Under the pieces are notes generated by a model that saw only the letters and a program-made list of their open reading frames with translations, made no database searches and was not told the origin of the DNA. A DNA stretch of 64,000 nt, taken from NCBI GenBank assembly GCA_902798745.1, contig CADBXM010000004.1:1-64000 (forward strand), given 5' to 3'. Position 1 is the stretch's first letter, and each line of letters opens with the position of its first letter. Position numbers and translations under genes: made by a program. Origin of the DNA: an uncultured Eubacteriales bacterium. GTDB taxonomy: Bacteria > Bacillota > Clostridia > Peptostreptococcales > Anaerovoracaceae. Below are positions 1-64,000 of the stretch, in pieces.

Positions 1-213
1 TTTTGCATCCTTGCGCACTCATGCCTGCGTATGGCCCGGCCGGATAAGGCCTCGTTTATTGGATGCTTTAGTATACCATATTTAGATTGTGAGAACAAGT
101 GTTTGCTTTTCGCCATGCAATTCATCCCGCCACCTGTAGAGGATGGGGGAATTCTTGCTAAGATAAGTTAAAGTATTATTACGATAACTATTCAGGCGTT
201 TGAATCGCATATA

Positions 214-1044
214 TCAGACTGCCACAGGTATGTTCCTTATCTGTTCACCGTGATGATAATTCTCCACGATCACATCCTCAGGAGTGAAGTCGTAGAAGTT
301 CTTTACATCCGGATTGAGCGTCACTTTAGGCGCATCGTACTGGGGCCGAGATATCAGCTCTTTTATGATATCCACATGTCTGTCGTATATGTGAGCATCC
401 GAGATCACGTGGACAAGTTCGCCCGCCTTTAGGCCTGACACCTGAGCCATCATCATCAGAAGCACAGAGTACTGCACCACGTTCCAGTTGTTGGCCGCGA
501 GGATATCCTGCGACCTCTGATTGAGTATTGCATTGAGCGTGTCTCCCTTCACGTTAAATGTCATGGAGTAAGCGCATGGCTCGAGTCTCATCTCCGAGAG
601 ATCCTCAAAGTTGTACATGTTGGTCATGATACGCCTTGAATATCTGTCGTTCTTCAGGCACCAGAGCACATTATCCACCTGGTCCATCACACCCTGTTTG
701 AACTTGAATTTCTTCGCCATCTGGTAGCCGTAGGCCTTGCCAATAGTACCGTTCTCGTCTGCCCACTCGTCCCACACATGGCTCCTGAGATCCTCGATCC
801 TGTTCGACTTCTTCTGCCATATCCACAGCATCTCATCTGTCGCGAGCTTTATAGCGGTAGGACGAAGCGTCAATGCCGGGAACTCCTCCGAAAGATCGTA
901 GCGATTGACGACTCCGAAGTTCTTTATCGTGTGCGCCGGAGTGCCATCCTCCCAGCGCGGACGTACAGGCATGCCTTCAGTACTGAATCCGTGATCCAGT
1001 ATGTCCTGACACATATTAATGAAAAGTTTATCTGCTCTACTCAT
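214..1044 (-). CDS. thyA: thymidylate synthase ThyA
   Basis: Converts dUMP to dTMP with methylene-tetrahydrofolate in the cytoplasm. The 276-residue product matches the normal ThyA length. It resembles the divergent Bacillus/phage-type ThyA branch rather than the E. coli type. The active-site cysteine is Cys157 in EPCAY, followed by RSQD (177-180), NNWNVVQY (185-192) and the dUMP-binding HIY (218-220) near the C-terminus, which ends NIPVAV. The start ATG has a purine-rich AAAGGA upstream. It lies downstream of cysS on the same strand, but a 142-bp structured element separates the two, so co-transcription is uncertain. The 213 bp to its left contain no gene I can recognise. Confidence 0.96.
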   Translation of the reverse strand: MSRADKLFINMCQDILDHGFSTEGMPVRPRWEDGTPAHTIKNFGVVNRYDLSEEFPALTLRPTAIKLATDEMLWIWQKKSNRIEDLRSHVWDEWADENGTIGKAYGYQMAKKFKFKQGVMDQVDNVLWCLKNDRYSRRIMTNMYNFEDLSEMRLEPCAYSMTFNVKGDTLNAILNQRSQDILAANNWNVVQYSVLLMMMAQVSGLKAGELVHVISDAHIYDRHVDIIKELISRPQYDAPKVTLNPDVKNFYDFTPEDVIVENYHHGEQIRNIPVAV

Positions 1045-1071
1045 TTTTCCTTTAATATACGGCTAATTAAC

Positions 1072-1213
1072 GGCGCCGTTACACCTCGCACAGAGGCTCT
1101 GCGGTAGCCGGTACTTAGCGATTGGCAAGCCGTGGGCGCCGACAGAGCTTAGTACCGCTGCGTATAGCCGCAGCGAGGCGAGAGCCGTACTCTGTAAGAG
1201 GTGTAATGGCGCC
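1072..1213. repeat. 142-bp imperfect palindrome (branched hairpin element)
   Basis: Outer 16-bp arms (1072-1087 and 1198-1213) are inverted repeats with one mismatch, beginning GGCGCC at each end. Inside, ACAGAG and GGCTCT pair again across the element. A further stem pairs CGGTACTTAG with CTTAGTACCG, and a separate hairpin CGCTGCG-tatagc-CGCAGCG sits on the right half. The whole can therefore fold as a branched structure. It lies between cysS and thyA without an obvious T-run, so it is not a simple terminator. A short direct repeat CTAATTA occurs just outside both ends (about 1063 and 1222). A MITE/REP-like element or a structured RNA are both possible. Confidence 0.7.
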
Positions 1214-1222
1214 GCATATCAA

Positions 1223-2623
1223 CTAATTACGTATTACCTGAACTCCTTGCGGCGTATCCTTGAGAGTGATGCCCATCGCGGCAAGCTGGTCTCTGATCTC
1301 GTCAGCGCGAGCCCAGTTCTTTTCTTTACGAGCAGCCTGTCTCTCGTCGATCAGTGCCTGTATGTCATCTCCGAGGCCTTCCTCTTCATCCTCTCCGCTG
1401 AATATACCGAGCACATCGGTAAGCTCCTTGATCCTGGCGAGAGCCTCCTTAGCGAATGACTTCGAAGCTCCATCCTTTACATCGAGGTTGATCTCCGATA
1501 CCAGTTCGAAGATCGCCGCGATACCGTCAGCTGTATTGAGGTCGTCGTCCATCACTTCGATGAACTTCTCTTTGAACTTATCGAGGGAAGCGATCTTGTC
1601 AGCTTCTGCCTCCATCGGTTCATCCGTACCGTTCTGGATCAGGAACTCGAGAGTCTCGATCGCTGTCGCTATTCTCTCATAGCCCTGCTTGGACTGCTCC
1701 ATAAGAGTGTCAGAGAAGTTGATCGGGCTTCTGTAGTGGCCGCTTAGCAGGAAGAATCTGATAACGTCTCCGCTGTACTGCTCACGGATGTCTCTTACCG
1801 TAAAGAAGTTGCCGAGCGACTTGGACATCTTCTTTCCGTCCACATTGATGTATCCGTTATGCATCCAGTAGTGCGCGAAAGGCACTCCGTTGCAAGCTTC
1901 GGACTGAGCTATCTCGTTCTCGTGATGAGGGAATGTGAGATCCTGTCCGCCGCCGTGGATGTCGATAGTGTCGCCGAGGTGCTTCTTTGCCATGGTCGAG
2001 CACTCGATATGCCAACCCGGTCTTCCCATGCCCCATGGTGATTCCCAAGCTATCTCAGATTCCTCTTTACGAGCCTTCCAAAGCGCGAAGTCGAGCGGAT
2101 CCTCTTTTACCTCGCCGATCGCGATACGAGCGCCGCTTTCGAGGTCATCGATGTTCTGTCCGGAGAGCTTGCCGTATTCAGGGAACTTACGTGTCGAATA
2201 GTAGACATCTCCGTCCGCCTCGTACGCGTAACCCTTGTCGATCAGAGTCTGAACGAAAGCGATGATCTCAGGGATATGTTCGGACACCTTAGGATGCACA
2301 TCAGCCTTGAGCACATTGAGTGCCTCCGCGTCATTGAAGTACTCCTTGATATACTTCTCGGATACCTCAGGAGCAGTGATGCCTTCCTCCTTGGCTCTGT
2401 TGATGATCTTGTCATCCACGTCAGTGAAGTTCTGAACGAACTTTACTTCGTATCCTCTGAATTTGAAATACCTTCTGAGCGTATCGAATACGACAAAAGG
2501 CCTGGCGTTTCCAATATGGAAAAAGTTATATACCGTTGGACCGCAGACATACATTCTGACTTTGCCCGGTTCGATAGGTACAAATTCTTCTTTCCTGTTT
2601 GTGAGCGTATTATAGACTTGCAT
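1223..2623 (-). CDS. cysS: cysteinyl-tRNA synthetase
   Basis: Class I aminoacyl-tRNA synthetase that charges tRNA-Cys. The 466-residue length is typical. The zinc ligand Cys27 sits in VCGPTVYN, the HIGH signature reads HIGN at 36-39, and the KMSKS loop ([10 protein letters not shown]) falls near residue 265. The WHIECS and [15 protein letters not shown] zinc-site segments are intact, and a C-terminal DALR-like helical domain follows. It lies 51 bp downstream of the chromate-transporter pair on the same strand. I looked for a T-box leader in the short upstream gap and found none, so expression probably depends on an upstream or simple promoter. Confidence 0.97.
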
Positions 2624-2674
2624 TAAAAAGTCCCTCCAATATTTTTTCAGTTATTATCTTTCACATTTACTACG

Positions 2675-3286
2675 TTATGATACACCAAGTACGGCTCCGA
2701 TGCACCCCATTATCAGCAGAACGGCGAACGGACTTTTCTTGAACTTAGCCACCAGCACAACGGTCACGATTAGTATAAGGACCGAGATGATATCTACCGG
2801 CGAGTTCTGAAGGAATCCGATCAGTCCCGACCCTTCGGCAGCGCCTATCATCTTTGCGAGTCCGGTCCCGAGTCTCCCCTCTCCGGCAATGGACGGGACA
2901 GCCAGGATGACCACAGCTGAAGCGACAAGGCCTATCGTTATCGGTCTTATGCCCTGTATGGCCCCGTTCACCACTATGCTGTTTCTGAATTTCTGTATAG
3001 CCCGGGCGACTATGCTTACCAGTATGAAGGTAGGAAGTATTACGCCGAACGATGCCGTCAAAGCTCCGGCCAGGCCGGCTGATTCATACCCTACATAAGT
3101 TGCAGTATTCAGCGAGACCGGGCCCGGGGTGATCTGGGCTATCGCGACTATGTTCGCGAAGGCCTCGGGACTCATATCGATGAACGGCTGTACGCTGTCG
3201 TATATGAGTCTGACTATCGCAAGGCCGCCACCGTATCCGAGCAGCCCTACTTTCGCGAATGCGATAAAGAGGTTCCAGTAGATCAC
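2675..3286 (-). CDS. chromate/CHR-family transporter, second half
   Basis: Membrane protein of 203 residues belonging to the CHR (ChrA) family in its short, two-gene form. The N-terminus carries the family pattern AFAKVGLLGYGGGLAIVRLIYD, then the ITPGPVSLNTATYVGY segment that is the hallmark of CHR domains, then about five hydrophobic helices. Its start overlaps the stop of the preceding CHR gene by four bases (ATGA), indicating translational coupling and a heteromeric transporter. Known CHR proteins move chromate (sometimes sulfate). The true substrate in an anaerobe with no chromium context is unknown. Confidence 0.88.
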   Translation of the reverse strand: MIYWNLFIAFAKVGLLGYGGGLAIVRLIYDSVQPFIDMSPEAFANIVAIAQITPGPVSLNTATYVGYESAGLAGALTASFGVILPTFILVSIVARAIQKFRNSIVVNGAIQGIRPITIGLVASAVVILAVPSIAGEGRLGTGLAKMIGAAEGSGLIGFLQNSPVDIISVLILIVTVVLVAKFKKSPFAVLLIMGCIGAVLGVS

Positions 3287-3855
3287 TTCGGATCACCTCC
3301 CTCTTCATCTTTTTTTATCCTTTTGCTTCCGACCAGCGCGCTCGCAATGCCGAGCACCAGAAAGATAAGGATAACGTAAGCTGTGTTGATATCGAATACG
3401 ATTATCATCACAAAACTCGCTACCGCGGATAATACCGCCCATTTATTCTTGATGGCAACCGGAGCAAGCTGGAATATCGCTACTGCGATAAGTCCGAGCG
3501 CGGTAGCTCTCAGTGCCGCCATTGCTCCCTTAATGACACTATTATCCCCGGCAAAGGATATTGCCCTCGCCATGATGAGTATCAGTACAAATGATGGGAG
3601 CACGACCCCGATAGTGGAGACCACCGAGCCTGCAAAGCCTTTCTTCTTATAGCCCACATATGTCGCCATATTAACGGCTATGACGCCCGGCAGGCTTTGC
3701 GTTACCGCGACCACGTCCATGAATTCTTCTTCCGTGAACCACTTCTTTTCTTCGATCAGTGTGTTCTGGAGAAGCGGAAGCATGGCAACACCGCCGCCTA
3801 TGGTGAAGGCGCCGAGTTTAAAGAATACTATGAACAGTTCAAGCAGCATATTCAT
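3283..3855 (-). CDS. chromate/CHR-family transporter, first half
   Basis: CHR-family membrane protein of 190 residues. It shows FFKLGAFTIGGGVAMLPLLQ near the N-terminus, VTQSLPGVIAVNMATYVGYKKKG as the second family signature, and several hydrophobic segments ending in a charged KRIKKDEE tail. It pairs with the downstream partner at 2675-3286, and the overlapping ATGA shows that they are translated together. The two are homologous to each other, as expected for the split short-chain CHR architecture, so this is not a frameshifted long ChrA. A GGAAG motif precedes the ATG. The proS terminator lies immediately upstream. Confidence 0.88.
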   Translation of the reverse strand: MNMLLELFIVFFKLGAFTIGGGVAMLPLLQNTLIEEKKWFTEEEFMDVVAVTQSLPGVIAVNMATYVGYKKKGFAGSVVSTIGVVLPSFVLILIMARAISFAGDNSVIKGAMAALRATALGLIAVAIFQLAPVAIKNKWAVLSAVASFVMIIVFDINTAYVILIFLVLGIASALVGSKRIKKDEEGGDPK

Positions 3856-3896
3856 GTTTGCTTCCGATGATCTCCGATGATGCTTTTTTCAAAAGA

Positions 3897-3930
3897 GCAC
3901 CGGCCTTGACCGGTGCCCGTTTTTTAGTCT
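3897..3930. terminator. rho-independent terminator after proS
   Basis: A perfect 7-bp stem GCACCGG/CCGGTGC (3897-3903 and 3910-3916) with a six-base loop. There is a run of six T on the plus side and TCTTTT on the minus side. It sits between the proS stop and the first CHR gene, so on the minus strand it ends the carD-ispDF-proS transcript. Confidence 0.85.
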
Positions 3931-3952
3931 ATCAGACAGAGGACGATCCGTT

Positions 3953-5731
3953 TTAGTGGGACTTCATGGTCTCCTCTGAAAGGTTTTTGAATAGATATCT
4001 TCCGTCGCCTTCCTCATCAACCAGCGCCTTTGCCTTTGCGATGGCTTCCTCGGCAGTCAGCACCTCGAGTTCGCTCTCGCGGCGGAGTTTGTACTCCACT
4101 TTGCCTTCGCCTGCGAGCTTGCCCACGGTGATCCTGACCGGTATGCCGATAAGGTCTGCGTCGTTGAACTTGACTCCCGGTCTCTCGTCACGGTCATCAA
4201 CCATTACTTCAACACCCATTCTTGTAAGCTTTTCCTCTATGTCATAAGCGAGAGCCTTCTGAGTCTCGTCAGCCGACTTCACCACGGTCACGATCACGTG
4301 ATAAGGAGCAACAGCGACCGGCCAGATGATGCCCTTGTCGTCGTGATGCTGCTCTGCTATAGCCTGCATCGTCCTTGTGACACCGATGCCGTAGCAGCCC
4401 ATCCAGTATGGATGATCCTTGCCGCTCTCGTCCTTGAACGTAGCGTTCATGCTCTCGGAATACTTGAGACCGAGCTTGAAGACCTGACCGACTTCGATAC
4501 CACGTCTGAAGCTGACCGGCTTGCCGCAGTGCGGACAAGGATCTCCTTCCTGAAGCTCTTTGATGTCCGTAACGATGTCTCCCGTATAGTCTCTGCCGTA
4601 GCATACGCCGAGAAGGTGGTGGTCTTCCTTATTCGCTCCCGCGCACATGTTGACTGTATCCTTGAGCTCGGAGTCAACAACTACCACGCAGTTTTTTAGT
4701 CCGACAGGCCCGGTGAATCCGCCTACGATGCCGGTCGCCGGCCCCATCTCGTTCTCATCCGCGAACTCGATGTGATGCTCAGGGATATTGAGAGCATTGA
4801 CGAGCTTGGTCATATTGAGCTGTCTGTCTCCTCTGATAAATACCGATACGTAGTCCTTTGGCTGCAGGTCGTCATCATATGTAATGAACATCAGAGCCTT
4901 GATGGATCTGTTTGTAGGGAGCTTAAGATACGCGCAGACATCCTCGATAGTCTTTGTGCCCGGTGTGAACACCTCCTGGAGTTCCTGCATCTCTTCCTTT
5001 ACAGGAGCCTCGTCCTTGAACTCAGCTCTCTCAACTGTCGCGGCCATTCCGCATTCGTTGCAGTAGAGGATATCAGACTCTCCCCAGTCCGAAAGAGCGC
5101 TGAACTCATGGGACTTGGAACCGCCGATCGGGCCGTTGTCGGCCTCTACGATCCTGTAGTCAAGACCGCAGCGTGTGAAGATCTTTTCGTATGCGTGATA
5201 CTGCCTCATATATGCAGTATGAAGATCTTCTTCTGTAGCATCAAATGAGTACGCGTCCTTCATGATGAACTCTCTGGTCCTGAGGAGTCCGTAGCGTGGG
5301 CGCGCTTCATCTCTGTATTTGAACTGGATCTGATAAAGTGAGAAAGGAAGCTCCTTGTAGGATGAGAACTCCTTACGCACGAAGTCCGTAAACATCTCCT
5401 CGCAAGTAGGATTGAGTATGAAGTCATTGCCGCTGCGATCCTGTATCCTCCAGAGTTCAGGTCCGTATGCGTACCATCTGCCTGTTTCCTGCCAGAGATC
5501 GGCGGAATTGACATGAGGCATATGGATCTCCTGGCAATCGATGTAGTCCATCTCCTCTCTTACTATTTCTTCGATCTTGCGAACTACTCTCCATCCCAGT
5601 TTCGGGAACATATAGAGGCCTGCCGCCTCCTGCTTTATCATGTTGGCTCTTACGAGCAACTTATGGCTTTCAAGTGTCGCGTCAGCCGGTGCTTCGCGAA
5701 GTGTTTTGAGGTGTGTCCTCGATAATCTCAT
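3953..5731 (-). CDS. proS: prolyl-tRNA synthetase
   Basis: Class II synthetase of 592 residues, the length of the long bacterial ProS type with an inserted editing domain. Visible features are the N-terminal MRLSRTHLKTLREAPADA segment, motif 2 around FKYRDEARPRYGLLRTREFIMKDAYSF, the editing insertion roughly at 225-400, motif 3 GCYGIGVTRTMQAI, and the C-terminal anticodon-binding domain. It starts three bases after the ispDF stop and is the last gene of the carD-ispDF-proS operon, an arrangement common in Clostridia. A terminator follows directly. Confidence 0.97.
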   Translation of the reverse strand: MRLSRTHLKTLREAPADATLESHKLLVRANMIKQEAAGLYMFPKLGWRVVRKIEEIVREEMDYIDCQEIHMPHVNSADLWQETGRWYAYGPELWRIQDRSGNDFILNPTCEEMFTDFVRKEFSSYKELPFSLYQIQFKYRDEARPRYGLLRTREFIMKDAYSFDATEEDLHTAYMRQYHAYEKIFTRCGLDYRIVEADNGPIGGSKSHEFSALSDWGESDILYCNECGMAATVERAEFKDEAPVKEEMQELQEVFTPGTKTIEDVCAYLKLPTNRSIKALMFITYDDDLQPKDYVSVFIRGDRQLNMTKLVNALNIPEHHIEFADENEMGPATGIVGGFTGPVGLKNCVVVVDSELKDTVNMCAGANKEDHHLLGVCYGRDYTGDIVTDIKELQEGDPCPHCGKPVSFRRGIEVGQVFKLGLKYSESMNATFKDESGKDHPYWMGCYGIGVTRTMQAIAEQHHDDKGIIWPVAVAPYHVIVTVVKSADETQKALAYDIEEKLTRMGVEVMVDDRDERPGVKFNDADLIGIPVRITVGKLAGEGKVEYKLRRESELEVLTAEEAIAKAKALVDEEGDGRYLFKNLSEETMKSH

Positions 5732-5734
5732 TTT

Positions 5735-6949
5735 TTAAAAGCTCCCTTCTATCATGCAGACGGCCTGAGCGGCTATGCCCTCGCCTCTGCCTGTAAACCC
5801 GAGACCCTCTTCAGTGGTCGCTTTTACATTGACCGCTGATTCCGGTATTCCCAGAGTCTTTGATACATTAGTTCTCATCTGATCTATATACGGCGCCAGT
5901 TTTGGTGCCTGGGCAATGATGGTCACATCCACGTTGATTATCCTCGCGCTGCCGAGCTTGTCTTTCACCTCGGCGAGCAGCTTCATGGAATCAGCGCCCT
6001 TGTATTTATCATCAGTGTCCGGAAAATGTCTGCCTATATCTCCAAGTGCGGCAGCCCCGAGCAGCGCGTCCATCAGAGCGTGCGCCGCAACGTCAGCGTC
6101 TGAATGTCCGTCCAGCCCGAGCCTGGCGGGGATAGGGGTCCCGAGCAGTATAAGCGGTCTTCCCGGGACAAGGCGATGGACATCATATCCGCAGCCTACT
6201 CTGCTATCCATATGTATATCCTCTTTCGTCGTGATCTTATTGTTGGCTTTAGAGCCTCTCACGAGAGCGACTCTGATGCCGGCGCGTTCAGCCACCGACG
6301 CATCGTCTGTGGCAGCGAACTCGTCCAGATATGTTTCCACATACGCGGATCGAATATCCGAAAGCCTGAAGCACTGCGGTGTCTGCATCAGGAATATCAT
6401 GTTCCTGTCGACATGCGCACTCGTTATTATAGGATAAGAAGGCTCTCCTTTCAATGGAGCATTGGAAATCATGCGAACTGAATCAGTTGAAGGGATTGCG
6501 GCAGCAGCCGCATCGAAGTGCTCCATCGCTTCAAAGCAATCATCAATTATCTCATCACTGATGCCGGGCCTTGCCGCGTCATGGATCATCACCATGATGT
6601 CCTCTTCACTTATTCCTTCTTTTGCGGCTGCCTTCGAGGCCGCCGAAAGCCCCGCTATGACAGAGCCCGATCTTTCAGAGCCGCCTCGAGTAATGATAAT
6701 TTTCTTTTTATGTTCGTCCGATACCCTGTCTGCTATCTCGGAATAGATCTCATCAAGGGAGCCGTCCTTTGGAGATACGATGACGACACCATCGATATCC
6801 GCCCTGCAGCTAAAAGCCCTTACTGAAGTCTCCAGCACAGTCGAGCCATCAAAAGAGAGCAACTGCTTAGGCACTTTGATGCCCATGCGGCTGCCCTTTC
6901 CTGCTGCTACTATTATTGCGTATGTAGCTTTAAACCTTGATCCTTCCAA
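5735..6949 (-). CDS. ispDF: bifunctional IspD-IspF isoprenoid enzyme
   Basis: Fusion of two enzymes of the MEP isoprenoid pathway. Residues 1-230 are IspD (CDP-ME synthase) with [10 protein letters not shown] and KQLL near the start and the HDAARP motif. Residues about 248-404 are IspF (MEcPP synthase) with the metal ligands GYDVH, then [17 protein letters not shown] and the C-terminal [10 protein letters not shown]. Fused IspDF occurs in several bacterial groups. The only start that keeps the full P-loop-like N-terminus is a TTG at 6949, three bases after the carD stop and without a clear ribosome binding site. Translation is therefore probably coupled to carD. Confidence 0.95.
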
Positions 6950-6952
6950 TTA

Positions 6953-7426
6953 CTATATGTTTAATTCAACCAGCTCGTCGGCTTCTTCCATCGTGTATCC
7001 GCCCGAATATACGAGTTCGCTCTCAAGGATTTGTTTGGCGGTACTGAGAAGCTTCTTTTCTCCGGTAGACAGAGGTTTCTTTCTGTCTGTCCTGACGAGA
7101 TTTCTTACTACCGCCGCCACCTCCAATATGTCTCCCGTCTGCATCCTCTCGGTATTCTCGCGATACCTCTTGTTCCAGTTGGGATTCATCTTCTCGGTCT
7201 CGTCCTTAAGGACGCATACGACTTCTTCTATACGAACGGGATCGATTATGTGCCTTACACCGAGTTTTTCGCTGTTGTCAACAGGCACCGATGCCTCCAT
7301 GCGGCAATATGGAAGTGAGACATTATAATACGTGCGAGTTTCACCCAGAAAGTCCTTTTCAACGACATCTGTGATCACACCCGCACCGTACATTGGATAT
7401 ACGATGTAATCTCCCACTTTAAACAT
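6953..7426 (-). CDS. carD: CarD/CdnL-family RNA polymerase-binding regulator
   Basis: A 157-residue cytoplasmic regulator. The N-terminal Tudor-like RNA polymerase interaction domain begins MFKVGDYIVYPMYGAGVI, the family signature. The C-terminal part (from about residue 80) is the helical DNA-binding half with KRYREN and LSTGEKKLLSTAKQILESEL. CarD proteins stabilise the open complex at many promoters, including rRNA promoters. It heads the operon with ispDF and proS and has its own promoter and a GGGGG ribosome binding site. The link to isoprenoid synthesis and tRNA charging looks positional rather than functional. Confidence 0.93.
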   Translation of the reverse strand: MFKVGDYIVYPMYGAGVITDVVEKDFLGETRTYYNVSLPYCRMEASVPVDNSEKLGVRHIIDPVRIEEVVCVLKDETEKMNPNWNKRYRENTERMQTGDILEVAAVVRNLVRTDRKKPLSTGEKKLLSTAKQILESELVYSGGYTMEEADELVELNI

Positions 7427-7449
7427 TGAATCCCCCCTATAGTCGTCTT

Positions 7450-7479
7450 ATTATACTATTTTTTTGTACAAAAATGCAA
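7450..7479 (-). promoter_or_regulatory. sigma-A promoter of carD-ispDF-proS
   Basis: On the minus strand TTGCAT (7479-7474), an 18-bp spacer, then a perfect TATAAT (7455-7450), giving a start site about 20 bases before the carD ATG. Confidence 0.7.
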
Positions 7480-7528
7480 ACAAGATTAGGGGCAATCGTG
7501 TAAAGATTATGTGATTTTTATGGTAACG

Positions 7529-10500
7529 TCAGTCCTTTATGAGACTTTCAAGCGTCTTGTACAGGGATTCCGGATGTACAGGCTTTGAAAGATGCGCATC
7601 GAGACCTGCCTGCAGGCTCCTCTGGACATCCTCGTCGAATGCGTTAGCAGTGAACGCGATGATAGGGATCTCTGTGGCGTCAGGTCTGTCAAGAGCACGT
7701 ATCCTGCGTGTAGCTTCAAGTCCGTCCATCTCAGGCATCCTCATATCCATCAGGATGGCATCGTAGTATCCAGGCTCGTGCGATTCAAACATCTCTACCG
7801 CTATCTTGCCGTTGACAGCAAGATCGGCATCCATATCTCTCGCCTTCAATACCATCATCATGATCTGCGCGTTGATTTCCATATCTTCGGCGACCAGTAT
7901 GTGCCTGCCCGCAAGGTCTGTGCCTTCATGATCATCAGACGCTATGCCCTTTCTTGTCATCGCCGCCTTGAACTCTTCGAGCACTGATGTGGCAAAGAGC
8001 GGTTTAGCTATGAAGCTATCGACGCCGGCTTTGACCGCCTCATCAAGGACGTCATCCCAGCGGTACGCGGTAATTATGATGATCGCTGACTTATCACTTG
8101 TTATCTCGCGGATCCTTCTGGACGTCTCGACTCCGTCCATTTCCGGCATCTTCAAGTCGACCAGGATGAGGTTGAAGAGCTCACGGCGAGCGTTTTTAAG
8201 CTTCACCATTTCGACAGCTTCCTCTCCTGACAGAGCTGTCTCTGCCGCGATGCCCACCTCTCCAAGCACCAGCTTTGCATGTTCGCAGGCGATCGGGTCA
8301 TCGTCCACTACCAGAACGCTCATCTCGCCAGGCTTAACTTCATATTCCTTTACCTCGTCATGATCTGCCGCGTTCATTAGAGTAACGGTAACGCGGAAAG
8401 TACTTCCCTTGCCCTTTTCACTCTCTACCTTGATCTCTCCGTTCATGAGCTCGACGATATTCTTTGTGATCGCCATGCCGAGGCCCGAACTACCATATTT
8501 AGTGGTCGTAGATGAATCTTCCTGCGCGAAGGCGTCAAAGAGCTTAGGAAGGAATTCCTTGCTCATGCCGATACCGGTGTCTTTGATCGTGAACTGCAGC
8601 GTCGAGCGGTTCTCGTACTTGGCAGTTCTCTCTACTAAGAAATCGACATTTCCGCCTGCCGGTGTGAACTTAACGGCATTGCCGAGAATATTGATGAGCA
8701 CCTGACGGAGCTTCATCATATCGCCTATGTAATTATCATCTATGCTGCCGTTGATACGGCACTGATACTCGACTCCTTTGTCTTTACACTGACCGACCAT
8801 AATGGTGTTGATCGACTCAAGCAGTTTGGAGAATGAGAACTCCTCATTCTTTATGTTGATGCGACCCGACTCTATGCGGGACATATCGAGTATGTCGTTG
8901 ATGAGTCCCAGAAGATGCTCGGCGGAATCTCCGATCTGTCTGAGATATCCCTTTGTTTTCTCCGGTGTCTCCTCATCATTGAGAGCTATAGTGTCCAGTC
9001 CGATGATGGCGTTCATCGGAGTCCTTATCTCATGGCTCATGTTGGAAAGGAATGCAGTCTTTGCTCTGTTTGCCTCTTCCGCGGTACTCAGAGCATCACT
9101 CAGTATTTCATTCTGCCTGAGTGATTCTTTCGTCTCTTCATCAACATCAACGAAGCATGCGCCTACGCTGTGTATCATTCCATCGTCACGGTCTTCCGGA
9201 TGACGTACTCCGGCAAACTTCAAGGTCTCCCATGATTCTTCGCCATCGACATTGATCATGTATTTGAAGTTTATAACAAGATGGTCTTTCAGTTCTTCCC
9301 TCAAATTCTCAGGCTGTATGAATTTCAGGAAATCCTCTCTGTACTGCTCGCACACATATGTGTTGCAGTAATTGGTGACCGCTTCGAGGTAATTGAATTC
9401 TTCGCCGGCTTTAAAGCCATTAAGATCTTTCCTCGACTGATAGCAGATGCCGCGATCCTTATCAAGTGAAAGCAGGTAAACACTCCTGTAGTCTGAGCTG
9501 AGGGCCGTGATGAGATTGCGCTGCTGTTCACCATGAGCCTTCTGCGAAAGGAGTTCGTTCTGGAGTTCTAATTGCTTCTCCATCTCCTCCTGTTTGGCCC
9601 TGTTAGCGGCCTCTTCGGCTTCTCTCTCAGCAAGCACCTCCGCGTTCTTGCGGTTTTGCCTCAGGATATACATGAACATCGCGATCAGTACTAATGCAGT
9701 AAGCGCGGTCTGCATGAGTCCTCTCAGCACAGTAGCCCTGGAGATGGAGCCTATGTTGTCGCTTATTACGCTTTCACGAATGAGGTACGTGAGCATCCAG
9801 TCTGTCCCATCAATTGGAGTATATGTAAGTGTCTCTTTGATCCCGTCATAAGTGAACGCCACTTCGCCACGTTCGAGATTCTTGAAATCACTTTCCACAT
9901 CTTCATAGCTCTTGCCCTTTTCCATATCTGCATGCTGAAGCGCTACGAGCAGATTGTCCTCTACCGCAAGCCCTCCGAGAATGGTGTTGCTGAGCGCGAT
10001 ACCATCGGTTGTGTAAATATTGCAGAATGTGGCGTCATCCTCACTGGATTCCATGGAGGCGCCCTTTAACATTTCTGCCATATCTATCTCCATGAAACAG
10101 ACTTTGAGGTCTTCTTCCCCTAGCTTCTTTCCTTTGATAGGTACGGCGATGACTGCTTTCTTCTCTGCGGTGTTGAGATTGAATATGGAGATGTCAGGCT
10201 CAGTCAGGTTCTTATAGTCGAATGAATACTCGTCTATATTATCCTGAGGTCCATCCGCTGTGTATATAGTCCCGCTCTCGCCTACGAACGCGAACTTATC
10301 GAGGTGATAGAGAGACCTCATCCTCCTCTGATATGCCTGAAGGTTTTCAACGCTGCTGAGATCACTGTCTGTCAGAAGATCTACAGCAGTCTCTATGGTA
10401 TCTATATTGCTCTGCAGATTGGATGCGACCACCTGCTCACGGCGCCCGACCAGCTCTTCCATGAACATGTGGCTTACCGCACGCACCGCCTTGTCAGTAT

Positions 10501-10609
10501 CTTTGGAAGCGGACGTAGCGACCCAGATGCTGCCAAATATAAGTATGGCCAGCACCAGAGCAACCATTATGATAGGGATCGTTTTTTCTATCTTTTTCTT
10601 GTTTTCCAT
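7529..10609 (-). CDS. membrane hybrid histidine kinase with two receiver domains
   Basis: A 1026-residue sensor kinase. Order: transmembrane helix (about 8-30), an extracytoplasmic Cache-like sensor region to about residue 290, a second helix, a short coiled coil with AEREAEEAANRAK, a PAS-like segment, HisKA with MSHEIRTPMNA (phospho-accepting His near residue 526), HATPase with the expected N and G boxes (TGIGM), and two receiver domains. The receivers have acceptor sites LVDLKMPEMDG and LMDMRMPEMDG. No HPt domain is visible, so phosphate must leave through a separate HPt protein or the receivers act as sinks. I chose the ATG at 10609 because AAAGGA precedes it. An upstream TTG at 10660 has no comparable site. 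No partner regulator is adjacent on this strand. Confidence 0.92.
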   Translation of the reverse strand: MENKKKIEKTIPIIMVALVLAILIFGSIWVATSASKDTDKAVRAVSHMFMEELVGRREQVVASNLQSNIDTIETAVDLLTDSDLSSVENLQAYQRRMRSLYHLDKFAFVGESGTIYTADGPQDNIDEYSFDYKNLTEPDISIFNLNTAEKKAVIAVPIKGKKLGEEDLKVCFMEIDMAEMLKGASMESSEDDATFCNIYTTDGIALSNTILGGLAVEDNLLVALQHADMEKGKSYEDVESDFKNLERGEVAFTYDGIKETLTYTPIDGTDWMLTYLIRESVISDNIGSISRATVLRGLMQTALTALVLIAMFMYILRQNRKNAEVLAEREAEEAANRAKQEEMEKQLELQNELLSQKAHGEQQRNLITALSSDYRSVYLLSLDKDRGICYQSRKDLNGFKAGEEFNYLEAVTNYCNTYVCEQYREDFLKFIQPENLREELKDHLVINFKYMINVDGEESWETLKFAGVRHPEDRDDGMIHSVGACFVDVDEETKESLRQNEILSDALSTAEEANRAKTAFLSNMSHEIRTPMNAIIGLDTIALNDEETPEKTKGYLRQIGDSAEHLLGLINDILDMSRIESGRINIKNEEFSFSKLLESINTIMVGQCKDKGVEYQCRINGSIDDNYIGDMMKLRQVLINILGNAVKFTPAGGNVDFLVERTAKYENRSTLQFTIKDTGIGMSKEFLPKLFDAFAQEDSSTTTKYGSSGLGMAITKNIVELMNGEIKVESEKGKGSTFRVTVTLMNAADHDEVKEYEVKPGEMSVLVVDDDPIACEHAKLVLGEVGIAAETALSGEEAVEMVKLKNARRELFNLILVDLKMPEMDGVETSRRIREITSDKSAIIIITAYRWDDVLDEAVKAGVDSFIAKPLFATSVLEEFKAAMTRKGIASDDHEGTDLAGRHILVAEDMEINAQIMMMVLKARDMDADLAVNGKIAVEMFESHEPGYYDAILMDMRMPEMDGLEATRRIRALDRPDATEIPIIAFTANAFDEDVQRSLQAGLDAHLSKPVHPESLYKTLESLIKD

Positions 10610-10712
10610 CACGCATATTCCTTTCAAAACACACACTTTAATTTTACTAGTAAAAAACAAGTAATGTCAATTCAGTAAGGTCTTCCTTGCGGTGGTCGTT
10701 TAGGATGCGGTG

Positions 10713-10721
10713 TGATACAAT
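10713..10721 (+). promoter_or_regulatory. extended -10 promoter of the two-component operon
   Basis: TGATACAAT is an extended -10 element about 60 bases before the response-regulator ATG. No good -35 is visible, as is usual for extended -10 promoters. Confidence 0.5.
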
Positions 10722-10784
10722 AACTATGATTAGACTGCCGTAGAGAATGCGGCGAAAAGCAAACGACAAAACAGGAGATTATTT

Positions 10785-11462
10785 ATGAAAAAGATACTTA
10801 TCGTGGATGATGAAGAGAAGATCCGCGAGGTCATAAAAGAGTACGCGGAGTTCAGCGGATACACCGCTGAAGAAGCTGCCGACGGCATGAGCGCCATAGG
10901 CATGGTCAAGCTCAACGATTACGACTTGATAATCATGGACATCATGATGCCGAAACTCGACGGATTCAGCGCGGTCAAAGAAATACAGAAGATAAAGAGC
11001 ATACCTGTTATCATGCTCTCGGCCCGCGGTGAGGAGTATGACAAGCTCTTCGGATTTGAGCTGGGGATAGACGACTATGTTGTCAAGCCGTTCAGCCCAA
11101 AGGAACTCATGGCAAGGGTCAACGCGGTGCTGAACCGCACCGATGCTTCGGCCAGGACCGCCAAGCCAATACAGAAATTCGAAGGCCTTGAAGTAAACAT
11201 GCAGGCGCGCACTATCAGCGTCGACGGCAAACGCGTAGAGCTTACACCTAAGGAATACGATCTGCTCTTCTATATGATCCAGAACAAAAACATCGCTCTC
11301 TCGAGAGAGAAACTTCTCGAGGACATCTGGGGCTATGATTTCTTCGGGGATGACAGGACTATCGACACGCATGTAAAGAACCTTAGAAACTGTCTTGGAC
11401 CTTACAGAAAATTCATCGTTACCATGCGAGGTGTGGGTTATAAGTTCGAATACGAAGATTAA
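10785..11462 (+). CDS. OmpR/PhoB-family response regulator
   Basis: A 225-residue regulator with an N-terminal receiver domain (ILIVDDEEKI at 4-13, acceptor Asp52 in IIMDIMMPKLDG, conserved Lys in DDYVVKPFSPKEL) and a C-terminal winged helix. The helix ends in the typical RTIDTHVKNLRNCLG and VRGVGYKFE-like segment, here MRGVGYKFEYED. It is preceded by AGGAGA and followed nine bases later by its kinase gene, so the two form one operon with radA. The signal and target genes cannot be read from the sequence. It is divergent from the hybrid kinase at 7529-10609. Confidence 0.95.
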   Translation: MKKILIVDDEEKIREVIKEYAEFSGYTAEEAADGMSAIGMVKLNDYDLIIMDIMMPKLDGFSAVKEIQKIKSIPVIMLSARGEEYDKLFGFELGIDDYVVKPFSPKELMARVNAVLNRTDASARTAKPIQKFEGLEVNMQARTISVDGKRVELTPKEYDLLFYMIQNKNIALSREKLLEDIWGYDFFGDDRTIDTHVKNLRNCLGPYRKFIVTMRGVGYKFEYED

Positions 11463-11471
11463 AGGAGACCG

Positions 11472-12953
11472 ATGGCGGATATCCCGGGCAATAAAGAAAA
11501 GCGATTTGATGTAAACAGCATAAAGACAACGACATTGTTCTCGTTCGTCTTGTTTGCGCTGTTTCTGGTTTTTGTGCTCTGGTGTCTCTCCAACTTCTTC
11601 ATTAGCACCTACTTTGAAAAGGCAAGGTCGCAGGATGTGATCCCTACCGCCGAGGCGCTCAAGACAGAGTTCCGCCAGGACAGAGAGAATTTCGACTCCT
11701 ATGCTGTGCAGACAGCGGGCTCCAACGGCATCTACGTCCGTATAGCTTCTCACGAGCAAGTCATGGAGTACGATGGTACTCGCTCCGTAAGGGACACGGG
11801 AATGTTCTCGAGTGACATCGACAGGATACTCGTAAAGCTGGTCGAATCAGACAGCGACAGCGTTACGGAATCCGTAGTGGAAGGATCTAACCCTCGACTT
11901 ATTTACGCGTCATATATCAGCTCGCCGGCTGAGCCGAGTCTTATCTATATTATCGCTCCGCTCCATCCGGACGAAGTCACGATCAGGATACTTAAGGATC
12001 TTCTTATATATGTTTCGCTTATAGTGCTTGCGGTGTCCTTCCTTCTCGCGTATGCCCTGTCCGGCAGGATAACAGACCCGATCGAGAATATTACGAAGGC
12101 TGCCGCCGAGCTTTCCAAGGGCAATTACGATGCCAAATTCGACGGATCTCAGTTCACCGAGACCAAAGAACTGGCCCGGGCTTTGAACAAGGCTTCCTAT
12201 GAAATGGAAAAGACCGACTTCTACCAAAAGGAGATCATCGCAAACGTATCCCACGACCTCAAAACTCCGCTGACAATGATAAGATCATACGCGGAGAAGA
12301 TCATAGATATTTCGGGCGACGACAAGGATAAGCGCAATGCCGATCTTCAGATCATCATTTCTGAGACCGAGCGGCTCAACAGGCTCGTCTCCGACATGCT
12401 TTCGGTATCAAATCTTCAGTCCAACAACGTCGAGCTCCATATGGAAACCTTCGATCTGACGGAAGCTGCGCAAGATGTATATGAGAGCTTCCGGGTACTT
12501 CAGGACTCCGAAGACTTTGAGATACAGTTCCATCCTTGCAAACCGACTTACGTGGTCGGCGACAGGAGCAGGCTGATGCAGGTGATGACCAATTTCGTAT
12601 CCAACGCCGTCAAATACTCAGGAGAAAATAAGTTCGTAGACATACGGCTTGTGAAAGCTTCCCGCAAGATAACATTCCACTGCATAGACCACGGAATGGG
12701 TATCCCTTCGGATGAAATAAGCCACGTGTGGGATAAGTATTACAGGACTTCAGCCAACCACAGGCTCGGCATCGAAGGAACCGGTCTGGGGCTTTCCATA
12801 GTAAAGGGCATACTCAATCTCCATAACGCCAAATACGGAGTAGAGAGCGAGGAAGGCAAAGGATCGGATTTCTGGTTTGAGCTGGATAGCGTAAGAAAGC
12901 CGGCGGCGAAAAGGAACAAGGATGCAGAGGGCAGCAATGGCAAAGAAAGCTAA
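11472..12953 (+). CDS. sensor histidine kinase
   Basis: A 493-residue membrane kinase paired with the upstream response regulator. A first transmembrane helix lies near residues 22-42, an extracytoplasmic sensor segment of about 125 residues follows, then a second helix near 175-195, a HAMP linker, and HisKA with ANVSHDLKTPLTMIRSYAEKI (His near 261). The HATPase domain has NFVSNAVKYSG, DHGMGIP and GTGLGLSIVKGI. The C-terminus is a lysine-rich tail. The gene overlaps the radA start by 17 bases. The architecture resembles envelope-stress or antibiotic-sensing kinases, but no specific ligand can be inferred. Confidence 0.94.
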   Translation: MADIPGNKEKRFDVNSIKTTTLFSFVLFALFLVFVLWCLSNFFISTYFEKARSQDVIPTAEALKTEFRQDRENFDSYAVQTAGSNGIYVRIASHEQVMEYDGTRSVRDTGMFSSDIDRILVKLVESDSDSVTESVVEGSNPRLIYASYISSPAEPSLIYIIAPLHPDEVTIRILKDLLIYVSLIVLAVSFLLAYALSGRITDPIENITKAAAELSKGNYDAKFDGSQFTETKELARALNKASYEMEKTDFYQKEIIANVSHDLKTPLTMIRSYAEKIIDISGDDKDKRNADLQIIISETERLNRLVSDMLSVSNLQSNNVELHMETFDLTEAAQDVYESFRVLQDSEDFEIQFHPCKPTYVVGDRSRLMQVMTNFVSNAVKYSGENKFVDIRLVKASRKITFHCIDHGMGIPSDEISHVWDKYYRTSANHRLGIEGTGLGLSIVKGILNLHNAKYGVESEEGKGSDFWFELDSVRKPAAKRNKDAEGSNGKES

Positions 12954-14307
12954 AACAGTATTCATGTGTACAGAATGCGGCAACGAGTACACTGCCTGGC
13001 AGGGGCAGTGCTCTTATTGCGGCGCGTGGAACACGATAGTTGAGCACAAAGTGGCTCCGATAGAAGAAGCTAAAGACGATAGCCGAAGAAGACTCGGCAG
13101 CGAATCGCGCCCTGTAAAACTGGGAAAAGTGGGAACGCGCGACTACACACGCATTTCCTCAGGACTTTCAGAGCTTGACCGTGTACTTGGAGGTGGCATC
13201 GTACCGGGTTCACTTACTCTTATATCCGGAGAGCCCGGCATAGGCAAGTCGACACTGATAGCTCAGGCCGCGGGCAGGATCGCCGAAAAAAACGGCGCGG
13301 TTTTGTATGTGAGCGGCGAGGAGTCCGAAGAACAGGTAAAGATGAGAGCGGATAGAGTTCTTGGCAGTATAAGCGATTCGCTCTACATATATCCTGAGAC
13401 AAACATGGAAAATATCATGGCGACATGTGAAGAGCTGAAGCCATGTTTTCTCATAATAGATTCTATACAGACTATGTACTCGGCTTCGGCCGATTCTGTC
13501 GCGGGAAGTCTCACGCAGATACGGGAATGCTCGGGACAGCTGATAAGATACGCGAAAAACAACGACGTGCCGGTATTTATAGTGGCGCATGTAACAAAGT
13601 CAGGCGAGCTCGCCGGTCCGAAGACCATAGAACATATGGTGGACTGCGTGCTCAGTTTCAGCGGTGAGCGCGACAGAGATCTTAGGATAGTACGCTCTTT
13701 CAAGAATCGCTTCGGGACTACTGACGAGATAGGCGCTTTCAGGATGACAGCCGAAGGCATGATAGAGGTGCCCGACCTCTCGGGCAGCCTTATTGAAAGC
13801 ACGGGCAGCGAAGAGGGTTCGGTGATCTCTGCAGTCTATGAAGGCAGCAGACCGGTCTTCTTTGAGATACAGGCCCTGGTCACCAGAGCCAATGTCGGCT
13901 TCGCTCGCAGGACAGCCATTGGCATAAGTCAGAACCGGCTCAACATGATACTCGCCGTTCTTGAGAAAAAAGCCGGTATAAGCTTGCTCGATCACGATGT
14001 ATATGTGAATGTCGTTGGCGGAATGAACACCGGAAGCACTTCGACCGATCTCGCCGCCGCCCTTGCCATATACAGCTCATTTACAGGCAGATCCGCAAGG
14101 CGCAGGATAGTCGCCGTCGGAGAAGTAGGGCTCACAGGCCACTTAAGGTCGGTCCCGAATGCGGATCGCATAGTGCAGGAAGCATCGCGCCTCGGCTACG
14201 AAGCAGTAATATTGCCTGAGCGCAATCTTCCTCATGGATCGCAGGATGGGATAGCGATACTCGGCGCCTCCAACTTAAGCGACGCAATACGCGCATATTT
14301 GTCTTAG
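12937..14307 (+). CDS. radA: DNA repair protein RadA
   Basis: RecA-like ATPase that helps branch migration and processing of recombination intermediates. It has 456 residues. A four-cysteine zinc finger (Cys11, 14, 25, 28) opens the protein, Walker A GEPGIGKST is at 98-106, the RadA-specific KNRFG motif occurs in SFKNRFGTTDEIG, and the C-terminus is the Lon-protease-like domain without catalytic activity. I chose ATG 12937, which is preceded by GAGGG and lies inside the kinase gene. It is the third gene of this operon, and a bidirectional hairpin follows its stop. Confidence 0.96.
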   Translation: MAKKAKTVFMCTECGNEYTAWQGQCSYCGAWNTIVEHKVAPIEEAKDDSRRRLGSESRPVKLGKVGTRDYTRISSGLSELDRVLGGGIVPGSLTLISGEPGIGKSTLIAQAAGRIAEKNGAVLYVSGEESEEQVKMRADRVLGSISDSLYIYPETNMENIMATCEELKPCFLIIDSIQTMYSASADSVAGSLTQIRECSGQLIRYAKNNDVPVFIVAHVTKSGELAGPKTIEHMVDCVLSFSGERDRDLRIVRSFKNRFGTTDEIGAFRMTAEGMIEVPDLSGSLIESTGSEEGSVISAVYEGSRPVFFEIQALVTRANVGFARRTAIGISQNRLNMILAVLEKKAGISLLDHDVYVNVVGGMNTGSTSTDLAAALAIYSSFTGRSARRRIVAVGEVGLTGHLRSVPNADRIVQEASRLGYEAVILPERNLPHGSQDGIAILGASNLSDAIRAYLS

Positions 14308-14340
14308 CATGAAAGCTGACATCAAGTAAGGAACTAAAAC

Positions 14341-14365
14341 AGCCTGCCCCTTACGGGAGCAGGCT
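14341..14365. terminator. bidirectional terminator between radA and lipoprotein gene
   Basis: Stem AGCCTGC-CCC / GGG-A-GCAGGCT with a four-base loop, TATTCTTATT on the plus side and GTTTTAG on the minus side. The genes on either side converge on it. Confidence 0.75.
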
Positions 14366-14401
14366 ATTCTTATTACACTTTTTTCTTTTAAGTGAATCAG
14401 C

Positions 14402-15319
14402 TTAGAGAGCCAGTTCTACCGGATCCCAGCCTTCATCCTGATACTTGGTAACAGCGAGCCCGTTGGTCTTTACGTAATCAGCAAGGCCCTGAGCTCTCAG
14501 AGCTTCACGAGCATCGGAGTCACCATTGATCTCAGTGAACTTATCGTAGTCATCTCCGAAGATCTCCTTTGCGGATGGCTCGAAGTCTCCGCCGTCCTTC
14601 ACCCCTTCAAAGTCGACAACTTTGTAAGTGTCTCCATCCTTGGCAACGTGTGCCATGCCAGGGTGCGAACCGCCGGATACACACTCAAGTGTATCTCCGT
14701 TGATCTTATAATTGTAAACCCAGAAGTCGCCGCTGATATGAGTGTCTCCGTCCTCGCCTTCCTCTGTCTTGATGATCGATACAACAGGTACGCTTACGAT
14801 GTCTGTCTTGTCATCAGGTCCGTATTCTGAAGCAACATCCTCTGCGAGGTACTGCCAAACAGCACACTCTACAGGATCCTGTCCCATATAGCCCCACTGA
14901 GTTCCGATGTCCGGAGCTCCATCGTCCGGCCCTAATTCACCAGGCCTTACGAAAATGAGACTAACGCCGATAACTTTCGCGGAAATAGTTCCATCGCCAT
15001 TATCCGTAAATTTCAGCTTTGTGTCGCCCTTGGTCTTGAATCCCTCATCTGTCAGTTCCCAGGTGATGTCCGAAACCTCATCTTCTTCGCCTACCACCTG
15101 CGATACGAACCGGCCTGTGCCGTCGCCGTTCAGTGTAAGTGTGTATGTACCATCTCCATCAAGTTCTCCGGCTTCATCACCTACAGCTACTGACTGAGCG
15201 ACCCAGTCGCCTACGAATTGGCTGTCCGAAAGATCTGCGCCGCTATTGCTTCCGCAAGCTGCAAGAGTAAATGTGAGCACCATAGCGAGACTGAGCAATA
15301 ATGCGAGTTTCTTTTTCAT
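14402..15319 (-). CDS. secreted lipoprotein of unknown function
   Basis: A 305-residue protein with a classic lipoprotein signal: MKKKLALLL, a hydrophobic stretch, then the lipobox LAAC near residue 22, followed by a GSNSGADLS linker. The mature part is acidic and begins with a lipocalin-like or DUF-type beta segment (FVGDWVAQSVAVGDEAGE, GTYTLTLNGDGTGRF) that is often seen in clostridial lipoproteins of unknown role. The C-terminal part shows no motif I can name. AAGGAGG precedes the ATG. A 20-bp perfect palindrome lies about 71-90 bases upstream, suggesting specific repression. It converges with radA and has no operon partner. Confidence 0.85.
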   Translation of the reverse strand: MKKKLALLLSLAMVLTFTLAACGSNSGADLSDSQFVGDWVAQSVAVGDEAGELDGDGTYTLTLNGDGTGRFVSQVVGEEDEVSDITWELTDEGFKTKGDTKLKFTDNGDGTISAKVIGVSLIFVRPGELGPDDGAPDIGTQWGYMGQDPVECAVWQYLAEDVASEYGPDDKTDIVSVPVVSIIKTEEGEDGDTHISGDFWVYNYKINGDTLECVSGGSHPGMAHVAKDGDTYKVVDFEGVKDGGDFEPSAKEIFGDDYDKFTEINGDSDAREALRAQGLADYVKTNGLAVTKYQDEGWDPVELAL

Positions 15320-15389
15320 GTTTCACTTCCTCCTTAAGCATTAAACGATTCAATTGTTACCCATCTATACTATAGCCCAAAAACGCATA

Positions 15390-15409
15390 TTAATAAACCG
15401 GTTTATTAA
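15390..15409. promoter_or_regulatory. 20-bp perfect palindrome upstream of lipoprotein gene
   Basis: TTAATAAACCGGTTTATTAA is a perfect palindrome sitting just upstream of a TATAGT-like -10 on the minus strand. The position fits an operator overlapping the -35 region of the lipoprotein promoter. The cognate regulator is not identifiable here. Confidence 0.6.
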
Positions 15410-15470
15410 AATCCCATGACAAAAACGAGGATTCGACGGGCTTTTATTGTTGTTTTGTCGGAATAAGAAG

Positions 15471-15497
15471 AGCCCTTTTCCCGAACAGAAAAGGGCT
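15471..15497. terminator. hairpin terminator after EF-G paralogue
   Basis: Perfect 10-bp stem AGCCCTTTTC/GAAAAGGGCT (15471-15480, 15488-15497), followed on the minus strand by CTTCTTATT. It ends the EF-G-like gene, although the T-run is weak. Confidence 0.65.
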
Positions 15498-15540
15498 CAT
15501 TTCTATAAAACTGATTTGATCAAAGCAGAAAGCTTTCGAT

Positions 15541-17481
15541 TTATTTCTCTTCCTGACTTGCCTTGTATGCAGCGATAACCTTATCTGCGAGGTTGCTTGG
15601 AAGCTCTGCGTATCTTGCGAACTCGATGTCGAAGGAGCCTCTTGCCTGAGTCATCGATCTGAGCGCGATAGCGTAGTCGAATGTCTCCGCCTGAGGTACC
15701 TCAGCGTGAAGTGTGGATCCACCTGTTACAGGGTCCATACCGAGAACAACGCCTCTTCTGTTAGGGAGGTCGCCCATTACAGCGCCTACATACTGCTCAG
15801 GAACAGTGATGTCGAGCTTCATGATAGGCTCGAGCAGGCATGGCTTAGCCTCTACGATACCCTTCTTGAACGCGAGCGAAGCAGCGATCTTGAAGGATAC
15901 TTCGTTGGAGTCTACTTCGTGATAAGAACCGTCATAGAGAACTGCCTTGATGTTCTGTACTTTGCAGCCTGCGAGAGGTCCCTTGTCCATGCACTCGAGA
16001 AGTCCCTTCTCAACTGCAGGAACGTAGTTCTTAGGAACTGATCCGCCGAAGAGCTCTTCGCTGAATTCGAGTCCTTCCTCCTGGGATGGGCTGAATCTGA
16101 TATGTACATCACCGTACTGTCCTGCACCACCGGACTGCTTCTTGTGCTTACCCTGAACATCGGAGTTGCCCTTGATGGTCTCTCTGTAAGCGATCTTCTG
16201 AGGAACCACATTTACGCTGACTCCGTATCTGTCTTTGAGCTTAGCCTGGATGATACCGAGCTGGATGTCTCCCTGGCCGCCGAGCAGAGTCTGATGTGTT
16301 TCAGCGTTTCTCTCGAGCACGAATGTAGGATCTTCTTCCATGAGTCTGGAGAGGCCCTGTGCCATCTTCTCGTCCTCGTTCTTGTCAGCAGCTTCTACCG
16401 CGACGAAGTAGCAAGGGTTAGGGAAGTTGATAGGCTCGATGGTTACCTGCTTAGCTTTGCTGCAGAGTGTATCGCCTGTCTTTGTGTTCTGGAGCTTGCC
16501 GAGAGCTACGAGGTCGCCGGCAGCTACTGTATCTGTGTTCTCCTGGCTCTTTCCTCTTACGAAGAAGATGGATCCGAGCTTCTCAGCCTTTTCTGAACGT
16601 GGGTTGTACACATCGCTTCCGGACTTGAGTGTGCCGGATACAACCTTGGCGTATGAGATCTTGCCGAGGAACGGGTCTGCGAGTGTCTTGAAAATGAAGA
16701 GTACCAGATCGCCGTTTGGATCGCATTTGATCTCGATGTCATTGCCATCTGCATCCTTTGCCTTTGTGACTACTGTCTCAGGCTTTGGAACGTATTTGCA
16801 AAGAGCGTCGAGTGCTTCCTCAACTCCGTCGCCTGTAAGGCTGCAGACCTTGAGGATAGGCATGATGTCGCCATTGTGGATTCCTGTTGCGAGTCCGTTT
16901 GCGAACTCCTCATCTGTGAACTCTTCACCCTCGAAGAACTTCTCCATGAGCTCTTCGTCTGCGCTGGCTACTGCCTCATTGAGAGCATCCTTGTCTTCGA
17001 GTGTGACGCATGCTGTTCCGAACTTGTCCTGAAGCTCGGAGATAACTCCGTCTACATCGATGTTGTCCTTATCAGTTTTGCTGATCAGGAAGAATGTCGG
17101 GGCGTTGTATTCTTTTACGAGATCCCAAGCTTTCTCTGTACCTACCTGGATGCCCGAGGAAGCGTCTACCATGATGATCGCTGTAGCGCCTGTCGAAAGA
17201 GCAGCTCTTGCCTCTCCTGCGAAGTCGAAGAATCCCGGTGTGTCGATGAAGTTGAGTTTTGTGCCGTTATACTCAACAGGCACGAGTGTCTGGTTGATGG
17301 TGTATCCCTTTTCGATCTCCATCTTTTCGTAGTCGGATACTGTGTTGCCATCCTCTACCTTGCCCAGTCTGCTGATGACTTTTGTCTTCAGCAGACCCGC
17401 TTCAAGGAAGGTGGTCTTGCCTGTGCCGCCATGTCCGAGCAGCACGATGTTACGGATCTTGTCGCTTGAATAGCCTTTCAT
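15541..17481 (-). CDS. elongation factor G-like GTPase (EF-G2 type)
   Basis: Translational GTPase of 646 residues, shorter than canonical EF-G (about 690). The P-loop reads GHGGTGKT (16-23) instead of the GHVDHGKT/S of true EF-G, which marks the EF-G2 branch. DTPGFFDF is the switch-II region and SKTDKDN the base-recognition motif. Domains II-V follow, with the domain V segment GVVLGMDPVTGG present. EF-G2 proteins are usually non-essential and their exact role is unsettled. The ATG at 17481 is preceded by AGGAGG, so I reject a longer frame starting at 17547. The gene lies 98 bp downstream of asnS and may be co-transcribed with it. Confidence 0.92.
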   Translation of the reverse strand: MKGYSSDKIRNIVLLGHGGTGKTTFLEAGLLKTKVISRLGKVEDGNTVSDYEKMEIEKGYTINQTLVPVEYNGTKLNFIDTPGFFDFAGEARAALSTGATAIIMVDASSGIQVGTEKAWDLVKEYNAPTFFLISKTDKDNIDVDGVISELQDKFGTACVTLEDKDALNEAVASADEELMEKFFEGEEFTDEEFANGLATGIHNGDIMPILKVCSLTGDGVEEALDALCKYVPKPETVVTKAKDADGNDIEIKCDPNGDLVLFIFKTLADPFLGKISYAKVVSGTLKSGSDVYNPRSEKAEKLGSIFFVRGKSQENTDTVAAGDLVALGKLQNTKTGDTLCSKAKQVTIEPINFPNPCYFVAVEAADKNEDEKMAQGLSRLMEEDPTFVLERNAETHQTLLGGQGDIQLGIIQAKLKDRYGVSVNVVPQKIAYRETIKGNSDVQGKHKKQSGGAGQYGDVHIRFSPSQEEGLEFSEELFGGSVPKNYVPAVEKGLLECMDKGPLAGCKVQNIKAVLYDGSYHEVDSNEVSFKIAASLAFKKGIVEAKPCLLEPIMKLDITVPEQYVGAVMGDLPNRRGVVLGMDPVTGGSTLHAEVPQAETFDYAIALRSMTQARGSFDIEFARYAELPSNLADKVIAAYKASQEEK

Positions 17482-17579
17482 GTGTTCCTCCTGGTAATAT
17501 ATGTTGCTTTGTCTTTTATATCCTTGATTACTCCGGCCCGCATCCACGCCGACCGTTAACTAACTTTTTCTATGTCCGC

Positions 17580-18974
17580 CTAGAACTCTGCGTTGCCCGG
17601 CGTCCTTGGGAACATCTGGACGTCCCTGATGTTGTTCATGCCCGTAAGGTACATGAGGATCCTGTCGAAGCCGAGGCCGTATCCCGAATGGAACACGCCG
17701 CCGTATCTGCGAAGATCGAGATACCAATCATAGGTGTCTTCATCGAGGCCGAGCTCTTTGATCCTCTTAACGAGGACATCGTAACGCTCTTCTCTCTGGC
17801 TTCCGCCGATGATCTCGCCGACTCCCGGAACCAGCATATCCATCGCCGCGACAGTCTTGCCGTCATCGTTGAGCCTCATGTAGAAGGCCTTGCAGTCCTT
17901 AGGATAGTTGATGACGAACATCGGCTTTTTGAAGACCTCTTCGGTGAGGTAACGCTCGTGCTCTGTCTGCAGCTCGAGTCCCCACTCTACCGGATAATCG
18001 AACTTCTTGCCCGATTTCTGCAGTATGTCTACCGCCTCGGTGTATGTGATGCGCGCGAAGTCTGAGTTCACTATGTGGTCGAGTCTCTCAAGAAGCCCCT
18101 TGTCGATAAATGAGTTGAAGAACTGCATCTCTTCAGGGCAATGTTCGAGAACATAGCTGATGATATATTTGATCATCTCCTCGGCCAGGTCCATGTTGCC
18201 GTTGATGTCGCAGAATGCCATCTCAGGCTCCATCATCCAGAACTCCGATGCGTGTCTGGCTGTGTTTGAATTCTCGGCTCTGAATGTAGGGCCGAATGTA
18301 TAAATGTTGCGGAACGCGAGTGCCATTATCTCACCTTCGAGCTGACCCGATACTGTGAGGTTGGCCTTTTTGCCGAAGAAGTCCTTGCTGTAATCGATCT
18401 TGCCCTGTTCGTCTCTTGGCAGATTGTCGAGGTCGAGCGTGGTCACCTGGAACATCTCGCCGGCGCCCTCTGCATCGCTGCAAGTGATCTCAGGCGAGTG
18501 AACGTAGATGAAGTCCTTCTCCTGGAAGAATTTGTGGATAGCGTACGCCGCGACGCTCCTGACTCTGAATACTGCGGAGAAAGTGTTACTGCGCGGTCTC
18601 AGATGAGCGATCTCTCTGAGAAACTCCATTGAGTGGCGCTTCTTCTGCAGAGGATAATCAGGGTCTGAGTCTGCCACGAGAGTTATCTCGTCAGCCTTGA
18701 TCTCGAAAGGCTGCTTTGCGTCAGGTGTAAGCACCAAAGTGCCTTTCACCTCTACGCCCGAGCTGAGACGGTACTTGGACACCTCTGTGAAATTGGCAAG
18801 CTTATCAGCCTCATACACCACCTGCACAGGTGTGAAGAACGAGCCGTCGTTCACAGAAAGGAATCCAAACTGGTTAGAGCTTCTGTTGCCTCTCACCCAT
18901 CCGTATACCGTCACTTCTTTGTCGGCATATGCGTCTGTGTTTCTGAATAATTCTCTGATTTCGATATCTTTCAT
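17580..18974 (-). CDS. asnS: asparaginyl-tRNA synthetase
   Basis: Class IIb synthetase of 464 residues. The N-terminal OB fold includes [25 protein letters not shown]. Motif 2 region [24 protein letters not shown] and motif 3 [16 protein letters not shown] are intact, and the end [17 protein letters not shown] is characteristic of AsnRS. It has its own strong promoter just downstream of the rarA terminator. No T-box leader fits in the 100-bp upstream gap. The EF-G paralogue follows on the same strand. Confidence 0.97.
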
Positions 18975-19023
18975 GTTATATCCTTTGAAATTGGTTTACT
19001 GTGCTTTTCGCACTAGCCGTAAG

Positions 19024-19053
19024 ATTATATCACAAGGGATAATACGATGTCAT
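19024..19053 (-). promoter_or_regulatory. sigma-A promoter of asnS
   Basis: On the minus strand ATGACA (19053-19048), an 18-bp spacer, then TATAAT (19029-19024) with an extended TGA just before it. The position is about 50 bases before the asnS ATG. Confidence 0.8.
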
Positions 19054-19060
19054 CAAAAAA

Positions 19061-19090
19061 GAAGTGACTTTGTATATTCAAAGTCACTTC
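19061..19090. terminator. terminator of rarA
   Basis: Perfect 12-bp stem GAAGTGACTTTG/CAAAGTCACTTC with loop TATATT and T-runs on both sides. It overlaps the last codons of rarA and insulates asnS. Confidence 0.92.
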
Positions 19091-20448
19091 TTTTTGTGTT
19101 CTTCTTTCCATTTTTTGATCGATTCGTATCGTTCTTTGAACCGTGGCTCGAATCCCTGATTTCCGGGATGATAGTACTCGGTGCCGCGCAGTGAATCCGG
19201 AAGGCATTCCATATCGGCTATCTTGTCCTCTGTGTCGTGCGCGTAGACATAGCCTTTGCCGTAGTCGAGTTCCTTCATCAGCTTGGTAGGAGCGTTTCTT
19301 ATCTGAAGCGGCACCGGCTCGGCGAGGTTCTTGTTAGCGTCGGCAGCTGCCTCGTTATACGCGACTTCCATTGCGTTTGACTTAGGAGCGAGCGCGTTGT
19401 ATATGACGGCCTCGGTGAGGTGCACGCTGCACTCCGGCATTCCGATCAGATGACAGGCCTGGAATGCCGCGACCGAGAGCTCAAGGGCTCTCGGATCGGC
19501 GAGGCCGACGTCCTCTGCCGCGAAGCGGGTCACCCTGCGCGCTATATACATCGGGTCTTCACCCGATTCGAGCATGCGCGCGAGCCAGTAGACCGCCGCG
19601 TCTGCGTCTGAGTTTCTCATGGATTTATGCAGGGCAGAAATGAGATTGTAGTGTTCCTCGCCCTGCTTATCATATAGCAGAGACCTGCGCGAGGTACATT
19701 GCTCGAAATCCTCTGTAGTTATGTTGATTATCTCTTTATTCTTTTCGCCTGCCGCGGAAGATGGTTCCTCGATTCGCTCTGCGTTAAGGACCATCATCTC
19801 AAGCGTCGAGAGCGCTGTCCTGGCATCACCGTTGGCAAAGGTGGCAAGCGCCGAGATCACGTCATCGGATATCCTCACGTCCTGCTCACCGAAGCCCCTC
19901 GGATCCTTGAGAGCGTTCCTGATGAGTTCAGCCAGATCTTCTTCCGAAAGCTGGTGCAGCACAAACACCTTGCACCTTGAGAGAAGAGCCCCGTTCACCT
20001 CAAATGAAGGATTCTCGGTCGTCGCGCCTATCAGCACGATGCTCCCTTTTTCCACGAATGGCAAAAACGCATCCTGCTGCGCTTTGTTGAACCTGTGGAT
20101 CTCATCAACAAAGACTATCGTACGCGCTCCGACCGCCGTCATCTTGTCGGCCTGCTGCATCACGGTCTTTATATCCTTGATGCCGCTGGTGACCGCGCTG
20201 AAATTGATGAACTGCGCGTCGGTGCTCGCGGCTATTATCTGAGCCAGGGTGGTCTTTCCGACTCCCGGCGGACCCCAGAATATCATTGAGGATACGCTGT
20301 CGCGCTCTATAAGATTGCGCAGCACCTTGCCCTCGCCTACGAGATGTTTCTGACCTACGAACTCATCGAGATTCCTCGGTCGCATCCTCGCCGCGAGCGG
20401 CTGATTCTGATTGCTATTCACACTGTCGAAGATGCTGATCTGACTCAT
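19084..20448 (-). CDS. rarA: replication-associated recombination protein RarA (MgsA)
   Basis: AAA+ ATPase of 454 residues acting at stalled replication forks. MRPRNLDEFVGQKHLVG begins the clamp-loader-like core, Walker A GPPGVGKT is at 59-66, Walker B VDEIH at 114-118, and sensor 1 GATTENPSFEVN follows. The C-terminal tetramerisation domain contains GLADPRAL and GMPECSVHLTEAVIY, both typical of RarA. The last codons form part of the terminator hairpin. The start overlaps the stop of the upstream MFS gene by four bases, so translation is coupled. Confidence 0.96.
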   Translation of the reverse strand: MSQISIFDSVNSNQNQPLAARMRPRNLDEFVGQKHLVGEGKVLRNLIERDSVSSMIFWGPPGVGKTTLAQIIAASTDAQFINFSAVTSGIKDIKTVMQQADKMTAVGARTIVFVDEIHRFNKAQQDAFLPFVEKGSIVLIGATTENPSFEVNGALLSRCKVFVLHQLSEEDLAELIRNALKDPRGFGEQDVRISDDVISALATFANGDARTALSTLEMMVLNAERIEEPSSAAGEKNKEIINITTEDFEQCTSRRSLLYDKQGEEHYNLISALHKSMRNSDADAAVYWLARMLESGEDPMYIARRVTRFAAEDVGLADPRALELSVAAFQACHLIGMPECSVHLTEAVIYNALAPKSNAMEVAYNEAAADANKNLAEPVPLQIRNAPTKLMKELDYGKGYVYAHDTEDKIADMECLPDSLRGTEYYHPGNQGFEPRFKERYESIKKWKEEHKKK

Positions 20449-21692
20449 ACGTCCTTCGCTTTCCTGTCTTTCATTGTAAGCAGCAGTGCGGCAATAAGTA
20501 TTATCACCACTGCCAGTGCAGCCATCCAGATACCGCGGTCAGGCAGGAACGACTCCGTGCCGTCGCTGTTGAGTATCATCTCGGCATCGCGGAGCACCCA
20601 CGCCCCGACAGCCGGTCCGATAAGACCCGGTATGAACACCTGCCCTATTATACGCACTCCCTGGAACTGTCCCGAACGGCCTTCAGGGATATTGTCTCTT
20701 ATCATAGCACCGAACACTGACATCCCGGTGAGATAACCCGCCATCATCAGCAGCGAGCCGATGAACACAGGCGCCGTTGTTGTAGTGAAGTACAGCAGCA
20801 AATAGCCTGCTATCAGCATGCCGCACACCGGCATAACGCTCTTCATAAAGCCCCATCTGTCATAAAGCCTGCCGTAGAACACGGTGATCAGCGCAGCCAG
20901 AAGTATTGCCGGCGCGAATATCAGCACGTAGTTGGTCATGCCCAGTGTTTTCTCATAGTAGATCAAAAGATACGGCATGAAGATCTGTATCGATGTTCCG
21001 AATATCGCGAAGTTGAGCAGTGTGAGATAGAGTCTGCTGTTGTCCTTCGCGATGCTCGGTCTGAAGCTGTACGCGAGAGTCTCTCCCAGGCTCTCGGTGA
21101 CCGGCTTTAGTCCCGGCGCGTCCTCTATGATGAACCACCCGATAATACCGATGACCGTTGTCCCGATACCTATGATGTAATAGATCGTAGTCCACGCTTC
21201 ATGAGTGTCAAGATTGAAGCTCATGAATCCCCCGAAGACAACGAGTATGGCAATGAGGGGCATCATGGAATTGACGCCCTCTATCTTGCCTCTGTTTGTC
21301 GAGTCTCCTCTGTCCGTCAGCCATGCGTTGTAAGCCGCGTCGTTGGCAGTGGAGCCGAAATAAGTCATCACGCAGTCCATTACTATTGTCAGCATGACGC
21401 TCTTGATGTAAGCAAAGCTGATGATACTGATGCCCCAGATGATGTATCCGACGCTCATGAAAGCCTTACGGCGCCCCACTTTATCTGACACGGCTCCCAT
21501 TATGATAGTCGTGACAGCAGCAGTCACCGCGCTTGCCATCACCATGGCCGAGATGTCAGCTGCCGATGCATTGAACATCTTGTAGATGAACACGTTGAAG
21601 TACATGTTCTCCACTACCCACGCCACTTGGCCCATCAGACCGAATACAAGCATGGATATCCAGAATTTCTTTCCGAGTTTTGTCTTTTCCAT
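20445..21692 (-). CDS. MFS transporter
   Basis: A 415-residue membrane protein with about twelve hydrophobic helices. The loop SDKVGRRKAFM after the second or third helix is the MFS motif-A equivalent. The segment YNAWLTDRGDSTNRGKIEGVNSMM and the later IPEGRSGQFQGVRII resemble sugar-cation (GPH-like) carriers, but I cannot name the substrate. It lies between the ABC-GNAT fusion (16 bp gap) and rarA (ATGA overlap) on the same strand, probably as one transcript. GGAAAAG-like purines precede the ATG. The linkage to rarA is probably incidental. Confidence 0.85.
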   Translation of the reverse strand: MEKTKLGKKFWISMLVFGLMGQVAWVVENMYFNVFIYKMFNASAADISAMVMASAVTAAVTTIIMGAVSDKVGRRKAFMSVGYIIWGISIISFAYIKSVMLTIVMDCVMTYFGSTANDAAYNAWLTDRGDSTNRGKIEGVNSMMPLIAILVVFGGFMSFNLDTHEAWTTIYYIIGIGTTVIGIIGWFIIEDAPGLKPVTESLGETLAYSFRPSIAKDNSRLYLTLLNFAIFGTSIQIFMPYLLIYYEKTLGMTNYVLIFAPAILLAALITVFYGRLYDRWGFMKSVMPVCGMLIAGYLLLYFTTTTAPVFIGSLLMMAGYLTGMSVFGAMIRDNIPEGRSGQFQGVRIIGQVFIPGLIGPAVGAWVLRDAEMILNSDGTESFLPDRGIWMAALAVVIILIAALLLTMKDRKAKDV

Positions 21693-21708
21693 AATTCCGG
21701 TTCTGCCT

Positions 21709-24057
21709 CTATATCTTCTTTTCCATCAATACCATATTCATATCTTTAAGGCCGTTGAATTCGGTCGGGACTATGCCGATCTCTTTATAGCCAAGCTTTG
21801 CATACATCCTGCGCGCAGCAGTGTTCGAGGCAACGGTATCTATCCTCAGAGCTTCACAGCCCTGATTTTTGGCCAACTGCTCGTAAAATCTCACAAAGGC
21901 CTGACCAAGTCCGTGCCCTCTCGTTTCAGGATCTACCGCTAATGTATGAAGCACGCAGATCTTGTCATCAGGCGCTTCATACTCCCAGTTTCCTTCTGCG
22001 TACATGTCTACCTGTTCCTTATTGATGATCGCAGTAGCGACCACTTTGCCGTTCAGCTCCGCGACATACATATCCCCCCTGTTCAGCGAAGCCTCGGCTG
22101 TGTTGACAGTAGGGTAGATGCCTCTCTTCCATCCTGTAGTGGTAAGTCCGGCTTCCTCGGCGTCGTGTGTGCTTTCGTAAATCTTTTCTATCGCGTTAAT
22201 ATCGCTCTTATCCGCTTTTCTGAACATCTCGCTGTCTATCGCCTGACGGAACTGAGTCTCGTACAGGTCTTTGTATGTTCCGCCGAGTTCGAGCAGCTCG
22301 TCGTGAGTGCCCTGTTCAGCTATCACTCCGCCCTTGACGACGAGTATCTTGTCCGCTTTGAGTATGGTCGAGAGCCTGTGCGCGATGACTATGCTTGTGC
22401 GGCCCTCCATCATATGTTCGAGGGCGTCCTGTATCGCGTTCTCGGAAATGGAATCGAGAGCGGATGTCGCCTCATCGAGTATGAGTATCTTTGGGTCTTT
22501 GAGTATCACCCTCGCAAGCGAAAGCCTCTGCTTCTCGCCGCCCGAGAGCTTGAGCCCGCGGTTGCCCACCTGGGTATCGTATCCTTCAGGCTGTGAACTA
22601 ATGAAGTCGTGGATATTGGCTATCTTGCACGCCTCTTCTATTTCTTCCATACTCGCCTTTTCATTGGCGTATCTCAGATTCTCAAGTATCGTGCCGTTGA
22701 AGAGATATGTTTCCTGAGTCACGACTCCTATCTGCGATCTCAAATACTCGAGGTCGAAGTCCCTTACATCCACGCCGGCCACTTTGACCGAACCTCCCGT
22801 CACGTCATAAAGGCGCGGGATGAGATTGACCACTGTGGACTTGCCTGAACCGGATGGCCCAACTATGGCATACATGCTTCCTCCAGGGACCTCGAAGTCC
22901 ACATCCTTGAGTATCTCAGCTTCGGGATTGTAGCTGAATGAGACGTGTTCGTATGTTATCGGCTTGTTATCCACATCCGGCTTCTTACCGTTCTCAGGTG
23001 AAACTATGGTGTTCTCTCTGTCGAAGTAGTCGAATATCCTGGTGAAAAGCGCCAGGCTCCTGGTGAAATCGACGGATATGTTCATAAGCTGCTCGATAGG
23101 TCTGTACAACCTGTTGATCAGAGCCACAGTCGCAGTTATCACCCCTACGGTCAGAGTCGGATCGATTTTCCTTATGATGAACCATCCGCCGGCAAAGTAT
23201 ATGAGCAGCGGACCCAGCTGGGTGAACATGCCCATCACCACGCGGAACATCTGGCCCGACCTCTGTTCTTTGAGATTGAGATCGGTCACATCCTTGTTTA
23301 TGCTGACGAACTCCTCGTACTCCTTTTCTTCGCGGGTGAATATCCTCATGAGCATAGAGCCGCTTACCGACAAAGTCTCATCGATCTTCTGATTGAGCTC
23401 GTCGCTTTTGGCCTGACTCTGAGTCAGATACTTCCAGCGTGTGCGTCCGGCGGTCCTGGTCGGGAGCACCAGAAGCGGTATGACTGCGATGCCGACCAGC
23501 GCTAGCGGCACAGACATACTGAACAGCGCTATCAGCGTCGTGATCACGGTAGCCAGATTGCTGACAACGTTTGAAAGGGTGCTGCTGATGACAGTGCTCA
23601 CCCCGCTTATATCCGTATTCATACGGGTGATGATGTCGCCCTGTTTCTCGGTAGTGAAGAACGAGTGCGGCATATACTGCAGATGCCTATACATCTGATT
23701 ACGCATGTCGAAGATTATCTTCTGAGAAATCCAGGCATTGATATAGTTCTCGAGCACACCCACAAGCTGGCTCACTGTAAGTGCGGCAAACGCCGCAAGT
23801 AGCAACTTTATCAGGAGATCCATGTTCTTGCCTACCAGCGCCTCGTCAACTATGCGCCCGGTAATGATAGACGGGAACAGTCCGATGGTCGCCGAAAGAA
23901 GTATAGCTATGAACACGAAAAAGAACTGCAGCCAGTAAGGCTTCAGATAGCCCATGATCCTGGCAAGCAGTGCCTTAGTCACCTTTGGCATACTTTGTTT
24001 TTCTTCCTCTGTCAGGAAGTGCATCGGGCCCATCCGGCCCGGTCCCGGTCCCGCCAT
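21709..24057 (-). CDS. ABC exporter fused to a C-terminal GNAT acetyltransferase
   Basis: A 782-residue fusion. Residues about 30-340 form six transmembrane helices of a type-1 ABC exporter. The ATPase follows with Walker A GPSGSGKST (near 400), signature LSGGEKQRLS (near 500), Walker B ILILDEATSALD and IAHRLS. From about residue 611 (FRKADKSDINAIEKIY) a complete GNAT domain follows, with the acetyl-CoA loop RGHGLGQAF and NTAARRMYAKLGYKEIG. No strong internal ribosome binding site precedes the Met at the junction, so one polypeptide is likely. The acetyltransferase resembles free-standing clostridial GNAT proteins. The exporter half is of the multidrug type. Its substrate, and the substrate for acetylation, are unknown. 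Confidence 0.92.
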   Translation of the reverse strand: MAGPGPGRMGPMHFLTEEEKQSMPKVTKALLARIMGYLKPYWLQFFFVFIAILLSATIGLFPSIITGRIVDEALVGKNMDLLIKLLLAAFAALTVSQLVGVLENYINAWISQKIIFDMRNQMYRHLQYMPHSFFTTEKQGDIITRMNTDISGVSTVISSTLSNVVSNLATVITTLIALFSMSVPLALVGIAVIPLLVLPTRTAGRTRWKYLTQSQAKSDELNQKIDETLSVSGSMLMRIFTREEKEYEEFVSINKDVTDLNLKEQRSGQMFRVVMGMFTQLGPLLIYFAGGWFIIRKIDPTLTVGVITATVALINRLYRPIEQLMNISVDFTRSLALFTRIFDYFDRENTIVSPENGKKPDVDNKPITYEHVSFSYNPEAEILKDVDFEVPGGSMYAIVGPSGSGKSTVVNLIPRLYDVTGGSVKVAGVDVRDFDLEYLRSQIGVVTQETYLFNGTILENLRYANEKASMEEIEEACKIANIHDFISSQPEGYDTQVGNRGLKLSGGEKQRLSLARVILKDPKILILDEATSALDSISENAIQDALEHMMEGRTSIVIAHRLSTILKADKILVVKGGVIAEQGTHDELLELGGTYKDLYETQFRQAIDSEMFRKADKSDINAIEKIYESTHDAEEAGLTTTGWKRGIYPTVNTAEASLNRGDMYVAELNGKVVATAIINKEQVDMYAEGNWEYEAPDDKICVLHTLAVDPETRGHGLGQAFVRFYEQLAKNQGCEALRIDTVASNTAARRMYAKLGYKEIGIVPTEFNGLKDMNMVLMEKKI

Positions 24058-24089
24058 ACCTGACCCCCGTTTATACTAAAGAAATCAGA

Positions 24090-24112
24090 GCCCGACCTGT
24101 ATACGGCCGGGC
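24090..24112 (-). terminator. hairpin after phosphoesterase gene
   Basis: Stem of eight pairs GCCCGGCC/GGTCGGGC (one G-T) with a seven-base loop just after the phosphoesterase stop. The T-tract is weak (CTGATTTCTTT). Confidence 0.55.
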
Positions 24113-24122
24113 CCCGGTTGTT

Positions 24123-25478
24123 TTATGGCATCAACACACCTTCCGGTTTTCCACCTACGAAATAGAGTTTGTCTGTATATACATCCACGAATTCGTTGGT
24201 CGAAACGCCGTAATCTTTATAAGCATTCTTGTATTCAGTCTTGCGCTTACCGTCTGCTCCGATCGTGATGATGGTCGCGCCTCTCTGCGCACCGGAAGCA
24301 TCGATATCCGTGTAAGCAAGATTGTCGATTGAGTAGCCGTAGCACAGATCCACGCCCTTGTAATTGACCATCGCGTTGTTCACGTGATCATGACCGCAAT
24401 AGCAGGCCTCAAGCACTTTCATCCCGTCAGGGCCAAGCGTTTCGAAGAATTTATCTATATCTGCGAGAGGGCCTTCTCTGGTGATCCCACCGTGCCAAAT
24501 GCGGCTGTTCGTCGACTCTTCGATAAGTTCATCCCACACTCCGGAAATGTACTTGGTGTTCTTGGTATCTTTCCATCCGTTCTTTTCGAGATCCTCATAC
24601 GCGATCCTGAACTCGCTGGTCGGGATATGGAAGAAAGCGACTGTCTTAGGGCTTCCGAGCTTCTTGATGGACTCCGCAGCCCAATCGACCGTTTCGTCCC
24701 TGATTATGTCGTAGTTCCAGTCGAGCACAGCCTGTATGGAATTATCCACATAGGCATTGCTATCCACCAGCAGGAGCGCCTTTTTGATTTTCCCCTTGCT
24801 GTCCTTAACCGTTATGATCTGGTTCGTGACAGACGGCAGATCGCCACCGTCAGTGTAGTTCTGGTCGAATATGCAGTACTCGAACCTATCCTTCATATAC
24901 AGCTCGCCCAGTTTCTGCCTGCCGGTGTAGTCGAACACCTCGGTATCGTGGTTACCGAATACCGTAGAGAAGTAAACACCCTCATGGTTGAAAAGCTGTA
25001 TGACATCGCGGGCTACCATGTAGTTGTTCAGCGTACCGCCGCCGTTGTATACAGGGCCCGGCACCGCGAAGGTGTTGTCGCCGTCAAGTATGACGAGATC
25101 AGGCTTCTCTTTCTGAAGCATTGTGATAACTTCGTATACTGTCTTGCGGTCCTTTTCACGGCTCCAGAAACCACCGCCAATATGGATGTCGGTAAGCATC
25201 ATTATCTTGAGATCTCTGTCCGTAGTGAAGTTGTAATAGCCCGTTTCCGGATCTATCTCAGGCACAATTCTGTCTGCCTCATTGTACTCGACAGGATCGA
25301 AGCTGTTGATATAGTGTCTCAGGTGGAGCGATACTCCGTAGTTGACGGCAAACGACGAAACGGCAAGTATCGCAAATACGATCAGGATCCACATAGGGAT
25401 CTTCCACCATAGTCCGCGTTTTTTCTTTTTTTTAGGTTCTGAAGCCATATGCTTCTCAGCAACTTTTTCTCTGCTCAT
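24123..25478 (-). CDS. membrane-anchored calcineurin-like metallophosphoesterase
   Basis: A 451-residue protein with a lysine-rich N-terminus and one transmembrane helix (roughly residues 22-43), placing the catalytic domain outside the membrane. Metal-binding motifs of the family are visible: LTDIHIGG (D-x-H), ILDGDNTF (GD-x-x-x), TVFGNHDTE (GNHD), and near the C-terminus CGHDHVN (GHDH). Substrates of such proteins range from nucleotides to lipid phosphates and cannot be told apart here. I took the ATG at 25478, preceded by AAAGGA, rather than an upstream ATG at 25514. A weak hairpin follows the stop. Confidence 0.9.
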   Translation of the reverse strand: MSREKVAEKHMASEPKKKKKRGLWWKIPMWILIVFAILAVSSFAVNYGVSLHLRHYINSFDPVEYNEADRIVPEIDPETGYYNFTTDRDLKIMMLTDIHIGGGFWSREKDRKTVYEVITMLQKEKPDLVILDGDNTFAVPGPVYNGGGTLNNYMVARDVIQLFNHEGVYFSTVFGNHDTEVFDYTGRQKLGELYMKDRFEYCIFDQNYTDGGDLPSVTNQIITVKDSKGKIKKALLLVDSNAYVDNSIQAVLDWNYDIIRDETVDWAAESIKKLGSPKTVAFFHIPTSEFRIAYEDLEKNGWKDTKNTKYISGVWDELIEESTNSRIWHGGITREGPLADIDKFFETLGPDGMKVLEACYCGHDHVNNAMVNYKGVDLCYGYSIDNLAYTDIDASGAQRGATIITIGADGKRKTEYKNAYKDYGVSTNEFVDVYTDKLYFVGGKPEGVLMP

Positions 25479-25528
25479 TTTATTTCCTTTCTTCGAACCT
25501 GCTGAAAAAAGCATCTTTCAAATGATAA

Positions 25529-26389
25529 TTACAGATCTACAGGAACAGGCTCACGTATCTCCTCCGCCAGTGCCTCCGGATGCTCGAGAAGATACTTTAC
25601 TATGCGAAGTGATTTCGCATTATAGAATCCATCCGAAAGCCTCTCATCCAGAGTGAAAGTGCAGTTGATCACATCCCTTTCCTGCCATGTGCCGTCATAC
25701 ATCAGTTTCTGCTCTTTGTGCAGCACTCCTATCGTGATCATGAATGACAGAGTCCCGTAGTTACTTAGATGGTGGTAGCATGAATCAGCTCCGATGGAGC
25801 CGAGATTGGCCAGCAGGACAGAAGCGTAATTCGGATCACCGGCTGTCAGGCCTTTAGGCATTATGCCGTGATACTCAAGCCTCCTGAGTGTCCCGAAGAA
25901 GACCTCAAGAAACGGTCTTGGCAGACTGCCGACGAAATCCATTAGCTTGTCTAGATCGTTGGATTTTTCCTTGCGCACCTTCTCAACGTCTCCGAGTATG
26001 AGCTTTGATACTGAGTCAAAGTTCATATCCGGCTCCACCTTCATGAACATAAGGGTCTCGTCACCGTCATCCCTGAACTTCTGCTTCACAACAAAAGACA
26101 GAGTGATGTCATTTCTCTTATAAAAATACCTGCCCGAGATGAACCAATTGAGTCTAGGTCTGTGGTATATGGTCCTTGCAACTGCAGTGCATATGGCGTG
26201 AAAGATCTTGAGGTTGGTGCCCTCTTTTTCGTTCCTTTCGGTCATGTACTTCACAAGGTCGGTCACATCGAACTGTTCCGTAAGTGACACCTCGGCTTCG
26301 GTTCTCTTTGGCATCACATATGGCAGTATATTATGATATCCGTCCAGTCCCTTTACTCTGACTCCGTCTCTTCGTTTATTGCTGCCCAT
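25529..26389 (-). CDS. E2/chloramphenicol-acetyltransferase-fold protein
   Basis: A 286-residue protein resembling the catalytic core of 2-oxoacid dehydrogenase E2 and chloramphenicol acetyltransferases. It has a substrate-binding N-terminal half (VSLTEQFDVTDLVKYM, KIFHAICTAVARTI) and a C-terminal segment CTFTLDERLSDGFYNAKSL. In active enzymes this last region reads H-x-x-x-D-G. Here the histidine position is glutamate (DERLSDG), so classical acyl transfer is doubtful. There is no lipoyl domain and no E1/E3 genes nearby. Its neighbours are a YtxH-like membrane-associated protein and a phosphoesterase, suggesting a non-PDH function that I cannot name. Confidence 0.8.
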   Translation of the reverse strand: MGSNKRRDGVRVKGLDGYHNILPYVMPKRTEAEVSLTEQFDVTDLVKYMTERNEKEGTNLKIFHAICTAVARTIYHRPRLNWFISGRYFYKRNDITLSFVVKQKFRDDGDETLMFMKVEPDMNFDSVSKLILGDVEKVRKEKSNDLDKLMDFVGSLPRPFLEVFFGTLRRLEYHGIMPKGLTAGDPNYASVLLANLGSIGADSCYHHLSNYGTLSFMITIGVLHKEQKLMYDGTWQERDVINCTFTLDERLSDGFYNAKSLRIVKYLLEHPEALAEEIREPVPVDL

Positions 26390-26411
26390 TCGTTGATCCT
26401 TTCGTCAATTA

Positions 26412-26630
26412 TTACAGTCCAAGCTTTTCCTTTGCCTGAGCAACCAAATCTTTTGCAGGTTCAGGGATCTTCTCCTGTACTTCTGCAGCCAGCTTGCCGG
26501 CTTCTTCTTTCATGTCCTTACCGTAAATAGCTCCGAGAATCGCAAATACAGTAAGCGCTCCGCTAATGGCTCCAAAGCCCTGCGCCCTTCTGCGACCTCT
26601 TGCGATCCTTTCCAAACGTTTCTGCGTCAT
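26412..26630 (-). CDS. small YtxH-like membrane protein
   Basis: A 72-residue protein. It has a very basic N-terminus (KRLERIARGRRR), one hydrophobic segment (GAISGALTVFAILGAIYG), then an amphipathic helical tail rich in Lys and Glu. This is the layout of YtxH-type general-stress membrane proteins, though the similarity is only by architecture. A perfect AGGAGGT precedes the ATG. It sits 22 bp upstream of the E2-like gene and is probably co-transcribed with it. Confidence 0.75.
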   Translation of the reverse strand: MTQKRLERIARGRRRAQGFGAISGALTVFAILGAIYGKDMKEEAGKLAAEVQEKIPEPAKDLVAQAKEKLGL

Positions 26631-26697
26631 GATGTACCTCCTGTATCATCCCGTGCGAAAGTACCCCTATCCTCTTATATGAAGCAGGATAAATCGC

Positions 26698-26720
26698 GCT
26701 TTACATTTTGATTGTAAAGC
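26698..26720. repeat. 8-bp inverted repeat between two leftward genes
   Basis: GCTTTACA and TGTAAAGC with a seven-base spacer, between the C39-like gene and the small YtxH-like gene. There is no T-run, so it may be a weak terminator or an operator. Confidence 0.4.
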
Positions 26721-26780
26721 ATATTATCGCAGTCTTCAAGCCCGCCAAGCGAGCATGAAGAACCGAAAATACGGTCAGTG

Positions 26781-27455
26781 CTACGCAAAGAATATGTTCG
26801 GCATCAGCGGAATGGTCCGGCGCTCATTTTGTGCATCAGCTGCGGGCTTTCCCCCAATGCTGATCTCACTGATATACCAGTAATCAGTACACAGGGACGG
26901 ATCCAGCATGGTCGTGTCATTCCATTTCTGGATACCAATATTCCTGTCTCCCATGTTGTTTGACGTATCCGCGGCATATACCACGCCGTCTACGACATCG
27001 ACGAGAAGTACTCCGTGTGTACCTGTTTCAGCTGCGCCTTCACCGTATACCACGACACCTTCCGGATGCGATCTCACAAGCTCCGCAAACTCTTTTATCC
27101 TTGCGGCATTGTCTTCTCCCTCGAATGTTCCGGTACTGATGCTGTACGTGATGCCATCATCGGTATAGCTGAAGCAGTTGTGCATGAGACCATCCTCAGT
27201 AGCATGTGGCCTGAGTTTTTCGTTCGTGAGATCTGCCCACTCCTTATCCTCATTCATGATACCTGCTCTCCGGATCATTATCCTGGTGGCTGACAGCACG
27301 CAGTCACCCGAAATATAGTCGGATTCTTCAGTGTGGTAAACAAGCTTGTCTTCCAGCAATTCCGCCGTGGATGCGGAAACAGCATATGACGCTTGTACCC
27401 CCGAAATGAGTATCAGCGCGAATGTGATCATGATAGCAATTACTCTCTTTTTCAT
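26781..27455 (-). CDS. secreted papain-fold (C39-like) cysteine peptidase
   Basis: A 224-residue protein with a signal peptide (MKKRVIAIMITFALILISG, cleavage near the ASYA site). The catalytic set can be traced: Cys52 in SGDCVLSATRIMIRRAG, His147 in GTHGVLLVDV and Asp163 in YAADTSNN, the order and spacing of C39-like papain-fold peptidases. Such secreted proteins cleave peptides or act as binding domains. There is no attached transporter, so it is not a bacteriocin-leader processing ABC protein. TGGAGG precedes the ATG. No neighbouring gene hints at its target. Confidence 0.75.
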   Translation of the reverse strand: MKKRVIAIMITFALILISGVQASYAVSASTAELLEDKLVYHTEESDYISGDCVLSATRIMIRRAGIMNEDKEWADLTNEKLRPHATEDGLMHNCFSYTDDGITYSISTGTFEGEDNAARIKEFAELVRSHPEGVVVYGEGAAETGTHGVLLVDVVDGVVYAADTSNNMGDRNIGIQKWNDTTMLDPSLCTDYWYISEISIGGKPAADAQNERRTIPLMPNIFFA

Positions 27456-27580
27456 GGTTTTGCCTCCATTTCAATAGATGAGAATCCCCCACTATGGCAC
27501 AGATTATTCCGGCTGTCTCATTACGTAAACGAATCTAAATGAGTATTATGCTCTCTCTTAATGAATTGAAATAAAACGCG

Positions 27581-27610
27581 CAAATAAAAAGACCGGCTTA
27601 TCAGCCGGCC
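27581..27610 (-). terminator. rho-independent terminator after glpQ-like gene
   Basis: Stem GGCCGGCT/AGCCGGTC (one G-T) with loop GATA and the T-rich tail TTTTTATTTG on the minus strand, ending the long nfnA-to-GDPD run. Confidence 0.9.
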
Positions 27611-27621
27611 TGAATCTGCAA

Positions 27622-28416
27622 TTATTTGCTTGAAGCTTTTTGGTCTGTCTTCACCAGCCCTATTTCTTCGGGCTCTATTTTTTCAAATATAGGGATGATA
27701 CCCTTTTTTATCGTCTCTTCATATCCCCTTACAGTTGCTATGGTCCACAGCACTTCGAGCATATCTTCGCTCGCGACCATTCTTTTCAGCGCCCTGTTGT
27801 TTCTGTGCTCGTATTTATAAGCAACAAATTTAGGCTTCGTGAACACATTGAACGCGCATATCGTCAGCGGAACTATAAGGCGAAAAGGAAGTCCCTCGGG
27901 TTTTCTGAAATAGTCTTGGGCGAGCTGCCCGCGTGTGAATCCCGGCCTTAACCTGCGCATAGCCATCACCGCTCTCGGATCGAAGCTCTCCACCGCAAAT
28001 GGGCCTTTATATCTGTCGAGTCTTTTCGCTACAGCTTCCGCAAGTTCTTTGTGATTGCCGCAGTTTGGCTTCAGCTCTATCATAATTGGGATACCAGTAT
28101 CCTCGTACAGATCGAGCACCTCGTCGAATGTAGGAATAGGCTCATCAGTTCCTTCCAGCCTCAGCTTCCTGAGTTCCTCAAGATCGTAGTCTTCTATTTC
28201 TCCCGGGGCTCCTGTCTCGCGGAAGAGAAATTCATCATGGAATATAACAAGGCTTCCGTCCGCAATCAGATGGACATCGAATTCCGAGCCGAGTCCGTAC
28301 TCTATCGCACGCCTGAAAGCAGGGAGTGAATTCTCCGGGATCTCCGGTTTTTTATAATAGCCCCTATGGGCATAACGCTCAGCTAAACCGAGCTTGTATA
28401 ATTCTTCTTTATTCAT
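27622..28416 (-). CDS. glycerophosphodiester phosphodiesterase family protein
   Basis: A 264-residue cytoplasmic enzyme that splits glycerophosphodiesters into glycerol-3-phosphate and an alcohol. The catalytic core is intact: AHRGYYKKPEIPENS (the HRG and ENS motifs), EFDVHLIADGSLVIFHDE with the metal-binding E-x-D and catalytic HD, then IMIELKPN. There is no signal peptide. It is the last gene of a leftward run with an MFS carrier (15 bp gap) and a HAD phosphatase, and a terminator follows. The carrier might import its substrate, but that is inference. Confidence 0.93.
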   Translation of the reverse strand: MNKEELYKLGLAERYAHRGYYKKPEIPENSLPAFRRAIEYGLGSEFDVHLIADGSLVIFHDEFLFRETGAPGEIEDYDLEELRKLRLEGTDEPIPTFDEVLDLYEDTGIPIMIELKPNCGNHKELAEAVAKRLDRYKGPFAVESFDPRAVMAMRRLRPGFTRGQLAQDYFRKPEGLPFRLIVPLTICAFNVFTKPKFVAYKYEHRNNRALKRMVASEDMLEVLWTIATVRGYEETIKKGIIPIFEKIEPEEIGLVKTDQKASSK

Positions 28417-28431
28417 TCGTTTTGTGATTTA

Positions 28432-29766
28432 CTAATCGTCCATATCTTCAAACGCCTCCAGGCCCTTCTTTGCCTCAGGCGCTACGTCTCCGTGCTTCAC
28501 CTGCGTCATCGTGATAAAGCTGAGAAGAGCAAACAACGACGCGTATGGGAACAGCACCTTATAACTTATATGTCTCATCAGGAATCCAGCCATAATAGGC
28601 GTGACCACCTGAGCCGCCATCGAAGCGGTGTAATAATAACCGGTGAATTTTCCGGTATCTGAGCCTCTGCACATCTCGACCACCATCGGCAGTGAGTTGA
28701 CGTTTATTGCTGCCCAGGCGAAACCCACCAGCACGAACATCACATACATGATCGCGTTGATGCTGCTGTAGATAGAAGTCAGTATATAGCCTGAGAAGAA
28801 GCACAGCGTCAGAATGGCTACGCCGATCATGATGGTCCTTTTGCGGCCAATCTTATGCGCAAGATTGCCGATAGGAATGTACGACACTATGGCACCTGCC
28901 CCGGCGACCAGTATACATGTTGAAGCTCCTCCGAGTCCCTCACCCATGACTTTATCGACATATGTGGTGAACCATGTGGTGATGCCGTTATATCCGATAT
29001 ACCAAAGAGCGATCGAAGCAAGCAGAAAAACAAGGCTCCACTTTACATCGGTAGGCAGCACTTCATTTCCGCTTCCGTCATCTTCGGCAAGATTCCACTC
29101 GGGGTGCTTTGCCTCGATATCCTGATTTTCCTTTGAGAACTTTGGTTCGTTTACGGTGATTATCAGTATCACAACAGAGGCGGCCATGACCACAGATACC
29201 ACTATGAAAAGTGGTTGGTAATTGACATGCGCGAGCCCCTGCACTTTGGAATTAGGATAGAGCAGAGCTGCCGCCGCGAGAGAGAGCATGCTTCCCACCG
29301 CTCCCATCAGATTGATGATGGCATTTGCCTTTGAACGGAGCGGCTTCGGTGTGATATCCGGCATGAGCGCCACTGCAGGCGATCTGTATGTGCCCATTGC
29401 TATCAGAAGCAGACCGAGCAACACTATAAACAGGACGAATTTGCCTGTGCTTGGTGCCGCGTAATATGAGTTGTCGATGCCCGACAGCAGGTTGATCAGA
29501 ATGACAGCCACTGCTGTTCCACCGACTATATACGGCATGCGCTTTCCGAATTTTGTGTTGGTACGATCTGAGATCGCACCGAAAAATGGCAGGAGAAACA
29601 ACGCGAGCACGTTGTCTGCTGCCATTATCATTCCCGAAAAAGTCTCATTCAGCTGAAATGTCTTGGTAAGTATCAGAGGGATCACGCTATCATACATCTG
29701 CCAGAAACAGCAGATAGACATGAAAGCAAGTCCCACGAGCACAGTTCTTTTGTTATTCAGTTTCAT
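28432..29766 (-). CDS. MFS transporter (SLC45/GPH-like)
   Basis: A 444-residue carrier with about twelve helices. The first cytoplasmic loop FGAISDRTNTKFGKRMPYIV is a motif shared by sugar-type MFS and GPH carriers. GNLAHKIGRKRTIM repeats the pattern in the second half. I chose the ATG at 29766, which overlaps the stop of the HAD gene by four bases. A longer frame beginning at 29868 lies wholly inside that gene. An acidic C-terminal tail ends EAFEDMDD. Together with the phosphodiesterase it may form a scavenging unit. Confidence 0.88.
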   Translation of the reverse strand: MKLNNKRTVLVGLAFMSICCFWQMYDSVIPLILTKTFQLNETFSGMIMAADNVLALFLLPFFGAISDRTNTKFGKRMPYIVGGTAVAVILINLLSGIDNSYYAAPSTGKFVLFIVLLGLLLIAMGTYRSPAVALMPDITPKPLRSKANAIINLMGAVGSMLSLAAAALLYPNSKVQGLAHVNYQPLFIVVSVVMAASVVILIITVNEPKFSKENQDIEAKHPEWNLAEDDGSGNEVLPTDVKWSLVFLLASIALWYIGYNGITTWFTTYVDKVMGEGLGGASTCILVAGAGAIVSYIPIGNLAHKIGRKRTIMIGVAILTLCFFSGYILTSIYSSINAIMYVMFVLVGFAWAAINVNSLPMVVEMCRGSDTGKFTGYYYTASMAAQVVTPIMAGFLMRHISYKVLFPYASLFALLSFITMTQVKHGDVAPEAKKGLEAFEDMDD

Positions 29767-30395
29767 AGATAACCAATTCTTTTGAGTTCTGCAGGGAGTT
29801 CCGAAAAACTGTCTATCTTTCCTTCCGCGTCGCGGATCTCTCCGAATCCGTAAGCGGCCCAGATACACGGTATACCTGCCTCATGAGAGGCGTCGGAATC
29901 TTTCTGGATATCTCCGATATAAACGGCTTTATCGATTCCGTTTCGCTCCATCACGAGCCTTATATTGTCAGCCTTAAGAAGACCTGTACGGCCCCACTCC
30001 TCATAATCGATGAAGTAGCCCGACATGTCCATTGAGTCGAGAAAGGCTTTTATATATCCTTCCTGACAGTTACTGACCACAGCCATAACAGCCCCAATAC
30101 CAAAGAGCTCGGCGAGCGTCTCCCTGACTCCGTCAAAGAGATCGCCACCGTGCTCTGTTATATAGCTGTTTTCAAAGACCTCGCATTTGCGGGCAAGCGC
30201 GTAGCGCTCGCGTTCCGGAAGATCGCCGAACAGATTGTCGGCGATCTCATTCATGGTCTTTCCCATGTTGCGTTTTATATCTTCCGGAATCAACCCTCTG
30301 TCTTTGCCGGTCTCATTCTTGATCAGGATATTCCACGAATCCGCTACCGAAACTGAAGAGTCCCAGAGCGTACCATCCAGATCGAAAATCAGCAT
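29763..30395 (-). CDS. HAD-family hydrolase
   Basis: A 210-residue phosphatase of the phosphoglycolate-phosphatase-like HAD group. Motif I is DLDGTLWDS (nucleophile Asp5, acid/base Asp7), motif II VSNCQ, the motif III lysine lies in TGLLKADN, and motif IV is YIGDIQKDSDAS. A cap domain of about 70 residues sits between motifs I and II. It starts five bases after nfnB and overlaps the MFS start. The substrate is unknown. Confidence 0.9.
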   Translation of the reverse strand: MLIFDLDGTLWDSSVSVADSWNILIKNETGKDRGLIPEDIKRNMGKTMNEIADNLFGDLPERERYALARKCEVFENSYITEHGGDLFDGVRETLAELFGIGAVMAVVSNCQEGYIKAFLDSMDMSGYFIDYEEWGRTGLLKADNIRLVMERNGIDKAVYIGDIQKDSDASHEAGIPCIWAAYGFGEIRDAEGKIDSFSELPAELKRIGYL

Positions 30396-30400
30396 ATTCT

Positions 30401-31813
30401 TTATTTAGCCGACAGATACTCGTCTATCGAAGCAGCGGCAACCTTGCCTGCTCCCATAGCTGAAATAACTGTAGCAGCGCCTGTTACAGCATCGCCGCCG
30501 GCATATACTGCCTCGCGTGATGTGAGTCCGCCTTCGTTTACTACGATGCCGCCTTTTCTGTTTACCTCAAGACCCTTTGTAGTGTTCTTGATGAGTGGGT
30601 TAGGGCTGGTACCGATAGCTATGATGACGGTGTCAACATCGAGATCGAATTCGCTTCCTTCGATAGGAACCGGGCGTCTTCTGCCGCTTGCGTCAGGCTC
30701 ACCGAGCTCCATCTTGATGCAGCGGAGGCCGTTGACTGTTCCGTTCTTAGGATCTCTTGGATCATCAGGATTATGATATCCGAGAACCTCAACAGGGTTG
30801 TTGAGCAGTCTGAAATCGATTCCCTCTTCCTTGGCATGCTCGACTTCCTCAGCTCTTGCAGGAAGCTCTTCCATGGAACGTCTGTATACGATATATACAT
30901 GCTCAGCACCAAGTCTGAGAGCTGTTCTTGCAGCGTCCATAGCAACGTTTCCGCCGCCTACTACCGCAACCTTTCCGCCCTTCATGATAGGTGTATCAGG
31001 ATCATCGTCTCTGAATGCCTTCATGAGGTTGGAACGTGTCAGATACTCGTTAGCGGAATATACGCCTCTGAGCGACTCGCCAGGGATATGCATGAAGCTA
31101 GGGAGTCCGGCTCCGGAGCCTACGAATACAGCCTCATATCCCATGTCGAAGATCTCATCGATAGTAAGTGTCTTACCGATTACTACGTTTGTCTCAACAT
31201 CTACGCCGAGATCCTTGAGTCCCTCTACCTCGCGGGCTACGATAGCCTTTGGAAGACGGAATTCAGGGATACCGTATACCAGTACTCCGCCTGGTGTGTG
31301 GAGAGCTTCAAAGATAGTTACCTTGTAGCCCAGACGAGCCAGGTCTCCTGCGCATGTAAGTCCCGCAGGGCCCGATCCTACGATCGCTACCTTGTGACCG
31401 TTTGATTTAGGTGGATTTGCCTTAAGAGCTTCCTGATCGTTGTGCCAGTCAGCTACGAATCTCTCGAGACGTCCGATTCCTACAGGCTCGAACTTCTTGC
31501 CGAGTGTGCAGAGCTCTTCGCACTGTGTCTCCTGAGGGCATACTCTTCCGCATACTGCAGGGAGAGATGATGTCGAAGCGATGATCTGATAAGCGCCTTC
31601 GAAGTCTCCTTCTTTTATCTTAGCGATAAACTCAGGGATATGTACGTTTACAGGGCAGCCAGCTACGCATGGCTGGTTCTTGCAGTTGAGACATCTTGCT
31701 GCCTCTGCGAGTGCTGTCGCTTCCTCATATCCGAGTGCTACTTCATTGAAATTGTGCGCACGCACCATAGGGTCCTGCGACGGCATTTCATGTTTCTTAG
31801 GATCTATTGCCAT
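30401..31813 (-). CDS. nfnB: NfnB/GltA-type flavoprotein subunit
   Basis: A 470-residue flavoprotein. The N-terminal cysteine set CLNCKNQPCVAGCP and CGRVCPQETQCEELCTLG binds two 4Fe-4S clusters. Two Rossmann folds follow: GSGPAGLTCAGDLARLG for FAD near residue 148 and GGGNVAMDAARTALRLGAEHV for NAD(P). The sequence matches glutamate-synthase small-subunit homologues. Because the partner upstream is an NfnA-type reductase, the pair is best read as NfnAB, which couples NADH, NADPH and ferredoxin by electron bifurcation. A homotetrameric glutamate synthase role is less likely because there is no GOGAT large subunit here. It follows nfnA by 15 bp. Confidence 0.9.
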   Translation of the reverse strand: MAIDPKKHEMPSQDPMVRAHNFNEVALGYEEATALAEAARCLNCKNQPCVAGCPVNVHIPEFIAKIKEGDFEGAYQIIASTSSLPAVCGRVCPQETQCEELCTLGKKFEPVGIGRLERFVADWHNDQEALKANPPKSNGHKVAIVGSGPAGLTCAGDLARLGYKVTIFEALHTPGGVLVYGIPEFRLPKAIVAREVEGLKDLGVDVETNVVIGKTLTIDEIFDMGYEAVFVGSGAGLPSFMHIPGESLRGVYSANEYLTRSNLMKAFRDDDPDTPIMKGGKVAVVGGGNVAMDAARTALRLGAEHVYIVYRRSMEELPARAEEVEHAKEEGIDFRLLNNPVEVLGYHNPDDPRDPKNGTVNGLRCIKMELGEPDASGRRRPVPIEGSEFDLDVDTVIIAIGTSPNPLIKNTTKGLEVNRKGGIVVNEGGLTSREAVYAGGDAVTGAATVISAMGAGKVAAASIDEYLSAK

Positions 31814-31828
31814 TACTATTCCTCCCTT

Positions 31829-32698
31829 CTATGCGTTTGCCTTGAGCTCATCCGCAGCCTTGAGCAGATTGCATACGTGATCATGCTGCTTGCGCTCATA
31901 GTCGAAATATGTTCTTCCTCTGGCGATAGCTTCGTCAAAGTCTACTTCGTATCCGTTGAAATCAGGTCCATCTACGCATGCGAACTTCATCTGCTCGCCT
32001 TCCTCTGTGTGGAGAGTGAGTCTGCAGCATCCGCACATGCCTGTTCCGTCTACCATGATAGGGCTCATCGATACTGTGATAGGAGCATCGAAGTCCTTAG
32101 CTGTGAGAGTTACGAACTTCATCATGACCAGTGGTCCGATCGTGATGATCATGTCGAACTTCTCTCCGGCCTCGAGCAGCTCGCGGAGAGGAACTGTTAC
32201 GTTACCCTCGCGCTTGTAGGAACCATCGTCTGTCATGACGATCAGTCTGTCTGAGCAAGCGTCGAATTCCTCTTCGAGGATCACGAGGTCTTCACTTCTG
32301 AAGCCGATGATGCTTGTTACCTCAGCTCCGATCCTGTGGAACTCCTTAGCTACAGGCCAAGCAATAGCGCAGCCTACTCCGCCGCCTACAACGCAGACTC
32401 TCTTGATTCCCTCTGTTTCGGTTGGATTTCCAAGTGGGCCTACGAAGTCCTGGAGATATTCCCCTTCCTTCTTGTGGTTGAGCTTCTCGGTAGTTGCTCC
32501 GACTACCTGGAAGATGACCATTACAGTTCCTTCATCAGGGTTGACGCCTGCAACTGTCAGTGGGATCCTCTCGCCTTCTTCATCAACACGCAGGATGATG
32601 AACTGTCCCGGCTTAGCCTTGTTGGCTACGAGAGGAGCTTCAACCTCGATCTGAGTGACTGTAGGTTTCAGGGATCTCCTTCTTACGATTTTATACAT
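31829..32698 (-). CDS. nfnA: NfnA-type ferredoxin-NADP reductase subunit alpha
   Basis: A 289-residue flavoprotein of the ferredoxin-NADP reductase superfamily. The N-terminal FAD-binding beta barrel includes FIILRVDEEGERIPLTVAGV. The NAD-binding part begins VCVVGGGVGCAIAWPVAKEF. The C-terminal cysteines MCGCCRLTL plus a later FACVDGP bind a 2Fe-2S cluster, as in NfnA and sulfide dehydrogenase alpha subunits. I chose ATG 32698 with GGAGGGA just upstream instead of the ATG at 32737. It forms a two-gene unit with nfnB. Such complexes balance NADH and NADPH in anaerobes. Confidence 0.9.
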   Translation of the reverse strand: MYKIVRRRSLKPTVTQIEVEAPLVANKAKPGQFIILRVDEEGERIPLTVAGVNPDEGTVMVIFQVVGATTEKLNHKKEGEYLQDFVGPLGNPTETEGIKRVCVVGGGVGCAIAWPVAKEFHRIGAEVTSIIGFRSEDLVILEEEFDACSDRLIVMTDDGSYKREGNVTVPLRELLEAGEKFDMIITIGPLVMMKFVTLTAKDFDAPITVSMSPIMVDGTGMCGCCRLTLHTEEGEQMKFACVDGPDFNGYEVDFDEAIARGRTYFDYERKQHDHVCNLLKAADELKANA

Positions 32699-32750
32699 AT
32701 AATCTCCCTCCTGTGATATTATCAGCCATCGTAACAATACTCCGGCATTG

Positions 32751-33494
32751 CTACCAATCCATTAACTGCCTGAAAACACTGCCAATAGGCTCGCGGATCA
32801 CAAGATCGGCTGTGCTGTCGGCTCCTGTCGCACTCATATTGATGAGCACTATGTGTTTTCCTCTGAAATAATTTATGAGACCCGCGGCCGGATAAACGAT
32901 AAGAGTCGTCCCCCCGACTATCAGGGTATCAGCATTCGAAATAGCCTTGATTGCGCCGTTTATGACGTCATCGTCAAGACCCTCTTCGTAAAGCACCACA
33001 TCGGGCTTTACTGTCCCGCCGCATCTGTCGCAGACAGGCACTCCTTTCGACTCGAGAACTTTATCCAGTCCATAGTAGGCGTGGCAGTTCTCGCAGTAAT
33101 TCCTGAGCGTCGAGCCGTGGAGCTCCCAGACCACCTTGCTGCCGGCTTTCTGGTGGAGCCCATCGATATTCTGTGTCACTACAGCTTTTACCTTGCCCTG
33201 TTTTTCGAGCTCGGCAAGCGCTTTGTGACAATCATTTGGCTCAGCGTTCTCATATATGAGTTTGTCCCTGTAGAATTCGAAGAAATCCTCAGGATGGTTT
33301 CTGTAGAACGTGTGGGATATCATCTCTTCCGGCGAAACATTGCGCCCGAGATCCTGGTTGTAGATCCCGTTCGCGCTTCTGAAATCCGGGATGCCGCTCT
33401 CTGTCGACACTCCGGCTCCGCCGAAGAACACGATATTGTTGCTCTCTTCTACGATCTTTTTCAGTTTGAGTATCTTTTCGTCCAAAGCGATCAC
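32751..33494 (-). CDS. cobB: Sir2-family NAD-dependent protein deacylase
   Basis: Removes acyl groups from lysines using NAD. It has 247 residues. The NAD site GAGVSTESGIPDFR is at 26-39, QNIDGLHQKAG at 108-118 and the catalytic His126 in WELHGS. The zinc module has Cys134, Cys137, Cys155 and Cys158. The IVGGTTLIVYPAAGL segment near the end is normal for the family. It sits 38 bp downstream of an iron alcohol dehydrogenase and upstream of nfnAB. All these genes handle NAD(H), which is suggestive but not evidence of a joint role. Confidence 0.94.
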   Translation of the reverse strand: MIALDEKILKLKKIVEESNNIVFFGGAGVSTESGIPDFRSANGIYNQDLGRNVSPEEMISHTFYRNHPEDFFEFYRDKLIYENAEPNDCHKALAELEKQGKVKAVVTQNIDGLHQKAGSKVVWELHGSTLRNYCENCHAYYGLDKVLESKGVPVCDRCGGTVKPDVVLYEEGLDDDVINGAIKAISNADTLIVGGTTLIVYPAAGLINYFRGKHIVLINMSATGADSTADLVIREPIGSVFRQLMDW

Positions 33495-33532
33495 CTCGAT
33501 TTTTACCGAAAACGAGCTGTATCCGGCGACTG

Positions 33533-34711
33533 TTACCTGAGCCCGGACGCCATCATCATTATGTTGAACACGTCCTCCGTACCGAGCACTTTGAAGTTGC
33601 CGATCGTACGCCCGTCATTGAAAGTGGTTCCGAGCGCCACCTTGCGACATGCCTCTTCATCGAAATCAAGGCCGAGTCCTTTGATGTCGGTCGGCATCCC
33701 TATCGAGCGGAAGAATTCTTCGAATTTCTCGATAGTCTTCACAGGGTCGCTTTCACCAAACACAGCCTCGCCGAGAGCGGAGAACCTCTCAGGCCCTTCA
33801 GGCAACACATATCTTGCCCATGAGCCCCAGATAGCCGCGAGGCCCGCTCCGTGAGCTACATCGTACTCTGCAGAGATCTCATGCTCCATCTGGTGGCAAG
33901 ACCAGTCGCCCATATTGGCATTGCCCGCCTCCATAAGACCGTTGTGGGAAAGGCTGCCGGCCCACATGAGATTGGCTCTGGCGTCATAGTCGTCAGGTTT
34001 CTCAAGCGCGACAGGAGTCCATTCGACAACATTGCGAACAAGAGCATATGAGAGCTCATCTGTGATATCGAGAGCATATCCCTGATGGAAATATCTCTCG
34101 AATGTATGCATTATGATGTCGGTCGATCCGCATGCCGTCTGATAAGCCGGCACTGTAGCGGTGAGCATAGGATCAAGAAGTGAAAACTTTACGCGACCGA
34201 AGTCGGTCTTGACTCCGAGTTTGTAGATGGTCTCCGGATCATCATCGTTGGTGATGACTGAAGAGTTGCTCATCTCAGAACCCGTAGCCGAAAGGGTGAG
34301 CACGCAACCGACCGGCTCTATTCCCTTGACGCTCCTCTTTCCGCAATAGAAGTCCCATACATCGCCGCCGCCATAAACTCCGTAGCCGATGGCTTTGGAG
34401 CTGTCGAGCACCGAACCGCCGCCTACCGAGAGGATAAAGTCACAGCCTTCTTTTTTATACAGTTCCACGCCTTCACGCACGAGAGATACTCTCGGATTAG
34501 GCACTACGCCCCCAAGCTCAACATGAGCGATGCCCTCTTCATCAAGACGGGCTTTGACTCTGTCGAGCAGGCCGCTCCTTACGACAGAGCCGCCACCGTA
34601 GTGGATCAATACTTTAGTGGCTCCGTGCTCTTTAAGGACTTTGCCTGCGAGGTCTTCAGCGCCTTCACCGAAATATACATGTGTAGGCGTATAATATTCT
34701 TTGACTGCCAT
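33533..34711 (-). CDS. iron-containing alcohol dehydrogenase
   Basis: A 392-residue enzyme of the Fe-ADH (group III) family, most like NADH-dependent butanol dehydrogenases. The cofactor loop is SVGGGSVLDSSKAIGYG, and the metal-site segments HTFERYFHQGY and CHQMEHEISAEYDVAHGAGLA are visible. The ATG at 34711 has GGAGA upstream, so a frame opening at 34780 inside the MFS gene is rejected. It follows the GPH carrier by 19 bp, so the pair may use the same sugar-derived aldehyde, though this is inference. Confidence 0.92.
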   Translation of the reverse strand: MAVKEYYTPTHVYFGEGAEDLAGKVLKEHGATKVLIHYGGGSVVRSGLLDRVKARLDEEGIAHVELGGVVPNPRVSLVREGVELYKKEGCDFILSVGGGSVLDSSKAIGYGVYGGGDVWDFYCGKRSVKGIEPVGCVLTLSATGSEMSNSSVITNDDDPETIYKLGVKTDFGRVKFSLLDPMLTATVPAYQTACGSTDIIMHTFERYFHQGYALDITDELSYALVRNVVEWTPVALEKPDDYDARANLMWAGSLSHNGLMEAGNANMGDWSCHQMEHEISAEYDVAHGAGLAAIWGSWARYVLPEGPERFSALGEAVFGESDPVKTIEKFEEFFRSIGMPTDIKGLGLDFDEEACRKVALGTTFNDGRTIGNFKVLGTEDVFNIMMMASGLR

Positions 34712-34730
34712 ATAGTTAATTCTCCATTTG

Positions 34731-36221
34731 CTACTCAACGTTTTTGAGTCCTGCGTTCTTCTTGCTCCAGAGGTTCTCATAATCGAAGCCTGTTACCTTC
34801 TTGAGGATGGCCTTCTCTTCCTCTGTAGTTACGCTGTTGTCCTCACCTTTGCGACGGGCTACTTCTGTCTGGACCAGCTTGAATTCCTTGTCAGTAACAG
34901 GGAATGCCAGAGCGCAGATGAGAAGCAGTGCCGAGAGGATCGCAGGAGCAAGTACGAAGCAGATGCCGATGCCATGCTGTGTTGCGGCTGACTGCTCGAG
35001 ACCCTGGCTAGCAAGCGCCTCGTTGTAGTGAACTGCCGACAGCATGAATCCGATGATGGCTACAGAGAGACCCGAAGCGATCTTTCTGATGAATGTAGCC
35101 ATGCTGGATACGATTCCCGGTCTTCTTACTGATGTTATAAGCTCATCGATATCTGTCATATCCGCCATGATAGCAAAGATTCCTGTGAGTGAACCGGCGT
35201 TGCCGAGTCCGATCAGAGCCGCGAGCAGCAGGATCGGAATGAGCGGGGCTCCGTGGTGCGAGAACGCGAGGAGTCCGAGAACACCTACCAATCTGACAGG
35301 AGCAGCGATCACGATGGCCATCTTCTTGGAAGTCTTGCTCATGACAGGCCCAAAGATGAGCATTCCCACGAGCTGAGCGACCATCAGTACGCCAAGGATC
35401 GGAATGTAGTAGCTTGGATATGCACCAAGAGCGTGCTGTACATAGTAAACGGCCATGCCGGAGATGAAGTCCATCCCGCCCTGTCCGAAGAGGTAGAGCC
35501 CCAGGAAGATCAGGAACGAGCGGCTCCTGAATACGGACGCTGCCTGTGTGAAGCTCTCACCGAGTGTAGTCTTTACAGGTTCCTTCTGCTTTTCCCAAGT
35601 GCCGAAGAACACCGTGATCGAGCATGCGAAGAAGATAACACCGAAGATCAGAGCGCATGTCATGTACTGGGAAGGCTCGTTGGTCTGCTTGATGATCATG
35701 CCCGGAACGAGTCCGCAGATAGCAGCTCCGAGTGTTGAGAAGATCATCCTCATGTTGGAGAACTTCGCTCTCATAGCGTAGTCGTCCATCATATCAGGAA
35801 GCAATCCGTTATACGGTACGCTGAGCACCGTGAATCCCGTGTTGAAGAGGCAGTACATCACGACATAGAATATGTAATTTGCTGTCATCGATGACGAGTG
35901 GATGTCTATCCACATAACCACAAACAGCACAGCTGAAGCGATACTGCCTACCAAGATATAGAATCTTTTAGCGCCGTATTTCGACTTGGTCCTCTCTACG
36001 ATGTTGCCCATGATCGGGTCGGTGATCGCGTCCCAGATCTTTCCTATCATAGGGATGGTGCCGGCAAGCGCTGCGTTCATTCCGACCGCGTCTGTAAGGA
36101 ACACGATGAAGAACGCGTTGATGATAACGAAGCAACCGCCACCGAAGATCTCGCCGATACCATAAGTGAGTCTGTTAAAGAACCCATATTTCGGCGTTCT
36201 GCCTGCAATTTCTTCCTTCAT
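34731..36221 (-). CDS. GPH-family sugar:cation symporter
   Basis: A 496-residue carrier with about twelve helices. The N-terminal RLTYGIGEIFGGGCFVIINAFFIVFLTDAVG and the loop IMGNIVERTKSKYGAKRFYILVG match the glycoside-pentoside-hexuronide family. The later PYNGLLPDMMDDYAMRAKFSNMRM matches its PYxAL-x-PELTxDYxER-like hallmark. The C-terminal cytoplasmic region (DKEFKLVQTEVARRKGED) is typical. AGGGAAG precedes the ATG. The iron alcohol dehydrogenase follows. The substrate is unknown. Confidence 0.92.
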   Translation of the reverse strand: MKEEIAGRTPKYGFFNRLTYGIGEIFGGGCFVIINAFFIVFLTDAVGMNAALAGTIPMIGKIWDAITDPIMGNIVERTKSKYGAKRFYILVGSIASAVLFVVMWIDIHSSSMTANYIFYVVMYCLFNTGFTVLSVPYNGLLPDMMDDYAMRAKFSNMRMIFSTLGAAICGLVPGMIIKQTNEPSQYMTCALIFGVIFFACSITVFFGTWEKQKEPVKTTLGESFTQAASVFRSRSFLIFLGLYLFGQGGMDFISGMAVYYVQHALGAYPSYYIPILGVLMVAQLVGMLIFGPVMSKTSKKMAIVIAAPVRLVGVLGLLAFSHHGAPLIPILLLAALIGLGNAGSLTGIFAIMADMTDIDELITSVRRPGIVSSMATFIRKIASGLSVAIIGFMLSAVHYNEALASQGLEQSAATQHGIGICFVLAPAILSALLLICALAFPVTDKEFKLVQTEVARRKGEDNSVTTEEEKAILKKVTGFDYENLWSKKNAGLKNVE

Positions 36222-36251
36222 AGATATCTTCCCTTTCTCTCTCGATCTGTT

Positions 36252-36279
36252 CGTATAAACTTTAACATATTTTTAACAA
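36252..36279 (-). promoter_or_regulatory. candidate promoter of GPH symporter
   Basis: On the minus strand TTGTTA (36279-36274), a 16-bp spacer and TATACG (36257-36252), about 30 bases before the ATG. Two TGTTAAA copies lie inside the region. Confidence 0.45.
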
Positions 36280-36296
36280 GAATTACAGAGCCACAC

Positions 36297-37631
36297 CTAC
36301 ATTGGGCCCTTATCTCGCAAGAAAGTTTTCCACAGCTTGGCACGGCTCATTGTCGGCCCGACAAGACGCCTGTCATCATCACCGAAATAGCGGAATTTCC
36401 TGCGTCTGAGACCCAGCGACGGCCAATAAGGCAGGCCCCCTCCGTTAGGATTTCCGTAATTCACGAAATTCGCCACATAGCGGACCATCTCGTCCTTGAG
36501 TTTTTCATCTTCCTCGTCGAACGGCCGCCAGCTCTTATCCATATTGCCGAACATGTACCACAGATCGGCGGCGTGGAAAGCCTTATACTTTTCGCCCGGC
36601 GGGGTCCTGTCGAACATGTATCCCCATACCGGGTAATGATTGTGGACGTCGTGCATTATCCCCATAGCTACAGCAAGATCGTAAATGATATACGGCATGA
36701 AGTCCTGAGAAGTGACTCCGGCTAGTACAGGCACGTCGAGATACGAACCTTCCCGGAGTATCTGCTGAGGCATCTTCGTTATAATGGTGCCGTCGATCCC
36801 CGGCTGCTGAGTACGCACCGTTCCGATGCTGCGCGCGCATGAATACCACGCCTCGAATATCGTCTCGGCAGGCATCTCCCTGAATTCCGCATCGCTCTTT
36901 GCTCCGGCTTTTTCTCTCACCTTTGACCAGAAGATCTCGTCGGATTCCTCAGGAGTCAGCGGCCCGACAATATCAGGTACCGCGCCTCCGCCGGACATCG
37001 TGATCGCTCCCTTTACGACACCTCTGAGCGTCTGTGTATACATGAGATCCATCACCGACATGGCGCCGGCTGACTGTCCCATGATCGTGATCTTGTCAGG
37101 GTCGCCGCCGTAGTCCGCGATATGCTCCTTGATCCACCTGAGGCCGAATACCAGGTCGTGCAGCCCGTAGTTGCCCGACTTGTACAGTCCGAATACATTG
37201 AGTCTGTATCCGAGAGAGATGAAGACTATATTGTGCTTTGCATATTCGGTGCATGTCCCGTAAGGGTCTTCACCCACGCATCCGTTCTCGAATGAACCTC
37301 CGTGGATGAACACGAGAACGGGGTCTTTTTCTGCGTCTGAGCGCGTGATGATATTCAAGGACATAGGAGATTCAGCAAATGTCCAGTCTCCCGGCAAAGT
37401 GCCCGGTCTGAATTCATCGTGATAGAATTCTCCCGCTTCGTTGTGATATGTCCTGTGTTGTATGCAGTCGATCTCAGGCCCCGTGGCATCAAGCTCATCC
37501 CATTTCGGATAAGGCTTAGGAAGCTCGAAGCGCTCCGTGATCGCGTAAGGGATGCCGCGGAACATACGTATGCCTTCCTCTTCTGTCCCTATCACTTTTC
37601 CGAGCCGGGTTTCAATGCTTATCTTGTTCAT
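36297..37631 (-). CDS. type-B carboxylesterase
   Basis: A 444-residue alpha/beta hydrolase of the carboxylesterase type-B family, somewhat shorter than the usual 490-550. The family start GKVIGTEEEGIRMFRGIPYA is present, the oxyanion-hole motif is FIHGGSFENG, and the nucleophile is Ser187 in GQSAGAMSV. The acid and histidine lie in the C-terminal half (the FHAADLWYMFGNM region is typical). It has no signal peptide. GAGGAAA precedes the ATG. It is downstream of the pyrophosphatase gene. Confidence 0.92.
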   Translation of the reverse strand: MNKISIETRLGKVIGTEEEGIRMFRGIPYAITERFELPKPYPKWDELDATGPEIDCIQHRTYHNEAGEFYHDEFRPGTLPGDWTFAESPMSLNIITRSDAEKDPVLVFIHGGSFENGCVGEDPYGTCTEYAKHNIVFISLGYRLNVFGLYKSGNYGLHDLVFGLRWIKEHIADYGGDPDKITIMGQSAGAMSVMDLMYTQTLRGVVKGAITMSGGGAVPDIVGPLTPEESDEIFWSKVREKAGAKSDAEFREMPAETIFEAWYSCARSIGTVRTQQPGIDGTIITKMPQQILREGSYLDVPVLAGVTSQDFMPYIIYDLAVAMGIMHDVHNHYPVWGYMFDRTPPGEKYKAFHAADLWYMFGNMDKSWRPFDEEDEKLKDEMVRYVANFVNYGNPNGGGLPYWPSLGLRRRKFRYFGDDDRRLVGPTMSRAKLWKTFLRDKGPM

Positions 37632-37689
37632 GTTTCCTCTTTCTCTCTTTTGCTCTACCGTGCTATTACGCAGTGTATCGCGCGTCGAC

Positions 37690-39306
37690 CTACAGCGTGG
37701 TCACCGCAAGCAGTATCGGGAGCAACTGTTTTTTGCGGCTCATTACTCCCGGCATGCTGTATACGCCCTTCCTCATTTTCTTGTAAGGCAGATCTCTGTT
37801 CCCTTTATAGTCGTTCGCGAGAAGCACGCTCTTCTCTTTCAGCACATCGGTGATCATCAGAAGCGTCCAGTCAAGTTCCTGATCGGCCGCCAGTTCCGCA
37901 AGCTCATCGAGATACGCGTCGGCGTATTCGTTTACATTATCCAGCGTAGTCACCTCGCACTGGCCGACTCCGATCTTTACGCCTGAATTCTCGTATTTCT
38001 TGAAATCCGAAAGGATCATTGGCCGAGGATCCTGTATCGAAAGATTGTCTGTGATGCTGAACAGTTTCTCGCCGAACTCGCTGATGCTGTCTATCCTCGC
38101 GAGTCTTGCGAGCATTTCCGCTGTGCTTATATCCGAAGCCGTTGTCGTCGGGCTCCTGAGTATAAGTGTGTCGGCTATGATACCTGTCAGGAGCACTTTA
38201 GCTATCTGCTGATCAGGCATGATACCGTGTCTTAGATACTGCTGGTATATTATCGTGCAGCTCGAGCCGAGAGGCTCCGCTGCTATGAATATAGGCGTCT
38301 TGGTGGACAGCGAGTCAAGCCTGTGGTGGTCGATTATCTCGATCACATCTGCCGTCTCGATGCCCTCTATGCTCTGAGCCGGCTCGTTATGGTCGACCAT
38401 GATCACATGGTTTGCGGGCATGTCCAGGAAGCAGCGCCTTGTAACAAACCCCACAAACTTTCCATCATCCATTACCGCCAGACCTCTTGAAGACGAATTT
38501 GAAAATATGCGCTTTCCTTCTGTGAAGCGCTCATCTGCATCTATCTCTTCGGCCTCAGCATCTGTCATGCTTATGACTTCTTCGCAAAGCCTGATCTTTC
38601 TGATCGTCTCAGTGGTTCCGATCCCGGTCCTGAAGATATATCCTTCATAACCCGAATAGTCGATATCCGGAAGATCTCCTTCGGCAGTTATTATTATCGC
38701 CGGAACCTGTTTTGACACAGCGTATTCGATATGTTCCTTACGGCCTCCCGTTATGACTATGCTTTCCTTGCAGTTGTCGATGAAGCGGCAGAAATGGTCG
38801 AAGTCAGCGGCGCCGATCATAAGGCGACCTCTTACGAGATCGCTTTTCCCTTCGTGCACCAGTTCAGCCGGGATCACTTTGGTCACATTTTCGACCGTGA
38901 ATTCGTAAATGCGGTCTTCCTCTTTGTTGTTCTCAAGGAACCAGGCTGTGATATCGTCTACGCTGAGCAGCCCCTTGAACGACTCTTCCTCATAGAGAGG
39001 GATCACAGGAGGCATCTCCATCTTGTACGCGCTTATAAGATCGAAAATAGGATCGCTGGCTTGCATATTGAGCCCCGAGGTGAGCATCACATCGCGCACC
39101 TTTGGGAATACGTCTTTCTTATATGCCGGGATCTCAAGCTCCATCGCTTCCATCTGCTCACGCACACTGTCGGAGATAGGGCTGCAATGGACCGGAATAT
39201 ACTCATTCGCAGGATCGATGAGGTTCTTGAGATGCGCGTATGAATAAGCTCCGCAGAGCGTATCGAGATCGGGATTTCTGTGTCCTGTAATATAAATCTT
39301 TGCCAT
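37690..39306 (-). CDS. ppaC: DHH/DHHA2 manganese-dependent pyrophosphatase with CBS-DRTGG insert
   Basis: A 538-residue family II inorganic pyrophosphatase. GHRNPDLDT at 8-16 supplies the first metal ligands, and the DHH motif IIDHHRLDSL comes only near residue 322. The roughly 250 residues between hold two CBS halves (KVRDVMLTSGLNMQ..., and the second near FVGFVTRRCFLD) flanking a DRTGG-like domain. In known enzymes this insert is a nucleotide sensor. The C-terminal DHHA2 domain ends MRKGVYSMPGVMSRKKQLLP with the usual RKKQ-type motif. The start overlaps the thioesterase stop by one base (TAATG), so the two are coupled. Confidence 0.93.
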   Translation of the reverse strand: MAKIYITGHRNPDLDTLCGAYSYAHLKNLIDPANEYIPVHCSPISDSVREQMEAMELEIPAYKKDVFPKVRDVMLTSGLNMQASDPIFDLISAYKMEMPPVIPLYEEESFKGLLSVDDITAWFLENNKEEDRIYEFTVENVTKVIPAELVHEGKSDLVRGRLMIGAADFDHFCRFIDNCKESIVITGGRKEHIEYAVSKQVPAIIITAEGDLPDIDYSGYEGYIFRTGIGTTETIRKIRLCEEVISMTDAEAEEIDADERFTEGKRIFSNSSSRGLAVMDDGKFVGFVTRRCFLDMPANHVIMVDHNEPAQSIEGIETADVIEIIDHHRLDSLSTKTPIFIAAEPLGSSCTIIYQQYLRHGIMPDQQIAKVLLTGIIADTLILRSPTTTASDISTAEMLARLARIDSISEFGEKLFSITDNLSIQDPRPMILSDFKKYENSGVKIGVGQCEVTTLDNVNEYADAYLDELAELAADQELDWTLLMITDVLKEKSVLLANDYKGNRDLPYKKMRKGVYSMPGVMSRKKQLLPILLAVTTL

Positions 39307-39695
39307 TATTTCAACTTGCTTTCCGTGTTACTCATGAATTTATCTATATCTATTATGAAGCGCTCATGGGTGCCTTCACCTATGAGGCCGGCATTATCGC
39401 TCGCTTTTACTTTGAATATGAGCCTCTTGCGGTCGATCTCCGTCAGCTCGCTCTCACATATGATGTGAGCGCCGACCGGGCTAGCTGACAAATGCGCTAT
39501 GTCGAGGTGGGTTCCTACCGTGGTCTTCCCTTCTTCCATACAAGGCTCCACACTCGACCACGCGGTTTGTTCCATCAGCGCCACCATGTGAGGTGTCGAG
39601 AATACCCTCTGTCCGCCGCTGCCCGCTGTGGCCGCGGTCATGTCTTCTGTTACTGTCAATTCTTTTGTGTTTGTTATCCCTGTTTTAAGCTCCAT
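39306..39695 (-). CDS. hotdog-fold thioesterase (FlK-like)
   Basis: A 129-residue single-domain hotdog protein. STPHMVALMEQTAWSSVEPCMEEGKTTVGTHLDIAHLSASPVGAHI matches the fluoroacetyl-CoA-thioesterase-like family, in which a Thr, Glu and His act in catalysis. Equivalents here are the Glu of LMEQ and the His of GTHLDI. The natural substrate is probably a short acyl-CoA. GAGGGAG lies six bases before the ATG. It is translationally coupled to the pyrophosphatase. Confidence 0.88.
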   Translation of the reverse strand: MELKTGITNTKELTVTEDMTAATAGSGGQRVFSTPHMVALMEQTAWSSVEPCMEEGKTTVGTHLDIAHLSASPVGAHIICESELTEIDRKRLIFKVKASDNAGLIGEGTHERFIIDIDKFMSNTESKLK

Positions 39696-39760
39696 GGTCT
39701 CCCTCTTTACTGATTAAAGTCCACATATAATAATATCACAGAGCTCGTTGTTATTAACAC

Positions 39761-39781
39761 AAAAAAAGGCGCTAAGCGCCT
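39761..39781 (-). terminator. terminator overlapping aldo/keto reductase stop
   Basis: The minus strand reads AGGCGC-TTA-GCGCCT followed by seven T. The stem begins at the TAG stop codon of the reductase gene. Confidence 0.9.
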
Positions 39782-40958
39782 ATCTTGACAGTACTTTTCT
39801 GACTACAGGCAACACTATCCTATACAGCAGCGGTCTGAGGTCTTTATCCGCCTTCTTCAGCATCTCTCTTATCTGTATGCTCTGCGGACAGTGTGTCTCG
39901 CACTTGCCGCAGTCCATGCACTTGCTCGCAAGCCCCGCGTCCTTTTGCAGACCGACATTGCGCGCGAACTCGAGACGCACCGGATTCTTCTTTCCCTCGA
40001 TGTACATGAGGTTCCAGTAATGGAAATTGCCCGGTATATCTACTCCGCCGGGACACGGCATGCAATATCTGCAGCCGGTACATCCTACTTTTTCTTTCTC
40101 TTTTATGATCTTTCTGATACTGTCGACGAGAGCCATGTCACTTTCGCCCAGACTTCCCGGTTCAGCATCAGACGCGATCCGTATATTCTCATCGACCATC
40201 TCGAGGGAATTCATTCCCGAGAGCACAACTGTGACCCCGCTCTGATCCCAAAGCCATCTGAGGCCGAGCTCCGCAGCTGTATAGCCTTTGCCGCTCACAG
40301 CGAGTTCCTGTCTCGCCTTCACCGGGAGGTTTACCAGCTTTCCTCCGCGCAGCGGTTCCATCACTATGATAGGGATGCCCTTCTTCTCGGCATACTCCAC
40401 TCCGCGCCTTCCGGCCTGACTGAGCTCATCTAGGTAATTGTACTGCACCTGACAGAAATCCCAGTCATAGGCGTCGAGCACCTTCATGAACATATCCGCG
40501 TCGCCGTGATATGAGAAGCCTATCTGCCCTATGCTGCCGTCAGCCTTATGCGAGTCGATCCACTCTTCCATGCCATACGACTTCAGACGCTCCCACTCGG
40601 ACACGTCTGTGAACATATGCATCAGATAGTAGTCGATGTGGTCCGTCCTGAGCCTCGACAACTCCTCTTTGAACATCCTGTCTGCCGTCTTTAGGGACTT
40701 TACCATGAACTGTGGCAGCTTGGTCGCGATATACACCTTGTCGCGCACGTTGTTTTCCGCGAGTATACGCCCTAAGCACTCCTCGTTTCCCACATACATG
40801 TAGGCGGTATCGAAATAGTTGACGCCCTTCTCGATCGCACGCATCACTTCACGTTCAGCTTTCGCGTAGTCGGTCTTTGTGCCCTTGCTTGTGAACCTCA
40901 TGCATCCGTATCCGAGTTGCGACAGTTCATTCCCGTACTTGTCTTTCCTGTACTTCAT
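39780..40958 (-). CDS. aldo/keto reductase with C-terminal iron-sulfur motifs
   Basis: A 392-residue protein. The N-terminal 270 residues are an aldo/keto reductase TIM barrel with FDTAYMYVGNEECLG carrying the catalytic tyrosine and later LRWLWDQSGVTVVLSGM. The C-terminal 120 residues contain two cysteine clusters: CTGCRYCMPC (near 295) and CMDCGKCETHCPQSI (near 350). They resemble 4Fe-4S ferredoxin sites. Such fusions are common in Clostridia and probably use reduced ferredoxin or pass electrons within the protein. GAGGA precedes the ATG. Confidence 0.93.
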   Translation of the reverse strand: MKYRKDKYGNELSQLGYGCMRFTSKGTKTDYAKAEREVMRAIEKGVNYFDTAYMYVGNEECLGRILAENNVRDKVYIATKLPQFMVKSLKTADRMFKEELSRLRTDHIDYYLMHMFTDVSEWERLKSYGMEEWIDSHKADGSIGQIGFSYHGDADMFMKVLDAYDWDFCQVQYNYLDELSQAGRRGVEYAEKKGIPIIVMEPLRGGKLVNLPVKARQELAVSGKGYTAAELGLRWLWDQSGVTVVLSGMNSLEMVDENIRIASDAEPGSLGESDMALVDSIRKIIKEKEKVGCTGCRYCMPCPGGVDIPGNFHYWNLMYIEGKKNPVRLEFARNVGLQKDAGLASKCMDCGKCETHCPQSIQIREMLKKADKDLRPLLYRIVLPVVRKVLSR

Positions 40959-41050
40959 CTTTGTCCTCGACTTGATCTCTTTTTTAGTTAGTACCTATCG
41001 ATGTTTTACTTGTCGTCCCGGTCACTGTCGATGTCGTCCCTATCGCCCTT

Positions 41051-41317
41051 TTATTTATCGTTCTTGTCTTCGCCGCTATTGATAGTATCGTCTTTGCCCT
41101 TTAAAGTGATCGCCCTCACTACGCAAAAAACAGCTGCGGCAAACAATCCGATGAGAATGATCGCCGCTACCGGCGCTTCACCCAGATATGCCATCAGATC
41201 ATAGGTATCGTATAGCTGACCGACCGCAAACAGACATGCTAAAAGCCACATGCAGTCGCATATCAGGAGAAATATCGCCGTAACTATCAAAGCTATCCGT
41301 TTCCCACGAGTTTTCAT
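41051..41317 (-). CDS. small two-helix membrane protein, unknown
   Basis: I place the start at ATG 41317 (88 residues) because a TATAAT-like -10 at 41399-41394 and a purine-rich AAAGAGAAG precede it. A longer frame from 41407 adds 30 residues without a ribosome site. It has a basic N-terminus, two hydrophobic segments (ALIVTAIFLLICDCMWLLACLFAV and AAIILIGLFAAAVFCVV) and a charged tail. I do not recognise a family. It precedes the aldo/keto reductase by 92 bp. Confidence 0.65.
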   Translation of the reverse strand: MKTRGKRIALIVTAIFLLICDCMWLLACLFAVGQLYDTYDLMAYLGEAPVAAIILIGLFAAAVFCVVRAITLKGKDDTINSGEDKNDK

Positions 41318-41407
41318 TTTCGCTTCTCTTTCCACATCCTCCGGGCAGGCTTCCCCTCTCGTTGCGCTTCCCTCAGAAGGACTTTTTTGATTTATTATAC
41401 ATTTCAA

Positions 41408-41721
41408 AAATATTTTGCCCGAAAATGTATACTAATATTAACATCTCGCTCCGTTCGCCTCAATCTCAAGAAATAACACTTGACGATAATCCGCTCTAAA
41501 GGGGTTATTGTAAAGCCTTTTTGGTTCCTGTTGGTGATGGCGACTGATTTTAGCTAGATCATTGTACATTTTTCGCAAAAATTTTTTTCAAATGTATAAT
41601 TTTTGCAAAAACTCCTTTTCGAAGGGCGATTTGAGTTTTTTGATCATTTGAAAAAGGCCGGATCAAACGATCCGGTCTCTCATTATGCTTTCTGTATGCT
41701 TCCAGTGCAATGTTTCTTGAA
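41408..41721. other. AT-rich intergenic stretch
   Basis: No gene fits here. It holds the terminator of the esterase gene at its right end, an inverted repeat GCAAAAATT/AATTTTTGC (41575-41583 and 41598-41606) overlapping a plus-strand TATAAT, and a TTGACG motif near 41480 with no good partner. The -10 for the small membrane protein lies just left of it. Confidence 0.5.
41650..41676 (-). terminator. terminator of Aes-like esterase gene
   Basis: The minus strand reads CCGGATC-GTTT-GATCCGG followed by CCTTTTTC, about 45 bases after the esterase stop. Confidence 0.88.
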
Positions 41722-42765
41722 CTATGCTTCTAGTGCAACGTTATTTGCAAAATTTGCCTTTACGTTGTTTCCGATACGATCGAGCAACTCTTCTGCCTTT
41801 CTGAACCTCTGCCAGTAAAGCGCGAATCCATGCATCATGCCGTCCATGCGTATGAGATCTGCATTGCAGCCACTTTCCTCGAGCCTGCGGGCAAAGCACT
41901 CACCATCGTCTCTCAAAGGATCGAATTCAGCTGTAACGATAATAGCCGGTGGCATTCCGCTGAGATCTTCCGCCTTGCCCGGAAATAGTCTCGTGTCATT
42001 CAGGTCGGTGCCTTCCGGAATGTACAATTCCATCATCTTTTTGATCGCGCTCACGGGCAGTATGTACTCACCCTGCCCAAAGAGCCTTGCCGATTCCGAC
42101 TCCTCAAGGCTGATGCATCCGAAGACTCCATAAAGTAGTATGAGCCCGTCTATACGCGGCGCTTTTCCGTTTCTTCCGAGCAGTGCGAGAGCAGCGCTGA
42201 TCGTTGCGCCCGAACTGTCGCCGGCAGCCATTATATGCTTTGGGTCTCCTCCGTATTCCGCAGCATTCTCTAAAGCCCATTCAGCGAGAAGGATTGCGTC
42301 CTCAATTGCCGCAGGGAATGGATGCTCGGGAGCAAGTCTATACTCCGCTGCAATGACTATGGCGCAAGCGGCATCTGCCAGCTTGCCGCAAAGAGGATCG
42401 TGGTCCTCGATGCTGCCCATTACGAAACCTCCGCCATGGAAGTACAGGATAACGGGGACCGGGACCGCTGCGTCAGCAGCGCCTTCCGGCACATAGATGC
42501 GGACCGGAAGGCATCCCGCGCCATCAGGACCTTCCGATCCATAGCTGTTGGCCGGAAGGCATCCCGCGCCGGAGCGCGGGATGTCCCGGTCGATCTTTTC
42601 CTTTACTTCATACGGATCGAGATGCGCGGCGTGGCCTTTTATCTCAGCCTCCCTCATGCGCGTGATATCCTCTGCGCCAAACGAAGCAGCAAAGCCATCG
42701 CCCTCGAGCGCCACCTTGTAGAACTCATATACATCCGGATCAAATCTTGATTTGTCTGGTTTCAT
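41722..42765 (-). CDS. Aes/HSL-family alpha/beta hydrolase
   Basis: A 347-residue esterase. The oxyanion-hole motif HGGGF is at 110-114, EYRLAPEHPFPAA follows, the nucleophile is Ser184 in GDSSGA, and the acid/His region is ITAEFDPLRDDGE and GMMHGF. These are the hallmarks of hormone-sensitive-lipase-like enzymes (Aes, NlhH). Unusually, residues 66-97 contain two tandem 16-residue units of the pattern GAGCLPxxxYxxEG, the product of a 48-bp tandem duplication that lengthens the region before the core. A terminator follows the stop. The substrate is unknown. Confidence 0.93.
   Translation of the reverse strand: MKPDKSRFDPDVYEFYKVALEGDGFAASFGAEDITRMREAEIKGHAAHLDPYEVKEKIDRDIPRSGAGCLPANSYGSEGPDGAGCLPVRIYVPEGAADAAVPVPVILYFHGGGFVMGSIEDHDPLCGKLADAACAIVIAAEYRLAPEHPFPAAIEDAILLAEWALENAAEYGGDPKHIMAAGDSSGATISAALALLGRNGKAPRIDGLILLYGVFGCISLEESESARLFGQGEYILPVSAIKKMMELYIPEGTDLNDTRLFPGKAEDLSGMPPAIIVTAEFDPLRDDGECFARRLEESGCNADLIRMDGMMHGFALYWQRFRKAEELLDRIGNNVKANFANNVALEA
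42504..42582. repeat. 48-bp period direct repeat and hairpin inside the esterase gene
   Basis: A 19-bp sequence (CCGGAAGGCATCCCGCGCC) occurs exactly at 42504-42522 and 42552-42570. Beside the second copy, ATCCCGCGC and GCGCGGGAT (42561-42569, 42574-42582) form a perfect 9-bp hairpin with a four-base loop. Confidence 0.9.
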
Positions 42766-42867
42766 TTCATCGTCTGCTCTAGTTGACTCACACTCCGGAT
42801 AACGGTTTTCGCGTTTGAGGCGGAACTTTCATGTCGTGTACCTGTTGTGTTTCCGTATTGTCCAACG

Positions 42868-44412
42868 CTAGAAGCACTTCTCCAGAACATCCGGCTCAGG
42901 ATCGTTCTTGTTGAGCATACCTACCACGAAGTACGCAATTCCTCCCGCGAGCAGGCCAAGCACTATCTCGTGGATCCCAAACGGAGCTATCTTGTTAAGG
43001 TTGAAGAATACGAATGTCGAAACTCCGCATATTATCGAAGCGATGCATGCCGCAGCGTTGCCGCGTTTCCAGTAAAGACCTCCAATGAGAGGCCAGAAGA
43101 AAGTAGCTTCGAGCCCGCCCATTGCAAAGAGGTTGATCCACACGAGTATTGAAGGCGGATTCATCGCAAGGATGAACACGATCAAACCAAGCACAATAGT
43201 CAGAGCAAAGCTGCCGTATTTCATCTTCTTCTCAGTGCTTTCACCGACAACCGCATTCTCATCCTGGTCAGCGCGGACAGCATCCACAACATCCTTCTTG
43301 GCAATGTATGTTATGTAAAGATTTTTCAGTATCGTTGCCGAACCAAGTATCAGCAGCGAATCCACAGTGGACATCACCGCCGCGAGAGGAGCCGCCAGGA
43401 AAAGGCCGGCCGCCCATACAGGCATGTACTTGTTCACGACATACGGTATGACTGAATCGGTGTTGGCAAGCTGTTCCTCGCCGATCAGAGGAAGCGCCAG
43501 AGTGCCTGCGAAGTGCATCCCTATCATGAGGATGCCGACAATGACCGTGCCCCATATCATGGCCTTATGCAGCGACTCGGTATCCTTGAAGCCCATGCTT
43601 CTGACAGCTGTCTGAGGAAGCCCAAGAACCCCTACTCCGACAAGTACCCAGAACGAGATCAGGTATCCCGGTCTTAGAGCAGCTATCTCGGCTCCGTAAG
43701 CGCCCTTTCCAATGAGATCCCAACCCGGATTATTGGCAGCGTTATAGGCAAGTATGTTATCCATACCGCCGCCCGCGCGTATCACGAAGAAAAGCAGCAG
43801 GAATGTTCCGCAGGCCATAATGAATCCCTGGATGGTATCGGTTATTACAACGGCCTTGAATCCGCCGATCGATGTGTAAATGATAACGACAGCGGAAAAC
43901 AGGACAAGCGCTCCCATGTACGATAGCCCTGTTACCGACTGGAGCAGAGTAGCCCCGCCTTTGAACTGTGCGATCATCTGAGTGATGAAGAATACAACCA
44001 GCATCAAGCTGCAGATTATATCGACAGCAGGCGATTTATACCTCGCCCTGAGGTAGTCGGAAATCGTGACGGCTTTGATTCGACGCGAGATGATGCCGAG
44101 CTTTTTACCAACGACTCCGAGTGTCAGGAACGCTGTGCCGATCTGGATCGCAGCTACCCACGACTGAGTAAGCCCCCAGCTGGCGGCAAGTCCCGGGCCA
44201 CCGAGGAAAGAGCTTGCGCTTGTGTATGTCGCGATGATCGTCATTGCGAGGACCACGCCTCCCATGGTGCGTCCGCCGACAAAATAGTTCTGGATGAAAC
44301 CTCTGTCAGCGTTCTTTCTGGCGGAAGCACGGCTGGTCAGCACGCCCGCGAAAGCGTTGACTGCCATGTAGCCTATGAGGATCGCAAGTATAGCTATCTG
44401 TCTGCCGCTCAT
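42868..44412 (-). CDS. panF: sodium/pantothenate-type symporter
   Basis: A 514-residue sodium:solute symporter with about thirteen hydrophobic helices. The segment ATYTSASSFLGGPGLAASWGLTQSWVAAIQIG is the SSF family core, and VFFITQMIAQFKGGATLLQSVTGLSY follows. PanF assignment rests on the general sequence and on the neighbouring YhdT-like gene, which is normally paired with panF. The start overlaps the yhdT stop by four bases. The C-terminus ends in NKNDPEPDVLEKCF. Confidence 0.85.
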   Translation of the reverse strand: MSGRQIAILAILIGYMAVNAFAGVLTSRASARKNADRGFIQNYFVGGRTMGGVVLAMTIIATYTSASSFLGGPGLAASWGLTQSWVAAIQIGTAFLTLGVVGKKLGIISRRIKAVTISDYLRARYKSPAVDIICSLMLVVFFITQMIAQFKGGATLLQSVTGLSYMGALVLFSAVVIIYTSIGGFKAVVITDTIQGFIMACGTFLLLFFVIRAGGGMDNILAYNAANNPGWDLIGKGAYGAEIAALRPGYLISFWVLVGVGVLGLPQTAVRSMGFKDTESLHKAMIWGTVIVGILMIGMHFAGTLALPLIGEEQLANTDSVIPYVVNKYMPVWAAGLFLAAPLAAVMSTVDSLLILGSATILKNLYITYIAKKDVVDAVRADQDENAVVGESTEKKMKYGSFALTIVLGLIVFILAMNPPSILVWINLFAMGGLEATFFWPLIGGLYWKRGNAAACIASIICGVSTFVFFNLNKIAPFGIHEIVLGLLAGGIAYFVVGMLNKNDPEPDVLEKCF

Positions 44413-44681
44413 GCCTGCACCTCCTCTGCTGTTCCTTCACCCTCATCTTCGAGGCTGAAATTCACGAACACCTTTTTCAGCAGTATCACCACACCGACCA
44501 CTGCAATCACGAATACCCCCGGTGTGCTCAGGATCCACCACAGCGGCAGTCCGCACACTGTGATCCCCGTGCCGGAAAGCAGATAAGCGCATCCGACATG
44601 CCACAGGAAACAGATGCAGAAAAGGATCACAGTAGCGCGAGCCTCTCTTCTGATCTGAGCATTCTTCTCTTCTCTAGTCAT
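44409..44681 (-). CDS. yhdT: YhdT-family small membrane protein
   Basis: A 90-residue protein with two hydrophobic helices (VILFCICFLWHVGCAYLLSG and LPLWWILSTPGVFVIAVVGVVILLKKVF). YhdT-type proteins (DUF997) lie directly before panF in many bacteria. I chose the ATG at 44681 because AAAGGAG precedes it. A frame reaching back to 44834 has no ribosome site and runs through a terminator. The ATGA overlap couples it to panF. Confidence 0.85.
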   Translation of the reverse strand: MTREEKNAQIRREARATVILFCICFLWHVGCAYLLSGTGITVCGLPLWWILSTPGVFVIAVVGVVILLKKVFVNFSLEDEGEGTAEEVQA

Positions 44682-44717
44682 TAAGATCTCCTTTCGCAAC
44701 AGCGCTTCAGGCGCCGG

Positions 44718-44751
44718 AAAAAATAAAAACCGCTCGGTCCGAGACCGGCGG
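44718..44751 (-). terminator. rho-independent terminator upstream of yhdT
   Basis: The minus strand reads CCGC-CGGTC-TCG-GACCG-A-GCGG followed by TTTTTATTTTT. It lies about 220 bases after the nitroreductase stop and probably ends that transcript. Confidence 0.85.
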
Positions 44752-44971
44752 ATGGACATCTCATATATTATAAGGACACGCAAGTAAAGCCTCTTTGCAG
44801 CCGGGTCGCGTTCACTTTCTGATACGCGCCGCATATGTGCAGCTTTGCCTGAAATGCTCTTCGTCTATATGATGGTATTGTTCCATGCAAATGGATACCG
44901 TCCATCAAGGCGAATATAGCACTTCGGACCGGGATTGTAAAGAAAAACGGCTCTTCTTTTTACTATGTTTT

Positions 44972-45751
44972 TTACAACGTTTTGGACTTGAGCGGCTTTC
45001 TCGGAACTATCCTCTGATACTTAACTGCAGGATATCCGATCACCATGCATGTCACTACTTTTCTGCCTACCGGCAGCTTGATCAGCTTGCGCAGTTTTCC
45101 ACTGATCTTTGTGCACATCACAAAGAAGCCACTGTAGAGCACTCCGAGACCGAGGCTCTCCGCCATAAGCTCCATGTACGAACTTGCAAGTCCTGCATTC
45201 ACGCTGCTTCTGGCAGTCACCAGGATCACGAGCGGCGCTCCCTTGAAGAAGAAATCATCGGGTATGTTTATCCTCTCCGCGAAAGCAGATATACGTCTCG
45301 GCAGGCTCGTCCCCTTGCGGAACAGATCGACGCAAATCTTTTCTGCTTCTTTCTGTTTACTTCCCAGAATGATATATGATACGTCCTGGTTGTTGCCTCC
45401 TGTCGGACTATACCTCCCGGCTTCGAGGATCTTGTCTATCTTCTCCTGCTCAACGTTCTGCTTCGTAAACTGCCTTACAGTCCTTCTGCTCTGCATCGCC
45501 GCGAGAAGAGTATCCGAGGCAATATCAGTCATTGGCAGCACAGCCTCGTTGGAACAGTCGTAGTTCGTCATCCTAATTGCGTCTTCAGGACAGATGGCGT
45601 AGCAGTGCCCGCACTCGATGCATACCGATTTCCCGAAATGAGCTTTCTTGTTTTCTATGTACAGACAATTGCCCGGGCAATCCTTTACGCAAAGCGAGCA
45701 GCCTGTGCACTTTTCTTCGTTGATGACTATCGCATTATCCTTACCTGCCAT
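44972..45751 (-). CDS. ferredoxin-nitroreductase fusion protein
   Basis: A 259-residue protein. The N-terminal 60 residues carry two 4Fe-4S motifs, CTGCSLCVKDCPGNC and CIECGHCYAICPEDA. The rest is a nitroreductase domain with SRRTVRQFTKQNV and YSPTGGNNQDVSYI, where FMN is bound. Such fusions reduce nitro or quinone-like compounds with ferredoxin electrons in anaerobes. The ATG at 45751 has AGGAGG nine bases upstream. It overlaps the end of the TetR gene by 11 bases, so the regulator probably controls this gene as well as itself. Confidence 0.93.
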   Translation of the reverse strand: MAGKDNAIVINEEKCTGCSLCVKDCPGNCLYIENKKAHFGKSVCIECGHCYAICPEDAIRMTNYDCSNEAVLPMTDIASDTLLAAMQSRRTVRQFTKQNVEQEKIDKILEAGRYSPTGGNNQDVSYIILGSKQKEAEKICVDLFRKGTSLPRRISAFAERINIPDDFFFKGAPLVILVTARSSVNAGLASSYMELMAESLGLGVLYSGFFVMCTKISGKLRKLIKLPVGRKVVTCMVIGYPAVKYQRIVPRKPLKSKTL

Positions 45752-46280
45752 TTTTTGTTCCTCCTGCCCGGTCGACATGTATTTTTTCGGCTATCATCAC
45801 CATTTCCTCCGGCGACTCGTTGAATCCGCGAAGTATCCACTCGTCCAACAGTCCGAAAAGCGCGTATGTATAATATTTGCTTCTGTAGTGTTCTGCCACT
45901 CCGGCATCAGAGCTCGGACTCAGTACGGTATAGAATGCGTTATACACCGCGGTCTGCCTTTCTCTGAGATAGATCAGTTCAAGCAGATCCCTGATGCTGT
46001 AATTGAAGCTGAAGAAAGTCAAAGAATTTGCCGGGGAATAATCGTTGCGGACTTCCAGATCATTGGTCTCGGCCCATCGTTCCCACAGCTTTATGAGCTT
46101 GAACGAGAGCAGTTCGTTTTTCGACTTGAAGTAGCGAAAATATGATGTTCTGCCCACACTTGCCGTCTCTGCGATCTCAGAGACCGTTATCTGTTCCACG
46201 CTTTTCTCTTTCATCAGTTTGATAAGCGCGTCAGAAAGACATTCCTTCAAGAATTCCGTTGTCCTGGCATTTCCGCCCAT
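45741..46280 (-). CDS. TetR/AcrR-family transcriptional regulator
   Basis: A 179-residue regulator. The N-terminal helix-turn-helix is KSVEQITVSEIAETASVGRTSYFRYFKSKNEL, the classical TetR pattern, and the C-terminal ligand-binding half is poorly conserved. I start at ATG 46280, preceded by GGGAG. A GTG three codons upstream is possible. It is divergent from the 3-hydroxyacyl-CoA dehydrogenase gene and overlaps the nitroreductase gene, so it may sense an acyl-CoA or a toxic electrophile. This is inference. Confidence 0.92.
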   Translation of the reverse strand: MGGNARTTEFLKECLSDALIKLMKEKSVEQITVSEIAETASVGRTSYFRYFKSKNELLSFKLIKLWERWAETNDLEVRNDYSPANSLTFFSFNYSIRDLLELIYLRERQTAVYNAFYTVLSPSSDAGVAEHYRSKYYTYALFGLLDEWILRGFNESPEEMVMIAEKIHVDRAGGTKNGR

Positions 46281-46322
46281 ACGCCACACTCCCTATTGGT
46301 ATTATTTCCTCTATTCGTACCG

Positions 46323-46382
46323 ATTCTCTGTGGCCTGATTGAAACCGTCAAAGAGCAAAATATAATAGTAGTAACTGTACTA
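46323..46382. promoter_or_regulatory. divergent promoters of tetR and hbd-like gene with candidate operator
   Basis: Plus strand: TTGAAA (46339-46344), 16-bp spacer, TATAAT (46361-46366). Minus strand: TTGACG (46351-46346), 17-bp spacer, GAGAAT (46328-46323). The two promoters overlap. An inverted repeat TAGTA/TACTA (46366-46370, 46378-46382) covers the start site of the rightward promoter and could be the TetR operator. Confidence 0.6.
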
Positions 46383-46470
46383 AAATACCATTTCAATATA
46401 TTAGTCCCATTGTTCGATGTCAAGTCGACGGGGATCACCATAACCATCATAAACGAAAGGAAAGAATAAT

Positions 46471-47442
46471 ATGGCATCTGGTCTTAACAAAGTAGTAGTG
46501 GCCGGCGGCGGTGTTCTGGGAACACAGATCGGTCTTATGTGTGCCTATGCAGGCAAAGATGTAACTTTCTGGCTTCGTTCCGAGAGTTCCATCGGTCGTA
46601 CTCAGCCTAAAATCGAGCGTTATTCATCACTTATGCTCGCAGATCTTCAGGGTGCGAAGGCTCTTATAGGTAATCCTATGGGTGCGTTCCTCTATCCTAA
46701 GGGGCTCATTCGTGAGTGGAACGGTATCACGGCCGAAGCTATCGACGCTCAGACAGAGCAGGCTAAAAAGAATTTTGCAGAAAACGTACACATCGAACTG
46801 GATATGGCTAAGGCAGTAGCCGATGCAGACGTTGTGATCGAGTCCATGTCCGAGGATCCACAGGCAAAGATCGGAGTCTATAACGCCATGAAGGATCTTC
46901 TGCCTGAGAAGACTGTCCTGCTCACCAACTCGTCCACCATGCTGCCTAGCACATTCGCTGAGTATACCGGAAGACCTGAAAAATACCTTGCGCTCCACTT
47001 CGCTAACACGATCTGGAAGAACAACACAGCTGAGGTGATGGGTCACCCTGGCACCGATCCGGAGATCTATAAGCTTGTCGTCGAGTTTGCTGACGAGATC
47101 AACATGATCCCGCTCCAGCTTCACAAGGAGCAGCCGGGCTACATCCTCAACTCAATGCTCGTGCCGCTGCTGAGCGCTGCGCAGGCGCTGCTTGCTACAG
47201 GCGTTGCGGATTTCGAAACGATCGACAAGACATGGGAGCTGGCTACAGGCGCTCCCGCCGGGCCGTTCAAGATCCTGGACGTAGTTGGCCTTGAAACAGC
47301 ATATAACATCAACCAAATGAAACCTGATGCCGCGACAGAAGGATCGGTCACAAACCTCATCGGAAAGCTTCTGAAGGATAAGATCGATCGCGGCGAGACA
47401 GGTGTCAATGCCGGTATCGGTTTCTACGATTACAGAAAATAA
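46471..47442 (+). CDS. 3-hydroxyacyl-CoA dehydrogenase family protein
   Basis: A 323-residue NAD(P)-dependent dehydrogenase. The Rossmann motif AGGGVLGTQI is at 11-20, the catalytic segment NSSTMLPSTFAEYTGRPEKYLALHF contains the conserved Ser and His, and NTIWKNNTAEVMGHPGTDPE and QPGYILNSMLVPLL match the C-terminal 3HCDH domain. It is longer than butyrate-pathway Hbd (about 282), with extra residues after the Rossmann core, so its substrate may differ. AAAGGAAAG precedes the ATG. No thiolase, crotonase or acyl-CoA dehydrogenase lies nearby, so a role in butyrate formation is not supported by context. Confidence 0.9.
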   Translation: MASGLNKVVVAGGGVLGTQIGLMCAYAGKDVTFWLRSESSIGRTQPKIERYSSLMLADLQGAKALIGNPMGAFLYPKGLIREWNGITAEAIDAQTEQAKKNFAENVHIELDMAKAVADADVVIESMSEDPQAKIGVYNAMKDLLPEKTVLLTNSSTMLPSTFAEYTGRPEKYLALHFANTIWKNNTAEVMGHPGTDPEIYKLVVEFADEINMIPLQLHKEQPGYILNSMLVPLLSAAQALLATGVADFETIDKTWELATGAPAGPFKILDVVGLETAYNINQMKPDAATEGSVTNLIGKLLKDKIDRGETGVNAGIGFYDYRK

Positions 47443-47474
47443 CCAGTATCTCCTCTTTCGGATACTAAAAAAGG

Positions 47475-47502
47475 CCGGGCCTTCCCTGATTGGGAGGCCC
47501 GG
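47475..47502. terminator. bidirectional terminator between hbd-like and nptA-like genes
   Basis: Stem CCGGGCCTTCCC/GGGAGGCCCGG with one bulged base and loop TGATT. The minus side ends in six T and the plus side in TCTTTGATTT. Two convergent genes share it. Confidence 0.9.
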
Positions 47503-47515
47503 TCTTTGATTTCAA

Positions 47516-49288
47516 TCATTCTTGATTTTCCAAAGAGTATTTTCCCTTGTAGTACTCGAAGTAGCTGTTATATTGCTCATTCTGTCTGTACTCGAGGCTC
47601 TTGTGGTACTCGTGCGACTTGAACTCGTCCTTCTCAGCCTCCAGCAGATCTACCGCGACATTGGCGCAATGGTCGGCTATTCTCTCGTAGTCTGTCAGAA
47701 GATCATTGTATACAAATCCGTTTTCAAGTGTACACTCTCCGAGGCTGATACGCTCGGTATGGTCGGCTTTCAGTTCATCGCAAAGATCATCTATCACTTC
47801 TTCAAGCGGGTCGATAAGAAGCGCTTTTTCGGTGTCCGTATTGATGAACGCCTGTATAGTGACATACGTGATATCGCTCAAAGCGTTTTCAAGCACGCGC
47901 AGGCCTTTGTCTGCCGCCGCCGAGAAATGTATCTTCTTCTCTATTATCTCGTTTACCGATTCACCGACGTTTCTGGCGTGGTCGGACATTCGCTCGTAAT
48001 CCGACAGCACCCTGAGGTATTTGTTGATCTCGTTAGCCTGCTCGGCATTCGGCTGGTTCTGCGTTATCTTTATTAAATAACTGCCAAGTTTATCCTCATA
48101 TCTGTCAAGCGTCCTCTCAAGGGTAATGACCTTTTTGACCTCGTCTTCACTTTTCTGACGTCTCGCGGCGATAGACGCGTTGACACTTTCCAGAGCCTTG
48201 TTGGCCATGGAGTCGATGACAGTCTTTGTCTGAGCCAGAGCAAGAGTAGGGTGCTTGAGGAATCTGGTCTCGAGCCTGTCCATATCCGCCTGAGTGGCGG
48301 CCGCTTCCGGATCTTCAGGGAACATCCCGCATACTATCTTTTCGAGCAAGCCCGTGCACGGCGAGAGTACCATTACAGTAGCAAGCCTGTAGAGCGTGTT
48401 GACCAGCGCCACCGTCACCATGTTCATGGTCATCGTCATAAAGCTGAATCCTATTACTGCGTTCAGAGCATAGAATACTACGCCACAGATGATAGCGCCC
48501 AGTACATCTATGATCAGATATACAAACGCGGTTCTCTTTCCGTTTGTGCTGGCTCCGAGAGCACTCAGCATTACCGGCACAGAAGCACCTATTCCGATAC
48601 CCATCAGGATAGGAAATGCCATGTCGAACTCAACGGCGCCCGTCATTGCTAGGGCTTGCAGTATACCTACCGCAGCGCTCGCGCTCTGGATAACTGCTGT
48701 GATCACAAGTCCGACCAATACACCGAGAACAGGATTGGCGAAGTTCATCAGCATATGAATGAATCTCGGATCCTCTCTGAGCGGAGAGATCGATCCCGAC
48801 ATCATGCTCATTCCATACATCAATACTGCAAAGCCCAGCATGATGCCGCCAATATTCTTTGTGGAAGTCTTTTTCGAGAACATCCACAGCAGTATTCCGA
48901 TCAGAGCAACCACGCCTGTCAGGATCTCAGTGCTGAAGACCGACGCGACGCTGGCCCCAGATCCGCCGAGACTGTTGAGACAGAGTATCCATCCCGTAAC
49001 GCTGGTACCCAGGATAGCTCCGAGTACTATCCCGATCGCCTGCTTAACAGTCATCATCCCCGAGTTTACGAAACCCACGACCATTACCGAAGTTGCGGAG
49101 GATGACTGTATGACAGCCGCCACAGCCGTTCCGAGCAGTATGCCCTTAGGCGTGTTTCCGGCGAGTTTGTACAGTATCATCTCCATTTTGCTTCCGGCGA
49201 CCTTTTTCAGCGAGTCTCCCATCACCGACATTCCGAAGAGGAACATCGCGACGCCGCCCAGAAGCGATATGATATTACTTGCATCCAT
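47516..49288 (-). CDS. Na/Pi cotransporter family protein with PhoU domain
   Basis: A 590-residue protein. The membrane half (1-320) has the duplicated Na/Pi cotransporter core: QSSSATSVMVVGFVNSG and the second copy QSASAAVGILQALA. The cytoplasmic half (about 350-570) is a PhoU-like four-helix domain with two ERISDHARNV/ERIADHCANV-type repeats, here YERMSDHARNVGES and YERIADHCANVAVDLLE. Family members move phosphate with sodium. The leader carries a Mn-type riboswitch (see 49314-49440), so expression may follow manganese rather than phosphate. A terminator follows. Confidence 0.92.
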   Translation of the reverse strand: MDASNIISLLGGVAMFLFGMSVMGDSLKKVAGSKMEMILYKLAGNTPKGILLGTAVAAVIQSSSATSVMVVGFVNSGMMTVKQAIGIVLGAILGTSVTGWILCLNSLGGSGASVASVFSTEILTGVVALIGILLWMFSKKTSTKNIGGIMLGFAVLMYGMSMMSGSISPLREDPRFIHMLMNFANPVLGVLVGLVITAVIQSASAAVGILQALAMTGAVEFDMAFPILMGIGIGASVPVMLSALGASTNGKRTAFVYLIIDVLGAIICGVVFYALNAVIGFSFMTMTMNMVTVALVNTLYRLATVMVLSPCTGLLEKIVCGMFPEDPEAAATQADMDRLETRFLKHPTLALAQTKTVIDSMANKALESVNASIAARRQKSEDEVKKVITLERTLDRYEDKLGSYLIKITQNQPNAEQANEINKYLRVLSDYERMSDHARNVGESVNEIIEKKIHFSAAADKGLRVLENALSDITYVTIQAFINTDTEKALLIDPLEEVIDDLCDELKADHTERISLGECTLENGFVYNDLLTDYERIADHCANVAVDLLEAEKDEFKSHEYHKSLEYRQNEQYNSYFEYYKGKYSLENQE

Positions 49289-49313
49289 AAATTGTTTTCC
49301 TCATTGTATTTTC

Positions 49314-49440
49314 AAAAAAAGACCTTTACCAAAACAAATTGGTAAAAGTCTCGCTATATCCAACATATTCCGGGGGTTTATCTCCCGTACTGACGAAATA
49401 TGTCACGCATTACTGCGCAAGCTACTCCCTTTTTTGACCG
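49314..49440 (-). ncRNA. yybP-ykoY-like (Mn2+) riboswitch with terminator
   Basis: On the minus strand the leader carries AAAAAAGGGAGTAGC, a short P2 hairpin GCGC..GCGT, then ACATATT paired with AATATGT around TCGTCAGTACG, and finally GCGAGACTTTTACC. These are the conserved blocks of the yybP-ykoY aptamer. P1 pairs GGT(c)AAAA with TTTTACC. The same TTTTACC is the left arm of a strong terminator (49321-49350: ACTTTTACCAA paired with TTGGTAAAGGT, then seven T). Ligand-bound P1 would block the terminator, so this looks like an ON switch. It ends about 25 bases before the transporter ATG. Confidence 0.85.
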
Positions 49441-49445
49441 CTACA

Positions 49446-49454
49446 AATATACCA
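49446..49454 (-). promoter_or_regulatory. extended -10 promoter for riboswitch transcript
   Basis: The minus strand reads TGGTATATT, an extended -10 located so that transcription would begin at the 5' edge of the riboswitch. Confidence 0.5.
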
Positions 49455-49526
49455 TACATTTATTTGCAATTGCCATCATTTTTCTTCTCTTTTCCCCACC
49501 TATTTCAGTTTTGTAATTACTGCCTC

Positions 49527-50474
49527 CTACTCCTGACGTCTTCCGTCGAGTATCATTTCTTCCGGCGGATCTGTCCGGTCCATCCTGGTCGGCGTAAGCA
49601 CGAGCTTTCTCTGCCCATAACTGTCGCTTACGACTTTTGCGGATGCATCGATCGTGACCCATCTTTTGCCACGCGGATCCGCAGCTTCCAGTTCAAACGA
49701 CATAAACTGCAGATCTGCCATACAGCATGTCATAACGACCCTTCCGCATGTCCACGGGCTGCTTTCATCTATCCTTTGGAGTTCGAGTGGGTCTGTGAAG
49801 TGTATGACCTTCCCCTCGTAGTGTTCAGGATGATCAAGCGCATCCAGCCAGAGCGGAAGATAGGTCTTTTCGGTGATAGTGATTTCCCTGTCTTCAAGAG
49901 AGAATGGCAGGAAAAGACCGAACGCCTTCTCATGGTAACCCATCGGATCGCGCCTCAGATATGAAGCCTTCGGGTTCATCAGCCGGAAAGCCTGTCCGTA
50001 AGGCTCAAGCAGATCGCTCGACGGGCAACCACGGAAAGTGACCTGATTCGACTCCGAGACCATCTGCTTCATCATTTGCATGAAATTGACATAGTAAACA
50101 GGCATTGTAGACCAGTCTATCAGCGCCGCGGCAAAAGTCACATGCATACAATCAGGGAAAAGCTCTCTGAGCCCCTGCATCATCGCGTTCATCTCCACAT
50201 AGATGCGGTCCGGCTGATACTTCTCTATACTTTCAAGGCAAAACCTTGTTATTTCGCTCTCATCATTCCCGGCGTTATTCCTTTTGTAATACACGACATC
50301 AGTGCGCTTTTCCGAAAGCTGCTCCTCATCGTATTTCTCTACACCCTGCTCAAAACACATGATGAGAGTCGATCCGTATTTGTAGAACCTGTCGTCCCGT
50401 ATGTTTTCTGTTATGTATGTCGTCTTCCCCGCGTCAAGGAAGCCGTACACAAGTCTGGTGTCGATCTCTTTCAT
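49527..50474 (-). CDS. CobW-like P-loop protein with DUF1980-type C-terminus
   Basis: A 315-residue protein. The P-loop GFLDAGKTTYI lies at the very N-terminus, as in CobW/YjiA metal-chaperone GTPases, but the later CobW motifs are degenerate. From about residue 225, YEGKVIHFTDPLELQRIDESSPWTCGRVVMTCCMADLQFMSFE resembles the TIGR03943/DUF1980 segment. That segment is normally a separate protein encoded with a permease and a CobW protein. Here no permease is adjacent. I chose ATG 50474, preceded by GGAGA. Metal handling is plausible but unproven. Confidence 0.75.
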   Translation of the reverse strand: MKEIDTRLVYGFLDAGKTTYITENIRDDRFYKYGSTLIMCFEQGVEKYDEEQLSEKRTDVVYYKRNNAGNDESEITRFCLESIEKYQPDRIYVEMNAMMQGLRELFPDCMHVTFAAALIDWSTMPVYYVNFMQMMKQMVSESNQVTFRGCPSSDLLEPYGQAFRLMNPKASYLRRDPMGYHEKAFGLFLPFSLEDREITITEKTYLPLWLDALDHPEHYEGKVIHFTDPLELQRIDESSPWTCGRVVMTCCMADLQFMSFELEAADPRGKRWVTIDASAKVVSDSYGQRKLVLTPTRMDRTDPPEEMILDGRRQE

Positions 50475-50495
50475 TTTTCGTCTCCGCTTAGACTT

Positions 50496-50501
50496 ATTAT
50501 A
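50496..50501 (-). promoter_or_regulatory. -10 element for the CobW-like gene
   Basis: Perfect TATAAT on the minus strand preceded by TG, giving a leader of about 15 bases. No clear -35. Confidence 0.45.
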
Positions 50502-50514
50502 CACTAAGCAAACA

Positions 50515-50540
50515 GCCCCATCGCTGTTTTACGATGGGGC
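50515..50540 (-). terminator. hairpin after alcohol dehydrogenase
   Basis: Perfect 9-bp stem GCCCCATCG/CGATGGGGC with an eight-base loop and a short T-rich tail (TGTTTGC) on the minus strand. Confidence 0.65.
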
Positions 50541-50571
50541 CATTCATGTTAATTATGATCGGGTCTAAATA

Positions 50572-51525
50572 TTAGTCCTCGTATACGCATGCGAGACGTC
50601 CGCTGACCTTGCCCTCACGTAGCAGATCGATGCCGTCAGCGATCTCTTCGAACTTGCATGTGTGGAGTTCAGGATCGAGCTTGCCGCTTGCGAGAAGATC
50701 CAAAACATCCTTCAGGTCATCAGTCGTGCTTCCCATGGAACCCTGGAATGTCAGTTCTTTGAAGATCATGGAGTATGAGTAGATAGTTGCTGTGTCGCCT
50801 GCCATACCTACGAGTACGACTTTGCCGTGAGGCTTGACTGTCTTCAGAGCGTCATCCGTAGTTGTGCCTGCGCCTGCAAAGTCAACGATGAGGTCAAGCT
50901 GCTTGTCCTCGAATTCCTTGATGTTGGACTTTACTTCTGTGGCACCGAGCTTGAGAGAGAGCTCCTGAGCCGATGGTTTTCTTGTAGCTACATAAACTTC
51001 GCAACCCTTTGCAACGCCGATGCTGACCGCGAACTGTCCGAGTCCGCCAACACCGATGATTCCGACCTTTGTGCCTTCTTTAGCTCCGCCTACTGCGCAG
51101 AGAGCGTGATATGAAGTAGCTCCCGCGTCTGTAGCTGCCGCAGCCTGTGCCGGAGAAACGCCTTCAGGAACCTTTACGAGCTGCTCAACAGGAGCAGTTG
51201 TCATCGTTCCGTAACCGCCATCTCTTGTATATCCAGGAGTAGTTCCATCCTTTGCGTAAAGAGGACATACCGCTACTACGTCTCCTACCTCGAAGCCTTC
51301 GACGCCTTCGCCGATTTCAACGATCTCTCCGCAAACTTCGTGACCCATAATAACAGGTACGTTGAACTGTGGCATCCATGACTCGATGTCCAGAGCAGAT
51401 ACGTCAGAGTGGCAGAGTCCGCCTGCCAGTGTCTTAAGAACTACATAGCCCGGCTTTGCTGTTGGATCCGGTTTCTCTACGATCTTAAGTGGTTGATGTG
51501 TTCCTGTGAATTCCCAACCTTTCAT
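50572..51525 (-). CDS. zinc-type alcohol dehydrogenase (MDR family)
   Basis: A 317-residue medium-chain dehydrogenase. Catalytic zinc ligands are visible in GGLCHSDVSALD and the GHEVCGEIVEIGEGVEGF signature. NAD binding is at GIIGVGGLGQFAVSIG. The structural-zinc lobe, normally four cysteines after the first catalytic residues, is missing (VVAVCPLYAKDGTTPGYTRDGG has only one Cys), and the protein is about 25 residues shorter than usual. AAAGGAGG precedes the ATG. A promoter with a Rex-like site lies upstream, consistent with redox control of a fermentation enzyme. Confidence 0.92.
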   Translation of the reverse strand: MKGWEFTGTHQPLKIVEKPDPTAKPGYVVLKTLAGGLCHSDVSALDIESWMPQFNVPVIMGHEVCGEIVEIGEGVEGFEVGDVVAVCPLYAKDGTTPGYTRDGGYGTMTTAPVEQLVKVPEGVSPAQAAAATDAGATSYHALCAVGGAKEGTKVGIIGVGGLGQFAVSIGVAKGCEVYVATRKPSAQELSLKLGATEVKSNIKEFEDKQLDLIVDFAGAGTTTDDALKTVKPHGKVVLVGMAGDTATIYSYSMIFKELTFQGSMGSTTDDLKDVLDLLASGKLDPELHTCKFEEIADGIDLLREGKVSGRLACVYED

Positions 51526-51623
51526 TTTGCGTGTCCTCCTTTTTTGTTTTCTCTTGCCTAACTATTATTACATTGTTTATTAGTAAATAGTTGAAGTTAA
51601 AATAAGATTAACTTATCGCGCTA

Positions 51624-51652
51624 ATTATATATGTTTGTTAAAAGAAAAACAA
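51624..51652 (-). promoter_or_regulatory. promoter of alcohol dehydrogenase with Rex-like site
   Basis: On the minus strand TTGTTT (51652-51647), a 17-bp spacer and TATAAT (51629-51624). The 18-bp TTGTTTTTCTTTTAACAA (51652-51635) covers the -35 and resembles the Rex consensus TTGTTAAnnnnTTAACAA, with one half perfect and the other matching five of seven. Confidence 0.55.
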
Positions 51653-51666
51653 TATTTTTTCGGGCT

Positions 51667-53373
51667 TCATTTTCTTCTTTCTTCAAAGAGTATCGCCTCG
51701 TAAGGCTTCATCTGCATTATTTCCTCGATCTCGGCATCACTTCGGCCGCAGTTTGTCAGCCTGATGCTGAGTTCATCGAGTTCGAAGTCGCCCGGCATGA
51801 TGAAATCCGCCCTCGTACCGGAGAAATTACCGACGATCAGAAAGCGTTTACCTTCATAACTGCGGCTGTAGGATATGATCTGTCTGTCATCTGGATAGTA
51901 TTCGACAGTATTGCCGTAGAGAATCGTATCCTCTGACTTTCTGAGCGCGAGCAATTTCTGATAAAAGCGGTATATCGATTTGTCCGAGGCAAGATCAGCC
52001 TCGACGTTGATCGTCTTGTGATCCGGGTTCACACACTGCCACGGTTCGGCGCCTTTGTTGAACCCCGCATTGACCGTTCCATCCCACTGCATAGGTGTCC
52101 TGGCATTGTCCCTTACGGCGCCTTTCATCATCCTGAACGCAACACGGTCCGGTATATGGAGGTCCTTTGCCATGCCAAATATGAAATGTGACACCGGGTC
52201 TTTCATCTCGTCACGGCTCCTGAAATCCGTATTTGTCATGCCGATCTCTTCTCCCTGATAGATGAACGGAGTTCCCCAGCCGAGGAATGTGATCATTGCC
52301 AGGAAGGTTGCTGCCTCATACCTGTATTTCTTTGTGTTGATGCCAAACCTGCTGACGCTCCTCGCCTGATCGTGGTTCTCGAGAACAAGCGTGTTCCAGC
52401 CGCTCCCGTGGTTTCTCAACTGCGGGTCGATCAGTCCGCGCTTGAACTTGATCAGGCTGAACGGCTTCGGTATCATCTTGAGGCCAAAAGCGTTGTCCGA
52501 AGCGAGATGCTCGAAATCGAATATGGAATCAAGTTCGCCGGACTCTTCGCTTATATATCTCATCGCGTGTTTTTCGTCAGGTAGGTAGGACTCACCAACA
52601 GTGTATGTGTCGTACAGCGATAGTGCGTTGTCGTTGAGTTCCTTAAGAAACTCGTGCATGCGTGGTCCGTCGACATAATATGGCACGCCTTTCTGGAAAC
52701 GGATCGGATTCTTATCATCTTTGAAAGGATAGACCTTTGAGATCATGTTGAATACATCGAAGCGGAAACCGTCAACTCCCTTTTCAAGCCAGAAACGCAG
52801 TATTCCCGCCATCTCCTCCCTTACCTTTGGGTTCTCCCAGTTGAGGTCGGGCTGTTCAGGTGTAAAGAGATGAAGATAATACTCGTCTGTACCCTCTATG
52901 CGTTCCCACGCAGGGCCTGTGAATGAAGAGGTCCAGTTGGTAGGCGGGATGAGTTCCCCTTCCTTGTCTCTTCTACCCTCTCTTATGATGTAGTATTCGC
53001 GATACGGCGAGTTCCTGTCGGAAAGAGCCGCCTTGAACCACTCGTGCTGATCGCTCGTATGATTGAACACCGCGTCCATGATGACCCTGATGCCGCGCTT
53101 ATGGCACTCAGCCACAAGTTCATCGAAATCTTCCATCGTCCCGAAGGCCGGATGTATCGCTCTATAGTCGGCGATGTCGTAGCCATAGTCTTTCCACGGC
53201 GAAACATAGAGCGGTGAAAACCATATCGCTGTCGCTCCAAGATCTTTTATGTAGTCGAGCTTGGTGATTATCCCGCGGATGTCTCCGATGCCATCGTTAT
53301 TTGAGTCCATAAAGCTGAGCGGATATATCTGATATACCACTGCTTCCTTATACCATTTAGTCTTCACAGCCAT
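51667..53373 (-). CDS. GH13 alpha-glucosidase (oligo-1,6-glucosidase type)
   Basis: A 568-residue glycoside hydrolase. Conserved GH13 blocks appear in order: DAVFNHTSDQHEWF (region I), DGFRFDVFNM with the nucleophile Asp (region II), TVGESYL with the acid/base Glu (region III), and LENHDQARSV (region IV). It has no signal peptide, so it acts on imported isomaltose-, maltose- or trehalose-phosphate-type substrates. The exact specificity cannot be read. I chose ATG 53373, preceded by GAGGGA, over a start at 53400. It is divergent from the MATE fusion across a palindromic operator. Confidence 0.92.
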   Translation of the reverse strand: MAVKTKWYKEAVVYQIYPLSFMDSNNDGIGDIRGIITKLDYIKDLGATAIWFSPLYVSPWKDYGYDIADYRAIHPAFGTMEDFDELVAECHKRGIRVIMDAVFNHTSDQHEWFKAALSDRNSPYREYYIIREGRRDKEGELIPPTNWTSSFTGPAWERIEGTDEYYLHLFTPEQPDLNWENPKVREEMAGILRFWLEKGVDGFRFDVFNMISKVYPFKDDKNPIRFQKGVPYYVDGPRMHEFLKELNDNALSLYDTYTVGESYLPDEKHAMRYISEESGELDSIFDFEHLASDNAFGLKMIPKPFSLIKFKRGLIDPQLRNHGSGWNTLVLENHDQARSVSRFGINTKKYRYEAATFLAMITFLGWGTPFIYQGEEIGMTNTDFRSRDEMKDPVSHFIFGMAKDLHIPDRVAFRMMKGAVRDNARTPMQWDGTVNAGFNKGAEPWQCVNPDHKTINVEADLASDKSIYRFYQKLLALRKSEDTILYGNTVEYYPDDRQIISYSRSYEGKRFLIVGNFSGTRADFIMPGDFELDELSIRLTNCGRSDAEIEEIMQMKPYEAILFEERRK

Positions 53374-53410
53374 AGTCTTCCCTCGCATAATTGCTGACAA
53401 CCATTAATTA

Positions 53411-53453
53411 ATTATACAAAATGATTATTCATGATAAAATCATTTTGTAGAAT
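53411..53453. promoter_or_regulatory. divergent promoter region with 12-bp palindromic operator
   Basis: TACAAAATGATT and AATCATTTTGTA (53415-53426 and 53438-53449) form a perfect inverted repeat with an 11-base spacer. A leftward TATAAT (53416-53411) overlaps the left arm and a rightward TAGAAT (53448-53453) overlaps the right arm, so a bound regulator would affect both genes. Confidence 0.6.
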
Positions 53454-53486
53454 AAAAGAAACTGACGCAGGGGAGGTATCTCTGGT

Positions 53487-55316
53487 TTGAGGCTGTCGAT
53501 GCCGGACAACAATATTACTTTGACAAGCAAAGTATTCCGCTACATGGTTCTGTCTTTCTTCGTCTCCAATATCTTGACGGTGTTGGGAACGATGATGGAC
53601 AGTTTTACTGCGAGTAACGCTATGGACGAGGCTACAGCCGAGGCGGTCGGCTTTGTTTCTCCGGCCGTGATCCTGTTCTCATTGATCGGAACGACCGCTG
53701 CAGTGGGTTTTCAGGTAACGTGTATAAGAAGTCTCAGCAAGGGCGATAGAGAAACCGCGGGCAAAGCTCTGGGAGAAGCTCTGATCTTCGGTCTTGGTAT
53801 TTCAATCATAGTCATGACCTTGACACTTATATTCACCCCGCGGATAGTATTCTTCCTGCATGTTTCACCGGACAGCGCCGCATTCGGGCAGTGCGTAAGT
53901 TATCTCAGAGGTACGGTCATAGGGCTGCCGGCTATCACGGCGATGGCGATCTTCACAAAAGGCGCTCATATTGAGGGCAACCGCAATATCGCGCTTCTTT
54001 CCATTGGCGTTATGCTCTCGGTCAACGTATTGTCAGACCTAATAGGCCTGAATCTGCTACATTTCAATGTTTTCGCAATAACTCTCGATACTTCGATCAG
54101 CTATTATGCAGGGGCTGCCATCCTTGTTTACTACTATTTCCGCATGGACTCGCTTGTAAAACCTGTGTTCAAAGGATCCAACTTCAAGGAAATGATCTCG
54201 GTCAACAAGATAGGACTTGCCGCCGGTGTCATAGGCGTCTGTTACAGTTTCTCACTCATGTTGAAAGCAGAGCTGATCAATATGGGAGTCTCACTTTATG
54301 GCACGGAGTCTATAGGCCTGCAGGCATATAACGTAACTGTCCAGATAAACTATTTTGTAAGTGCTTTGATGGACAGCGCGGTCTCTGCAATGTACCTGCT
54401 TGCGGGAATGTTCTCAGCCGAGCAGGATAAAAATAATTTCAAGAAAATCATAAAAAACGTTGTCATATACGAGTTCATCGTCACTGCAGTGTTAAGCGTT
54501 TTGCTGTGGCTGCTGTCAGGTGTGTTAGCAGGTCTGTATCTTGGTAATGTGAGCCCGGCAGTCGTAGAGGGAACCGCGCAAGCGCTGAGAGCATATACTG
54601 TGGGACTGCTTTTCCAGATGATAGTTCTGGTATTCGCTAATTACATACAGTGCTTCAGCCATTACATAATCCCTGTCATTGTGTTCTTCATTTCCAACGT
54701 GGTTCTTGTGGTGTTTGGTGAGGGATACGGCGCGACTATAGCAACGTTCAGAAATACAAATACTACCGCGGGTATTTTCGGGGGTGTTTCGGTCGGATAC
54801 ATTATATCAGCCCTGATCCTGCCGGTATTTATAGCGATCATAAATTGGCGGAACGGCCGCAGATACAATCTGTGGATGTTCCCTAAGGATTTCGGGGTGT
54901 CGCCGGGCGATGAGATCTCTGCAGATATCAGGAATCAGAAAGAAGTCATGGATTTCTCACAAAGGGCGTGGAATTTCTGCGCCGAAAAGGGAGAGTCTGA
55001 AAGGATCACCTATCTCACCTCACTGGCAGTTGAAGAGATGGCCAATAATGTGATCGAGCACGGGTTCACAAAGGATAATAAGAAACATATGCTGAATGCC
55101 AGGATCGTACATAAGGAAGACGAGCTCATCATACGAATGCGTGATAACTGTGTGAGCTTTGATCCACGAAAGAAGTACGAACAAATCTTTGAGAATGACG
55201 ATCCGGGCAGCAATTGCGGTATCAAGATGATAATGGCAGAGGCCAGCGATGTAAGATACACCACGATGTTCAACCTTAATAATCTACTGATCCGCATAGA
55301 AGACAGAGAACAGTAG
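53487..55316 (+). CDS. MATE transporter fused to a HATPase (RsbW-like) domain
   Basis: A 609-residue fusion. Residues 1-460 are a MATE/polysaccharide-exporter-type membrane protein with about twelve helices (GLAAGVIGVCYSFSLMLKAELINMG and YVSAL-like pairs are typical). From about 480 a soluble ATPase of the GHKL class follows: the N-box-like AVEEMANNVIEHGF, the G1-like RDNCVSFDPRKKYEQIF and GSNCGIKMIM. This resembles anti-sigma-factor kinases. The start is TTG 53487, ten bases after GGGAGG. An ATG at 53499 is too far from it. The ATPase may gate export or signal, but no partner is visible. Confidence 0.88.
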   Translation: MRLSMPDNNITLTSKVFRYMVLSFFVSNILTVLGTMMDSFTASNAMDEATAEAVGFVSPAVILFSLIGTTAAVGFQVTCIRSLSKGDRETAGKALGEALIFGLGISIIVMTLTLIFTPRIVFFLHVSPDSAAFGQCVSYLRGTVIGLPAITAMAIFTKGAHIEGNRNIALLSIGVMLSVNVLSDLIGLNLLHFNVFAITLDTSISYYAGAAILVYYYFRMDSLVKPVFKGSNFKEMISVNKIGLAAGVIGVCYSFSLMLKAELINMGVSLYGTESIGLQAYNVTVQINYFVSALMDSAVSAMYLLAGMFSAEQDKNNFKKIIKNVVIYEFIVTAVLSVLLWLLSGVLAGLYLGNVSPAVVEGTAQALRAYTVGLLFQMIVLVFANYIQCFSHYIIPVIVFFISNVVLVVFGEGYGATIATFRNTNTTAGIFGGVSVGYIISALILPVFIAIINWRNGRRYNLWMFPKDFGVSPGDEISADIRNQKEVMDFSQRAWNFCAEKGESERITYLTSLAVEEMANNVIEHGFTKDNKKHMLNARIVHKEDELIIRMRDNCVSFDPRKKYEQIFENDDPGSNCGIKMIMAEASDVRYTTMFNLNNLLIRIEDREQ

Positions 55317-55338
55317 GCCATAGTTGTGATCATAAAAA

Positions 55339-55370
55339 GAGCCGTAGACTTTGATGATAGTCTACGGCTC
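55339..55370. terminator. bidirectional terminator
   Basis: Perfect 12-bp stem GAGCCGTAGACT/AGTCTACGGCTC with an eight-base loop, TTTTATT on the plus side and TTTTTATG on the minus side. It lies between the MATE fusion and the transglutaminase-like gene. Confidence 0.95.
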
Positions 55371-55383
55371 TTTTATTAATGCA

Positions 55384-56451
55384 TCAGAATGACAACGCGT
55401 TGTAAACCCCTGTTTTTACATAACTGTCTGTATTCCAGTTCTTGATTGAATCAAAACCATTCTGTAAAGATGTAGGATCTAAAACATACCATGTTATACC
55501 GTCGAATGTGCACTCTGCCCAAACATGATCGGTATATCTTCCATCGGTAAAAAAACAGTGCCCACAGCAGTATCGCGCAGGTATTCGGGCTGTGCGGAGC
55601 ATCGCAATCAACAGATGTGCCTGATCGGCACAATTGCCGCTCTTTCTGTTTAGGGTTTCTACTGCACCGTATTTTGTATTTTTGTATTCTTCATAAGCGA
55701 TCTTATCTCTTACATAGTTAAAGATCGCTTTTGCCTTTTGAACATCTGTCGTCAGACCTGCGGTCAAACTATTTGTAATTGATTTAATAGCTGAATTGCC
55801 GACCTGACAGTTTTTCGTTGATTTGAGATAGGCTGACAAGTCAGAGACTGTCGTAGTGGGCTCTCCGGCAATGGTCCATTTAGCATAGAAAGTCTTGTTT
55901 CCCGTGGTCCCCTTTTTTATGCGAGTGACTTTTGTTTTAAATGAAGAGCTTGTATACCAGCCGTTAAATACATATCCCTCCCGTGCCGGTGGCTTCAGGC
56001 TGAAAGTTGCGGTCGACTTAGTGTATGCTTTTCTTTGTCCTGACGGCTGCGTTCCTCCATTCAGTACATATTTGATCGAGTAATACGTGGTCACTTTCTT
56101 CTTTTTGGACCACTTTCCGTAGACCTTCCCGGACCCGTTTTTCTTATATGCCCTAACCTGAACATAATACTTTGTTCCGGCTTTTAGCCTCTTGATCTTC
56201 TTGCTCTTTGAAGTCGTAAGCTTTGCCTTAGCTCCGGACATCGATTTTTTTGTGCTGTATCTGATCTGATATCCTTTCGCGCCGGATACTTTTTTCCATT
56301 TCAATGTGAACGCTGTGGTGCTGTTTGCTTTGATTGAGGAAACGACAACTTTCCCCGGCTTTGAAGCAGCATAAACCTCGCCTCCCGTCATCGGGAAAGC
56401 GACGATAACAAGCGCTATAGTCAGTAAAAAGATGAGCAGTTTTCTTTTCAT
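55384..56451 (-). CDS. secreted transglutaminase-like protein with FN3 and InlB-repeat domains
   Basis: A 355-residue exported protein with signal peptide (MKRKLLIFLLTIALVIVAFP, cleavage near YAA). Residues about 30-125 form a fibronectin-III-like domain rich in Lys. About 126-195 is one Listeria-Bacteroides (InlB) repeat with YVLNGGTQPSGQ and GYVFNGWYT. The C-terminal 130 residues are a transglutaminase-like core with Cys274 in GNCADQAHLL, His in YTDHVWAEC and Asp in YVLDPTS. It probably cleaves or cross-links surface polypeptides. It is a single gene with a terminator behind it. Confidence 0.88.
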   Translation of the reverse strand: MKRKLLIFLLTIALVIVAFPMTGGEVYAASKPGKVVVSSIKANSTTAFTLKWKKVSGAKGYQIRYSTKKSMSGAKAKLTTSKSKKIKRLKAGTKYYVQVRAYKKNGSGKVYGKWSKKKKVTTYYSIKYVLNGGTQPSGQRKAYTKSTATFSLKPPAREGYVFNGWYTSSSFKTKVTRIKKGTTGNKTFYAKWTIAGEPTTTVSDLSAYLKSTKNCQVGNSAIKSITNSLTAGLTTDVQKAKAIFNYVRDKIAYEEYKNTKYGAVETLNRKSGNCADQAHLLIAMLRTARIPARYCCGHCFFTDGRYTDHVWAECTFDGITWYVLDPTSLQNGFDSIKNWNTDSYVKTGVYNALSF

Positions 56452-56509
56452 ATTTCTATTGTTCTTGCTTCTCCGGACTGTGTTCTAAGCAATTATAATA
56501 ATATAATAC

Positions 56510-57328
56510 TTATCTACCAATTTTTTGCCACATCAGATATCTCAAAACTCTGTCATTGAAATCATCGGCCTGTTCATATACTCCATGACTATATCCTTCA
56601 TACATGTAGAGCTTGCTACCCGGTATTTTTTCATTTAGCTCAATCGAGGCCGCTCCTCCAAGGACTCTGTCTTGATCTGCGCCGATGATCCATGTCGGAC
56701 AATCTATACTACCAAGAGCCTCATACACATTATGTTCAATACATGCGTTGCATAGGATTTTGAAACGCTCATAGCTTCTCGGCTTTACCATTGCCAGCAT
56801 GTTGTTAAGGACCCTGCCTCTTTTCAGATATGCTCCCGTATAGGATCTTTCCGCGGTATCCAGCATTATGCCCCTATAATCATCCTGTTCCGCCATATCA
56901 AGCCAGGTTCCAATTGACTCTCTCAGCAGTTCATTCGGGTGCGATGCAGTAACAGCAAGAATGAGGCTCTTGACTTTGTCCGGATGTCGAATCGCCATCT
57001 GCTGCGCGATCATCCCACCCTGAGAGACACCAAATATGTCTGCTGATTCTATGCTTAAAGCGTCCATGATAGCATCCATATCATCTGCCATGTCACCGGT
57101 AGTAAAGCCGGCATACATATTGTTTCGTCTGCTGAAGACGTATACCTTGAAATGCTCTGCGAAAGCCCTGTACATCACTGCAAATGGGACAGCAACACCT
57201 TTTGCGGTCTTGAATCCGTCTCCTACTCCCGGCAGCATAATCAACGGATCATGCCCCTTTCCAAAGCAGATATAGTCACAGTTCAGGTCATTTAGTTCTA
57301 TATGTTCATTGCGCGCCTTATATATCAT
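56510..57328 (-). CDS. alpha/beta-fold hydrolase
   Basis: A 272-residue hydrolase. MLPGVGDGFK supplies the oxyanion region, the nucleophile is Ser102 in GVSQGGMIAQQMA, the acid lies in GADQDRVLGG, and the histidine in YSHGVYEQADDF. The cap region is short. It resembles BioH- or proline-iminopeptidase-like enzymes, but the substrate is unknown. Its neighbours are a secreted transglutaminase-like protein and a small orphan protein, and no operon partner is close. Base composition is slightly AT-richer than the core genes. Confidence 0.88.
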   Translation of the reverse strand: MIYKARNEHIELNDLNCDYICFGKGHDPLIMLPGVGDGFKTAKGVAVPFAVMYRAFAEHFKVYVFSRRNNMYAGFTTGDMADDMDAIMDALSIESADIFGVSQGGMIAQQMAIRHPDKVKSLILAVTASHPNELLRESIGTWLDMAEQDDYRGIMLDTAERSYTGAYLKRGRVLNNMLAMVKPRSYERFKILCNACIEHNVYEALGSIDCPTWIIGADQDRVLGGAASIELNEKIPGSKLYMYEGYSHGVYEQADDFNDRVLRYLMWQKIGR

Positions 57329-57390
57329 CTACAAGCCTCATAACTAGACCCTTTTCGCCAGATTTTGTCTAACAAAAAGGGCGGGCACTT

Positions 57391-57663
57391 TCAATCGTCT
57401 TCATTTATGTTTCTGTACAGGCCGTTGATGCTCTTGTTGGCATGTTCTGTAATATGCTTGCTTATAAGGCGGTCTCTGAGATCTTTGATCGCTATCATCT
57501 CATCGGCGATATCTTCGAGCCGTTTCTTAGGTCCTGACACATAGCTCATCATCCGCTCCGCAGTAAAATCGGTGCTCATCTCAGCACATATAAGCCTGGA
57601 AAACTCCTCAGGGTATCCCTTCCGTAACATCAGTTCATACAACAATTTACTCTTATTACTCAT
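57391..57663 (-). CDS. small helical protein of unknown function
   Basis: A 90-residue acidic-basic helical protein. I start at ATG 57663, preceded by GGGAGA. KGYPEEFSRLICAEMSTDFTAERMMSYVSG and LEDIADEMIAIKDLRDRLI resemble a widespread but unnamed family of small clostridial proteins that I recall only by pattern. No motif suggests catalysis. It lies just left of the repeat locus at 57.77-58.04 kb, 62 bp upstream of the hydrolase gene. Confidence 0.7.
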   Translation of the reverse strand: MSNKSKLLYELMLRKGYPEEFSRLICAEMSTDFTAERMMSYVSGPKKRLEDIADEMIAIKDLRDRLISKHITEHANKSINGLYRNINEDD

Positions 57664-57766
57664 ATTAGCTTCTCCCTGCAAATTGGAATTTGTAAGAATC
57701 TATTTTAGTATAGCATACTAATATCCGAGCGTTTAACTTCCGAACTGATTCCAGGGAACATGTCAC

Positions 57767-58042
57767 TTTTGTCACGTCTTTTCAGTCGATTTCAAGAAAA
57801 AGCGTGAATTTTGTCACGTCTATCTTTAAAAAGCACACTAGAAGCATGACGAAGTTTCATAAAGAGAGTTGAAAAAACAGCTGGATTACGGCTTTATTCA
57901 CGAGAGTGGATATTATTTCATAGATTTATCTGATATTATCCAAGAATCATTGATTTCGGAGGTTCTCGCAAATCAATGAGTTGCCTTGCGGTCACGCTTG
58001 TATGTTGAAATAAGGAGCGGAGACGTGACAAATATCACGTCT
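57767..58042. repeat. TCACGTCT repeat cluster in a gene-free stretch
   Basis: TTTTGTCACGTCT occurs exactly twice in direct orientation (57767-57779, 57809-57821). Its reverse complement AGACGTGACAAA lies at 58021-58032, followed at once by TCACGTCT, so that 58021-58042 is AGACGTGA-six bases-TCACGTCT. The stretch 57664-58294 otherwise contains no convincing gene. The opposed copies at the two ends suggest either a small inverted-repeat element or a regulator-binding cluster. Confidence 0.75.
57947..57979. repeat. perfect 10-bp hairpin inside the repeat cluster
   Basis: TCATTGATTT and AAATCAATGA (57947-57956, 57970-57979) with a 13-base loop CGGAGGTTCTCGC. There is no T-run, so it is probably not a terminator. 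Confidence 0.8.
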
Positions 58043-58141
58043 ATTCAGGGAAAAACGGAAATTTGCGTGACCGAAGGAGCGTATTATTATACATTTGCTT
58101 TGAGTATGACAACCATTGGTACAATATGTCGGAAAGATAAA

Positions 58142-58170
58142 GGCGCGATCCGCATTATGCAGATCACGCC
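58142..58170 (-). terminator. terminator belonging to the displaced gene end
   Basis: The minus strand reads GGCGTGATCTGC-ATAAT-GCGGATCGCGCC, fully paired if G-T is allowed, followed by TTTATCTTT. It now serves the KAP gene. Confidence 0.75.
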
Positions 58171-58216
58171 TTAATTTATTGTTTTGATAATTCCCTTTCC
58201 GGGGAGTTTGCCAGTA

Positions 58217-58285
58217 CTAGTACAGCTTCGCGCCTGCCGGGATCCTGTCATCTACTAGCAGGAGGTTGAGCATCTCCCCGCCGTC
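58217..58285 (-). pseudogene. displaced last 22 codons of a tRNA-binding protein gene
   Basis: The minus strand encodes 22 residues, DGGEMLNLLLVDDRIP then AGAKLY and a TAG stop. This matches 21 of 22 residues at the end of the gene at 60752-61174. Four of the five base differences are silent, so the copy was under coding selection until recently. It has no start of its own and directly follows the KAP stop codon. It reads as the old gene end pushed aside by an insertion. Confidence 0.88.
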
Positions 58286-58294
58286 CATAATCGT

Positions 58295-59461
58295 TTATTG
58301 AGAAATATTCTCATGCCCGTATTGTGTCTCAATTACTTCATTTGTCTTTTCTATCGCAGAAGCCTTTTGTGGTGCTTTGTCATATATGTCGGTCATTTCC
58401 TCCAAATATCTCTCGCTGTCCCAGATGCCGCTCTCGATCCATTCGCGCTCGGCTTCTGTCATCAGCTCCGGGGAGTACTTCGAATAGAGCTGCTTGATAT
58501 CACTGTCATCGATTTCCAGTGTATGCTCCCCGTTTTTGTAGATTCCGCTCTTCGAAGCAAGGAAGAACGCAAGGAAGGAATACAGGCATCCATCTGGGAC
58601 CTCCAGTCCTTGGCTATCCATATGATAGTAGATGCGGAAGAAACTCTCTAAACCTTTCGTTAGACTGCGTAAATTGTGACACTTGGCGTTATTTCTCGAA
58701 ATAATGCCTTTCGCTGTTATGTCATCTTCGGATATGAACGCATCCAGGACCAGAGCCTCGCGCTCTGCCAAAAACTCTGCGTACTCCGGTGACGGCCACG
58801 TCCTTTCGCTTATGATCGAATGGACGATCGAAGAATAGTCAGGGATATGATAGATTGACTGAGATACCGTTTTCTCCCTGAGCATGTGATATGTGGCGTC
58901 GTCCATTTCCATCTTTTTTATGAAGAATTCTTCATTTGCCGAGATGATCGTATTGAAATTGCTGTTCTCACAGTAGTCGTTGATAACGCCAAGCAGCTCC
59001 AACGGATTCATGTTGGTCCTCTCAAAGTCATCGTACACAAGGACTACACGTTTTTTTTCGTGTGCCCTGATATCCTCGATCTCGTTCTTTATAGGGAGAA
59101 GATCGAGCGCGTTCACCGAAGTCATGACATTGCCGGCACTGCCCGCGATCGGATTAATGACTCTGATCACTCCGTTGAGAGCCGTCCAGAATCCCTTTGT
59201 ATTTTCCTTGGCCCTTTTTAGTGTCCCCAGGAGAGGCAGGCAGGCTTCAAACCACTTCTGTCTTACGCTGTCCTGCAGATCCTTCTGATCGTTCATGCCG
59301 AACAGTGATACTTTGACTATGATATGCGTGTCCTTCAGAGCCCCAGCCAGGTCTTTCTCGATCAGATATGTCTTACCGCAGCCCCATTCTCCCAGAAGCA
59401 GCATGGCGCCCACAGGGTCGTCTTCGTTGCAATAATGGATGAGTTCACTTAATGTGCTCAT
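58295..59461 (-). CDS. KAP-type P-loop NTPase
   Basis: A 388-residue protein. Walker A is GEWGCGKT (24-31) in a KAP-like context. Walker B is VVLVYDDFERTN with Asp144-Asp145, and the sensor-like TIISANEE follows. There is no obvious pair of transmembrane helices in the usual KAP insert between the Walker motifs, although INPIAGSAGNVMTSVNAL is mildly hydrophobic. KAP NTPases occur in plasmid and defence contexts. I start at ATG 59461, eight bases after AGGAGG. The stop codon falls inside the duplicated gene end, and the promoter region contains a pair of inverted repeats. Function unknown; defence is an inference from family and location. Confidence 0.8.
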   Translation of the reverse strand: MSTLSELIHYCNEDDPVGAMLLLGEWGCGKTYLIEKDLAGALKDTHIIVKVSLFGMNDQKDLQDSVRQKWFEACLPLLGTLKRAKENTKGFWTALNGVIRVINPIAGSAGNVMTSVNALDLLPIKNEIEDIRAHEKKRVVLVYDDFERTNMNPLELLGVINDYCENSNFNTIISANEEFFIKKMEMDDATYHMLREKTVSQSIYHIPDYSSIVHSIISERTWPSPEYAEFLAEREALVLDAFISEDDITAKGIISRNNAKCHNLRSLTKGLESFFRIYYHMDSQGLEVPDGCLYSFLAFFLASKSGIYKNGEHTLEIDDSDIKQLYSKYSPELMTEAEREWIESGIWDSERYLEEMTDIYDKAPQKASAIEKTNEVIETQYGHENISQ

Positions 59462-59497
59462 AAGCGTCCTCCTTTTTTTCTTTATCATCTATGGGTG

Positions 59498-59571
59498 CTG
59501 TACGCATATTGCGAATTAATAATACCACCCGAAGCATATAGGGTAGTCCCTCGGGGTAATATGCGGTACAG
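59498..59571 (-). promoter_or_regulatory. KAP-gene promoter flanked by inverted repeats
   Basis: An extended -10 TGGTATTAT lies at 59527-59519 on the minus strand. On the plus strand CTGTACGCATATTGC (59498-59512) and GTAATATGCGGTACAG (59556-59571) are near-perfect inverted copies, one on each side of the -10, and could bind a regulator. Confidence 0.5.
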
Positions 59572-59662
59572 TCAGTAACTAAAAATCTCCCGGCTCTACC
59601 ACCTTTCAGTAAAAAAACCATGTCGGAAGGTATTACGCGATGGAGTCGCTGATGATCGTATT

Positions 59663-60388
59663 TTATCTATCGAAATTAAAATAATAGTAGAATTTCGTTT
59701 TATCCGGACCCTCTAATAGAACATTTGCATCCAATGCTTTGTACTTTTTGGTGAATGAGATCGCTTTTCCTTTTTTTATCTTGCTCTTTAGCTTACTGAT
59801 GTTGACCGGTTCAAAAACGTCGCGCTTCTTGAACTTTTCGCCACTGGCTTTGATAATCTTCCAACCCTTCTCAGGAACGACCTTTATAGTGATGCTTGTT
59901 TTCCTTTTGCTGCATTTTGAAATGTACTGGTATCTTTTGCTTCCCTTTAAAGATACTTTCTTGCCGTTTATTTTAATGCTCTTTATAGGATTCGGATAAT
60001 CAACTATAGTGACCGTGTTATTTATGGTCTTTATTTTGCCCTTGACTTTGTAATTGATGCTTAATGTCACTTCTCCGGGCTTCTTGCCCTTGAGATAGTA
60101 TAAATAATGTTTCCCGCCTCTGTGCTTCCATCCATATTCCTTTCTGACTTTGGCCATGGATGGATCACTTAATGTGACGCTATTGATGTTCATTACATCG
60201 GTTGCGTCTTCAAGCACGATCTGACCTTCTTCACCTACATAGATCTGGTCCATAACCGGGGTGGCGGAACCACGTACAGATGAAGTTACACCATACGCGC
60301 TTGCTTCTCCGGTACCGAAAACCAGCATACCAAAAGCGACAATGACCGTTATCGCAAGCGACATCACCCTCTGAAATCCTCTACCCAT
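59663..60388 (-). CDS. secreted protein of unknown function (Ig-like fold possible)
   Basis: A 241-residue exported protein with a signal peptide (LAITVIVAFGMLVFG, cleavage near ASA). The mature part is lysine-rich and beta-strand-like: KGKKPGEVTLSINYKVKGKIKTINNTVTIVDY resembles a bacterial Ig-like (BIG_2) domain, followed by an unplaced 100-residue C-terminal part. There is no cell-wall anchor. AGGAGG precedes the ATG. A perfect 24-bp palindrome lies 46-69 bases upstream. It shares the island with the KAP NTPase. Confidence 0.7.
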   Translation of the reverse strand: MGRGFQRVMSLAITVIVAFGMLVFGTGEASAYGVTSSVRGSATPVMDQIYVGEEGQIVLEDATDVMNINSVTLSDPSMAKVRKEYGWKHRGGKHYLYYLKGKKPGEVTLSINYKVKGKIKTINNTVTIVDYPNPIKSIKINGKKVSLKGSKRYQYISKCSKRKTSITIKVVPEKGWKIIKASGEKFKKRDVFEPVNISKLKSKIKKGKAISFTKKYKALDANVLLEGPDKTKFYYYFNFDR

Positions 60389-60433
60389 TTATTCACCCTC
60401 CTAGTTTCTTCTTTGATCCGCATTTAGCTCTAC

Positions 60434-60457
60434 GCAATTCGAAATGTTTCGAATTGC
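60434..60457. promoter_or_regulatory. 24-bp perfect palindrome
   Basis: GCAATTCGAAA-TG-TTTCGAATTGC: two 11-bp arms around a two-base centre, upstream of the secreted-protein gene. It is probably an operator, because a stem with such a short loop is a poor RNA hairpin. Confidence 0.65.
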
Positions 60458-60662
60458 ACACATACATTTCAACGGTACCTGAAGATCGTTTTATCGTGCA
60501 CCTGAGCAAATCTTTCACCTAATAATAGCAAACCTGAACAATTAATAACAACTTGTCGAAACAGAGTGTTCCCTAAAAATCACATGTCTCCGCGATGGAG
60601 GTGCGATTACTGCTCACATCTTTCATAGCGACTCCTTTGTTTTCGCAATTGAGAAAATCAAA

Positions 60663-60705
60663 GCAAAGAAAAGGGCATAATCTGCCGCATATAGCAAATC
60701 ATGCC
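60663..60705 (-). terminator. terminator of the tRNA-binding gene
   Basis: The minus strand reads GGCATGATTTGC paired with GCAGATTATGCC (G-T allowed), then CCTTTTCTTTGC. It is homologous to the hairpin at 58142-58170. Confidence 0.8.
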
Positions 60706-60751
60706 TTGATTGATTGTTTAGATAATTCCCTGTCCGGGGAATTTGCTGGTA

Positions 60752-61174
60752 CTAGTACAACTTCGCGCCTGCTGGGATCCTGTCGTCTACGAGCAGGAGG
60801 TTGAGCATCTCCTCGCCGTCATACTCGTTGACTGCGCTGATCAGCATTCCGTTGGAGTACTCTCCCATCATCTTTCTCGGAGGAAGGTTCACGATCGCTA
60901 TCGCAGTCTTTCCAACGAGTTCAGAAGGATCGTAGTACTTCTTGATACCGCTGAGGATCACTCTGTCCTCGCCGGATCCGTCGTTCAGGACGAACTTCAG
61001 CAGCTTGTCAGACTTCTTCACTTCTTCACAGCTCTTGATCTTGACTGCTCTGAAATCCGACTTGCTGAATGTATCGAAGTCCACTTCCTCTTCAAAGAGT
61101 GGCTCTACCTTGACCTTGCTGAAATCGATCTCGACGCGCTCTTTCTTGGCTCCGCCCTTGCCTTCCGGCTTCAT
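60752..61174 (-). CDS. free-standing tRNA-binding (MetRS C-terminal/Trbp111-like) protein
   Basis: A 140-residue OB-fold protein. FSKSDFRAVKIKSCEEVKKSDKLLKFVLNDGSGEDRVILSGIKKYYDPSELVGKTAIAIVNL is the EMAP-II/Trbp111 tRNA-binding core, and the protein ends IPAGAKLY. The opening MKPEGKGGAKKERVEIDF resembles the linker before this domain in methionyl-tRNA synthetase, so the gene looks like a detached MetRS C-terminus. The ATG has no Shine-Dalgarno sequence. A promoter TTGTGA-17-TATACT would start transcription at about the A of the ATG, so the message may be leaderless. Its last 22 codons are duplicated at 58217-58285. Confidence 0.88.
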   Translation of the reverse strand: MKPEGKGGAKKERVEIDFSKVKVEPLFEEEVDFDTFSKSDFRAVKIKSCEEVKKSDKLLKFVLNDGSGEDRVILSGIKKYYDPSELVGKTAIAIVNLPPRKMMGEYSNGMLISAVNEYDGEEMLNLLLVDDRIPAGAKLY

Positions 61175-61181
61175 TGTCGGG

Positions 61182-61210
61182 AGTATAATACCTATGAGTT
61201 ATTATCACAA
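61182..61210 (-). promoter_or_regulatory. promoter giving a near-leaderless transcript; overlapping rightward -10
   Basis: On the minus strand TTGTGA (61210-61205), a 17-bp spacer and TATACT (61187-61182), only seven bases from the ATG. The same bases read TATAAT on the plus strand at 61184-61189, so a divergent rightward promoter for the 17-codon frame is possible. Confidence 0.6.
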
Positions 61211-61222
61211 AGGAGGACGCAC

Positions 61223-61276
61223 ATGGATCACCCTGCCACATGTATTGACTGGCTCAGACCGTTTTTAGGAGGCTGA
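61223..61276 (+). CDS. candidate 17-residue peptide
   Basis: An ATG at 61223 lies six bases after a perfect AGGAGG (61211-61216) and opens MDHPATCIDWLRPFLGG followed by TGA. A rightward TATAAT is 34 bases upstream of the ATG, and a strong stem-loop follows nine bases after the stop. The frame is short enough to arise by chance. What supports it is the ribosome site and the flanking promoter and hairpin, not the sequence. It has no transmembrane segment. Confidence 0.4.
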   Translation: MDHPATCIDWLRPFLGG

Positions 61277-61284
61277 GTTATATG

Positions 61285-61346
61285 CCATTTTACCACGCAC
61301 CAGCCCGGTGGGGTAGTAAACGGGGTAAAATGGGGTAGTATTTTTA
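61285..61346 (+). terminator. stem-loop with GGGG repeats after the 17-codon frame
   Basis: Perfect 10-bp stem CCATTTTACC/GGTAAAATGG (61285-61294, 61324-61333) enclosing CACC..GGTG, followed by GGTAGTATTTTTAAT. Three GGGG runs (about 61309, 61322 and 61332) occur within it. It could be a terminator for a short rightward RNA or part of a structured small RNA. Confidence 0.6.
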
Positions 61347-61397
61347 ATCTGTGTTTGGTTCCCCAATTTCCATTATTTACATTATATAATTGATTTT

Positions 61398-61997
61398 TTA
61401 GCCGAAACTAAACGGAAGATTGTTCTGCGTAGCGAAGGTATTAAACGCAGCTTTAACATCCGCAGCCTTTTCTGGGATGTTCTCCTGTGCATACTCTATT
61501 GTAGCATTAGCTATTGCTTTCGCCTTATCTCCAAGAATCTCAGCACCCTTAGCACCATGTTCTACCGCTAGCTTATAAGCTTCAGTTGACAAAGCACAAC
61601 CTACCATACCACCAACAATTGTCCCTGCTCCTGGCATAACAGCGGTACCAACTGCTGCACCCGCCATATATCCACCATAACCTGCTGCCTTCTCTCCCAG
61701 TTGATATGCAACTTCAGACAACTCCATTTCGCCTCTGAAGTATGCGGATCCAACTTCAACTGTTTTTATTCCCATGGCAATTCCCTCTGCCGGTATGCCA
61801 ATCGACGAAGCAGATTGTAGCAGTTCGCTTCCAGTTTTTTCTGCTAATATTGATATCCCCTTTTCTGCTGAACCAATGCCAAATCCGATAAAAGCTCCTT
61901 TTCCTGAATCCTTGGCGGTGTTTTCTACCATCTCTTCAGCGGTTATTTCCCCCACTGAGAATTTCGAATAATTTTCAACGGCAGAATCTACGCACAT
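61398..61997 (-). CDS. orphan glycine-rich protein, possibly a fragment
   Basis: A 199-residue protein. The middle section GYGGYMAGAAVGTAVMPGAGTIVGGMVGCALSTEAYKLAVEHGAKG is a glycine-zipper-like hydrophobic stretch that could insert in membranes. The rest is helical and rich in Ala. The ATG has no ribosome binding site and an in-frame TGA lies eight codons upstream, so the 5' part of a larger gene may be lost. Base composition is clearly AT-richer than the neighbours. I do not recognise the family. Similar segments occur in colicin-like and other toxin or effector proteins, but that is only a resemblance. Confidence 0.5.
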   Translation of the reverse strand: MCVDSAVENYSKFSVGEITAEEMVENTAKDSGKGAFIGFGIGSAEKGISILAEKTGSELLQSASSIGIPAEGIAMGIKTVEVGSAYFRGEMELSEVAYQLGEKAAGYGGYMAGAAVGTAVMPGAGTIVGGMVGCALSTEAYKLAVEHGAKGAEILGDKAKAIANATIEYAQENIPEKAADVKAAFNTFATQNNLPFSFG

Positions 61998-62127
61998 TAT
62001 TAAAGCGGTACAAAAGCGTCATCGATAAAAATCAATGGGATTTCCGAGAAAGCGCTATCTTTGTTATAGGAAATTTCGCTCGTGTCCCAGATCTCTCGCC
62101 AAACAGTCAAAATGGAGCACTTTCGCG

Positions 62128-62964
62128 CTACAACTGATACATTTTTCTCTCCCCGGGGCTTATCTGCGTGATGTAATCATATGCCGTTCCTTCCCGTTTA
62201 TAATTAGCGTGATCCATTTCGGCAAATATGAGTCTCTCATCGAGGATCTCTTTGTCCATGTCATCTACCGGACTGCTGAGCAGTTCCACTGACGGTTCAT
62301 ACAGACCCGACCTGCCTGTGTACTCGAACTTATCGTCATTGCCGGTAAAGTTGCAGTATGCCACCGGAACAGAATTCTCTACTGCTCTGATCAGTGAGAA
62401 ACGAGCATGCAGCCTGTGGAACGGCGCCATGTTGGCAGCGATGCATACGATGAGATCCGCGCCTTTTACCGCAAGCCTCCTTGCAGGTTCCGGAAATTCT
62501 ATGTCATAACATATCAGCATCCCTATCCTGCCTATATCCGTGTCGAATACCGGATAACCGGATCCGGGAGTAAAATTCTCTTTTTCTCCTTCGAACAGTC
62601 TGGTCTTGGCGTATGTGCCCTTGAGCCTCCCTTCACTGTCTATTAAGTTAGCGCTGTTATATATCTTTCCGTTCCTTGATTCAGGATACCCGTATATCAC
62701 ATTGATTCTGTTTTCCGTGGCAAATTTTGCCATTGTTTCAAAGGAAGGGCCATCGGCGGTCTCGCATACCGACCGGAGTCGTTCACCGGCTTCATACCCG
62801 GCAATATACATCTCCGGGAACACAACAAGTATAGCCCCGCCTGCTGCAGCTGCCTTTACTGCCTCCGCGGCTCTTTTGAGATTATGCTCCCTGCCCTGTT
62901 TGTCCGAGGTCGTCTGAACCAGACAGATCCTGAACTTATTCGGTGTGTTTCTTTCCGTATACAT
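62128..62964 (-). CDS. nitrilase-superfamily carbon-nitrogen hydrolase
   Basis: A 278-residue amidase-type enzyme. The Glu-Lys-Cys triad is visible as Glu51 (VFPEMYIAG), Lys120 (YAKTRLFEGE) and Cys152 (LICYDIEFPEP). It probably hydrolyses a small amide or nitrile. The closest branches are omega-amidase and N-carbamoyl hydrolases, and I cannot choose between them. The start overlaps the end of the upstream GPH symporter by 29 bases, so the two are co-translated and the carrier may import the substrate. Confidence 0.92.
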   Translation of the reverse strand: MYTERNTPNKFRICLVQTTSDKQGREHNLKRAAEAVKAAAAGGAILVVFPEMYIAGYEAGERLRSVCETADGPSFETMAKFATENRINVIYGYPESRNGKIYNSANLIDSEGRLKGTYAKTRLFEGEKENFTPGSGYPVFDTDIGRIGMLICYDIEFPEPARRLAVKGADLIVCIAANMAPFHRLHARFSLIRAVENSVPVAYCNFTGNDDKFEYTGRSGLYEPSVELLSSPVDDMDKEILDERLIFAEMDHANYKREGTAYDYITQISPGERKMYQL

Positions 62965-64000
62965 CTCTGAATCCCTTCATATCTACCTCGCCGCCGCTCC
63001 TCTTTACCTCAAGGGCAGCCATGATGTCCGTAAATCTCGATTCGTTTATCGGATACTTTATCATCAGCAACCCCACAAGTATCATAGCTGCTCCGGGTAT
63101 GAACGTGAAGCATGTGCTTATAGAGCTGAGTGCTGATGCAGTCTGTGCCTCTAGTGAAGCATCGAATCCACCGGACTCAAGAATGATGCCGAGCGCCTGT
63201 GAAGCGATCGCGACCGACAGTGATTCTGAAAGAGCCTGAAGCGATATCACCTGCCCTGAATGCTTTACCCCTGATGCCAACTCTTCTACCTCGCATGAAT
63301 CATAGATCATCGACGGCATCAACTGCCAGTAGCATGTGTTCCCGACGGAGTAGATCAGACATATGATGCATATGCCAACGAATGATCCAAGCGGCAAAAA
63401 ACGTCCAGTCATCATGATAAGGCCGGTAAGACCTATCCCGCCCGCAAAGATGGTTTTTTTGTCAGTCGCAGCGCTCAGCTTTGCGATGAACGGAGTAAAT
63501 ACTATGCCAGAGACTGTGATCAGCAGCATTATGAGAGATATCTGGCCCGCGCTGAGTCCGGCGTTATATGTAAAGAAGTACACTCTGTCCGACATGAAGA
63601 ATGTATTTGCCACAAGATAGAGGAGGCTCACACCAACTATATACTGGATAGGCCTGACTTTTATGATCTTCATGTAATCTCTTATTATGCTTCCAAAAAT
63701 GCTGAGATCAGGCCTGTTGCTGTATCCGTCCGGCTTTACGAAATCAGGATCATCACTCTCATGGATACCCAGCGCACAGATCAAGAGGGCTGCTCCACTT
63801 ATGATACCGACAATAAGTCCCATGACAGACCATGAGCTGTTCTGGCCCAGCCCCCCCTTCATAAGAAAATCGACCAGAATGGTGGGGACAACCATCCCGA
63901 GGGCCATGCCTACCTGATTGAACACGTAGGCATAAGATCTCAGCACGGTCCTTTCGTTATAATCTTCTGTCAGGTCCGATCCCCATGCCATGTAAGGCAC
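62936..64000 (-). CDS. GPH-family symporter, N-terminus outside the window
   Basis: The visible 354 residues begin with PYMAWGSDLTEDYNERTVLRSYAY, the hallmark that lies after the first third of GPH carriers. The real start is therefore beyond position 64000, and the GTG at the very edge is a chance codon. At least eight hydrophobic helices follow. The C-terminal tail ends VDMKGFRDVYGKKHTE. It is coupled to the nitrilase gene by overlap. Confidence 0.9.
   Translation of the reverse strand: MPYMAWGSDLTEDYNERTVLRSYAYVFNQVGMALGMVVPTILVDFLMKGGLGQNSSWSVMGLIVGIISGAALLICALGIHESDDPDFVKPDGYSNRPDLSIFGSIIRDYMKIIKVRPIQYIVGVSLLYLVANTFFMSDRVYFFTYNAGLSAGQISLIMLLITVSGIVFTPFIAKLSAATDKKTIFAGGIGLTGLIMMTGRFLPLGSFVGICIICLIYSVGNTCYWQLMPSMIYDSCEVEELASGVKHSGQVISLQALSESLSVAIASQALGIILESGGFDASLEAQTASALSSISTCFTFIPGAAMILVGLLMIKYPINESRFTDIMAALEVKRSGGEVDMKGFRDVYGKKHTE

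Follow-up and report, generated by a model that had tools for sequence, protein, structure and literature searches.

How did the same gene end come to lie twice, in the same orientation, on either side of two other genes? In the window, i.e. the whole stretch of 64,000 nucleotides that was analysed, a direct repeat of 136 bp with 88% identity (58150-58285 and 60685-60820, spacing 2535) contains 22 codons, a stop codon and a terminator. Between the copies, on the minus strand, are the genes of a KAP P-loop NTPase (58295..59488; PF07693, E 3e-12) and of a 241-aa protein with, judged by eye, a signal-peptide-like N terminus (59663..60388), without a Pfam match and with no family found. A preliminary description had noticed the duplication and four silent changes among five coding differences, and the base comparison of the 22 codons agrees (four codons silent, one changed). 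It interpreted the locus as a single small island, integrated at the extreme 3' end of an intact tRNA-binding gene (60752-61174) that received a diverged replacement end.

Three lysS ends in one contig

The supposed intact gene is the cast-off last 140 codons and TAG of lysS, here called c1 (60752..61174, minus strand; PF01588; lysS homology 60754-61182). The real lysS is located on the minus strand at C4:73742-75691, 12.6 kb from c1, and it was because this full copy lies outside the window that the tail had been read as complete. The gene encodes a 649-aa protein, a LysRS fused to a tRNA_bind domain; this assignment is based on the PF01588 match of the tail copy and on the fused LysRS of a relative, G034, which scores over the LysRS cut-off and has a match, under the cut-off, to the MetRS C-terminal model. 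Over 429 bp, c1 matches the real lysS at 92% DNA identity. Among 420 coding bases there are 35 differences, 31 of them at third codon positions, with one amino-acid change (99% aa identity). The shorter copy, c2, is probably the oldest displaced end and consists of the last 22 codons plus TAG (58217..58285, minus strand; DNA homology 58219-58295). The terminator regions behind c1 (60685..60751) and c2 (58150..58216, from the repeat alignment), both on the minus strand, are common to the two copies and absent from the real lysS end.

The locus has three lysS 3' ends and not the two first described; they point the same way and are separated by cargo, an arrangement that corresponds to two stacked inserts and not to one island. 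What is retained of the first description is that an insertion hit the 3' part of a gene and provided a diverged end; the target is lysS, 12.6 kb away, and the "gene" is itself displaced. Very probably, the stacked ends are lysS tails cast off by mobile elements that inserted inside the gene and supplied new tRNA-binding tails.

The insert next to lysS, island A, is 12.6 kb long, extends beyond the window to lysS at C4:73742 and carries fructoselysine-type and polyamine-type cargo. Its minus-strand genes in the window are those of a 199-aa protein, the last gene before the attachment site (61398..61997; no Pfam match, weak LeoB match with E 0.002), a nitrilase-type hydrolase (62128..62964; PF00795) and a GPH-type symporter (62936..64000; profile match below the curated cut-off). 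In the other insert, the KAP protein matches the PDC-S49 profile with an E-value of 2e-36, residues 16-372 aligning to positions 13-325 of 624, i.e. half of the profile, and may thus resemble this candidate phage-defence protein.

The relatives' genomes are mostly metagenome assemblies, several tails are at contig ends, and the tail of G031 was dropped as a displaced end, as it is probably a lysS split between two contigs. That faulty assembly or binning of a metagenome produced the window's arrangement is nevertheless hardly credible: its three tails are inside one 121-kb contig, and the pattern is repeated in G301, an assembly of 3 contigs, and in further assemblies.

A common core at the junctions and the integrase

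In relatives, the displaced tails mostly begin at one core, TCCCNNNNATGA (usually TCCCNACNATGA), located at the junction of LysRS proper and the tRNA-binding domain. Nineteen of 20 tabulated tails start there, some with TGT replacing NAC, and the breakpoints fall at the same core across different genera. Left out of the table were tails that are truncated, interrupted, at contig edges or set aside (c2, G012, G017, G031, G038, G075, G125, G169, G204, G236, G248, L145, L150, L185, L186 and the first copies in G096 and G147). In the window, the attR core ACTCCCGACAATGAAGC joins island sequence and displaced tail at 61168..61184 on the minus strand and follows the pattern ACTCCCNNNAATGAARC. Of 47 genomes of the genus, nine contain this pattern, eight of them at such junctions and one, G013, at an unrelated place; the reversed pattern, used as control, has 0 occurrences. 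With respect to the core of lysS-targeting ICEs, TTCCCNACNATGA, the window's genome has TTCCCGACAATGA in lysS and CTCCCGACAATGA at the far end of the island, and 12 of 13 bases are repeated in the two copies.

Ten displaced tails, at nine loci, have a Tn916-type integrase no more than 6 kb upstream. We considered 21 tails standing alone, with a start no later than domain residue 16 and at least 500 bases of upstream sequence; nine have an Int homologue within this distance (G029, G026, G301, G096, two in G252, L148, L177 with a partial match, and L184), and the tenth case is the short tail of G021. The 40-tail set includes L142, L182 and L183, which at 38-48% identity are probably not lysS tails, and L142 is among the 21. 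For 12 of the 21, including G034, G036 and c1, no Int was present within 6 kb, in some cases because the contig ends there. The integrases of G029 and G301 contain PF02920 and PF00589; G029 has a Tn916-type Xis (PF09035), and Int and Xis occur together in G029 and G026. Neither window island contains a match to the lysS-type integrase, in agreement with the preliminary description, nor does the window's own genome at E<=1e-20; at this threshold 8 of 47 genus genomes have one, five at no less than 50% identity. Behind the integrases of G018C15 and G035C31 (69% to that of G029) no core was found within 1.7 kb and 0.3 kb, respectively.

Two TACTACCCC repeats (61310-61318 and 61332-61340, minus strand), separated from the displaced tail by 132 and 154 bp, are candidate arm-type sites of the integrase. 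Related repeats follow the lysS stop codon in 14 of 25 lysS-bearing genus loci and, at four other displaced tails, lie 131-135 bp ahead of the tail. Core and arm-like repeats mark the far end of the island, and the lysS side has a core without arm-like repeats: none were seen on the left side of island A, nor at G017, G029C30, G023 and G039. A conjugation module was absent among the window-island ORFs that were profile-scanned or read by eye, and the 31-kb insert of G301 encodes a VirD4 of the CD1115 family, over the cut-off, and a TraG-type ATPase. The window contains what may be a CIME-like remnant without integrase, whose islands would have lost that gene. We saw no circular form of an element and found no copy of the domain in IMG/VR; the domain is present on three unannotated faecal contigs labelled as phage, one of them with Int, which may be chromosomal.

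In our model, a Tn916-type tyrosine integrase would act on the short core in lysS, which is TCCCNACNATGA or, in part of the genomes, TCCCTGTNATGA, and would recombine it with the same core of a circular element. The lysS of the present hosts does not end at this core, as about 140 codons of tRNA-binding domain follow downstream. The element would bring its own version of this part, so that lysS is closed again and the old host tail is moved to the far side. Depending on the element, LysRS would receive another domain allele or no domain. The likely order in the window's genome is that the KAP insert supplied c1 and displaced c2, that island A then supplied the present tail and displaced c1, and that a deletion trimmed c2 to 22 codons.

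Without any dedicated recombinase, a single crossover between lysS and a DNA molecule, circular or linear, that has a diverged lysS end could also give such repeats, which are long (429 bp) and diverged, and would fit the integrase-less window islands and the 12 tails without a nearby integrase. We consider plain homologous recombination quite improbable, given one core shared by breakpoints across genera, Int homologues upstream of ten tails in nine loci, and alignment blocks in G301 and its relative G217 that overlap by just 13 bp at the core.

A displaced domain, truncated later, is the probable origin of the 22-codon end: it has no shared core at its start, which makes later truncation likelier than integration at the extreme 3' end as originally proposed. 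Several other displaced tails are truncated (G012, G017, G204). Alternatively, c2 could mark a second attachment site, close to the extreme 3' end of lysS, at which another KAP-carrying element integrates. G017 has an 89% identical KAP gene adjoining a displaced lysS end and the same KAP/lysS junction as c2 (92% over 143 bp), G000 and G017 thus sharing it despite different other cargo, and the stop codon and terminator are common to c1 and c2. However, the junction lacks a core and can be inherited together with KAP, and the other truncated tails are broken elsewhere, G012 at about codon 620 and G204 at about codon 554, as by random deletion, which leaves a second site a possible but rather doubtful reading.

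Empty sites and exchanged domains

An uninterrupted single lysS is present in G013, G044 and G217, so that the case in which the preliminary description would have yielded to an old tandem duplication, both copies in all relatives, does not apply. In G013 and G044, the genes that in G034 stand behind the displaced tail are found within 80 bp behind lysS. Compared with G217, the lysS of G301 is split by a 31-kb ICE, and its LysRS has no domain, i.e. the domain has been removed. Positions 1-2086 of G217 match 1280-3367 of G301 and positions 2074-2599 match 34278-34804, the blocks overlapping by 13 bp, TCCCGACGATGAA. The displaced domain of G301 is 100% identical to that of G217 over 139 aa, the LysRS cores are 98% identical, and the alignment with G217 continues for about 100 bp in the DNA behind the displaced domain. 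By protein comparison, the flank genes of G301 are absent behind lysS in five relatives. Four proteins encoded behind c2 had only weak partial matches in the relatives fetched, without a counterpart at the corresponding position behind lysS, and therefore no empty site is shown for the window's own lineage; the empty-site case rests on G013/G044 and G217.

These sites led us to reject a tandem lysS duplication that decayed and received genes afterwards, which is very unlikely. The truncated tails would suit such decay, but relatives have an uninterrupted lysS with matching flank, pieces extending upstream of the core occur only at contig edges (G038, G041C73, G046), and nearly all differences between c1 and the present tail are silent.

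Insertion of elements that supply new tails also agrees with the exchange of domain types, which occurs both ways (G034/G029 versus G036/G026), and lysS and displaced tail can be of different types within one genome; in G029 and G026 the two are on separate contigs. Among 15 chosen pairs for which identity was profiled along lysS, DNA identity shifts at the core, e.g. from 90-96% before to 76-89% after it in G034/G044. In G021, a short end was exchanged for a short end. No domain-less LysRS that gained a domain was found with the pattern ACTCCCNNNAATGAARC across the genus.

The domain strongly rejects the tree of the LysRS core (dlnL 651, p-AU 1e-40). Three LysRS core pieces of equal length, used as controls, also reject the tree of the remainder, far less strongly (dlnL 56, 84 and 90), and some recombination across the whole gene is therefore indicated. 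The first cross-phylum set was partly drawn by domain similarity, so the class sample was redrawn by the LysRS core; 23 proteins were read and three dropped (G399 and G345, which have no domain, and G543, which is interrupted by a contig end). In this sample, the correlation between domain and core identity is 0.10, compared with 0.62-0.80 among core pieces. Domain similarity is decoupled from LysRS core similarity. Strong constraint on a slowly evolving domain could keep identity high at long distance without transfer, and 15 of 19 other domains in the class sample are at 69-77% to that of the window. This explanation is improbable: the same-genus pair G243/G296 has core 90 and domain 65, yet cross-phylum pairs reach 87-90% domain identity, and the tree conflict is strong.

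We lean, with some reserve, towards a wider reading in which the LysRS tRNA-binding domain in Clostridia and Coriobacteriia is a mobile-element part between integrase core and element interior. ICEs would carry it from family to family and from phylum to phylum, and whichever element integrated last would decide whether the LysRS of a species now has a type A domain, a type B domain or none. Element transfer would be the main cause of the patchy distribution of the domain.

Four genomes (G204, G347, G420, G543) have a 12-bp direct repeat with 11-bp spacing in the core-domain linker, 58-67 bp after the core; in the domain-less, ICE-bearing lysS of G021 and G301, 10-bp repeats with the same spacing follow the stop codon at an offset of 69-70 bp. 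This likeness suggests that the fusion of LysRS and domain may have arisen by read-through of the element's arm-site region. The linker-repeat table, of 67 rows, also has other repeats of 7-9 bases in many rows.

Comparison with known systems

The appended domains of aminoacyl-tRNA synthetases are usually viewed as slow, vertical evolutionary additions. Here, a core enzyme seems to have an entire domain exchanged or taken away by mobile elements, in what looks like a single site-specific event. This offers a direct mechanism for patchy synthetase architectures and explains tree conflict within one protein; G217 and G301, differing by the domain, form a natural experiment on its role.

Enterococcus and Streptococcus are known to have lysS ICEs with this repeat, and our literature searches gave no case in which such ICEs swap or remove a synthetase domain. 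Prophage e14 or phage 21 integrates inside a housekeeping gene, icd of E. coli, and supplies a slightly different 3' end; there the stretch is short and the protein changes little, whereas here a complete domain is swapped or lost. The displaced tail matches PF01588, as does the tRNA-binding OB-fold domain of the Trbp111/MetRS type, which here is appended to a bacterial LysRS and exchanged by mobile elements.

The vanD genomic islands and ICEs at enterococcal lysS (Tn6711-Tn6713, ICEVREfm_vanD) have, in the portions available of the two reports, an integrase gene together with a direct repeat of 13 bp, TTCCC[g/a/c]AC[a/g]ATGA, which is located in the 3' part of lysS (PMC8301612, PMC10765050). 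The core is the same as here, the likeness extending to target, repeat and presence of an integrase gene, and the first T of the repeat is often another base in our displaced tails. In the vanD ICEs, according to these portions, the repeat is 17 bp from the lysS end; here the whole tRNA-binding domain is downstream of it, and for this reason integration replaces or removes the domain. Streptococcus ICEs in lysS (ConjICESt3 modules) likewise combine a tyrosine integrase with the lysS target and short direct repeats, of 13-17 bp (PMC4701971); unlike here, the accessible part of that paper makes no mention of a C-terminal domain downstream of the site. Gut anaerobes are thereby linked to the lysS-targeting elements of enterococci and streptococci.

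Finally, CIMEs are, in the excerpted account, inserts without an integrase that persist between att sites and form stacks next to the target gene (PMC5704250), and tandem accretion of the ICESt1 type gives stacks like the present one. The stack described here, of putative mobility, differs in that the alleles of an essential protein domain are layered in it as well, one after the other.

lysS and its three ends

The direct repeat reported in the preliminary description is present (58150-58285 and 60685-60820, 88% identity over 136 bp), and its coding part does contain five differences, five bases in 22 codons, with four codons silent and one changed. The supposedly intact tRNA-binding gene, however, is the tail of lysS (ORF 60752-61174, minus strand), though it matches PF01588. 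Searching the whole genome from which the window comes identified a third repeat copy, beyond the window, at position 73744 of the contig; the window forms the beginning of these 121,314 bases. Here, the full lysS (73742-75691, minus strand) encodes a 649-residue lysyl-tRNA synthetase (LysRS) with an appended tRNA-binding domain, and greA is located immediately upstream, as in Vescimonas and Collinsella. Because the ORF is a lysS tail and the full gene is found at this position, there are three lysS ends, all pointing the same way: the present end, a displaced tail of 140 codons plus terminator (c1), and a second displaced end of 22 codons plus terminator (c2, 58217-58285, minus strand). The DNA identity between c1 and the full gene is 92% over 429 bp; of the 35 differences in the 420 coding bases, 31 fall on third codon positions, and a single amino acid is changed.

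A 12.6-kb island separates the present end from c1. Its cargo outside the window (contig positions 64476-72847; 476-8847 of the extracted piece L004) includes a kinase, an epimerase, a deglycase-like protein, a PotABCD-type transporter and two GntR regulators, the second recognised by comparison. Profile searches liken the proteins to a polyamine-type ABC transporter and to three fructoselysine enzymes, the 6-kinase, the 3-epimerase and the 6-phosphate deglycase; only the PotA subfamily model was matched above its curated cut-off. A KAP NTPase and a secreted-type protein lie between c1 and c2. The intergenic region behind c2 (57749-58046) contains three related repeats of 21-31 nt around GTCACGTCT, one pair also inverted.

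The c2 junction lacks the core, i.e. the short putative recombination sequence inside lysS where LysRS proper meets the tRNA-binding domain. It could be that c2 marks a second site, but we consider this rather unlikely. The KAP/lysS junction recurs in the relative G017, at 92% over 143 bp, and the truncated tails of G012 and G204 have their breakpoints at other positions than c2. We prefer a deletion of most of a displaced domain, inherited together with the KAP gene. In G017, two proteins that look TIR-like by eye replace the secreted-type protein. This pair (L128, contig C135, between lysS and the displaced end) adjoins a KAP NTPase 89% identical to that of the window, and together they are possibly defence cargo at the same site.

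Displaced tails and empty sites in relatives

Among 47 genus genomes, detached lysS tails with a break at codon 508 are found in the window's genome, G034, G036, G015, G018, G029, G039, G026 and G023. With the truncated tails of G012 and G017, 11 of the 47 have a detached tail, and the short displaced end of G021 raises the count to 12, contig-edge pieces (G027, G031, G038, G041C73, G046) being left out. The break falls at TCCC(GAC/TGT)-N-ATGAA. Searching the 47 genomes for this pattern gives matches in nine, eight at tail junctions and one unrelated (G013), while the reversed pattern, used as a control, gives none; the G015 junction is one base off and was hence missed. Of 20 tabulated tails, 19 stay open as far as their natural end, two of these having lost internal codons in frame (G023, G039); the table excludes truncated or interrupted tails (c2, G012, G017, G169, G204 and others). 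The open tails might give rise to free tRNA-binding proteins.

Empty sites with one uninterrupted gene, the check proposed in the preliminary description, exist in the relatives G013, G044 and G217. Less than 80 bp behind lysS, G013 and G044 have the gene string that follows the displaced tail after 135 bp in G034 and 337 bp in G012. G217 and G301 show this most clearly. In G217 lysS is fused to the domain without interruption; in G301 it ends in LFPTMKTKDEKNA and a stop codon, with the domain 31 kb further downstream. Positions 1-2086 of G217 align to 1280-3367 of G301 at 92.5%, and 2074-2599 to 34278-34804 at 95.8%. The blocks share an overlap of 13 bp, TCCCGACGATGAA, which reads TCCCGACAATGAA in the G301 lysS. 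The LysRS cores are 98% identical and the domains identical over 139 residues; the G301 LysRS scores over the LysRS model cut-off and has no tRNA_bind match. The situation in G183, where the contigs are broken, is similar: a short LysRS stands at the end of one contig, and behind the detached domain comes a gene for a class II synthetase (asnS by eye), which shares 82% identity with a gene downstream of the fused lysS in G295. Directly behind the displaced domain of G301 (L190, about 14990-15610), short ORFs resemble, by eye, pieces of a group II intron reverse transcriptase.

We inspected the LysRS architecture of ten genus genomes chosen for having no close domain match. In nine (G001, G003, G021, G022, G024, G025, G030, G032, G045) LysRS ends at the core, at about 515 aa, with a core identity of 81-92%. 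The tenth, G002, has a different extension past the same core (open frame of 756 aa, L096), presumably HD-domain-like, and therefore other domains may be added there too. In the family sample, a match to the domain at E<=1e-30 occurs in 99 of 296 genomes and in 30 of 92 genera.

Exchange of the domain

Two domain types, A and B, differ by about 9% in protein sequence. In G034 and G029 lysS carries type B and the displaced tail type A; in G036 and G026 it is the other way round, lysS and tail being on separate contigs in G029 and G026. Profiles of 15 chosen pairs of relatives reveal shifts in DNA identity at the core, e.g. from 90-96% to 76-89% past it in G034/G044, from 87-91% to 87-95% in G034/G039 and from 90-96% to 100% in G018/G012; the pairs G000 (the window's genome)/G010 and G044/G013 show no step.

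In topology tests on 25 genus taxa, the tree of the core is rejected by the domain (dlnL 651, p-AU 1e-40), and three 140-codon core pieces likewise reject the tree of the rest (dlnL 56, 84 and 90). Among 61 LysRS, mean domain identity is steady at 73-81% over core identities of 40 to 90%, and the domain-core correlation is 0.43, compared with 0.86-0.94 for core pieces. As this set was partly selected by domain similarity, we repeated the comparison with class genomes drawn by LysRS core; for 20 domain-bearing LysRS the correlation is 0.10 versus 0.62-0.80. The values for single pairs are core 47% and domain 89.5% for G241 and an Eggerthellaceae MAG (L147), core 52% and domain 87% for the named strains Faecalicatena contorta (L154) and Adlercreutzia (L158) of different phyla, and core 90% and domain 65% for G243 and G296 of one genus.

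In four of 67 rows examined, G204 from the window's family and G347, G543 and G420 from another, the linker of the fused LysRS holds a 12-bp repeat, spaced by 11 bp, 58-67 bp past the core. In G021 and G301, whose lysS has no domain and bears an ICE, 10-bp repeats with 11-bp spacing lie at 69-70 bp, behind the stop. Judging from these six loci, the linker may have been made from translated element DNA.

Integrases and known elements

A tyrosine integrase with a Tn916 arm-binding domain (PF02920 and PF00589) is found upstream of the displaced tail in G029 and G301, with a Tn916-type excisionase (PF09035) in G029. The count covers 21 stand-alone tails that begin no later than domain residue 16 and have at least 500 bases of upstream sequence. 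In nine of them an integrase homologue lies no more than 6 kb upstream: G029 (1.8 kb), G026 (4.8 kb), G301 (168 bp), G096, G252 (twice), L148 (Lachnospiraceae), L177 (Coprococcus catus, a partial match) and L184 (a phage-labelled contig). In the other 12, including c1, G034 and G036, none was found within this distance. G021 has a homologue ahead of its short displaced tail. Stand-alone LysRS domain copies also occur on the phage-labelled faecal contigs L184 (MT839044), L185 (MT838375) and L186 (MT839316), with the integrase upstream in L184. At E<=1e-20, a relative of the lysS-type integrase is absent from the window's genome and present in 8 of 47 genus genomes, five with at least 50% identity. 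By its gene content the G301 insert is an ICE: besides a VirD4 of the CD1115 family that scores above the model's cut-off, it carries a TraG-type ATPase, a topoisomerase and an NlpC/P60-lysozyme protein.

Repeats of TACTACCCC/CTACCCCA, candidate integrase arm sites, follow the stop codon of lysS in 14 of the 25 genus loci that have lysS, precede the tail by 131-135 bp in G034, G036, G015 and G026, and lie 132 and 154 bp ahead of c1. They were not found in G013, G044, G010, G040, G008, G020C31, G009 and G007 (where fewer than 500 bases behind lysS were covered) nor, contrary to a simple rule, in G017, G029C30, G023 and G039 or at the lysS end of the window's island. In L129, L108, L120 and L123 the left ends behind lysS are ICE-like and share a gene string labelled by eye as ParA-like, ParB-like and a large secreted-type protein of up to 1392 aa.

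Insertion in lysS is already described for three streptococcal ICEs (PMC4701971) and for enterococcal vanD islands with the repeat TTCCC[g/a/c]AC[a/g]ATGA (PMC8301612, PMC10765050), the same core as in the lysS studied here; stacked integrase-less remnants are known as CIME accretion (PMC5704250). A literature search, in which subscription literature was poorly covered, found no report of aminoacyl-tRNA synthetase domain exchange or removal by such elements. The kind of element is already known; what appears to be new is its consequence, in that integration determines which domain architecture an essential enzyme has.
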